Shown here piece by piece: positions 1 through 35,844 of a stretch of 35,844 bases of DNA. Source of the DNA: a bacterium (GTDB lineage: Bacteria > Pseudomonadota > Alphaproteobacteria > Rhizobiales > JAKIUO01); contig JAAETJ010000272.1 in assembly GCA_024228495.1 (NCBI GenBank), positions 1 through 35,844 on the forward strand, in the 5' to 3' direction. Position 1 is the stretch's first letter. Every line of letters begins with the position of its first letter. The notes under the pieces are model-generated. The model worked only from the letters and a program-made list of their open reading frames with translations, was not told the origin of the DNA and ran no database searches. Made by a program: the position numbers and the translations under genes.

Positions 1-36
1 AATCGGACTCTAAGGCAGCTACTCTCGAAGAACGCA

Positions 37-1446
37 CTAAAGCAGCTTCCCGGGGTTTAAAACCCCCTTTGGATCAAGGGTTTGCTTGATGGATCGCATC
101 AAATCAAGTTCGACGGGGTCTTTGACCTGTTGCAGCATTTCTCGTTTCATCCGTCCAATACCGTGCTCAGCGGAGATCGATCCATTGAACGACATGACGA
201 TGCCATGAACGCAGTTTGAAACCTGCTCCCATTGATCCAAAAATTCCTGCTTGTCCATGCCCACTGGCTGGGAAATGTTATAATGGATATTACCATCTCC
301 CCAATGGCCAAAAGGACAAGGGCGACAATCAGGTACAAGGTCGGTGACAGCTTTATTGGCAGAGGTGATAAAATCCGGGATCGAAGCAATCGGTACGGAA
401 ATATCATGCTTGATACTACCTCCTTCTGGTTTTTGTGCTTCTGACATGCGTTCGCGCAAACCCCAGATCGCCGCTCGTTGCTCAAGTGATGATGGCAGCG
501 CCGCGTCGCTAACCAAGTCTTTTTCGAGTCCTTCTTCGAGCAATCTGGTCATTAAACCGGTAGCTTCCCCTTCCCCGCCAAGGCTGGAAATCTCCAGCAA
601 AACATACCAATCGTGAGGGCTTTGCAAAGGATCGCTGGCATTGGGCGCATGGCGCACCACAAATTCAAGACCAAGACGCGGCATGATTTCGAACGCCGTT
701 AGCTGCCCACCAGCGGATTGGGTTGCAAGAGCATATAGCTCTCCAATATTTTTAAGGTTTTTCAAACCGATAAATGCGTTTGCTTGCTCACTTGGCCGTG
801 GGTAGAGTTTTAGGACTGCCGCCGTGATAATACCCAATGTGCCTTCGGACCCGATAAACAGATCGCGCAAATCGTAGCCGGTATTGTCTTTTTTGAGCGC
901 GCGCAATCCATTCCAGATGCGCCCGTCCGCCAGCACCACCTCAAGTCCAAGGCATAATTCGCGCATATTGCCATAGGCCAGGACATTGACGCCGCCTGCG
1001 TTACTGGCAAGATTACCACCGATCTGGCAAGAGCCTTGGGCAGCTAATGATAAGGGAAACAAGCGGTCAGCTTTTGCCGCCACTTCTTGCGCATCAGCCA
1101 ATGTCACCCCAGCTTCCAACACCATAACATGCCCGACAGGATCAACGGAGCGTACATTGTTAAGCCGTGTGAGACTTAGAACGACCTCACAGCCCTCTTC
1201 AAACGGTATTTGCCCCCCCACAAGACCCGTATTACCCCCTTGCGGTACAATCGGAGTTGAGGTTTCATTGGCGAGCACCATAATCTGCGATATTTGCGCG
1301 GTGTCTTTGGGGCGAAGGACCAAAGCTGCCTGGCCTTGATAACGATCTCTCCATTCATGAAGAAAAGGCGCTTTGTCTTCATCTGAGGTCAACCTATAGT
1401 CATCGCCAACAATAGCGCCAAATTTTTCTAAAAGTTCAGCATCCAT
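37..1446 (-). CDS. FAD-linked 2-hydroxyacid oxidase/dehydrogenase (GlcD / D-2-hydroxyglutarate dehydrogenase-like)
   Basis: A 469-residue flavoprotein of the VAO/GlcD family, expected to oxidise a D-2-hydroxyacid (lactate, glycolate or 2-hydroxyglutarate type) to the 2-oxoacid. The N-terminal FAD_binding_4 part has the PQGGNTGLVGGQIP pyrophosphate loop at about residues 68-81, GSCQIGGNLASNAGG at about 138-152 and GSEGTLGIIT near 200. The C-terminal FAD-oxidase domain carries FGHWGDGNIHYN and SAEHGIGRMKRE, where family members hold the metal and substrate histidines, and it ends with the usual LDPKGVLNPGKLL. Length is normal for the family and the gene is intact. It lies downstream of tsaC on the same strand, separated by 226 bp that contain a palindromic element. 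Family is certain. The exact substrate cannot be read from sequence. Confidence 0.93.
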   Translation of the reverse strand: MDAELLEKFGAIVGDDYRLTSDEDKAPFLHEWRDRYQGQAALVLRPKDTAQISQIMVLANETSTPIVPQGGNTGLVGGQIPFEEGCEVVLSLTRLNNVRSVDPVGHVMVLEAGVTLADAQEVAAKADRLFPLSLAAQGSCQIGGNLASNAGGVNVLAYGNMRELCLGLEVVLADGRIWNGLRALKKDNTGYDLRDLFIGSEGTLGIITAAVLKLYPRPSEQANAFIGLKNLKNIGELYALATQSAGGQLTAFEIMPRLGLEFVVRHAPNASDPLQSPHDWYVLLEISSLGGEGEATGLMTRLLEEGLEKDLVSDAALPSSLEQRAAIWGLRERMSEAQKPEGGSIKHDISVPIASIPDFITSANKAVTDLVPDCRPCPFGHWGDGNIHYNISQPVGMDKQEFLDQWEQVSNCVHGIVMSFNGSISAEHGIGRMKREMLQQVKDPVELDLMRSIKQTLDPKGVLNPGKLL

Positions 1447-1489
1447 ACTTGATGCCTCTCTTGTTTAATGTCTCAAAAGAAAATGTCCT

Positions 1490-1657
1490 CGCGGAGCAAT
1501 TATATTGTCCTATCGGTTCGCTGCTTGAGAACAGCGTTGGGGATTAAACCCCAAACCCCAAACCCCACCAAACTTACGAAATGGCGATGAAAGGGGCTAG
1601 TCCTTTTTCTAGCTGTCCTCATATAGCGGATCGATCGGACAATATAATTGCTCCGCG
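1490..1657. repeat. 168-bp nested palindromic element (terminal inverted repeats plus two internal hairpins)
   Basis: The outer arms are 1490-1510 and 1637-1657, a perfect 21-bp inverted repeat. They extend inward with three mismatches to 1522 and 1625, giving 33-bp arms. Inside lie a hairpin with TTGGGG/CCCCAA arms at 1537-1554 and a second with GCTAG/CTAGC arms at 1596-1613. A short CCCCAAA tandem run lies at 1549-1566. It fills most of the gap between tsaC and the FAD oxidase. No ORF in it looks real and no clear target-site duplication flanks it. It could be a MITE-like or REP/BIME-like intergenic repeat, or a structured RNA in the shared transcript. Confidence 0.75.
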
Positions 1658-1672
1658 CAGGGGATTTGGTAT

Positions 1673-2713
1673 TCAACTCTGTTCATTTCCATTACTCCCG
1701 ACAGGGCGAGGGGCAGCAGCACGGTTGAGGCGATCATTAATCGCCACGCCAACGCCTTCTTGGGGAATTGGCATAACCGCAATGGTCTCGACACCCGTAT
1801 CATCAAGCAGATGCAGATAGGCATACAGATTAGCGGCAGCTTCGGCAAGGTCGCCAACAGGGCTGAGATTGACGCCAGGCTGGCCTTTTGGCGCATCTGG
1901 CCCAAAAGCCAACATTAATTCGCCCTCAAACGCGCTTACAGCGTTCAAACGCAAATGGGCACGCGGCGCATAATGGCTCGTAAGTTGCCCAGGTGCGGTC
2001 ACTACAAACGGGATCGCAGAGGGTTCAGCGTCCTTCAAAGGCATTTGCAGTCTGATCCCTATAATTGCCTCTACTTGCTCGACTGGCAGAATGCCGGGGC
2101 GCAGCAAAACCGGGATATTCCCCTCAAAACCGATGATTGTTGACTCAATACCGCCCTCGCAAGGGCCACCATCCAGAATAAGCGAGACCTGATCGCCCAG
2201 CATTTCTTCCACATGTTCAGCTTCGGTCGGGCTTAAAAGCCCGGAACGATTGGCACTTGGCGCCGCAACAGGACCGTCAAAAGCCTCCAAAAGTGCGCCC
2301 GCAATCTTGTTGGCTGGCACCCGCAAGGCAATGGTCGAGAGCCCAGCGCTTACCAAGGGGGAAAGCGGGATATTATCAAGACGCGGTACGACAAGGGTCA
2401 AAGGCCCCGGCCAGAAATGCGCGGCAAGCTTCAAGGCATGGTGATCGAAATGCCCATAGAGCTGCGCGGTCGCCAGATCTTTGACGTGAATTATAAGGGG
2501 ATTGTAAGAGGGGCGCCCTTTTGCTGCAAATATGGAGGCAACAGCCTCTTCATTACCGGCATCAGCACCCAGTCCATAGACGGTTTCAGTTGGAAACGCC
2601 ACGAGCAGACCTTGATGCAAAGACAGCACGACTTTAGCCATGCTGTCTTCATCTGATTCTAATATAAGTGCTGGCGTTTTAGCCGTTGGTGCCACTCTGT
2701 TTGTTGCTTCCAT
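1673..2713 (-). CDS. tsaC: L-threonylcarbamoyladenylate synthase, long Sua5-type
   Basis: This enzyme makes threonylcarbamoyl-AMP from threonine, bicarbonate and ATP, the first step of the t6A37 tRNA modification in the cytoplasm. The YrdC/TsaC fold is shown by AFPTETVYGLGADAG, KGRPSYNPLIIHV, STIALRVPAN and PVAAPSANRSG. The extra C-terminal Sua5 domain (about the last 130 residues) is joined by the linker with TAPGQLTSHYAPRAH. An ATG at 2713 gives about 346 residues and overlaps the upstream SDR gene by 35 bp. An ATG at 2746 is also open. Neither has a clear ribosome-binding site. A start at 2641 would cut the first conserved strand (ALILESDED), so it is unlikely. The overlap suggests co-transcription with the SDR gene. 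Confidence 0.93.
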   Translation of the reverse strand: MEATNRVAPTAKTPALILESDEDSMAKVVLSLHQGLLVAFPTETVYGLGADAGNEEAVASIFAAKGRPSYNPLIIHVKDLATAQLYGHFDHHALKLAAHFWPGPLTLVVPRLDNIPLSPLVSAGLSTIALRVPANKIAGALLEAFDGPVAAPSANRSGLLSPTEAEHVEEMLGDQVSLILDGGPCEGGIESTIIGFEGNIPVLLRPGILPVEQVEAIIGIRLQMPLKDAEPSAIPFVVTAPGQLTSHYAPRAHLRLNAVSAFEGELMLAFGPDAPKGQPGVNLSPVGDLAEAAANLYAYLHLLDDTGVETIAVMPIPQEGVGVAINDRLNRAAAPRPVGSNGNEQS

Positions 2714-3590
2714 CAGAATTGAGTTTGGTGCGAACTCTGTCGGCATATGACCGCAGCGCCCCTTTTCCTCTGATCTTGGAGAAGTTCGAGCGCTCCATAT
2801 TACCCATCAACTGGTAGATACGACCATTAACATAGACGACTTCGTCGGTGTTCATGATCTTGTCATAGCCTTCTTCTGCCACTGTATCAACATCAAGGAA
2901 CATTCTGGCTGGAAGCTGTGATGTAATCTGACTTTCGTCAGTTTCATCGTGCAGTTCACTTTTGAAGAAGCCAGGGCAAAGAGCCATAACCTTGACGCCA
3001 GTTCCCTTAAGTTCCTCGGCATGAGCCTGAGAAAACTTGATCAGGTATGACTTGGCAGCTCCATACAGCGTATAACTGCCCGTTGGCGTGATAGTACCAA
3101 CGAATGATGACACATTAATGATCCGGCCATAGCCGCGCTTGACCATACCAGCCTCAAACAAATAGGAGAGCTGGGAAGGAGCAGTGATCATCAGCTGTAG
3201 AAAATCGTTATGTTTTTTCCATTCGGTTTCCTGGTAGAAACCTGGAATAGCCAGACCAGCATTATTGATCAGGGCGTCAACTTCGATACCCATTTTCTCA
3301 CATTCGTCGAAAATATGCTGAGGACCAGCAGGATCAGCGAGATCGACTGCAATCAAAGTCGTACGAACACCGTATTTCTTTTCGATCTTGTCGGCTTGCT
3401 CTTTTAACTTGTCCTTGCGACGTGCGGTAAGAACAACATTAAAACCGTTTTTGGCAAAAATATCTGCAAACGATGCACCAAGGCCACCTGAAGCGCCCGT
3501 AATCAATACAGTACGTGAACCCTTGTTACCTCCGATTGAATACAGGTTGCCTTTGACTTTCTTGAAAAGCCTGTTTTTAGCTATACCCAT
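2679..3590 (-). CDS. Short-chain dehydrogenase/reductase (SDR), NAD(P)-dependent
   Basis: A classical SDR of about 303 residues with the cofactor loop TGASGGLG, the NNAG motif, the serine of INVSSFVG and the catalytic pair YGAAK (YxxxK). It should reduce or oxidise an alcohol/carbonyl substrate in the cytoplasm. The substrate is not readable. The start is placed at 3590 because AGGAGGT lies 9 bases upstream of that ATG. A frame opening at 3620 has no such site. About 35 residues precede the Rossmann core (basic, KNRLFKKVKGNLYS), which is unusual, and the C-terminus has a polar tail beyond the core. The gene overlaps tsaC. The strong Shine-Dalgarno, absent from most neighbours, and the lysine-rich composition could hint at transfer, but this is weak. 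Confidence 0.9.
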   Translation of the reverse strand: MGIAKNRLFKKVKGNLYSIGGNKGSRTVLITGASGGLGASFADIFAKNGFNVVLTARRKDKLKEQADKIEKKYGVRTTLIAVDLADPAGPQHIFDECEKMGIEVDALINNAGLAIPGFYQETEWKKHNDFLQLMITAPSQLSYLFEAGMVKRGYGRIINVSSFVGTITPTGSYTLYGAAKSYLIKFSQAHAEELKGTGVKVMALCPGFFKSELHDETDESQITSQLPARMFLDVDTVAEEGYDKIMNTDEVVYVNGRIYQLMGNMERSNFSKIRGKGALRSYADRVRTKLNSDGSNKQSGTNG

Positions 3591-4085
3591 TACCACGTTA
3601 CCTCCTAAAATAAGACGCATAAAACTCTTCGGTTCGAGTTAGCGGCGGAAGCTAACAGCTTCCGTTTGAGATGCAACCTTTTTTTGTGCTTTACATCCCC
3701 TAAAGGTTGATTTATACCCCTTCTCTCTAACAATACATTCAAGACTACTACTCTAAAAACATCCCTTATTATAGGACTACTGGCTCTAATACAGTCCCTA
3801 ATCGCCACTATTTTCCTCTGCGACAACTAGTCTTATTTATGCAATCGCCTGATCATAGTCAATATCTACTCTAAGTTGCATTGTTTTATGCAATGGTTTT
3901 ATTTTTCGACATGTTCGCAATAGCAAATATCAAGATTATTGCATATTTAGACTCTTTGCCCCCTTCTGTTCAGGCAGTGTTCATATAAACAGGTAGTCGC
4001 AACGAAAACAAAAATGGTTCAATTTATTTGAACTTGTGATAATCATTGACGATATCCATTGCTCTTGTCCCGATGAGAATTTCAC
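3591..4085. other. AT-rich divergent intergenic region (SDR / HDAC), no gene seen
   Basis: This 495-bp stretch between the divergent SDR and deacetylase genes is clearly richer in A+T than the flanking genes. Short open frames in it lack ribosome-binding sites and protein-like composition. It holds a direct repeat TTTATGCAAT at 3836-3845 and 3885-3894, and an inverted repeat TTGCAT-N6-ATGCAA at 3876-3893. These are candidate regulator sites next to a possible leftward promoter. Nothing else was recognised. Confidence 0.6.
3834..3862 (-). promoter_or_regulatory. Candidate sigma70-type promoter for the SDR gene
   Basis: On the minus strand, TTGACT (plus 3857-3862) and TAAATA (plus 3834-3839) are spaced by exactly 17 bases, pointing toward the SDR gene. 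The -10 box overlaps one TTTATGCAAT repeat, so a factor binding the repeat would compete with polymerase. The implied leader is long, about 240 bases. This is pattern recognition only. Confidence 0.35.
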
Positions 4086-5015
4086 ATGACAACCCTGCTG
4101 CTCTCTCATCAAATCTGCGTCCGTCATGAGATGCCAGGCTCGCCTGAATCTCCGGCGCGTCTTGATGCCATTGAGCAGGCTCTGCAATCGGAGCAATTTT
4201 CCTCTCTACAACGCGAAGACTGCCCGTCAGCTCGCAAAGATCATATCGCCCTGGCACATGGCGAGGATTATATTGATGAAATCCATGACCTTACGCCAGA
4301 ATCAGGCTATTTGGCGATAGATGGCGGTACCACACTTTGTCCTTATAGCTATGAAGCGGCGATGAAAGCCGCTGGCGGGGCCGTGAGGGCCGTTAACGCG
4401 GTGATGAGCGGTGAGGCAGACAATGCCTTTTGTGCTGTGAGACCACCCGGGCATCACGCCACAAAGCATCAGGCCATGGGCTTTTGCCTGTTTAATAATG
4501 CCGCTATCGCCGCCTTGCACGCCCGCAAAGAACATGGAGCCGAACGCTTGGCGGTGATCGACTTTGATGTACATCATGGCAATGGTACTCAGGATATCTT
4601 CTGGGATGAGCCTGATATGTTTTACGGCTCCACCCATCAAATGCCGCTTTACCCTGGTACAGGGGCTGTCAGCGAGACGGGAGCTGGCAATATTGTCAAC
4701 ACCCCTCTGAAATCTGGCGCGGACGGTGCAAAAATCAAGGAAGCTTTCAGAGATCGCCTGCTACCGGCGCTGTTCGACTTTTCCCCGGACTTTGTAGTTA
4801 TATCAGCCGGGTTTGATGCCCATATTGATGATCCGCTGGCTGATTTGCGCCTCACGACAGACGATTTTCGCTGGTTGACCCTTAAACTGGCCGAATTCGC
4901 CGATAATCATTGCGATGGCCGCATGGTATCTTTGCTTGAGGGCGGCTATGATCTGCGCGCACTTGGGGATTGTGTTGCCACCCATGTTGATGTCCTGCTT
5001 GATGCAGGTCTATAA
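4086..5015 (+). CDS. Histone deacetylase family protein (zinc amidohydrolase)
   Basis: A 309-residue arginase-fold deacetylase of the class II HDAC / acetylpolyamine amidohydrolase / AcuC superfamily, hydrolysing acetyl-lysine or acetylpolyamine amides in the cytoplasm. The catalytic elements are all visible: RPPGHHA with the His dyad at 123-124, GFCLFNNAA, DFDVHHGNGTQ with zinc ligands Asp161 and His163, third ligand Asp244 in SAGFDAH, and the active-site Tyr288 in GGYD. The first 12 residues (TTLLLSHQIC) match the usual start of the family. xseB follows 69 bp downstream on the same strand. This pairing is common in Rhizobiales-type alphaproteobacteria as I know them. The natural substrate is unknown. 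Confidence 0.92.
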   Translation: MTTLLLSHQICVRHEMPGSPESPARLDAIEQALQSEQFSSLQREDCPSARKDHIALAHGEDYIDEIHDLTPESGYLAIDGGTTLCPYSYEAAMKAAGGAVRAVNAVMSGEADNAFCAVRPPGHHATKHQAMGFCLFNNAAIAALHARKEHGAERLAVIDFDVHHGNGTQDIFWDEPDMFYGSTHQMPLYPGTGAVSETGAGNIVNTPLKSGADGAKIKEAFRDRLLPALFDFSPDFVVISAGFDAHIDDPLADLRLTTDDFRWLTLKLAEFADNHCDGRMVSLLEGGYDLRALGDCVATHVDVLLDAGL

Positions 5016-5084
5016 TCACACTCTATATAGGGACATACCTAAAGGGTGGCTCTTGGAACCAATAGCAAGAGGGAAAAGCCGGTC

Positions 5085-5342
5085 ATGACAAACGACGCCA
5101 ACACACCTGACCTCAAACAAATGAGCTTTGAACAGTCCTTGAGCGAGCTCGAAGAAATTGTCTCGCGCCTCGAACAGGGCGATGTGGAACTGGAGCGCTC
5201 GATCACCATCTACGAACGTGGCGAAGCTTTACGCAAACATTGCGATGATCTTCTTAAACGAGCAGAAGCCAAAGTCGAAAAAATCACACTCGATACCAAG
5301 GGCACCCCATCAGGCACTGAACCACTAAATATGGGGGACTGA
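5085..5342 (+). CDS. xseB: Exodeoxyribonuclease VII small subunit
   Basis: The small subunit of ExoVII, which binds in several copies to XseA and allows it to degrade single-stranded DNA into oligonucleotides. The diagnostic core MSFEQSLSELEEIVSRLEQG is followed by VELERSITIYERGEALRKHC and DDLLKRAEAKVEKI, the helical hairpin of the family. The ATG at 5085 gives 85 residues, a typical size. A GTG at 5046 would add 13 residues with no homology to the family. The large subunit xseA is not in the window, as is usual. A cytochrome gene follows after only 2 bases, so the two are probably co-transcribed. In related genomes dxs often follows xseB. Here it does not. Confidence 0.93.
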   Translation: MTNDANTPDLKQMSFEQSLSELEEIVSRLEQGDVELERSITIYERGEALRKHCDDLLKRAEAKVEKITLDTKGTPSGTEPLNMGD

Positions 5343-5344
5343 TC

Positions 5345-5716
5345 ATGACATTCGTATTGGCAAAAAAGAGCCTCGCAGTAATGGTGAGCGCCGTTCTTTT
5401 CTCTGGTACCCCGCTTCTGGCAAACAAGCTTACAGCGGATGTGCCTGCACGCATGAAAAAACAGCTCATTGCCAGCGGTCAAAAACTCGCCAAAGACAAA
5501 TGCGCCTCGTGCCATTCCATCACGAAACAAGGCAACAGCACTCATAAAGACGCGCCTCCTTTTCGCACCTTCGCCAAAAAATGGCCCCTCAGCTCCCTCG
5601 AAGAAAGCCTTGCCGAAGGGATAGTCACCGGCCATGAGGATATGCCAGAAGTCGTATTCACTCCGCTACAGATCGGTGAATTTCTCGAATTTCTGGGCAG
5701 CTTAGAGGAAAAGTAG
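5345..5716 (+). CDS. Small secreted class I c-type cytochrome
   Basis: A 123-residue periplasmic monoheme cytochrome. A signal peptide covers about residues 1-26 (hydrophobic LAVMVSAVLFSG, then PLLAN). The heme-binding CASCH is at 53-57, and Met100 in GHEDMPEVVF is the likely sixth heme ligand. The mature protein is about 95 residues, typical of a cytochrome c fold, and ends with the usual C-terminal helix (IGEFLEFLGSLEEK). It should carry electrons in the periplasm. Its partner is unknown. It starts 2 bases after the xseB stop, so translation is probably coupled. That link looks accidental rather than functional. Confidence 0.88.
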   Translation: MTFVLAKKSLAVMVSAVLFSGTPLLANKLTADVPARMKKQLIASGQKLAKDKCASCHSITKQGNSTHKDAPPFRTFAKKWPLSSLEESLAEGIVTGHEDMPEVVFTPLQIGEFLEFLGSLEEK

Positions 5717-5815
5717 GCGGACCAGCTCACCGGGTTGACAGTAACTATGGAGATTACCAAATGTTGCAATTAAGCGCTCCTGGCCTCGCAAAGAGCATAA
5801 CGCTTTTCACTTCCA

Positions 5816-6028
5816 ATGACACCGATCCGGATGCTGGCTTTAATCCTCGGCCTGTTTCTGACCGCTTCAACTGTGGCCCTTGCCATCAATTCAAGCCATA
5901 TCAGCAGATGGGGACACACCGCATTTCATATACACAAGAAATCTTATGAAGACGAAAGAGTAGTACTGAGCCGCCTCGAAAACTCCACCTTTGATTTCAC
6001 ATATCAATTCAAGCGAATGGACCTTTAA
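5816..6028 (+). CDS. Small protein with N-terminal signal peptide, unknown function
   Basis: A 70-residue frame with a convincing exported N-terminus: MTPIRM, then a hydrophobic stretch LALILGLFLTASTVALA, then a polar remainder of about 47 residues rich in His, Ser and charged residues. No family recognised. There is no clear ribosome-binding site before the ATG. An overlapping frame at 5761-5949 has a better site (GGAG 8 bases upstream) and contains CGPCH, but looks less protein-like. The exported frame is preferred because of its signal sequence. The stretch may also be non-coding. Confidence 0.4.
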   Translation: MTPIRMLALILGLFLTASTVALAINSSHISRWGHTAFHIHKKSYEDERVVLSRLENSTFDFTYQFKRMDL

Positions 6029-6056
6029 TCCAGCGTGAGCCAATAAAAGTCATATC

Positions 6057-8006
6057 TCATAATTTCAGCTCAGCCCGGTCTGTGAATTCCTGGAGAGCTC
6101 GAGGATTTGCAAGGGCTTCTACATTTTTGATCTCAATACCATGCACCACATCGCGCACCGCCAGTTCGACAATCTTACCGCTCTTGGTGCGGGGTATATC
6201 GCTAACTTGCAGAATGATTTCTGGTACATGACGCGGAGAAGTATTGGCGCGTATCTGGCCCTTGATTTTATCGACGAGCGCATCATCAAGTGATACCGCA
6301 TCGCGCAGAATGACAAACAGCACGAGGCGCACATCCTCCTTATATTGTTGAGCTATAACAATACTTTCCATCACCTCATCGAGCTGCTCGACCTGACGGT
6401 AAATTTCTGCTGTGCCAATGCGCACACCGCCGGGGTTAAGCACCGCGTCCGAGCGGCCATAGATCACGAGACCGCCGCGCTCAGTCAAGCGTACATAGTC
6501 GCCGTGGCACCAGATATTATCAAAGCGTCCGAAATAGGCGTCAAAATATTTCTCTCCCGACGGGTCATTCCAGAACCCCACCGGCATGGAGGGAAAAGGC
6601 TTGGTACAAACAAGTTCGCCCTTTTCAGAACCAGCACATTGCCCCTGATCATCAAACACCTCAACCGCCAGCCCCAACCCGCGGCATTGCAGCTCTCCTT
6701 TATGAACGGGCAGCACGGGATTACCCAGCGCAAAGCACGAAACGATGTCGGTACCTCCAGAAATCGAAGCAAGGTTCACATCCGCTTTAATATGCTCATA
6801 AACATAATCATAACTGGCGGGAGAGAGCGGCGACCCCGTCGAACAAATACAGCGCTGCGCGCTTAATTCATGGGTGGTTCCTGGCGACAGAGCCGCTTTT
6901 TGCAAGGCATCAATATATTTGGCAGAGGTGCCAAACAGGGTAATTTTCTCAGCCGCAGCATAATCCCAAAGCACATTGCCATCCGGGTAAAATGGCGAGC
7001 CGTCATAGAGCATGACAACCGCCTCGCTGGCCAAGGCACTGACCAGCCAGTTCCACATCATCCAGCCACAAGTGGTAAAATAAAACACCCGGTCGCCTGC
7101 CCGGATATCACTGTGAAGCTGATGCTCTTTCATATGCTGCAACAAAGTGCCGCCTGCCCCATGCACAATGCATTTCGGGATGCCGGTGGTGCCCGATGAA
7201 AACAGGATATAGAGCGGATGGTCAAAAGGCAGTTGCGCGAAATCGACCGAAGTTTCACTTTGTTGAGCAAGCATATCGGGCCACAGGTGAAGTCCCTCAC
7301 CGACGGTCAATTGCTCGGCGTTCTTTGTGTAAGGCACCAGAATGGTCTGTTCGATGGTTGGAATTTTATGCCTGATAGCGTCAATTTTATCAACATTATC
7401 AAAGCTCTTGCCATTGTAAAACACACCATCTGCGGCAATCAGAATTTTCGGTTCGATCTGCTTGAAACGATCCACTACCCCATTGACCCCAAAATCTGGC
7501 GAACAGGAAGACCAGATGGCACCAAGCGATGTGGCTGCCAGCATGGCAATAATGGTTTCGGGAAGGTTGGGCATATAGGCGGCAACCCGGTCTCCCGGTC
7601 CAACGCCAAATCCGCGCAGCGCGGCGGCCAGTTTGGCGACAGCCCCATAAAGCGCACGCCGCGTATAACGCTGCTTGACCCGATCTTCACCGCGAAAGAC
7701 CAAAGCTTCACGATCATCCGCGTGGCGCAGTAGATTTTCCGCAAAATTCAACCGAGCTTGCGGGAACCATTTGGCACCCGGCATTTTATCTCCATCAACA
7801 AGAACAATATCACCACGCTCAGCAGCAATGATTGGCGCGCGTTCCCAGACCAGTCCCCAAAACGCCTCGCGCTCGTTGATCGACCAATCATGCAGATCTG
7901 AATATTTCTGAAGAGCCTGACCGCTCAACTGCGATGCCTGTTGCGCAAACGCAGTCATTTGCGCCGCTGCAATCTGTTTTGATGATGGCGTCCAGCAAAC
8001 TGTCAT
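6057..8006 (-). CDS. aacS: Acetoacetyl-CoA synthetase (acetoacetate-CoA ligase)
   Basis: Activates acetoacetate with ATP and CoA to acetoacetyl-CoA in the cytoplasm. A 649-residue ANL-superfamily enzyme of normal length. The N-terminal ACAS region contains the SINEREAFWGLVWE segment. The AMP-binding loop YILFSSGTTGIPK is at 266-278. The acetoacetyl-CoA-ligase-specific block around VFYFTTCGWMMWNWLVSALA and the GGTDIVSCF motif separate it from acetyl-CoA synthetase. Lys611 in PRTKSGK is the C-terminal catalytic lysine. AGGGG precedes the ATG. The neighbouring acetyl-CoA acetyltransferase, on the same strand, supplies the next step, so the pair fits ketone-body or polyhydroxybutyrate breakdown. 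Confidence 0.94.
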   Translation of the reverse strand: MTVCWTPSSKQIAAAQMTAFAQQASQLSGQALQKYSDLHDWSINEREAFWGLVWERAPIIAAERGDIVLVDGDKMPGAKWFPQARLNFAENLLRHADDREALVFRGEDRVKQRYTRRALYGAVAKLAAALRGFGVGPGDRVAAYMPNLPETIIAMLAATSLGAIWSSCSPDFGVNGVVDRFKQIEPKILIAADGVFYNGKSFDNVDKIDAIRHKIPTIEQTILVPYTKNAEQLTVGEGLHLWPDMLAQQSETSVDFAQLPFDHPLYILFSSGTTGIPKCIVHGAGGTLLQHMKEHQLHSDIRAGDRVFYFTTCGWMMWNWLVSALASEAVVMLYDGSPFYPDGNVLWDYAAAEKITLFGTSAKYIDALQKAALSPGTTHELSAQRCICSTGSPLSPASYDYVYEHIKADVNLASISGGTDIVSCFALGNPVLPVHKGELQCRGLGLAVEVFDDQGQCAGSEKGELVCTKPFPSMPVGFWNDPSGEKYFDAYFGRFDNIWCHGDYVRLTERGGLVIYGRSDAVLNPGGVRIGTAEIYRQVEQLDEVMESIVIAQQYKEDVRLVLFVILRDAVSLDDALVDKIKGQIRANTSPRHVPEIILQVSDIPRTKSGKIVELAVRDVVHGIEIKNVEALANPRALQEFTDRAELKL

Positions 8007-8147
8007 CTCGGCCCCTGAAGAAAAAGATTAATCACTCGTGCTACGGGCAGAAAAGTATCCATTAATGTGCTACTGCTTCGCTATTTGAGCACGGTTCCCT
8101 TTCGACCCCAATTCATCCAATCATATTCGAGCCAATGAGCAAAGCAT

Positions 8148-9332
8148 TTAATCGCGCTCCAGAGCCATCGCCACTCCCATGCCGCCACCTATGCACAATG
8201 TTGCCAGTCCGCGCTTGGCATCGCGCTTGATCATCTCGTGAATGAGCGTCACCAATATTCGCGCACCAGATGCTCCAATGGGATGGCCAAGCGCGATGGC
8301 ACCGCCATTAACATTAACGATATCGGGGTTAAAGCCGAGTTCGCGATTGACATAAACAGCCTGCGCAGCAAAGGCTTCATTGGCCTCGACCAGATCAAGA
8401 TCATCAACCTGCCAGCCAGCTCGTTGCAAACATTTTTGAGTGGCTGGCACCGGACCCGTGCCCATAATCTTCGGATCAACCCCGGCACTGGCATATGATT
8501 TGATCGCAGCCAATATCGGCAGCCCCAATGCACGCGCCTTCTCTTCCGCCATAACAATAACGCCAGCCGCACCATCATTAATGCCAGAGGCGTTGCCTGG
8601 CGTCACCGTGCCGTCTTTTTTAAAGGCCGTGCGCAGCTTACCAAGGCTGTCAAGACTGGTGCCGGGGCGCGGATATTCATCGCGCTCAAAGACCACTGGG
8701 GGACCTTTTTTTTGCGGCACTTCGAGAGGAACGATTTCTTGCGCAAAACGCCCGCCATTATGGGCCTTGGCTGCTTTTTCTTGTGACAGAGTTGAAAATT
8801 CATCTTGCTGCACCCGCGAGATACCAAATTGTTCGGCGATATTTTCAGCTGTGATCCCCATGTGGCAATCATAAAAGGTATCCCATAACCCGTCGAGGAT
8901 CACACTGTCGTCCAGCCCCCAATTGCCGAGCTTACTCCCGTCCCTTGAGCCGAGCAATAAATGGGGTGCATTGCTCATGCTTTCCTGCCCACCGGCAACA
9001 AGGACGTCCGCATTGCCACACAATATGCTTTGGTGGGCCAGCGCGATCGCCTCTAGCCCACTGCCGCAAACTCTGTTGATGGTCATGGCGGTTGTGCACT
9101 TTGCAAGCCCGGCACTCATCGCAGCTTGTCTTGCTGGATTTTGACCAACGCCTGCGGTCAGCACCTGGCCCATAATCACTTCATCGACAAGGCTTGGATC
9201 AAGCTCAATGCTAGACACCATGTGCTTGATTACCGCGCTACCAAGTTCTGCCGCTTGCAAACTGGAAATAGCACCACAAAAAATACCGATTGCCGTTCTA
9301 TTTGCTGCAACGATTACCGCCTTTTGCGCCAT
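8148..9332 (-). CDS. Acetyl-CoA C-acetyltransferase (thiolase II)
   Basis: A 394-residue biosynthetic-type thiolase (PhaA/AtoB group) that interconverts acetoacetyl-CoA plus CoA and two acetyl-CoA. Catalytic Cys89 is in [11 protein letters not shown], His350 in [18 protein letters not shown] and Cys380 in [11 protein letters not shown]. The substrate-loop signature [12 protein letters not shown] is present. AAGGA lies 8 bases before the ATG. It is upstream of the acetoacetyl-CoA synthetase gene with 141 bp between, so the two may share a transcript. The Met in ESMSNAPH and the short loops favour acetoacetyl-CoA specificity over long-chain 3-ketoacyl-CoA. Confidence 0.94.
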
Positions 9333-9500
9333 TTTTCATTCCTTTCAAAAGACCTTGCAACATATGTGGCCCCTTGTTCCCTAGCTTACCAATCACTCCT
9401 CCTCAAGCTCTCGTGAGCACTTTCTTGTTTTTTTGCTAGACGAACTTCATTTTGAGGCCTATAGAGCGGCCAGTATCTCCCTATTTTTTGGAGCCATCTG

Positions 9501-10802
9501 ATGTCATCTTTGAGCCAAAACGATCCTCACCACATCCACCTCAATCTCAATGTGAGGGGGCTCAAACCATCTGCCACTCTCGCCATCAATGAAAAATCTA
9601 AACAGCTGCAAGACGAAGGGCGTCAGATATTTCGCCTTGGGCTTGGCCAATCGCCATTTCCAGTTCCTAGCATTCTGGTGGAAGAGCTGAAAAAAAATGC
9701 CCACCAGAAAGACTATCTGGCGGTAAAGGGACTGGCCCCTTTGCGCGACGTGATCGCCGCTCATTATCAGCGCCGTGAGGGTGTCACCTATTCACTTGAT
9801 GATGTGCTTATTGCTCCCGGCTCCAAAGAGCTGATGTTTCTCATTCAGCTAGTCTATTATGGAGATCTGGTGATCCCCACACCAAGCTGGGTTTCCTATG
9901 CCCCGCAAGCCTCGATCATTGGCCGCAATGTGCACTGGATTAAAGCGCGCGAAGATGACGGATGGCGCTTGTCGGCTAATGTTCTGGAAGAACATTGTCG
10001 CCCCGACCCAACGAGGCCGCGTATTGTCATTTTGAATTATCCCAACAACCCCACCGGCACCAGCTATAGCGACGAGGAACTTGAAAAACTGGCACAGGTG
10101 GCGAGGCGCTATAAAGTCATATTGCTATCCGATGAGATCTATGGCGAAACGCGATTTGATGGCAAGCATGTGTCCATTGCCAAACATTATCCTGAAGGCA
10201 CGATCATCAGCGGCGGTTTGTCAAAATGGGCCGGTGCCGGTGGTTGGCGTCTGGGCTGTTTTGTGTTTCCAAAACAATTGCATTGGCTGCGTGACGCGAT
10301 TGCGGTGGCGGCCAGCGAAACCTTTACCTCGACGAGCGCCCCCATTCAATATGCGGCCATCAAAGCCTATGAAAACAGCAATGAACTGCAGCAATATATT
10401 ACTGACACCCGCCGCGTCCTGGAGCGGGTTGGCATGTATATGCATGAACAGTTCATACAGGCCGGGCTCAAGCTCAGCGCGCCAGATGGCGGCTTTTATC
10501 TGCTGCCATCATTCGAAGATCACAGGCAAAAGCTCAATGCGCGCGGTATCATGACGAGCTCAGATCTCTCTAAAACATTGCTCGAAGAAACCGGCGTTGC
10601 AGCACTGCCGGGATCCGATTTTGGATTGCCGGACGAGCTATTGTGTCTACGGGTCGCCTATGTAGATTTCGATGGCACCAATGCACTTGCGCAAGCCGCT
10701 AAAATTGCATCCTTGAATCCCCTGCCCGATGATTTCATGGTCCAAAACGCGCCGCGTATTATCGAGGCGACCAAGCGCATCACGCAATGGTTGGAGAAAT
10801 AA
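9501..10802 (+). CDS. Class I/II PLP-dependent aminotransferase
   Basis: A 433-residue fold-type I aminotransferase. PLP-binding residues are visible: PNNPTG (Asn183), Asp211 and Tyr214 in SDEIYGETRF, Lys242 in SGGLSKWAGAGGWRLG, which forms the Schiff base, and Arg250. This is the aspartate-aminotransferase-like subgroup that also holds methionine, aromatic and prephenate aminotransferases. The amino-acid donor cannot be fixed. The extended N-terminus of about 35 residues before the usual IFRLGLGQSPFP is somewhat long. TTGGAG sits just before the ATG. It is divergent from the thiolase gene and convergent, stop to stop with 6 bp, with the caspase gene. Confidence 0.9.
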   Translation: MSSLSQNDPHHIHLNLNVRGLKPSATLAINEKSKQLQDEGRQIFRLGLGQSPFPVPSILVEELKKNAHQKDYLAVKGLAPLRDVIAAHYQRREGVTYSLDDVLIAPGSKELMFLIQLVYYGDLVIPTPSWVSYAPQASIIGRNVHWIKAREDDGWRLSANVLEEHCRPDPTRPRIVILNYPNNPTGTSYSDEELEKLAQVARRYKVILLSDEIYGETRFDGKHVSIAKHYPEGTIISGGLSKWAGAGGWRLGCFVFPKQLHWLRDAIAVAASETFTSTSAPIQYAAIKAYENSNELQQYITDTRRVLERVGMYMHEQFIQAGLKLSAPDGGFYLLPSFEDHRQKLNARGIMTSSDLSKTLLEETGVAALPGSDFGLPDELLCLRVAYVDFDGTNALAQAAKIASLNPLPDDFMVQNAPRIIEATKRITQWLEK

Positions 10803-10808
10803 GTTTTA

Positions 10809-13800
10809 TCATGGATCAAGAGTCCGCAGCACGGAAATAACGGCGCTCCCCTGGCGTCCTCCATGTTTGCGAGCTGGCACATAGACCGGCTGCTGAATAT
10901 CTGATTTCTTGAACCGATTACGAAACTCATTGGCTAGACTTTTTTCGTCATCGAGATCAAACTGACGATCCAGATAACGCTTGACCTCAACGATCTCGAT
11001 ACGATCGCGCCCAGCCTTCTTGCCGGGTAGATCCGCTTTTTTATCGGTCAGTGCTTTCAAGAAAGCGTAGGAAAATAGCCCATTGCCACGCTCATTGAAG
11101 GGACGCTTTGCATTGATCGCATATTTACGCTGATCCAGCGAATATTGTCCCGCCAGCCCGGAAAAAAAATAATGCGCCGATAGCACCTGATCCTGAAATT
11201 CAGCACTGATCATACCGGGATCAAAAGGCACCGCATCGAGATTGCCAACTGGCACACGGCAGGCATCAAATATCACCAGTTTTTCCGCGCTGATTTGTTT
11301 TAGGGCACCAATCAGGTCTTCGCTGGTAAACACCTGATCCTTGATACTCTGCTTGGTCAAAGCCGGGTCCGTTGCGTAGGTAACAAAGGCACTGCGGCCG
11401 CGATCCTTGTTATAAGGATGAATGAAGCCATGCCCCGAAAAGTGAAAGAAGAACAGATCATTGCTCAGCTCTTCGGCGCTATCCGCATTGACGATATTGT
11501 TAAGCGCTTGCAAAATGCCCGCCCTTGTCGACTCATAGCGCCGCACATAAGGTAAAGCTGTAAGGTCAGTAAGTTGCTCGCTGGTTGATTGCCCCTTTGG
11601 CGAGACAATCAGCGAGATATTGATACTTGAAAAGTCTGGCGACACTGCGGAACTATTGAGTGACCGCTTTTGATGATCGTCGACAAATAGCTGGGCGATA
11701 TCCAGCGCATCATTTTGCGTATATTGCAGATCGTAACTGCTGAACTGATGTTTCGAAATACCGATAATGATGGCCCACAGGCGACGCTTTTTTGCAGGCG
11801 CTATTTTACCTTGCCAGATCAGCGCATGACATGGCCCCGCTTTCTCATCCACATGAAAACACACATGTACGGCGCGATTACTTCGACGTGCCGTTGCAGG
11901 TAGCTCCACATCAAGGGCCAAGGCTGCTTGCTGGTTCAACGTGATTGACTTGTTCGCCTCTATGCGCTGACCCTCAACAATCTTCACCATATTGACGCCA
12001 GAACCAGTTTTGATCTGCAAACTACCAGCTGATTTTGGCAACCCGCTGGTATCAATTTGAAAACGCACCATTTTATTTGTAACCTCGGCCAGTTCTAACG
12101 GCAGTGCCACGCGCAAACCGACATGGGTGCCTTGCTGGTTTTGCGCGGCTTCATTAATGATGGGTAAAAAGCCGCGCACTCTGGCTTGCGGGATTGCTTG
12201 ATCAAGAGCCTGCTTGACTGCATTATCATCATAGAGCCGCAACAGCTTGCGATAGGGCACAAAGCTAACTTTGCCGGCCTGGCGCTCTACTTGCCAGCCG
12301 ATCTGTTTTTTGGCGCGCGGATCATTGGCGAATCTTCCAGAAGGCAGCCAGGCAGCCCAGATCCACTCTCCCAGCTCATCCTGGGCGATATGAACGGACA
12401 GCAATTTGTGAAACTTACATGCCTTGACAGTGCGCTCAATGCGATACCAGCGCAAGGTACCGTCACTATGACCAACAATCGCGGTGCGCCCGTCCGGGGT
12501 CAGATTGACCCGGAAGGCTTCATGATCAATGCGCACCCGACACAAGGTTTTGGCCCCTGCCTCATCATCTATTACCACCAGCCGCAAAAAATCACTACTG
12601 CCGAGCAGAACCAGTTTTTGATCCGTTACAATCGCCGCTGAACGATAGAAATCGTCTAGCACAGGGTGATCATCACGCAAGGGTTCGCCATAAATAAGCG
12701 GTGGTTTTCGACTGTTGCGCCAACCTTCTATGAGATTTTTATCGTGATTGGGAGCACTTACCCCCTCACCATCATCATCAAGGCGCGTCAGACGGCGTTT
12801 CGTCAGATCAAATTGCAAGCGCAAGCGTTCGCCATAGCGGCCACGATAATCATCGAACACTATTTTTTTGCCGTCCGCAGAGATCGAGAATGCCATGCCA
12901 CCATCGCGAAAATCAGCGGCCATATTGCGATCGGATAGCTCTTGCCCCTCGCCCAGTTCCAGTGCTTCGCCTTCATAGTCCATTAGCCCGATACGACGCT
13001 GGGTGGCATAAAGCAGCCCGCCGCGCTTGGGTAGCCCGATCAGCTCCATAACACGATCCGTACCCACTGGAATAAAGGCCGGATCTTCATCTTCATCCAA
13101 TGCCGAAAAACGGGCAATGCAAATATCGGCAACCGAAGTGATCTCTCCCAAAATAAGGTCGGGATTTACAAAAGTGCACCAAAACACCCCGCCCACAAAA
13201 ACCCACTCTTCATCATCTTCAGTTTTGACCCAGGCGACTTGCTCCAGCGATGTCTGATTCGCATCGGCATTTTGCTTGCGATCAAGGTAAGCTGGATGTT
13301 TGAGGTGATCTTCGCTGATAGCGAATGGCTTACGCGCCACTTTCAAAGTGTCAACAGAAATAACCGCGACACGCAAATGTACCGCCCCATCAAGGGCCCG
13401 GTTGCGCCGATCCCCTATCAGCAATTTCGAACCATCTGGAGAAAAGCTCACATCACCAGGGCGCTCAAGTTCTAGCTCACCCGGCTTGGCAAATGCCAAC
13501 CTTATTGCCTGATTGCCTTTAAGGCCATATGTTCTGACCCCACTATCACCTGACGTCACCAGCCAGAGTTTGTCATTGTTTTTTGAGAACGCTAGACTGG
13601 TTGTATCGGGCTTTGCATCCACATCCAGCGCCCTGCCGGTAGCGGTGCATTGATCCCCGCCGCCATAGTCCTTGTCGTCGCTATAAAACAGTTTCCAATC
13701 GGGTGCTTTCCAGACCCGCAACCCACAGCCATCACTTAATACTGCGGCCAGATATATACCGTCTGGCGAAAACCGCAACGCCTGCGGTCTTGTAGCGATG

Positions 13801-14240
13801 CCATCGATCTGCGCCAATTGCTCTCCACTTTTGCGGTCCAGCAGGTAGATTTTTGCCGTGCTGGATAAAGGCAGGCCATTATTTGCGGCGCGCGGCGGCA
13901 CGGAGCTTGCCACAAGCTTGCCAATTGGGCTGATCGCCACGCCATGGGCGCGCTTGCTTTGTTCCTTGCGGATCGGTACCCGCAATATCGATTTCGATTG
14001 CAAATCATCCAGAGGCCAGACATTCACCGCCTTATAAGCCGAACTCGACACCACATATTGCTCGCTTGCATCCACATCCAGGCGCCACAAGGTCGCCGCG
14101 AATGACGCATTGATACGCAGTGTCGGCTTGGCCTTTTGCGGCTCAACGGCTAGGGACAAACCGGTCAGCAGCAACCAAGCAGCCAGCACAAGAAAAGCCG
14201 AGGTCAAAAGTATTTTTGTTCGAGCATCAGATAAGAACAT
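10809..14240 (-). CDS. WD40 beta-propeller - caspase (peptidase C14) protein, membrane-anchored or exported
   Basis: An 1143-residue protein. A single hydrophobic segment (about 11-32, LLTSAFLVLAAWLLLTGLSLA) acts as an anchor or signal peptide, so the rest should lie outside the cytoplasmic membrane. WD40-like repeats follow from about 45 to 620 (for example RFSPDGIYLAAVLSDGCGLRVW and FSPDGSKLLIGDRRNRAL). A linker region of about 640-815 leads to the caspase domain at about 817-1100, opening with RRLWAIIIGISKHQ. The catalytic dyad is intact: His937 in HFSGHGF and Cys994 in IFDACR. It is therefore probably an active orthocaspase/metacaspase-type cysteine protease. Its substrate is unknown. It starts 5 bases after the stop of the secreted-protein gene upstream, so the two form an operon. 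Confidence 0.88.
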   Translation of the reverse strand: MFLSDARTKILLTSAFLVLAAWLLLTGLSLAVEPQKAKPTLRINASFAATLWRLDVDASEQYVVSSSAYKAVNVWPLDDLQSKSILRVPIRKEQSKRAHGVAISPIGKLVASSVPPRAANNGLPLSSTAKIYLLDRKSGEQLAQIDGIATRPQALRFSPDGIYLAAVLSDGCGLRVWKAPDWKLFYSDDKDYGGGDQCTATGRALDVDAKPDTTSLAFSKNNDKLWLVTSGDSGVRTYGLKGNQAIRLAFAKPGELELERPGDVSFSPDGSKLLIGDRRNRALDGAVHLRVAVISVDTLKVARKPFAISEDHLKHPAYLDRKQNADANQTSLEQVAWVKTEDDEEWVFVGGVFWCTFVNPDLILGEITSVADICIARFSALDEDEDPAFIPVGTDRVMELIGLPKRGGLLYATQRRIGLMDYEGEALELGEGQELSDRNMAADFRDGGMAFSISADGKKIVFDDYRGRYGERLRLQFDLTKRRLTRLDDDGEGVSAPNHDKNLIEGWRNSRKPPLIYGEPLRDDHPVLDDFYRSAAIVTDQKLVLLGSSDFLRLVVIDDEAGAKTLCRVRIDHEAFRVNLTPDGRTAIVGHSDGTLRWYRIERTVKACKFHKLLSVHIAQDELGEWIWAAWLPSGRFANDPRAKKQIGWQVERQAGKVSFVPYRKLLRLYDDNAVKQALDQAIPQARVRGFLPIINEAAQNQQGTHVGLRVALPLELAEVTNKMVRFQIDTSGLPKSAGSLQIKTGSGVNMVKIVEGQRIEANKSITLNQQAALALDVELPATARRSNRAVHVCFHVDEKAGPCHALIWQGKIAPAKKRRLWAIIIGISKHQFSSYDLQYTQNDALDIAQLFVDDHQKRSLNSSAVSPDFSSINISLIVSPKGQSTSEQLTDLTALPYVRRYESTRAGILQALNNIVNADSAEELSNDLFFFHFSGHGFIHPYNKDRGRSAFVTYATDPALTKQSIKDQVFTSEDLIGALKQISAEKLVIFDACRVPVGNLDAVPFDPGMISAEFQDQVLSAHYFFSGLAGQYSLDQRKYAINAKRPFNERGNGLFSYAFLKALTDKKADLPGKKAGRDRIEIVEVKRYLDRQFDLDDEKSLANEFRNRFKKSDIQQPVYVPARKHGGRQGSAVISVLRTLDP

Positions 14241-14245
14241 ACCGC

Positions 14246-15877
14246 TTATTTCACAACCTTGATCAGCAAATCCAATGGCCGCGTGAGCTTGCTCATATTA
14301 AACAACTCCCCATAGCGCTCATAATAGCCAGTGAGTGTGATGGTGGAATGAGCGACTTCCTTTTCCTTGATGCCAGCTGGCAGAGAAAACCGCAGATCCA
14401 CATATTCACCATAGCCAAGCTTCAACCGCTTTTGATCTGGCGCCACCAATCCCTCGACATCCGGTTTGAGAACATGCTTCTCGCCACTCTTTAAGGTGAT
14501 CAACAAACTGGCCTGATCGATGTGGGCCAGCTCTGGTTCACGCTCATGAATACGGAACCTTGATTTAAACCCCTCAAAACGACGCTGATCAGCCTGTTCC
14601 AAACCAGCCCCCTTGGCCTTGTCGAGTATTTTGCCGGTATTAATATAGTCGTTCAGCTCGCTCGACCAGACATGCAGATAGGGGCATGAGCCTCCTTCAT
14701 CGCCAGTTGTTAGTGAGACAAAATTGGAGGACTGCCCTTCCAGATCAAGGCGCTCTCCATTGACCTCGAGACCCTTTAAAAGTACTTCAGGTCCATATAC
14801 ATATCCTGGCAGATTGAAACCGGCCTGCCGGGTATCATCGACGATAAAGGCCATGCGTTGAAACAACAATGCTTTGTCACCAGGGTGCAAGATCAGCGCG
14901 CCCGTACCAAGAGGTGACGCCTGCTTTTTACGCAAAGCGGTGGATTTTGACAGACTGCGCAGCTTGGTCTTTTTGCTTTTGGCCCCCAGCAACTGTTTGA
15001 TTTTGATCACATTGGTGGAGGTATTTTCGACCACCGCCACATCAACCAGCATGGCGCGCTCTGTATACTTGAGCACCCAGCGCGCCGCATAACCCGCGCA
15101 CTCTGCAGGCATCTCGGCATTGCCATGAATGACCATGAATTTACGCGGTACGCCCTTGCGAGTAACATATTCGAGCATGGAAAAATATTTATTGTCCATG
15201 GAACCCTCGCGGGTCTTTTTCAATGCCGTTATCAGAGCATTATAGTCGCGTAGTTTCTTCTTGTAGTTTTTGAAATCGCGGCGCTTGGCATAGCGCCAGA
15301 TCTTCTTGACGCGTTCGCCATATTCGATGACCGTTTTGCTTTTGTAGGCTTTTGGCACGGTGCCATTATACTCGAGGGATCGCAGATCATCAGCAGCAGG
15401 AAAAACGCTATCTTCCAGCGACTGATACCATCCGCCAATTGAGCGGCGAATGGGGATCTTGCCGGCGCATTGATTGCCGCCCTGCATGCCCTGCCCCTTA
15501 CCAGCAGCAATGACTTTATAGGTCTCGCAGCCAAAGCCTTGAGTATATTCGCCAAACTTTTCCATCAAATTTTTATATTCGCGATGCACCTCATTGCTGA
15601 TCAGCTTTGGCTTGCCAAACAAGGTCTTGAAGCCCGCAGGCAGATTCCCCGCCAAAATGCCATGAGCCACGAAATCCGTAACACGATGAAAGCGCACGCG
15701 CACATTTTGATTGCTCTGTGTTCGGCACAGATAGTCGCGCAAGCGCATATTGTTACCGCCACTTTTAAGGATGCGAATATCCTGCAAACACTGCCCGGCA
15801 AAGACCGGGGTCGACTGGATCGGTTGAAAAGACAATAGACAAACAAGGCAGAGGGAGCGAAAAAGCCAGCGCAACAT
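14246..15877 (-). CDS. Secreted protein of unknown function, operon partner of the WD40-caspase
   Basis: A 543-residue protein with a signal peptide (about 1-27, MLRWLFRSLCLVCLLSF...PVFA), hence periplasmic or outer. GGAGG lies 8 bases before the ATG. I do not recognise a family. Visible features are Cys residues just after the signal (GQCLQDI, YLCRT) that may pair, a basic helical middle part (KKIWRYAKRRDFKNYKKKLRDY, about 195-225) and a beta-rich C-terminal half with alternating hydrophobic strands (TGALILHPGDKALLFQRMAF, SLLITLKSGEKHVLKP). No obvious enzyme motif. It is followed after 5 bases by the caspase gene. The tight coupling suggests a substrate, sensor or inhibitor of the protease, but this is inference. 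Confidence 0.85.
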   Translation of the reverse strand: MLRWLFRSLCLVCLLSFQPIQSTPVFAGQCLQDIRILKSGGNNMRLRDYLCRTQSNQNVRVRFHRVTDFVAHGILAGNLPAGFKTLFGKPKLISNEVHREYKNLMEKFGEYTQGFGCETYKVIAAGKGQGMQGGNQCAGKIPIRRSIGGWYQSLEDSVFPAADDLRSLEYNGTVPKAYKSKTVIEYGERVKKIWRYAKRRDFKNYKKKLRDYNALITALKKTREGSMDNKYFSMLEYVTRKGVPRKFMVIHGNAEMPAECAGYAARWVLKYTERAMLVDVAVVENTSTNVIKIKQLLGAKSKKTKLRSLSKSTALRKKQASPLGTGALILHPGDKALLFQRMAFIVDDTRQAGFNLPGYVYGPEVLLKGLEVNGERLDLEGQSSNFVSLTTGDEGGSCPYLHVWSSELNDYINTGKILDKAKGAGLEQADQRRFEGFKSRFRIHEREPELAHIDQASLLITLKSGEKHVLKPDVEGLVAPDQKRLKLGYGEYVDLRFSLPAGIKEKEVAHSTITLTGYYERYGELFNMSKLTRPLDLLIKVVK

Positions 15878-16471
15878 AAACCTGTCCTCCAGATAAATAG
15901 GCGATCAATTTTTGTATTCGAAAAAATCATGCCTGCGATTGAAACTATATGATTGTTTCAAGCAATAAACCATCGTAGTCCTTCCCCCGATCTGTTTCAA
16001 TGGGCTGTCGTTATTTCTGCAAGTTTTTACGGGCTCGAAAGCCCTCAACATTGATATGGCACTGTGAGTTGGTCCCTCTTTCTTGGACCGGTCTGAAGAC
16101 TGTTTAAACTAATGATCCGTCTCCGTTGTATCACACCCGCCTCACCGGCTTCTTGCCAAGGGCCGATACCAGTATTTACACCACGCAATCAGATACTTAT
16201 GGAAACCTCTAAAAATCCAATCCGATCAGCTAGACTGTGAATATGGAGAAACCGATTTGGTCAGAAGTTACGGTAATGCTATGGATACGTCATTATCAAC
16301 GCATTCAGTATGGCTCAATTCGAAGCCGAACGGGGTGTCCATACCATTATCGTAATTTAGAACTCGAATATGTGATAGAATATCCGGGGGATCTGCCCTA
16401 GGGTATGGAGCGAAAAGATGCGGCATGAGCCATAACTGAAAAAGCCAATGAGATTTGGTGGATCAAGGTGA
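15878..16471. other. 594-bp intergenic region, no convincing gene
   Basis: It lies between the divergent secreted-protein gene and the five-heme cytochrome gene. It contains two small stem-loops: GGGCT-CGAA-AGCCC at 16031-16044 and GGTCC-N9-GGACC at about 16071-16089. An open frame of 52 codons from ATG 16243 to TAG 16401 has no ribosome-binding site and no recognisable family. Promoters for both flanking genes must lie here, but I cannot place them. The composition resembles scrambled mobile-element sequence, which I cannot prove. Confidence 0.5.
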
Positions 16472-17644
16472 ATGATAAAGAAAAAATATCTACTGGCATT
16501 CACCTTCTTTGCTTCCCTCCTTGTAGTCGCATATATTCACCTGACCAAAAACCTTGAAACCTATGGCATCATGGTGCAGTTTGCCCGTCCTATTTCTTCT
16601 CCAGTGCCCGAAGGTCTGCAGAGCATAAAGGCCAGCGAGTGTGGCCAGTGCCATGTGGAGATTTACAAGGAATGGCAAACCACCATTCATGCAAAGGCCT
16701 GGAAAGAAGATTATTTTCAGACCGACTGGCGCTATGACAAGTCCAAGCAAAACTGCCTCAACTGTCATACGCCATTTGAGAACCAGCAGGAAAATCTGGT
16801 CGTTGGTTTCAAGAATGACAATCTGTGGAAGCCTATCTTCAAAACCAATCCAAATTTTGACGCCGCCTTTCGCGATGAAGGAGTGACCTGTGCCTCTTGC
16901 CATATCGTCAAGGGTAAAATCAGAGGACCGCACAAAAGCGAGGACGCCCCCCACGCCACCAGCTATGCCCCCGAAATGCGTAATGGTAGTAGCGTATGTG
17001 TGCGTTGCCATGTCACCGATGCCACCCATGAAGCCTCGATTGGCAACCCAAATCTTTGCAGCACCATGTCTGAGATCGAAGCCAATAAAATCAAACCCAA
17101 CTGCATTGAATGCCATATGCCAAAAATCACCAGGCCGCTGATGGAGGGCTATCCGGCCCGCCTCGGTCGCCAGCATTTGTGGCGTGGCGGCCACGACCCC
17201 AAAATGGTCTCAAAAGATCTGCGCCTCGAAATAAAACAGCGCTCAAATGAGGGCAGCAATTATGCCTATGACATCGTCCTTACCAATATCGGCACCCACC
17301 ACAAGCTGCCAACGGGAGTGCCAGACCGGCATATTATTGTCACCATGGAACTGCTGAATGGCAAGGGCGAGGTGGTGAAAAGCAAAACCCACAAAATCAT
17401 CCGCCGCATTTTCTGGCGACCGGTTATTTTTGAGTGGAGCGACAATCGGCTGGAATTTGAAAAACCTCAAACCGTGGGTTTTGAATTTTCTCATGCTAAA
17501 GGTGACGGACCGCTGACCCTGCGTGTCAAGGCCGTCTATCACTTCCTCGAAAGCTGGCGCCGCAAACAACTCAAACTCGCAGCAGATTCCCACTTGCCCT
17601 ACCTCATGCAGCAAAAATCCATTTCGGTCGGCCTGAACCGTTAA
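16472..17644 (+). CDS. Five-heme membrane-anchored c-type cytochrome (cytochrome c554 family)
   Basis: A 390-residue multiheme cytochrome. An N-terminal hydrophobic segment (about 6-24) anchors it in the inner membrane with the rest in the periplasm. Five CxxCH motifs are at 57-61 (CGQCH), 95-99 (CLNCH), 140-144 (CASCH), 176-180 (CVRCH) and 211-215 (CIECH). Further His residues (His73, His154, His161, His186) could be axial ligands. The order and the segment SECGQCHVEIYKEWQTTIHAKAW match the cytochrome c554 / multiheme family. A C-terminal beta-rich domain of about 150 residues has TNIGTHHKLPTGVPDRHI. A role in electron transfer with nitrogen or sulfur compounds is possible, but no partner gene is present. 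AAGGTGA precedes the ATG. Confidence 0.88.
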   Translation: MIKKKYLLAFTFFASLLVVAYIHLTKNLETYGIMVQFARPISSPVPEGLQSIKASECGQCHVEIYKEWQTTIHAKAWKEDYFQTDWRYDKSKQNCLNCHTPFENQQENLVVGFKNDNLWKPIFKTNPNFDAAFRDEGVTCASCHIVKGKIRGPHKSEDAPHATSYAPEMRNGSSVCVRCHVTDATHEASIGNPNLCSTMSEIEANKIKPNCIECHMPKITRPLMEGYPARLGRQHLWRGGHDPKMVSKDLRLEIKQRSNEGSNYAYDIVLTNIGTHHKLPTGVPDRHIIVTMELLNGKGEVVKSKTHKIIRRIFWRPVIFEWSDNRLEFEKPQTVGFEFSHAKGDGPLTLRVKAVYHFLESWRRKQLKLAADSHLPYLMQQKSISVGLNR

Positions 17645-17683
17645 AATTACGGTAGAATTTCGGACAGCAACTTTAACCTAACT

Positions 17684-17912
17684 TTAACTTGAAATGCATC
17701 TGGCTTGCAGCACATTTTCATAGGCATGCAGATAGACTTCCTCATATTTGATAGTACGCCACAGACGTTCAACAAAGACGTTATCGCGCCAGGCTCCCTT
17801 GCCGTCCATACTGGTGTCAATGCGGGGTTTTTCAGGACGTCCGTGAAGGCCACGCTGGTGAAATGAGAACCTTGGTCAGTGTCGAAAATTTCCGGCTTGC
17901 CGTAGCGCAACT
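17684..17912 (-). pseudogene. IS3-family transposase (orfB) remnant, frameshifted and truncated
   Basis: Minus-strand translation begins LRYGKPEIFDTDQGSHFTS, continuing to VAFTDVLKN, part of the DDE integrase core. It then shifts frame at a run of A and C (plus about 17824-17836) into ISMDGKGAWRDN-like sequence (DTSMDGKGAWRDNVFVERLW, then RTIKYEEVYLHAYENVLQA), which holds the catalytic Glu region. It stops at 17684 before the usual C-terminus. Both ends are missing, so it is inactive. No terminal inverted repeat was found. It lies 40 bp downstream of the five-heme cytochrome gene. Confidence 0.85.
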
Positions 17913-18004
17913 GGTCAATTCTGAATGATCATTGACAACCACGGGTCGGGATTGTGATTATTTGCCCACCTGCAAAATAAATCCACCGGGGGGGTAGTAC
18001 GCGT

Positions 18005-18048
18005 AAAAAAGCCCCCGATAACGACATCTGACGAGCGTTATCGGGGCT
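18005..18048 (-). terminator. Rho-independent terminator of ettA
   Basis: The arms 18011-18023 and 18035-18047 pair over about 13 bp with one bulged C. Read on the minus strand, the stem is followed at once by a run of six T (plus 18005-18010). It lies 26 bp past the ettA stop codon. The direction and T-run make this a good intrinsic terminator for ettA. Confidence 0.85.
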
Positions 18049-18073
18049 ATATTACCTCAGCAGAATTTGCTGG

Positions 18074-19729
18074 TTATCTCTCGAATTTTTTAAATTTTAT
18101 GCGATGGGGTTCTACCGCATTATCACCGAGACGGCGCTTTTTATCTTCTTCATAATCGGCAAAATTTCCCTCAAACCACTCCACATGACTATCCCCTTCA
18201 AAAGCAAGAATATGGGTGGCGATACGGTCCAGAAAAAAGCGGTCATGCGAGATGATAACGGCACAACCGGGAAAATCTTCGAGCGCCGCTTCAAGCGCTG
18301 ACAAGGTCTCCACATCAAGGTCATTGGTTGGCTCATCGAGCAATAACAGATTCGCACCCTGTTTGAGCATCTTGGCCAGATGCACGCGGTTGCGCTCCCC
18401 ACCTGACAATTGTCCAACCTTCTTTTGCTGGTCAGACCCCTTAAAATTAAACCAGCTCACATAAGCACGTGAGTGTATTTCACGCTTGCCCAGCGTGATC
18501 ATATCATTGCCGTCGGAAACTTCTTCCCAGACATTATGGCTCGCCTCAAGCGCGTCCCGGCTTTGGTCCACATAGCCAAGTTTCACAGTCTCCCCGACTG
18601 TCAAACTGCCACCATCCGGCTCTTCTTGACCGGTGATCATGCGAAACAAAGTGGTCTTACCCGCGCCGTTAGGGCCAATCACCCCGACAATGCCACCGGG
18701 TGGCAATCGAAATGACAGATCCCCAATCAGCAATTTGTCCTCAAACCCCTTGTTGAGGTTCTCGGTTTCAACGACGATGCCGCCAAGCCGCGGCCCGGGA
18801 GGGATGGTGATCTGCATGCTGGCGACCTTGTCCATTTCAGCTCTATCGCGCAACTCTTCATAAGCGTTGATACGTGCTTTACTCTTGGCCTGACGAGCTT
18901 TGGGGCTGGCCCGGATCCAATCAAGTTCGCGCTCCAGCGTGCGTTGCTTAGATTTTTCCTCGCGACTCTCTTGATCCAAGTGCTTGGCCTTTTGTTCCAG
19001 CCAGGACGAATAATTGCCCTCATAGGGGATGCCCTGGCCGCGATCCAGCTCCAGCGTCCAGGTCGTCAGATTATCGAGGAAATAACGGTCATGGGTCACC
19101 AGCACAATGCAACCCTTGAAACCTTGCAAAAAATGCTCAAGCCAGGCCACGGTTTCGGCGTCGAGATGGTTAGTTGGTTCATCGAGCAACAGCATGTCGG
19201 GTTTCGAGAGTAACAGCGCGCATAGAGCAACGCGGCGTTTTTCACCCCCCGACAGCTTGTCGACGGCCGCTTCTGGTTCGGGGCAACGCAAGGCATCCAT
19301 TGCCTGTTCAACCTGAGTATCCAGATCCCATAGATCATGGGCATCAATCTCGTCTTGCAGTTGCGCCATCTCATCGGCGGTTTCATCACTATAGTTCATG
19401 GCCAGTTTGTTGAACCGGTCAAGCTTGGCTTTTTTCCCGGATACGCCGAGCATCACATTACCGCGCACATCCAAATCGTCGTCCAGGTGGGGCTCTTGAG
19501 GCAAATAACCTACTTTAATGCCCTCTGCCGCCCAGGCCTCACCGTTAAATTCGGTGTCCATCCCCGCCATGATTTTCAAAAGGGTCGATTTACCAGAACC
19601 GTTGGTTCCAACAACGCCGATTTTAGCGTCCGGCAAAAACGACAGCCGCACATTATCGAGAACTTTTTTGCCACCGGGATAGGTTTTGGAAAGTCCGTCC
19701 AGAACATAAACATATTGGGGGGTCGCCAT
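18074..19729 (-). CDS. ettA: Energy-dependent translational throttle protein EttA (ABC-F ATPase)
   Basis: A soluble ABC-F protein of 551 residues with two ATPase domains, which binds the ribosomal E site and gates entry into elongation by ADP/ATP level. First domain: Walker A GTNGSGKST at 41-49, signature LSGGEKRRVAL, Walker B LLLDEPTNHLD. Second domain: GPNGAGKTT, LSGGERNRVHL, LLLDEPTNDLD. The linker between contains the KQRTLERELDWIRASPKARQ arm, and the N-terminus QYVYVLDGLSKTYPGGKKVL is typical of EttA. The ATG at 19729 is preferred over a GTG at 19741, which adds only four residues. It is monocistronic with its own terminator. Confidence 0.96.
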   Translation of the reverse strand: MATPQYVYVLDGLSKTYPGGKKVLDNVRLSFLPDAKIGVVGTNGSGKSTLLKIMAGMDTEFNGEAWAAEGIKVGYLPQEPHLDDDLDVRGNVMLGVSGKKAKLDRFNKLAMNYSDETADEMAQLQDEIDAHDLWDLDTQVEQAMDALRCPEPEAAVDKLSGGEKRRVALCALLLSKPDMLLLDEPTNHLDAETVAWLEHFLQGFKGCIVLVTHDRYFLDNLTTWTLELDRGQGIPYEGNYSSWLEQKAKHLDQESREEKSKQRTLERELDWIRASPKARQAKSKARINAYEELRDRAEMDKVASMQITIPPGPRLGGIVVETENLNKGFEDKLLIGDLSFRLPPGGIVGVIGPNGAGKTTLFRMITGQEEPDGGSLTVGETVKLGYVDQSRDALEASHNVWEEVSDGNDMITLGKREIHSRAYVSWFNFKGSDQQKKVGQLSGGERNRVHLAKMLKQGANLLLLDEPTNDLDVETLSALEAALEDFPGCAVIISHDRFFLDRIATHILAFEGDSHVEWFEGNFADYEEDKKRRLGDNAVEPHRIKFKKFER

Positions 19730-19894
19730 AGGAATTTCCACACTCTTTCATTCACAGATTTCTTTCGAAGTGACTGTTTAGCTGCTCTGATCGCCAAGGA
19801 CAAATAATAAGTGACGTCGGGGTTTACTGCTAGGGCATCATTTTTGGGTGATAACAAAAATTTCATCACTATTCTAAGGGCTTGTCTGTTTTCT

Positions 19895-19913
19895 TTCGTT
19901 GGATTTCAACGAA
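19895..19913. other. Short inverted repeat upstream of motA
   Basis: TTCGTTG-GATTT-CAACGAA is a perfect 7-bp inverted repeat about 80 bp before the motA start. It could be an operator or a hairpin in the leader. No other evidence supports either reading. Confidence 0.35.
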
Positions 19914-19992
19914 GATTTAACCTTACTGCTGTTTAATACTTTCAAACGCACCAGAAATGTAACGCTTAAATTTGTATTGAGTTGGGTGAATT

Positions 19993-20769
19993 ATGGATAT
20001 TGCTACTATTATTGGCTCACTGGCTGGGCTCATCGTTATTCTTATTGCCATTTTTCTAGGCGGCGATTTTGGTACCTTTGTCAATGTTCCCTCATTATTG
20101 ATTGTTATTGGCGGCGGGTTTTCCGTAACCGTCATGCGGTTTCCCCTTGCAAATGTCGCCTCGGCCCTAGCCATGGGAGCAAAAATTGCTTTCACCCACA
20201 AGAAAAGCACCCCTAAAGATAAAATCGACAATATTATTGAGCTTGCTGAACTGATCCGTAAAGACGGCCCGTTAGCCCTTGAAAATGCCGAAATCAGCGA
20301 TGTTATCTTGAAAAAAGGGTCGCAGATGGTCGCTGATGGCTATGAAGAAAGCATGCTGGTTGGCATTCTGGAGCGTGAACGCGACCTATACCTTGAACGC
20401 CTGAGCGAAGCCGCCACTATTTACAAGCAGCTTGGCGATGCCGCCCCTGCCTTTGGTATGATCGGTACGCTCGTGGGTCTTGTGCAGATGCTTTCAACCA
20501 TGGATGATCCCTCTGCTATTGGCCCGTCTATGGCGGTTGCCCTGCTGACTACCCTTTATGGCGCGGTCCTTGCCAACGTTATCGCCCTGCCGATTTCCGA
20601 CAAGCTCTCCACCAAAAGCAAACATGAAGAAGTCAACCAGACTTTGACAATTGACGGCGTATCACATTTGCGAGCCAATCGCTCGCCCCAGCTGATCAAG
20701 GAAATGCTGCTGGCCTACCTTCCTGAAAAAGAACGCCATGTTGTCGAGATGGAAATGGCTGCTGGTTAA
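19993..20769 (+). CDS. motA: Flagellar motor stator protein MotA, PomA-like
   Basis: The inner-membrane stator subunit (258 residues) that with MotB conducts ions to drive flagellar rotation. Four membrane segments are visible: about 5-25, 30-50, 150-175 and 180-205. The third and fourth contain the family block GDAAPAFGMIGTLVGLVQML and DPSAIGPSMAVALLTTLYGA. The cytoplasmic loop holds the charged VADGYEESMLVGILERERDL region that contacts FliG. The N-terminus (MDIATIIGSLAGL) and the MIGTLVGLVQMLSTMDDP block resemble PomA of the sodium-driven motor more than E. coli MotA. motB follows 44 bp downstream. No other flagellar genes are in the window. Confidence 0.94.
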   Translation: MDIATIIGSLAGLIVILIAIFLGGDFGTFVNVPSLLIVIGGGFSVTVMRFPLANVASALAMGAKIAFTHKKSTPKDKIDNIIELAELIRKDGPLALENAEISDVILKKGSQMVADGYEESMLVGILERERDLYLERLSEAATIYKQLGDAAPAFGMIGTLVGLVQMLSTMDDPSAIGPSMAVALLTTLYGAVLANVIALPISDKLSTKSKHEEVNQTLTIDGVSHLRANRSPQLIKEMLLAYLPEKERHVVEMEMAAG

Positions 20770-20813
20770 GTCGCAAAGAATTTGAATACTGATTGTTGAA
20801 TGGAGTTGAGTAA

Positions 20814-21671
20814 ATGGCCAAAGTCAAGTGTGATTGCCCAGATGGCCTGCCAGAATGGCTGGTGACATTTGCTGACCTTATGTCGCTCCTCGTGTGCTTT
20901 TTCGTGCTTATCATTTCCTTCTCCATCCAGGATAAGGAAAAACTGCAGGTTGTCGCTGGCTCGATGCGCGAGGCGTTTGGTGTGCGCGAAGTTGCCCGCA
21001 AGGCCGGTATGATCGAAATAGAAGGCGCTCCTATTCGCGAATATGTCAAATCTGTCAGCTCGGTTGCCGATGAAAGCAAAGACAGTGACTATGATAGTGT
21101 CAGGCAGGACGAGCGCTCCAAGCAAGGGCCAGAAGCCAACACGCACGATATAGAACGCAATGAAATCCGGCAGACGAAACAATTCGCATTGGCCGCCGCG
21201 TCCTTGCGTCAGGCCTTTGAAGAAATGCCGGAAATCCTCGAAATATCAGATAATATCATGATCGAAGTGACGCCTGAAGGTCTGCACATTCAGCTGATCG
21301 ACCAGGATGGTCGCTCCATGTATCCACAAGGCTCCAGCGAACCTTATCCACACACACACAGATTGCTGGCCAAAATGGTGCCGGTGATACGCAAGTTGCC
21401 AAATCGGATCGCTGTCACCGGCCATACGGATGCCACCAAACTCTATGGTCGCTCTGACTATACGTTATGGGATTTGTCCAGTGATCGGGCGAGGTCAGCA
21501 CGCAAGATCATGGCTCGTGCCGGCATGCCACATGATCGCTTTTTCACCATTGCCGGTAAAGCCGACAGTGATCCCCTGTTTCCAGAGGACCCGTTTCTTG
21601 CAGCCAATCGGCGCATCTCTATTCTCGTCATGACGGAAGCCCCGCATTTGCCCACCGATATGAAACCCTAG
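20814..21671 (+). CDS. motB: Flagellar motor stator protein MotB, PomB-like
   Basis: The stator subunit of 285 residues that anchors the motor to peptidoglycan. The N-terminus KCDCPDGLPEWLVTFADLMS resembles the CKCPPPGLPLWMGTFADLMS pattern of PomB. Asp in TFADLMSLL is the ion-carrying residue in the single membrane helix (about 13-38). A linker of about 90 residues leads to the OmpA-like peptidoglycan-binding domain (about 140-280) with AVTGHTDATKLYG, the DLSSDRARSARKIMARAG helix and ANRRISILVM. The Cys in SLLVCFFVL is also typical of Na+-type stators. It completes a two-gene motA-motB unit. Confidence 0.94.
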   Translation: MAKVKCDCPDGLPEWLVTFADLMSLLVCFFVLIISFSIQDKEKLQVVAGSMREAFGVREVARKAGMIEIEGAPIREYVKSVSSVADESKDSDYDSVRQDERSKQGPEANTHDIERNEIRQTKQFALAAASLRQAFEEMPEILEISDNIMIEVTPEGLHIQLIDQDGRSMYPQGSSEPYPHTHRLLAKMVPVIRKLPNRIAVTGHTDATKLYGRSDYTLWDLSSDRARSARKIMARAGMPHDRFFTIAGKADSDPLFPEDPFLAANRRISILVMTEAPHLPTDMKP

Positions 21672-21874
21672 CCCGAATATCCATGAGGTAGCCTGATTTG
21701 GTTGGCGGGTGTGGATCAAGCTGTTGTAATGTTATATGGTTTGGGTGCTAAGGCAAGACGACCTGACATCCACAGGAAAACCTCACACCGCCATGACCGT
21801 CAATACAGCCGCCGTTAACCCGGCCGGTCACACTCGCCTTCTCAACGCCAGATCAGAACGATGAATTATTGGGG

Positions 21875-22819
21875 CTAACTACCGCCAAAAGCATCTTTTT
21901 GCCAATTCGCGTTACTGGCAGCTGATTGGCCTGGGGTTGATTGAGTGGGTGCTTTTGCAGCGGTGCGATAAGATTCGTTTGCATGCCGGTGGCGTTGAGT
22001 ATCACTGGCTTGTGTCCCAGCGGTTTTTTTGTCTACACTTGATCGGGTACGCGAAGGAGTATCTCTTACTGTATGCGTATCTCCCCAGACGCCAATACTT
22101 CCAGCTGCGCCGGTACCAGAATGAGATCCGCCAAAATCTTCGTTCAACGACCCCATAATGCCTAAATCAAATGCACCATATTGCGTCTGCCGGAGGCCAG
22201 CACTGCTGCTGCCAGTATGGCTTTTGATCAAAATATTATACACTTCAGAAAGAGATCGTGATTTCCCCCCACTATAGAAAATCGATTTGTTCGATCTTGC
22301 AGCCCGTGGAAAATGCCGACTGGCGGGGCTATCGGGCTGGCGCTCAGCAAGATTGATCATCTTTGCAGCACTACCTGGCCCAAGAAAATGCGCGAGGTAA
22401 AGTTCGCCATCTGATGGTGTGCGGCCAATACGGCCCCGCACATAGCGTTGATTATGCTCGGTATATGCGGCAGCTACGAGGGCTGATGTTTCAGCATCAT
22501 GGCGCATATTGAGTATTTCGCGGCGCTTTCCTCTGTTGGGTACGTAATATTTGCCAGAGCTGGACCTGCGGATATTCTTGGCCAAGTCAGACAGACCCAA
22601 CCGGACACCATCCTCCTTCACGACTTTAAGCCATGTCCCTTCGACAAACTGGAAAAGCCCAGCAGCCGAAGAAGACGCCGATTTCGCATTGGTCTTGAAA
22701 CTGCTCTCGCGCTGTGCGGTATTCACCAGATAGTCGAAACTCGCGCCTGTTCGACGGCTGGCAACGGTAATCGCATTTTGCACTGTAACAGGAATCGATG
22801 AAGTTCTTTGGATGGGCAT
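21875..22819 (-). CDS. Lytic transglycosylase (SLT domain), possibly flagellum-associated
   Basis: A 314-residue protein with an SLT-type muramidase domain in its first about 160 residues, cleaving peptidoglycan glycan strands to 1,6-anhydro products. Catalytic Glu38 is in NTAQRESSFKTNAKSASSSAAG, with GLFQF following and YLAHFLGPGSAAKM later. GGAG lies 6 bases before the ATG at 22819. A longer frame to 22921 lacks such a site. The C-terminal half is Ser/Thr/Gly rich and probably disordered. There is no Sec signal peptide, which suggests export by another route, for example the flagellar apparatus as with FlgJ. The neighbouring stator genes fit this, but only circumstantially. Confidence 0.85.
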   Translation of the reverse strand: MPIQRTSSIPVTVQNAITVASRRTGASFDYLVNTAQRESSFKTNAKSASSSAAGLFQFVEGTWLKVVKEDGVRLGLSDLAKNIRRSSSGKYYVPNRGKRREILNMRHDAETSALVAAAYTEHNQRYVRGRIGRTPSDGELYLAHFLGPGSAAKMINLAERQPDSPASRHFPRAARSNKSIFYSGGKSRSLSEVYNILIKSHTGSSSAGLRQTQYGAFDLGIMGSLNEDFGGSHSGTGAAGSIGVWGDTHTVRDTPSRTRSSVDKKTAGTQASDTQRHRHANESYRTAAKAPTQSTPGQSAASNANWQKDAFGGS

Positions 22820-23035
22820 ACCAACTCCAGACGAGGGTTTAAACAAGTTCAAGACCAATTCAAAACAACGCTGGAAACCAAATTCCTTACCTTGTAAACA
22901 TAATGAATGAAACCTTAACAATCAGTTGACGAATTCTCATCAACCAGCGCTTTATATACCAATCGTCCCTTATGAGGACATATCCGTATTGACAGCCCCG
23001 GCAACGGTATCGTCAAAATATCCAAGTCTCCCCGG

Positions 23036-23164
23036 TGCCTTCACCACATCTCGCAAAAGGCGCTGGGCTATGTCGCGCCCATCATCGCGCTTAAAAACTG
23101 GCAGCACAAGAAACCGGATCTGTTCAAAAAACGTGTGTATGATCTCTCGGGACTGAACATCTAA
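23036..23164 (+). pseudogene. C-terminal remnant of an IS481-like transposase
   Basis: In the plus frame ending at TAA 23162-23164 the sequence reads HHISQKALGYVAPIIALKNW followed by QHKKPDLFKKRVYDLSGLNI. This resembles the conserved tail of IS481-type integrase-core transposases (YNHHIPQKALG...P..A...W....P.LF.K.). The catalytic core is absent and upstream sequence loses similarity, so it is a scar. It ends against the nitroreductase stop codon. Family assignment is from memory of the tail pattern. Confidence 0.6.
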
Positions 23165-23727
23165 CTTTTCCAGTAGCTCATCATGTCTTCGGGCTCAACC
23201 CTCGGGCGCTCTTTGGGCTCATTGGCGGATGTACCTATATAGAGGAACCCGGCGACAGATTCGGCTTTTTTAAGGCGAAGCAACGCGGCAACCTGCGGAT
23301 CATAGGCAATCCATTCGGTGATCCATTGGCCGCTAAAGCCAAGCGCTCTGGCGGCGTGCAAGATGTTCTGACACGAGGCCCCGGCAGACAACAGCTGCTC
23401 ACTAGTGGGAACTTTTTCGCTCTCAACCGGATTTGAGATCACCGCGATCACTACCGGCGCACGCAAAAAGCGATTGCGTTCAACCACGAGATGGCGCGGC
23501 AGGAACTCACCCTTATGAACGTTTTTATAAATATTTGCAGTCGCCTCGCCAAATTGTGCCCGCGCGTCATCTGTGAACACCAGAAAACGCCACGGGGTCA
23601 GCGCCTTGTGGTCCGGCACCCGAATTGCGGCTCGGATCAACTCCTTGATCTGCGTTTTGTCGGGACCCGGTTCTTGTAACTGCGAGGCCACAACCGAGCG
23701 GCGCTTCAATAGAAATTGAAGAGGCAT
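23161..23727 (-). CDS. Nitroreductase family protein (YdjA-like)
   Basis: An FMN-dependent NAD(P)H nitroreductase-fold protein of 188 residues. Family marks are the N-terminal LLKRRSV with the FMN-phosphate Arg residues, AAIRVPDHKALTPWRFLVF (compact YdjA-type pattern), SAGASCQNILHAARALGFSGQWITEW, and FLYIGTSANEPKERPRVEPED near the end. It is expected to be a cytoplasmic homodimer. The physiological substrate is not known for this subgroup. ACAGGAAT precedes the ATG closely. It shares strand with the transglycosylase gene but an IS scar separates them. Confidence 0.9.
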   Translation of the reverse strand: MPLQFLLKRRSVVASQLQEPGPDKTQIKELIRAAIRVPDHKALTPWRFLVFTDDARAQFGEATANIYKNVHKGEFLPRHLVVERNRFLRAPVVIAVISNPVESEKVPTSEQLLSAGASCQNILHAARALGFSGQWITEWIAYDPQVAALLRLKKAESVAGFLYIGTSANEPKERPRVEPEDMMSYWKS

Positions 23728-23883
23728 ATTCCTGTCAACCTTCCCCTGTAATCTTTTTACTATCTGACCACATATAAGTCTTTTGGCACCGGGTTACGAT
23801 ATTTTCTTGAGACTTGCACGCTCTAACTTGATAGATTGTCGCCACAAGCATCCCAAAAATGCGAGAAAATGCGGGAAAATGCC

Positions 23884-25899
23884 ATGCCTAAATATAAATT
23901 CTTCGCTGCACCATTATTCACCGTCCTGTTTGCGGTTTTTCTCTTGCTGCCGCAAAAGGCCATGAGTGCCGACAAACACCCTCCAGCCGTGCTAATTATT
24001 GATGGCTCCGGTAGCATGTGGGGACGATTAAACAAGCGCGAGAAAATTGTCATCGCCCGTCAGGAACTGGCACGCCAGATCGATTTATTGCGCACCAAAG
24101 TTGACCTTGGGGTGATGTCCTATGGCCATCGCCGCCGCCGCGATTGTCGCGATATCGAGATGATTGTTCCCATTAGTCCCATTGACCAAAAAGTTCACAG
24201 CGAGGCGATCAAACGTTTGTTACCGCGCGGCAAGACCCCCATTTCAAGCGCGCTGGAAATGGCGGCAAAAGCACTCAAATCCTCCCGAACGCAACACACG
24301 AAGGGTCAGCTCACCCATATAGTTCTGGTGGCCGACGGCATTGAGAACTGCCGCCGCAATCCCTGCAAAACCGCCGCCGACCTGTCAGCGCGATATCCCG
24401 GCCTTGCTATTGACGTCATCGGCTTTGCTGTGCCGGAAGCAGAACTACCCCAGCTAGAGTGCATTGCACAAAACAACAAGGGGCGCTTTCATCGGGCCAA
24501 TAATACAACCGAGTTGCAAACTGCCATCAAACAGGTTTTCAGCTCGCTGGGCGCTACCAGCAAACCAGCAATCATCGTCAAGAAAAAACAGATCAAAAAA
24601 GAACCGTCGGGGCTTTATCTAAGCGCTGGTTTATCTTCAAAAGGCGCAGTTCTCGATCAAGATATTAGCTGGCGTATTTATCCAGCGGGACAAAGCTCAA
24701 AAACCGGTGCCACTCCCTTGCAGCGCCACACCACGGCCGCTCCTTTTTTACCTCTGCCAAGTGGTCAATATCATATTGAGGTGCGCCATCAGACATTGCT
24801 TGCTGAGCGCGACGTTACCTTGCGCGCTGACACGGCTATCAAGCTGCACCTTAGTTTCAATATCGGTATTTTCACCGCCAGCGCAAAACTGGGAGAAAGT
24901 GCCGCCCCATCGGATAATATCATCTTCTCCGTTTATGACGCCTCGTCAGGAAGTGACAGCACAGGTGAAATTATTGCCCACAAACAACAATCCAAAGCCG
25001 TGTTCTATCTTCCCCCTGGCACCTACAGCCTCAAGGCAAGAGCCAATGAAACACAGACCCGCCATGACTTCACACTGAAAGCTGGAGAGCGAAAAACTCA
25101 CATATCACTGCTGGATGCTGGGGAAATCAGCTTTAATGCGCGCCTTGCCAAGGATCTACCCGAGCTGCGTGATGTGCAATATGCGATCTATCAGCGTCGT
25201 TCGAAAAAAGATGTGGAATTTATCCGCACCCTTGACCCCAACCCCAGGCTGATACTCCCCAAGGGCGACTATTTCGTGCTGGCCCGTCAGGGAGCTGCTT
25301 CCAGCTATACAAGGCTTTTCGTCAAAGCCGGCGATACCAAAACTATTTCCCTCACACTCAATGCGGGCATATTGAAGCTATCGTCCAATCTCGACAATCG
25401 CGCCATCGATCAATCTGCCCAGATCGCCTATACAATTGAACCCGTGGATCACAACAATTCCAAAACCGTCAAATTATCGGCCGATAGCACACTGGTGGAA
25501 ATAGCCCAGTCATTGCCAACCCGCAGTTTCCGCAATCGATTTGTGTTGCGTGCCGGAGACTATGTCATCAAAGCCATTTATGGCAATTCAAATGCCCGGG
25601 CAAGCGCACAGGTTCATGTTGTCGCTGGTGAGGAAACAGAACATGAAATCAAAATGAGTGCTGGCAGGGTGAAATTTTCCCTCGCTTTAGCCCTTGGCGA
25701 TCCGCCACTACCAGGGGTGTTTTGGAGTATACTTGATGCCTCGAACAATCAGATCGCCAGCGCCAGCTCTATAACTCCAAGGCTAACATTGGCAAAGGGC
25801 AATTATCAAGTGGTGGCTGACTATCTTGGAGAAAGCTACCGCAAGAGCTTTGTCATAAATAATGGGGACAATAAAAATATTCAGCTGGAGCTGCAATGA
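23884..25899 (+). CDS. Exported von Willebrand A domain protein with tandem beta-rich repeats (VWA-1)
   Basis: A 671-residue protein with a signal peptide (about 1-28, FFAAPLFTVLFAVFLLLPQKAMS). The VWA domain at about 33-215 has an intact MIDAS: Asp40-Ser42-Ser44 in IIDGSGSMWGR, Thr118 in GKTPISSAL and Asp151 in VADGIENC. It should bind a divalent metal and a protein ligand in the periplasm or at the surface. After a Lys-rich linker, about five repeats of about 85 residues each carry the pattern LP.G.Y.V.A, then V.AG...., then L.AG, suggesting a string of beta-sandwich domains. A start at 23836 or 23869 is possible but 23884 places the signal peptide at the N-terminus. A second gene of the same design lies downstream. 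Confidence 0.88.
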   Translation: MPKYKFFAAPLFTVLFAVFLLLPQKAMSADKHPPAVLIIDGSGSMWGRLNKREKIVIARQELARQIDLLRTKVDLGVMSYGHRRRRDCRDIEMIVPISPIDQKVHSEAIKRLLPRGKTPISSALEMAAKALKSSRTQHTKGQLTHIVLVADGIENCRRNPCKTAADLSARYPGLAIDVIGFAVPEAELPQLECIAQNNKGRFHRANNTTELQTAIKQVFSSLGATSKPAIIVKKKQIKKEPSGLYLSAGLSSKGAVLDQDISWRIYPAGQSSKTGATPLQRHTTAAPFLPLPSGQYHIEVRHQTLLAERDVTLRADTAIKLHLSFNIGIFTASAKLGESAAPSDNIIFSVYDASSGSDSTGEIIAHKQQSKAVFYLPPGTYSLKARANETQTRHDFTLKAGERKTHISLLDAGEISFNARLAKDLPELRDVQYAIYQRRSKKDVEFIRTLDPNPRLILPKGDYFVLARQGAASSYTRLFVKAGDTKTISLTLNAGILKLSSNLDNRAIDQSAQIAYTIEPVDHNNSKTVKLSADSTLVEIAQSLPTRSFRNRFVLRAGDYVIKAIYGNSNARASAQVHVVAGEETEHEIKMSAGRVKFSLALALGDPPLPGVFWSILDASNNQIASASSITPRLTLAKGNYQVVADYLGESYRKSFVINNGDNKNIQLELQ

Positions 25900-25989
25900 A
25901 CGCCAGGCGCTGGGACTTTACGTACAGTGCGCCTCGTCCCGGGTCTGGCCGGGGTGCATATAACTGGAATGCCATGTCTTTTGCTGTGA

Positions 25990-26418
25990 AAGGCACTCTC
26001 CGGCAATCATGATCTTGACAAGGCCGAAATGGTGGCCCGCCTCAATCACCAATTGGCGGGATGGGCGGCCTTTTACAAATTCACTGACTTTACAGCGCAT
26101 TTCTTCTCGCGCATCGACCATGTGATGTTCTGGAAATTTGCACACTGGCTGGCTCGCAAATACCGAACCCGGATCAAGCCACTGAAGCGTAAATGGTATA
26201 GGGCTCCCGAAAAAGACAAGGCAAAAACCTGGGTCCTCTTTGGGATCAGTGAACAAGGAAACCGTATCGGAAAGGAACTACGCCGACTGGTCACAAGTCC
26301 AAAGGCTCAGTTTCGCTAGCGCAACCCGGAAAGAAACCCCTATCTCAAAAGGGAAGAAGTCCGCAATACTGTCACCTCGCGCTATCATGATATTGCAATA
26401 GCCATGGGCCAGACTTGA
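25990..26418 (+). pseudogene. Group II intron reverse transcriptase/maturase, C-terminal fragment with a nonsense mutation
   Basis: The frame carries NHDLDKAEMVARLNHQLAGW, AAFYKFTDFTAHFFSRIDHV, WKFAHWLARKYRTRIKPL and KAKTWVLFG, the maturase X and DNA-binding/endonuclease end of intron-encoded proteins. All reverse transcriptase motifs, including YADD, are missing. An in-frame TAG at 26317 interrupts the frame where family members have Trp (KAQFR[W]RNPE). Reading through, the frame runs RNPERNPYLKREEVRNTVTS, then RYHDIAIAMGQT, to TGA at 26416, six bases before domain V. The usual tail is therefore still visible, and this is a true pseudogene. Confidence 0.88.
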
Positions 26419-26423
26419 ATGGA

Positions 26424-26492
26424 GAGCCGTATGCGCTGAAAGGGGCACGTACGGTTCAGGGTGGAGAAGCGATTCGGCGTTTCTTACTCCAC
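26424..26492 (+). ncRNA. Group II intron domains V and VI
   Basis: Domain V is the 34-base hairpin at 26424-26457: it opens GAGCCGTATGC, has a GAAA tetraloop and closes with GCACGTACGGTTC. The catalytic AGC triad near its base is kept. One G-G mismatch lies in the distal helix. Domain VI at 26461-26492 pairs GTGGAG with CTCCAC and AAGCG with CGTTT, leaving an unpaired A at 26486 that is the likely branch point. Confidence 0.85.
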
Positions 26493-26577
26493 TTTATCGA
26501 GCGAAAGATCCATAAAAAACTTTCATAGTTATGCCGCATTTTTTCGTCTATGCTCATGCATAGCGGGGAATCACAAT

Positions 26578-28479
26578 ATGAATGAATTTGCAATGCGTGG
26601 ATCAGCTCTTCGATACACATTGATGGTTGCGGTAATGATCGCTGCCTTGTTGAGCACTCATGCCCCGATCAAAGCCAAGCCCCCCCCGCAACTGGTGATG
26701 ATTGTCGACGCCTCCGCGTCGATGGAAGACAAGCTGACCAATGAGCTAAAATATAAGCTGGTGCGCAAGGCCATGAGCACAGCTCTTCCCGCCTATGGCG
26801 GCAAACTGCAAGCCGGCCTCATCACATTTGGTCATAATTCCCGCAACTCGTGCAAGGATATTACCCGCCTGGTGGACCTCAAACCACTAAATTCAAAAAC
26901 CTTTGCCAATGTCATCAGCAATATAAAACCAAAAGGCAAAAGCCCCATTGGCGCTTCACTGGCCGCCGCAGCAGACCTGGCGAACATTGTTTCCAGGTCT
27001 TCACACATGCTGTTGATTGCCGATGGTAGTGACAATTGCAGCGCCAATATTTGCGCCAGCGCCAATCTCATTGCCAAACGCTCACCGCAAACAAAGATCC
27101 ACGTCATCGGGCTTGGCAAAACGTCAGCGGTCAATCGCTTGTCTTGTGTGTCCAGCGCCACCAATGGTATTTTCAACGCGGTTGAGAATAGCGCTGAAAT
27201 GGCCGCCACCCTCAAAGTCATATTTCAGACCGTCATCATAGGCAAAAATCCCGCCAAGCCAACGCTGGCCGTATTGGCGAAGCCTCCCTTGCCCAATCCC
27301 CGCCATGCTGACGAATCCACGCCAAAAGCTACTGTAAAGCGCACGATCGAATTTCCCAGGACGTTACCCCTCCCTGTGCGATCTGCAGCGCGATTAAAAG
27401 CTTCAAAGGCACTTGTACAGATGCAAACAGAACCCGAGACGACAGCAGCACTCCCCCAGAAAGACGCTGGCCTGCCCGTCGAAGCAACAAAAGCACAAAA
27501 AGCTCCCGCTGATATCAAAGCTGAAGCGCCTATTATTTGGCAAAATATCACCGAAAAACCTACAATCATCGCTGAGGCGTCGCCATCTGCAATAGCTGCC
27601 TCAACTCCGGCTCCGGCTCCTACGCCTGCCAAATCCGTGACCCAACCAACCGCTCCTCCCCCCAACACGACCTTTCTTGGCAACAAGCCGAGAATTGAGA
27701 TCACCCTGCCGGAAACATCTGCCAAGGTGACATTTGGCGCGCTGATCAGTGAACAGGGCAAAGCCATAGAGAGCGGACTGTTCTGGCGGATATATCAATC
27801 ACGCAAAGATGATGACGGGCGTTACAAACTGGTAAAATCAAAGAAAGGCGCTCAGTTTGATGACCAGCTGCCGCTAGGCGTTTATCTGGTCAATCTTTCC
27901 TGGGGGCGCTCGCATCTCACCGAGAAACTGGATATTTTATCCTCCAAGCCCTTTGTCCATAATTTCATCCTGAACGCAGGTGGATTGCGACTTGGAGCGC
28001 GTCATCTCAATGGATCGGTGCTTCCCGCATCAAAGGTCGTCTATCGAATTTATTCGGACGAACGTGACCAGTTCGGCAAGCGCCGTTTGATCCTCGATAA
28101 TGCAAAGCCCGCCCGCACCATTCGCCTCAATGCCGGCATCTATCATGTTGCCAGCCTCTATGGCACTGGCAATGCTCTCATTGAAACAGATGTAACCATT
28201 GAAGCTGGCAAGCTCACCGACGCAGTAATAAATCATAGCGCCAGCAAGGTGACCTTCAAGCTCGTCAATAAACCAGGTGGAGAAGCGCTGGCCGGAGCAA
28301 TCTGGCGGATCTCGTCGCCAGATGGAAAACTCATCAAGAACGCTGCTGGTGCCTTGCCAAACCTTATTCTGGCGGCAGGCGACTACATGATTACTGCAAA
28401 ATATTCAGGCCGTACGTTCACCCGCAAAGTGACAATTGAAACTGGCGATCCGGTCTATGTGGAACTTGTGATTGAATAA
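26578..28479 (+). CDS. Exported von Willebrand A domain protein with tandem beta-rich repeats (VWA-2)
   Basis: A 633-residue protein. A signal peptide (about 1-33) precedes a VWA domain (about 36-225) with MIDAS Asp44-Ser46-Ser48 in IVDASASMED. The usual MIDAS Thr is replaced by Ser in GKSPIGASL, and the third site is IADGSDNC. A long Pro/Ala/Lys-rich linker (about 235-400) is probably disordered. At least three beta-rich repeats follow, with FWRIY, VYRIYSDE, GIYHVASLYG and AIWRISSPDG, matching those of VWA-1. ATG 26578 follows GCGGGGAA and starts the signal sequence. The open frame runs on to 26461 only because it reads through intron domain VI. It is a paralogue of VWA-1. Confidence 0.87.
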   Translation: MNEFAMRGSALRYTLMVAVMIAALLSTHAPIKAKPPPQLVMIVDASASMEDKLTNELKYKLVRKAMSTALPAYGGKLQAGLITFGHNSRNSCKDITRLVDLKPLNSKTFANVISNIKPKGKSPIGASLAAAADLANIVSRSSHMLLIADGSDNCSANICASANLIAKRSPQTKIHVIGLGKTSAVNRLSCVSSATNGIFNAVENSAEMAATLKVIFQTVIIGKNPAKPTLAVLAKPPLPNPRHADESTPKATVKRTIEFPRTLPLPVRSAARLKASKALVQMQTEPETTAALPQKDAGLPVEATKAQKAPADIKAEAPIIWQNITEKPTIIAEASPSAIAASTPAPAPTPAKSVTQPTAPPPNTTFLGNKPRIEITLPETSAKVTFGALISEQGKAIESGLFWRIYQSRKDDDGRYKLVKSKKGAQFDDQLPLGVYLVNLSWGRSHLTEKLDILSSKPFVHNFILNAGGLRLGARHLNGSVLPASKVVYRIYSDERDQFGKRRLILDNAKPARTIRLNAGIYHVASLYGTGNALIETDVTIEAGKLTDAVINHSASKVTFKLVNKPGGEALAGAIWRISSPDGKLIKNAAGALPNLILAAGDYMITAKYSGRTFTRKVTIETGDPVYVELVIE

Positions 28480-28718
28480 ACAATCGCTTCACCGATACTT
28501 CCCCCTATTCACTACCCTTCAACAGATATCGAGGCAGTGCAGGCACAAAAATGAAGGGCCGGGGATTTCTCAACCCGACCCCTCGAAGGGCATCAACTTT
28601 TGGAGGTAACAGGAACAAGTTTTTAGGAGGTATGTTCCGTGATGCCCTCTTGCGATATAGCAAGGTTGCCTGCCGCGCCTGGCGAGACAATGAAAACCAT
28701 TGGCGCCAGACATCCTTA

Positions 28719-29147
28719 CTAATAGCGTCGACCATTCCTTAGGGTGATCGAGAAACCAGGACCGTCATAGTAAAGGCCGGCACGATTGCGCGGACCATAA
28801 TACTTCCCACGATAATATCTGCCATAGCCACACCATCCACGACGATCGCGATCCATGATACGTCCCCAGCGGTTCAGACGCAGGGAGTATCTCTTGCCAT
28901 TGCGACAGGCCCGTACTTTGTAAACGGGAAGATGGCGGTCGGTGAAGTGAATATTGCGATATCCTCGATCACGCAGACTGCGGCGAACACCTTTGGGTGA
29001 CAAAGCCACTGTTTTTGCCAGTGATTTGATCGGGACATACATGTGAGCGCGAGCACTAGAACCGGCACCAGCAGCAAAGGCCGACGAACTGGCGGCAACA
29101 GCACTGGCTGCCAAAACGCCCAATCCGATTAATATTTTATGGGTCAT
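28719..29147 (-). CDS. Small secreted basic protein, PepSY-like pattern
   Basis: A 142-residue protein with a signal peptide (about 1-25, ILIGLGVLAASAVAASSSAFA). The mature part has VRRSLRDRGYRNIHFTDRHL then VYKVRACRNGKRYSLRLNRWGRI, the alternating pattern of small secreted PepSY-like proteins common in alphaproteobacteria. A Tyr/Arg/Gly-rich tail (GYGRYYRGKYYGPRNRAG) follows and the protein ends with ITLRNGRRY. It should be periplasmic or surface-bound and strongly basic. Function is unknown. It is convergent with VWA-2. Confidence 0.8.
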   Translation of the reverse strand: MTHKILIGLGVLAASAVAASSSAFAAGAGSSARAHMYVPIKSLAKTVALSPKGVRRSLRDRGYRNIHFTDRHLPVYKVRACRNGKRYSLRLNRWGRIMDRDRRGWCGYGRYYRGKYYGPRNRAGLYYDGPGFSITLRNGRRY

Positions 29148-29336
29148 TATTCCATTCCTTTCATTACATTACTCGGCCATTACCGAGCTTGACACCAATT
29201 TTAGAAGAGGCTGTCTGAACCAAACCGGAAAGCTTCATTCATCTCGCATTCATCTTGATATTTTTTTCGAAAAGGATAACCGTGCGCTCGGGCAAGGGCA
29301 TAGTGCGGGCTTATTTCGACATGATGTGGAATACCA

Positions 29337-29597
29337 ATGGAGCACAGATGTGCCGCTTGTAAATATGAAGCGGAAAAAATACTAGAAACCGAGCCAACGG
29401 ACTGGTTCACACGCTGTATCGACAGCACAGATTATATCTTGTGCGATGTTTGTGGCCATCAAAGCCATTCTCATGTTGGCATCTCTTCCTATCTAAAAGA
29501 CATGCTTGAACAGGATGAACGGGCCATTTGGGACCTTTCGGCAGAAGCAGCTGTGCTTGGCATTGAGCGCCGACGCTTTCGCAAGTCACCGCGATAG
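29337..29597 (+). CDS. Small putative zinc-ribbon protein, unknown function
   Basis: An 86-residue frame with two CxxC pairs, CAAC at 5-8 and CDVC at 36-39, a spacing fit for one bound zinc. Cys27 and several His (His41, His44, His46) lie nearby. The C-terminal half looks helical and charged (YLKDMLEQDERAIWDLSAEA). The ATG has only a weak upstream site (GTGGAA). It overlaps the hydrolase gene tail to tail by 12 bp. The paired cysteines make it more credible than a random frame, but no family is recognised. Confidence 0.55.
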   Translation: MEHRCAACKYEAEKILETEPTDWFTRCIDSTDYILCDVCGHQSHSHVGISSYLKDMLEQDERAIWDLSAEAAVLGIERRRFRKSPR

Positions 29598-30512
29598 TCC
29601 TTGGCGCGATGAACCATCCTTGTCCAATACGGCCACAAGACGCGTTAGCACTTCTTCGAAATGCTCGAAAATCCAGAAATGTCCCTGCCCCGGCAATCGA
29701 ACGATCTCAACATTCCTGAAACTGTCAGCCAGTTTGAACACGGCTTTTTTCGGCACCATCAGATCCCTTGAGCCTTGCCATATAAACACCGGCATATCCA
29801 CTTTTTGCAGCGGCAACTGCCATGGGTTTGCAAACAGGCGTAGATCTTCCAGCATACCAATGACCCCAGACCGCAAGCCGTCACAAAAAGCCGCCAGCAG
29901 CGCTTCTTGATGATGACGCTTGCTTAAGATCAATCGATCCGAGCGCGAAAGGCCAAGGCTGAAAATCTTTAAGAATAAGTCGGGGCCAAGCGTTATCAAG
30001 AGCCGTGCAATGGTAAAAACCGGTTTTGCCAGTATCTGATAGCGAGGCAGCAGGCTAAAAAACAGCTTGTTGCGCCAGGACCAAACTTGGCGCACCTCTT
30101 GATCAATTATCCCCACCGGACTGATCAGCGCCAGACCAATCACCCTTTGCGGTATCAACGCAGCAATAGCAATAGCAAACGGCCCTCCACCAGAGACACC
30201 AAACAGCCAGAACCGGTCAATTTTTAAAGCCTCGAGAAGCAGCGCGATGTCTTTCACCCATTGCGCGAAAGATGTATCGGGATAACTGCTAGAAAACCCA
30301 TAGCCTGGCCTGTCAGGAGCAATCAGGCGGATGCCGTTCTGGCTGGCAAATTGATCAGCTGGTCGAATCATGATGCGCGAGCCAGGCGTACCGTGGATGG
30401 CTAATACAGCTCGCCCACCGGCATCACCATATTGCGCATATCCCATCAATCGCCCATCAGGCAAGCGCAATTGTTTATCGCTTAATTCCGTTACTTCTCG
30501 AGCGTGTCCCAT
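29586..30512 (-). CDS. Alpha/beta-fold hydrolase
   Basis: A 308-residue cytoplasmic hydrolase of the AB_hydrolase_1 group. The oxyanion region is AIHGTPGSRIM. The nucleophile is Ser107 in FGVSGGGPFA, the acid Asp250 in WQGSRDLMVP and the base His278 in GQGHFWIFEH, so the triad is complete. The YAQYGDAGGRAVLAIHGTPGS start and APDRPGYGFSS are typical of esterases/epoxide-hydrolase-like members. The substrate is not determinable. GAGGA lies 13 bases before the ATG, which is far. Confidence 0.91.
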   Translation of the reverse strand: MGHAREVTELSDKQLRLPDGRLMGYAQYGDAGGRAVLAIHGTPGSRIMIRPADQFASQNGIRLIAPDRPGYGFSSSYPDTSFAQWVKDIALLLEALKIDRFWLFGVSGGGPFAIAIAALIPQRVIGLALISPVGIIDQEVRQVWSWRNKLFFSLLPRYQILAKPVFTIARLLITLGPDLFLKIFSLGLSRSDRLILSKRHHQEALLAAFCDGLRSGVIGMLEDLRLFANPWQLPLQKVDMPVFIWQGSRDLMVPKKAVFKLADSFRNVEIVRLPGQGHFWIFEHFEEVLTRLVAVLDKDGSSRQGLSR

Positions 30513-30656
30513 TCAATTTCAAAATCCTCAGAAACGGGCTCATTGTTTTTTGCAAGACAGATGGATGGCGGTTCATGATCGATAATGCTATGAATGAATT
30601 TTCACATCGGCATTGATCTCAGCATAAAAGGAACGTAGCACATAATTAGAGCGCGC

Positions 30657-30683
30657 GGCTTCAATGTTTTTTTCATTGAAGCC
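30657..30683. other. Perfect stem-loop downstream of arfB
   Basis: GGCTTCAATG and CATTGAAGCC form a perfect 10-bp stem around a loop of seven T (plus strand). It lies 42 bp past the arfB stop, in the 212-bp gap before the hydrolase gene. No T-run follows on either strand, so it is not a classical terminator. It may block or protect the 3' end of the FHA-PP2C-arfB transcript. Confidence 0.6.
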
Positions 30684-30724
30684 ATGTTGTTAAATCGCCA
30701 TTCGCATTCCTTCAAGAATAGGAA

Positions 30725-31150
30725 CTATTCTTCTGATTGTTTTGGTCGCCGTCGCATTTTTTTGACGCCAGATCGCTTGGTCTTGCGCTCAAGACGGCGT
30801 CTTTTTTGTGTCCTGCTGGGCTTCGTGGCTATGCGTTTTTTTGGTTCAATGCAGGCGGTCTTTATCAGCTCAACAAGGCGCTCAATAGCGTCTTTGCGAT
30901 TGGCGTCCTGGGTGCGATGCTTGTTAGCGGTGATAACAATCACCCCTTGCTTGGTCAAGCGACGACCCGCCAGTTTTTCGAGCCGCACGCGTACGCGCAA
31001 GGACAGGGCATTAGATCCACGAACGTCATAGCGCAATTGCGCGGCGCTCGAAACCTTGTTGACATTTTGTCCACCAGGACCGCTGGCCCGTATATAAGTG
31101 AACTCAATCTCATCTTCATCAATGGACACGCGATCATTGATCACAATCAT
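30725..31150 (-). CDS. arfB: Alternative ribosome-rescue factor ArfB (codon-independent peptidyl-tRNA hydrolase)
   Basis: A 141-residue rescue factor that hydrolyses peptidyl-tRNA on stalled ribosomes lacking a stop codon. The GGQ catalytic motif is at 26-28 in RASGPGGQNVNKVSSAAQLR. The family tail is long and basic (KKRIATKPSRTQKRRRLERKT, then GVKKMRRRPKQ) and enters the empty mRNA channel. Length fits E. coli YaeJ (140). Its ATG overlaps the phosphatase stop codon (ATGA), so the two are translationally coupled and share a transcript. Confidence 0.95.
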   Translation of the reverse strand: MIVINDRVSIDEDEIEFTYIRASGPGGQNVNKVSSAAQLRYDVRGSNALSLRVRVRLEKLAGRRLTKQGVIVITANKHRTQDANRKDAIERLVELIKTACIEPKKRIATKPSRTQKRRRLERKTKRSGVKKMRRRPKQSEE

Positions 31151-31959
31151 TTCGATGACTTCATCTTGTCAAAGCCAATCGCCACAACGGTGATATTATC
31201 CTGCTCCGGAGCGGCCTTCTTCTTGACCGCACCCAGCAGTTCCTGGGCCATCTGATCCGCGCTTTTTGAGCTATTCCTGGAAACAATCTTAGCGATACGG
31301 TCATAGGAAAGGGTCGCCAGTCCGTCACTAGCCATAATCAGCCAATCACCTTTGACGAGAGGGGTCACTTCACGATTGAGATCAACCAGCGTGATTTCAT
31401 CGCCAGTAACGGCCGAACGCAACATATTGCGCTTGGGATGATGCAAGGCTTCCACCGTGGTAATTTCGCCGCGATCCACCAAATCACTCAAAACCGGTGC
31501 CAGAGAATGATCTTCATTTAGTTTTGAGAGCTTTTTGTTGTGGAACAGGTAGAGCAGGCTATCGCCAACACTCACCCAATGCACGCCAGATTGATCGACA
31601 CACACTCCCACTAAGGTACAACCCATGCCGTCCAGCTGCGGGTCATTTTCGATGGCTTTGGAAACGGTTTTATTGCTGGCGTCCAGACTGAGCAAAAGGC
31701 GCCGGTCAATCGATCCCTCGATTTTGGGATAGGTCGTCATAAAGCTGCCGCAGGTGATTTTGCTGGCTTTGGCTCCTCCGACATGGCCACCCATACCATC
31801 GGCGAGAACAGCAATCAGCTCCATGCAGCGGCGTTTATCGTGACCATTGCCGAGTTTCTTGTCCGAATGCTGAAAAACCTTGATGCCATAGGCATCTTCC
31901 TGGTGTTTTCGCTCACCAATATCGGATCGGCCTGCATGTTGAAAAGAGACAAATGTCAT
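31147..31959 (-). CDS. PP2C-family protein phosphatase (PppA/Stp1-like)
   Basis: A 270-residue metal-dependent Ser/Thr phosphatase. Metal-binding residues: Asp22 in RKHQEDAYG, Asp54 in VLADGMGGHVGG, the SDGLATL region and Asp254 in EQDNITVVAIG. It is soluble, with no membrane segment, so it should act on cytoplasmic phosphoproteins. It lies 59 bp downstream of the FHA gene and across the gap from the Ser/Thr kinase, so its natural target is probably the kinase or its substrates. In type VI secretion loci PppA, Fha and PpkA form the same trio. That parallel is inference. Confidence 0.93.
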   Translation of the reverse strand: MTFVSFQHAGRSDIGERKHQEDAYGIKVFQHSDKKLGNGHDKRRCMELIAVLADGMGGHVGGAKASKITCGSFMTTYPKIEGSIDRRLLLSLDASNKTVSKAIENDPQLDGMGCTLVGVCVDQSGVHWVSVGDSLLYLFHNKKLSKLNEDHSLAPVLSDLVDRGEITTVEALHHPKRNMLRSAVTGDEITLVDLNREVTPLVKGDWLIMASDGLATLSYDRIAKIVSRNSSKSADQMAQELLGAVKKKAAPEQDNITVVAIGFDKMKSSK

Positions 31960-32018
31960 CGCACGAACATTCTGTGATCAGGAACGGGGAGGCGAAATAG
32001 AAAAATACGCGACCATTA

Positions 32019-32684
32019 TTACTTGGGGTGAACCGGAAGGTCGGACCAATCAAATTCATCGCCGCAAAACGGGATAAAGACTAGCTGCGTATTACCCATC
32101 GATATAATATCATATGGCATCAGGCGCACCGCCGAGGTCGGCTTGACATTGTCTATCGATACGACATTGGTTTTGGCAAGATTAGGAATGAACAGGAATT
32201 GGCGATCATCGGCATCATAGCGGATATAGGCCTGCTCTTGTTTGGAGATATATTCATCTCCAAAATCGATTGGAATGCGCTGATCTGACGCCGAGCCGAT
32301 TGTATTGGATCCCGTAAAAATCGGTCGATGCGCGCCAATGCCCGGCCCACCAACCACCACGAGCCATCCAACTACCGGTTCTTGATAATATTTCAGTTCT
32401 TCATCGCTACCACCAAAAACCTTGGTTTTGGGACTCTCAACTTCCGCTGCCGCGTCTGGTTCGGCAACGCTTGATTCTGGGGCCGTTGACTGCCCATCCT
32501 TGTCATTCACAATGCTCTCCACACCAGAAGCCGCTTCGCTCGGTGATATTTCCTTGTCATCTCCCTGGCCAAGTGCGGCAAGCGCTTCCTTGAGGCTCGT
32601 TGAGCGGGTTTCAGGTGTTGCATGCGGTCTGCCAGAAGCCGATCCACCTTTGCTTGGATCGTTTGATCCACCTTGACTAGTCAT
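32019..32684 (-). CDS. FHA domain protein (phosphothreonine reader)
   Basis: A 221-residue protein. Residues 1-100 are polar and probably disordered, with Thr/Ser-rich stretches (ATPETRSTSLKEAL) suited to phosphorylation. The FHA domain spans about 105-212: GSNTIGSASDQRIPID, DEYISKQEQAYIRYD, and the strand NVVSIDNVKPTSAVRLMPYD. The conserved Ser is at 147. The usual His of SxxH is Gln150, and the Arg of the GR loop is Ser131, so phosphopeptide binding may be altered. AAGGA lies 11 bases before the ATG. It is the first gene of a leftward operon with the phosphatase and arfB, divergent from the kinase. Confidence 0.88.
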   Translation of the reverse strand: MTSQGGSNDPSKGGSASGRPHATPETRSTSLKEALAALGQGDDKEISPSEAASGVESIVNDKDGQSTAPESSVAEPDAAAEVESPKTKVFGGSDEELKYYQEPVVGWLVVVGGPGIGAHRPIFTGSNTIGSASDQRIPIDFGDEYISKQEQAYIRYDADDRQFLFIPNLAKTNVVSIDNVKPTSAVRLMPYDIISMGNTQLVFIPFCGDEFDWSDLPVHPK

Positions 32685-32828
32685 GAAATACTAATTCCTT
32701 TTATTGCCACGCGTCCATTGACCCAATACCCCTCGATATAGTTGTTCCAGAACACCATCAATCCAACAGCCATGCAAGTCGTTTTTATGACCGCTTATTG
32801 CAGCCAATTAAATTGTGTGATCTGATAT

Positions 32829-32844
32829 TATATATATATATATA
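32829..32844. repeat. (TA)8 dinucleotide tract in the kinase/FHA promoter gap
   Basis: Eight uninterrupted TA units lie 33 bp before the kinase GTG and 145 bp before the FHA ATG, in the 192-bp gap between the divergent genes. The tract ends in TATAAA. Such tracts change length by slippage and can alter promoter spacing. Confidence 0.85.
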
Positions 32845-32876
32845 AATGAAATCAAAAAGCTTGCCATTGAGGTTCC

Positions 32877-35417
32877 GTGACGAAAAATAATCAACATCCT
32901 CTGGCCTTACCTGTCGGAACCGAACTGGTCGGCGATTATGTAATCACCAAAGTGCTCGGAGCGGGCGGATTTGGTATCACTTATGAAGCTAATGAACGCT
33001 CCCTCGACCGCACTGTGGCAATCAAGGAATATTTCCCCGTCGATATTGTCGAGCGCGAAGGCTGGGCTTTGGTCAAGGCACGCTCAACCACCCTTGATAT
33101 GAAATATGCGCGCGGCCTACGCCGCTTCATTGAAGAAGCCAAGGCCATCACGCAGTTTAACCACCCCAATATTGTGAGGGTTTTGCGCTATTTCAAAACC
33201 AATAATACCGCTTTCATGGTGCTGCATTATGAAGAAGGCCTCGATATGAGAGTCTGGCGCGATGGCCTCAACAGCCCTCCCACGGAAAACCAACTGACTG
33301 CCATTATAAAACCCTTGCTGAACGCGCTGGAACTGATCCATAGCAATGATTTTTTGCATCGCGATGTGGCTCCCGACAATATCATCATACGCAAAGACGG
33401 CTCCCCCATCTTGATCGACTTCGGCTCGGCTAGATCAGAGCTCACCTTCAACTCGAAAACCGTCAGCGCATTGGTTAAGTCTGGATATTCGCCGTTTGAG
33501 CAATATGCCAAAAACAGCAAAGAGCAAGGCCCGTGGACCGATATTTATTCATTTGGCGCAACGCTCTATCAAATGGTCACCGGTGAAGCACCGCCAGACA
33601 GCCTGTCTCGCCTCGCAGCCGATGAGATGACCCCGGCGAAAAAGCGCGCCAAGCGATACTATAGCCGCGATTTTCTCGCCGCCATCGATAGTGCCCTTGC
33701 CATAAGGATTGAAGATCGCCCTCAATCAATCAATGAATGGCGCAGCTTGTTGTTCCCCGCCAAAGATCAAGCAAGCACAAAGGAAAAAACACCAAAGAAG
33801 AAAAAGGTTTCATTACTGGCGGCGCACATTAAGGATCAAAAATCTCCTTTCCGCCTACCCCGGCGTAGCGAGAAAATAAAAAAATCTGGTCAGGCCTCTG
33901 TGGCTGATTTGATTGAAAAATCCGGCCTCAAGCCAGCTGCAATCACCAACAACGCGTCTAGGCTATGGATCTCTGTTTGGACCTGGTTGCACAACCTTGT
34001 TCCCAATAGAATTTCAAATGCTTCACGCCGAAAAGCCCGTGCACAACGAAAAAATGATGGCCCACCGGCTGGTAAAAAAAATGCTGCTAATCCCCGTTCC
34101 CTGCGCACCCTTCTTCATGAGCTTGATGAGGAATACAAAGATATCGCCCATGAGCAGGCCATCGAAGACGTCGCCAATCTGCCGTCCCCTCCCAAAATCA
34201 AAAAACCAAGAAAACCGCGCAAACCCGTCGCGCCGGTGTTTTTTGCAAAAATTCACAAAATATGGCAAACGCTAAAAAATATTCTCATAAAACTGTTTCG
34301 CTCCTTGTCGCTGCTGGTGCGCTTTGCTGCGGGCGTCGTATTGCTCGGCAGCGTCGCCTTGGCCATCAATTATTATCGCCCGGCTCTCACCAAGATCGCC
34401 AATAAAGTCGAAGTGCCAAATGACTTGAAAACCTCCAGCACCAATAAACCACCAAGCCCAAAAAGGGCGATCGGCAAGCCAAAGCCCAAAGCTAAAGCCA
34501 AGCCCAAGCCCAAGCCAGTATTGGCTCCACCGTCCCACCTCCTCAAGACCGTGACAGCTCACAAGGGGGGCGTGGTCAGCCTGCTTGTCTCCAATAGTGG
34601 TGAACAGCTGATATCGAGCGGCAAAGACCAGATCATCAAGATATGGGATATAGCTAGCGGTTCCCTGACTCAAAGTTTCGAACCTCACCAGCAATCTATT
34701 ACCGCTCTTGATGTTTTGGGAGAGCGACTGGTGCAAGGCGATGCCAGCGGCAATATTTTTCTATTTGACCTCTCGCGAACCGAGCAGCTCGCCACCTTCA
34801 AGGCCCTTGATGGCCCGATCAGCAGCGTTGCTTTTGTGGGGCGCGGCAATGACCTGCTTACGGGCTCCAATCGAGGCGAACTGGACTATTGGGAATTCAG
34901 GGATGGTGAATATTCGCGCGAGAAAATGCGCGGTGCTGCTCATAGCGATTCCATCAGCTCCATTGTCACGCACCGGCGCTATTTTGTCAGCGGCAGCGCC
35001 GACAATAGCATCAAACTGTGGCGTCGCTCACGAAAACGGCTGATCCGCACATATCTCTCGCACGACGGAGTGGTCAATGCAGTAACCCTGTCACCAAAAG
35101 CCTATCGCATGGCCAGTGGCTCCAGTGATGGCACCATAAAAATCTGGTCCCCCAAATCCCGGCACTTGCGCCGCACGCTGCAGGCCCAGCAGGACTCTGT
35201 GAGCGCTCTGGCTTTTGCGCAAAATGGCAAATGGCTGGCGTCCGGCGGCAAGGACCACACCATCAAGATCTGGAATGCCCGCAATGGTCAGCTTGTACGA
35301 CTGTTCAAGGGGCACACCGGTATGGTGCAAAGACTCTTATTCAGCCCGGATAAAAAACAACTAATTTCCGCCTCTGAGGATGGCAGCATCCGATACTGGC
35401 AGTGGAATTCACGTTAG
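32877..35417 (+). CDS. Transmembrane Ser/Thr protein kinase with C-terminal WD40 propeller
   Basis: An 846-residue kinase. The kinase domain (about 20-295) has the glycine loop GAGGFG at 28-33, Lys50 in AIKEYFP, HRDVAPDN with Asp163 and Asn168, DFG at 181-183 and GYSPFEQY in the activation segment. The catalytic loop has Ala where most kinases have Lys (HRDxKPxN), as in a known proteobacterial subgroup. A basic linker of about 180 residues precedes a membrane helix (about 477-500). A Lys/Pro repeat (KPKPKAKAKPKPKP) then leads to a WD40 propeller of about seven blades (about 555-846) outside the membrane. GAGG lies 5 bases before the GTG start. The periplasmic propeller looks like a sensor, and the cytoplasmic kinase the output. 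Confidence 0.93.
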   Translation: MTKNNQHPLALPVGTELVGDYVITKVLGAGGFGITYEANERSLDRTVAIKEYFPVDIVEREGWALVKARSTTLDMKYARGLRRFIEEAKAITQFNHPNIVRVLRYFKTNNTAFMVLHYEEGLDMRVWRDGLNSPPTENQLTAIIKPLLNALELIHSNDFLHRDVAPDNIIIRKDGSPILIDFGSARSELTFNSKTVSALVKSGYSPFEQYAKNSKEQGPWTDIYSFGATLYQMVTGEAPPDSLSRLAADEMTPAKKRAKRYYSRDFLAAIDSALAIRIEDRPQSINEWRSLLFPAKDQASTKEKTPKKKKVSLLAAHIKDQKSPFRLPRRSEKIKKSGQASVADLIEKSGLKPAAITNNASRLWISVWTWLHNLVPNRISNASRRKARAQRKNDGPPAGKKNAANPRSLRTLLHELDEEYKDIAHEQAIEDVANLPSPPKIKKPRKPRKPVAPVFFAKIHKIWQTLKNILIKLFRSLSLLVRFAAGVVLLGSVALAINYYRPALTKIANKVEVPNDLKTSSTNKPPSPKRAIGKPKPKAKAKPKPKPVLAPPSHLLKTVTAHKGGVVSLLVSNSGEQLISSGKDQIIKIWDIASGSLTQSFEPHQQSITALDVLGERLVQGDASGNIFLFDLSRTEQLATFKALDGPISSVAFVGRGNDLLTGSNRGELDYWEFRDGEYSREKMRGAAHSDSISSIVTHRRYFVSGSADNSIKLWRRSRKRLIRTYLSHDGVVNAVTLSPKAYRMASGSSDGTIKIWSPKSRHLRRTLQAQQDSVSALAFAQNGKWLASGGKDHTIKIWNARNGQLVRLFKGHTGMVQRLLFSPDKKQLISASEDGSIRYWQWNSR

Positions 35418-35462
35418 ATCGCATGATTTCTTGCCTTTTGATCCCAAGCGGAAGTTTGGTAA

Positions 35463-35559
35463 ATGACCATCAGCTGTATTGCAGATCACAAGATCAAACG
35501 GATTGACGAACTACTGCCCTGGAATTATCGTACGGATGCTTGACTAGCAGGATGCTTAC
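35463..35559 (+). pseudogene. IS66-family transposase (TnpC) C-terminal scar
   Basis: The plus frame MTISCIADHKIKRIDELLPW, then NYRTDA and TGA (35541-35543), matches the conserved tail of IS66 TnpC (I.DHPI.RIDELLPW). Only 26 residues remain. ATGCTTAC at 35552-35559 resembles the terminal GCTTAC end of IS66 elements, so the right end of the old insertion probably lies there. Confidence 0.7.
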
Positions 35560-35702
35560 ACTGCTGTAACTGACTGTCATATTAAACACTCCATCAGGGC
35601 CAGCGGCCAATATTGTGCCGCGCAAACAGGCCGGATAGATGACCGCAAACCCACAGTCCATAACTTCAAAAAACACTTGCAATCACCGGGGCGTCCATAG
35701 AT

Positions 35703-35773
35703 GACAGTAAACGAATTAACTGATTTTCTATCATTTTTCACTTATCTTCGTTGAAATTAATTCGGTTACTGTC
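35703..35773. repeat. 16-bp inverted repeat, 39-bp spacer
   Basis: The arms GACAGTAAACGAATTA (35703-35718) and TAATTCGGTTACTGTC (35758-35773) pair at 15 of 16 positions. The spacer is AT-rich. There is no T-run after either arm. It may be an operator, a small palindromic repeat or paired ends of a lost element. Confidence 0.65.
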
Positions 35774-35844
35774 TGGGTAATTCTGGGCAATGTCCCGTTG
35801 GCGCTATCGCCTAAGTCATTGATATTTTTGGTTGCGGGGGTAGG

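What the first reader, a model, noticed from the sequence alone, without database searches (positions are those of the whole stretch)
10809..15877. Exported WD40-caspase in an operon with an unrecognised secreted protein
The caspase dyad His937/Cys994 is intact and the protein has an N-terminal anchor or signal, so the protease should work outside the cytoplasm. The partner gene ends 5 bp before it and encodes a 543-residue secreted protein I cannot place. The propeller could sense a ligand and trigger cleavage of the partner. WD40-caspase proteins are known in bacteria. The paired secreted protein is what seems new.
Basis: partly seen in the sequence, partly recalled or inferred. Interest (0 to 1): 0.7.

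Follow-up and report, generated by a model that had tools for sequence, protein, structure and literature searches.

The report
Exported caspase with fixed gene partner
In a few lineages of bacteria, a caspase-type protease that appears to be exported from the cytoplasm is encoded beside the same unknown exported protein, so the two very probably work as a pair, although what they cut or sense is not known.

Summary
The window holds a 1143-aa protein with a signal-like N-terminus, a propeller region and an intact C14 caspase domain (His937/Cys994), 5 bp after a 543-aa protein with a signal-like N-terminus that matches no Pfam, NCBIfam or PADLOC family. The pairing is conserved. The caspase subfamily occurs in 7 of 397 genomes searched in the order, and all 7 have the partner beside it; an eighth pair lies in a betaproteobacterium (Rubrivivax/Pseudaquabacterium pictum). 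Gene order is partner-caspase, caspase-partner or convergent, yet the two gene trees share 5 of 5 splits. Twelve sister WD40-caspase loci have no partner; sisters lack the paired family's eight extra cysteines. A half-length relative of the partner also follows a caspase gene on a Calothrix plasmid. The partner superfamily is older than the link: five distant homologues and one close paralogue have no caspase. Evidence that the caspase cuts its partner is thin: one candidate residue (R45). Best reading: an extracytoplasmic protease with a dedicated binding or sensing subunit. It is a new variant of a known kind (bacterial caspase with a co-encoded partner), with a new protein family as the partner. 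Nothing was tested at the bench.

The parts
14246..15877 (-). Partner gene, 543 aa, first gene of the pair; signal-like N-terminus, then mixed and beta-rich regions
   Evidence: no Pfam/NCBIfam/PADLOC match
15794..15877 (-). Partner signal-peptide-like segment (about aa 1-28)
   Evidence: hydrophobic stretch plus VFAG site; inference, no predictor available
14840..15082 (-). Partner middle beta-strand region (about aa 266-346, DVAVxENTS...LxPG motif), Ig-like by inference
   Evidence: strands; weak DUF4232 matches in 2 of 14 homologues, best E 0.0016
14303..14689 (-). Partner C-terminal beta-sandwich-like region (about aa 397-525) with GSCP and EREPE motifs; the Calothrix protein aligns to aa 348-520
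10809..14240 (-). WD40-caspase gene, 1143 aa, second gene of the pair
14148..14240 (-). Caspase signal-peptide-like segment (aa 1-31, A31 invariant in 7 of 7)
   Evidence: inference, no predictor available
12261..14108 (-). Propeller region (about aa 45-660), probably two tandem propellers
   Evidence: Pfam WD40/PD40 just over cut-off; Foldseek top hits tandem propellers from a low-confidence model
11796..12128 (-). Beta-strand-rich linker (about aa 705-815) with the conserved Cys794/Cys804 pair
11037..11777 (-). C14 caspase domain (aa 822-1068)
11430..11432 (-). catalytic His937 codon
11259..11261 (-). catalytic Cys994 codon

Best explanation
A two-gene extracytoplasmic protease module. Shown by sequence: the two genes are co-inherited as a pair, both products have export-like N-termini, and the caspase dyad and acidic pocket are intact. 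Inferred: the partner is a dedicated, non-catalytic binding subunit (sensor or adaptor) that docks on the propellers outside the cytoplasm. When it binds its ligand or target it licenses the caspase to cut after Arg/Lys, most likely in a third protein or in the caspase chain itself. The partner fold is older than the link and was recruited to the protease.
For: In 397 genomes of the order the caspase subfamily occurs in 7 (matches of 611 bits or more; the next genome match is 122 bits; sister ORFs score 135-205 bits as a whole) and all 7 have the partner adjacent; in G017 the caspase is split over two contig ends and adjacency is shown for its N-terminal part. Five lineages: the window's genus (4 of the 5 genomes held; G003, 88% complete, has neither gene), L026, L027, L030 and the betaproteobacterium L028. 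Order and orientation vary (L030 caspase first, L028 convergent), so linkage is kept through rearrangement. Caspase tree and pruned partner tree share 5 of 5 splits. Sister WD40-caspases: no partner at 12 of 12 loci and no neighbour family recurring at more than two loci. Of 59 order genomes with any match to the caspase profile, the 52 without the subfamily include one with any partner homologue (G584, distant and elsewhere). Family caspases have eight non-catalytic cysteines that 11 of 11 aligned sisters lack at those columns; the partner has Cys30 and Cys51 in 14 of 14: this fits disulphides in an oxidising compartment. Asp844 and Asp992 are conserved in 18 of 18 (7 family, 11 sisters) and predict a basic P1 (pocket residues after PMC6426788, section 17 read). 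Partner superfamily members occur without a caspase, so the partner has a function of its own. A caspase also lies two genes before a partner-like C-terminal half in Calothrix.
Against: No contact, cleavage, location or expression data. The partner model is mediocre (pLDDT 68.2) with no significant fold match, so 'binding subunit' rests on the absence of a known enzyme family plus its beta-rich look. L029, a close paralogue, has no caspase. The convergent genes in L028 cannot be one operon. Only five lineages carry the pair, and two partner forks are weak (52/67 and 78/89). Over all 14 partner homologues the caspase label is not clustered on the tree more than shuffled labels often are (179 of 500 as low).
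Confidence: 0.43

Rival explanations
1. The partner is the substrate: the caspase cuts it outside the cytoplasm and so activates, releases or destroys it.
For: In known bacterial systems a caspase-type protease cuts a co-encoded protein: Csx29 cuts Csx30 (PMC10028731, abstract and outline seen) and CanA is reported to activate the CanC nuclease (PMC12799240, passages seen). Co-inheritance is as strong as for a substrate. R45, in a low-confidence stretch between Cys30 and Cys51, is basic in 8 of 8 linked partners and absent from 5 of 6 unlinked ones.
Against: R45 is also present in the caspase-free paralogue L029, and the model places it in a (low-confidence) strand. R274 and R307 are invariant in all 6 unlinked rows too. 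The low-confidence loops 113-143 and 220-228 are not conserved in sequence by eye.
Confidence: 0.35
2. The two proteins serve one extracytoplasmic process and are co-encoded for co-expression, but do not touch each other; or one is a folding or secretion helper of the other.
For: Both look exported; the partner exists without the caspase (L029, L022, L075, L076, L077, L081).
Against: Matched trees and 7 of 7 co-occurrence through changes of gene order argue for more than shared expression; the convergent pair in L028 is not a simple operon.
Confidence: 0.17
3. An anti-phage or conflict module like those built on caspase and TIR effectors, with the partner as sensor or effector.
For: The caspase matches the PADLOC caspase model (4.9e-8); one partner homologue sits between a TIR-nSTAND1-TPR gene and a lipase-subtilase gene; the Calothrix fragment follows a caspase and an EAD10 gene.
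Against: Both window proteins look exported, unlike cytoplasmic sensing systems; window neighbours read as metabolic genes (my reading); the partner has no match in phage records and none confirmed in viral contigs; no NTPase gene in the pair.
Confidence: 0.05

Closest known systems
Bacterial caspase homologues (orthocaspases/metacaspases, Peptidase C14, PF00656), WD40-bearing forms
   Same: C14 domain above cut-off, His/Cys dyad, acidic pocket; WD40 is the commonest extra Pfam domain in such proteins (73 of 671; PMC3501461, passages seen)
   Different: Subfamily with eight conserved extra cysteines and a fixed exported-looking partner; the sister WD40-caspases read here have neither
Canu (CanABC) caspase-nuclease loci
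   Same: Caspase co-encoded and co-evolving with a partner (PMC12799240, passages seen)
   Different: Canu is a phage-defence locus with a pro-nuclease and a MALT1-like caspase; here both proteins look exported and the partner matches no nuclease family in Pfam
Type III-E Craspase (Cas7-11, Csx29, Csx30)
   Same: Caspase-clan protease with a co-encoded partner (PMC10028731, abstract and outline seen)
   Different: Csx29 is TPR-CHAT and RNA-guided; here C14, CHAT below cut-off, and the long window ORFs hold no Cas protein that I recognise (not searched with a Cas library)
Caspase modules of NTP-dependent conflict systems (EAD, MoxR-vWA, VMAP)
   Same: Caspases paired with fixed partner genes (PMC7159879, passages seen); the Calothrix homologue sits beside an EAD10 gene
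   Different: No NTPase or effector-associated domain in this pair, and both products look exported

Membership tests
Bacterial caspase homologues (Peptidase C14) | C14 domain above the curated cut-off | tested here: met
   52.4 bits against 21.4
Bacterial caspase homologues (Peptidase C14) | intact His-Cys dyad | tested here: met
   7 of 7 family rows; 11 of 11 aligned sisters and the twelfth, L104
Bacterial caspase homologues (Peptidase C14) | two pocket Asp residues for a basic P1 | tested here: met
   D844 and D992 in 18 of 18; mapping to TbMC2 Asp95/Asp211 (PMC6426788) made by eye
Bacterial caspase homologues (Peptidase C14) | cleavage after Arg/Lys | not testable with these tools
   needs purified protein
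WD40 propeller proteins | WD40 repeats above cut-off | tested here: met
   29.9 bits against 27, marginal; tandem propellers lead the fold search of a low-confidence model
Canu (CanABC) | co-encoded nuclease | tested here: inconclusive
   Partner has no Pfam or NCBIfam match and weak fold matches only; a diverged nuclease is not formally excluded
Canu (CanABC) | phage protection | not testable with these tools
   needs plaque assays
Type III-E Craspase | CHAT protease | tested here: not met
   CHAT 13.6 bits, below cut-off 24; C14 is the match
NTP-dependent caspase conflict systems | STAND/MoxR-type NTPase in the unit | tested here: not met
   The two-gene unit is flanked by an aminotransferase-like gene (my reading) and a divergent multihaem cytochrome gene; no NTPase in the pair

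The most novel reading that the evidence does not exclude
A dedicated extracytoplasmic caspase system: a disulphide-stabilised, exported WD40-caspase regulated by, or acting on, a cognate exported beta-rich protein of a new superfamily that has repeatedly been coupled to proteases or death-type effectors (a caspase in six lineages counting Calothrix, TIR-nSTAND plus subtilase in one). It would be a caspase circuit that senses outside the cytoplasm.
Probability: 0.3. Interest if true: 0.75.

Novelty: new variant of a known kind. Interest (0 to 1): 0.5.

Why it matters
As far as I recall, bacterial caspases with an established job act inside the cell. A caspase that is exported and tied to one partner protein would offer a small, testable two-protein system for how caspase-type proteases are controlled outside the cytoplasm. 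The partner defines a protein family that Pfam and NCBIfam, as searched here, do not hold, and its C-terminal module may mark other caspase- or TIR-linked systems.

Tried and rejected
Fold of the partner: the AF2 model is middling (pLDDT 68.2). Foldseek gave 0 matches at E <= 1e-3; the top rows were binary-toxin pore components with probability about 0.1-0.2 and TM about 0.1, which I treat as noise. VIA-align best Z 5.7, residues 408-521, among capsid and lectin-like sandwiches: no family claim is made. The model of the caspase is poor (pLDDT 53.7), so its fold matches count as support for propellers only.

Cleavage-site test in the partner: one candidate, R45, not specific (L029 has it). A basic stretch before the YVYG motif occurs in L027, L029, L075, L076 and L077 (by eye), four of which are unlinked, so it is not a caspase signature.

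Partner among known defence or phage proteins: none by PADLOC, phage records or viral contigs (57 pattern matches, none confirmed). Plasmids: one record for P0002 (Calothrix), only itself for the Calothrix protein, two weak records for L027's protein, of which Ensifer at E 0.9 was ignored.

Sister WD40-caspases as owners of another fixed partner: all-against-all of neighbouring ORFs of at least 130 aa gave only one recurring neighbour, a cation-efflux-like gene (my reading) at 2 of 12 loci. In L104 the ORF filter hid the caspase ORF; a repeat over every ORF of at least 60 aa found it and again no partner at 12 of 12 loci. Other caspase-profile hits (for example G006, G049, G072, G035, G710) were not read.

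Promoter scan: 7 hits against 6.6 expected, uninformative; terminator scan 13 against 6.5, not used. Pfam scan of all 14 partner homologues: only weak matches, DUF4232 in 2 being the most frequent.

Literature: searches list no paper whose title or abstract start describes this gene pair. That covers only the open-licence library, and searches returned mostly unrelated papers. PMC5587647 (passages) notes caspases next to WD40 genes in cyanobacteria.

Rows and loci not counted twice: L009-L016, L031-L037, L062-L066 and L078-L079 are the same places as the window, L022 or L023-L030; L067-L074 and L080 the same as L027, L029, L075, L076, L077 or L081. The caspase tree used a truncated row for L026.

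Full report
What is there. Two same-strand genes 5 bp apart: a partner of 543 aa (14246-15877, -) and a 1143-aa WD40-caspase (10809-14240, -). The caspase domain is a clear C14 match, and His937 and Cys994 are numbered correctly. The gene beyond the partner's start (16472-17644, +) is divergent and the gene beyond the caspase's end (9501-10802, +) is convergent, so in this genome the unit is two genes.

Export. All 7 caspases of A4 and all 9 close partners start with a hydrophobic stretch; cleavage-like sites were read by eye. The caspase family also has eight non-catalytic cysteines. At seven of those eight columns 7 of 7 family rows have Cys; at column 198, 5 of 7 do, the other two having a Cys a few residues away. 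None of 11 aligned sister WD40-caspases has Cys at any of them, although some sisters have other cysteines. The partner has Cys30 and Cys51 in 14 of 14 homologues. I read this as disulphide-bonded proteins outside the cytoplasm; that is inference. The sisters also start with signal-like stretches in the two printed, so export itself may not be special to the pair.

Is the pair real? Partner homologues are rare: 7 of 101 relatives, 10 of 397 genomes of the order, 1 of 385 in a sample of the class, the window's own (smaller alignment), 2 of 398 in a sample of the phylum, one the window's own, and 8 loci in the public genome scan. The caspase subfamily is as rare: of 397 genomes of the order 7 carry it at 611 bits or more, the next genome match being 122 bits (the tallies 397, 340 and 141 agree, so I take it to be the same draw). 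All 7 have the partner beside it; in G017 the caspase is split over the ends of two contigs, so adjacency is shown for its N-terminal part. One more pair is in Rubrivivax pictus, now Pseudaquabacterium pictum, a betaproteobacterium. In the window's genus 4 of 5 genomes held have the pair; G003 (88% complete) has neither gene. Of 9 close partner loci (window, L023-L030) 8 have the caspase; the exception, L029, is a second copy in the MAG that also has the pair L027. Arrangements: partner then caspase (window, L023, L024, L025, L026, L027), caspase then partner (L030, 12 bp apart), convergent (L028, 6 bp apart).

Co-descent. The tree of 8 caspases and the partner tree pruned to the same 8 share 5 of 5 splits (trees, comparison). 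Four of the eight are one genus, so the informative part is the order of five lineages, and two partner forks are weak (52/67 and 78/89).

Control. Twelve loci with WD40-caspases just outside the subfamily (122 bits or less per genome match, 135-205 bits as whole ORFs; the 11 compared are 36-70% identical to each other) have no partner homologue in any ORF of 60 aa or more and no neighbour family at more than two loci. Genome-wide, 8 of the 11 genomes concerned have no partner homologue at all (G626, G013, G591, G611, G546, G763, G088, G028); G584 has only a distant one elsewhere, and G017 and G041 have it next to their subfamily caspase. More broadly, of the 59 order genomes with any caspase-profile match, 7 have the subfamily, and of the other 52 only G584 has any partner homologue. 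The partner goes with one subfamily, not with WD40-caspases at large.

The wider partner family. Five more distant homologues (L022, L075, L076, L077, L081) and L029 have no caspase-profile match in any ORF of 60 aa or more in the 8-20 kb read (for L077 the whole 8-kb contig, with L111). L022 lies between a TIR-nSTAND1-TPR gene and a lipase-subtilase gene; L075 is near an alpha/beta-hydrolase-like gene (below cut-off); the others sit among metabolic or unrelated genes. On a Calothrix plasmid a 24%-identical C-terminal half (P0002 residues 348-520, E 2e-6) follows a stand-alone caspase gene and an EAD10 gene on the same strand; its N-terminal half is missing or has no start. On the tree of 14 partners the caspase label needs 4 changes, and shuffled labels are as low in 179 of 500 trials. 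So over the whole superfamily the link is not one clean clade, which counts against reading every homologue as a caspase partner.

How it might work. The caspase keeps both pocket aspartates in 18 of 18 sequences, which predicts cutting after Arg/Lys as in other bacterial caspases. The propeller region matches tandem propellers best, from a poor model (pLDDT 53.7); propellers usually bind proteins (established knowledge). The partner has beta-rich middle and C-terminal regions and matches no known enzyme family. Residues invariant over the 9 close members and also in all 6 unlinked rows are few: Cys30, Cys51, R274, R307 and Ser397 of the GSCP motif. I favour a binding or sensing subunit (0.43) over a substrate (0.35). 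The expected mark of a substrate, a conserved basic residue in a flexible stretch found in linked copies only, is met by none; R45 comes nearest (8 of 8 linked, 1 of 6 unlinked, low-confidence region). The alignment is small, so this is a weak preference.

Relation to known systems. Bacterial caspases paired with a co-encoded partner are known: Csx29-Csx30 (PMC10028731, abstract and outline), Canu (PMC12799240, passages) and conflict systems (PMC7159879, passages). WD40 is the most frequent extra domain in bacterial metacaspases, and an N-terminal helix that may be a signal peptide has been noted (PMC3501461, passages). What I did not find described is an exported WD40-caspase with this partner (searches; open-licence library only). 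The finding is a new variant of a known kind, with a new protein family as the partner.

Noticed in passing
window 23836-35417: Cluster of two exported-looking vWA proteins, a PP2C phosphatase, a weak FHA match (19.8 bits, cut-off 20.7) and a Ser/Thr kinase whose C-terminal part is a WD40 propeller: a second propeller-based signalling protein in the same window.
   Followed up: no
L108:1-5327: In G017 the subfamily caspase is followed by a phospholipase-D-like gene with a lipoprotein-like start and a second caspase gene, reading frames nearly touching.
   Followed up: partly
L022:8650-16635: TIR-nSTAND1-TPR gene, partner homologue and lipase_3-subtilase fusion in a row on one strand.
   Followed up: partly
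L110:3096-6567: Calothrix plasmid: caspase, EAD10 protein, then a partner-like C-terminal half with no clear start.
   Followed up: partly
L027:1865-4755: The L027 pair lies near genes that look like a terminase and a ParB-like protein (my reading of the translations), which hints at mobile DNA.
   Followed up: no
L029:5954-11994: A caspase-free close paralogue of the partner lies between an acetolactate synthase small subunit gene and, by my reading, a ketol-acid reductoisomerase gene.
   Followed up: no
window 16472-17644: Multihaem cytochrome gene divergent from the pair.
   Followed up: no
whole genome G000: Eight C14 loci in a 5.1-Mb, 1254-contig assembly, with a single partner homologue, beside the one in the window.
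   Followed up: partly
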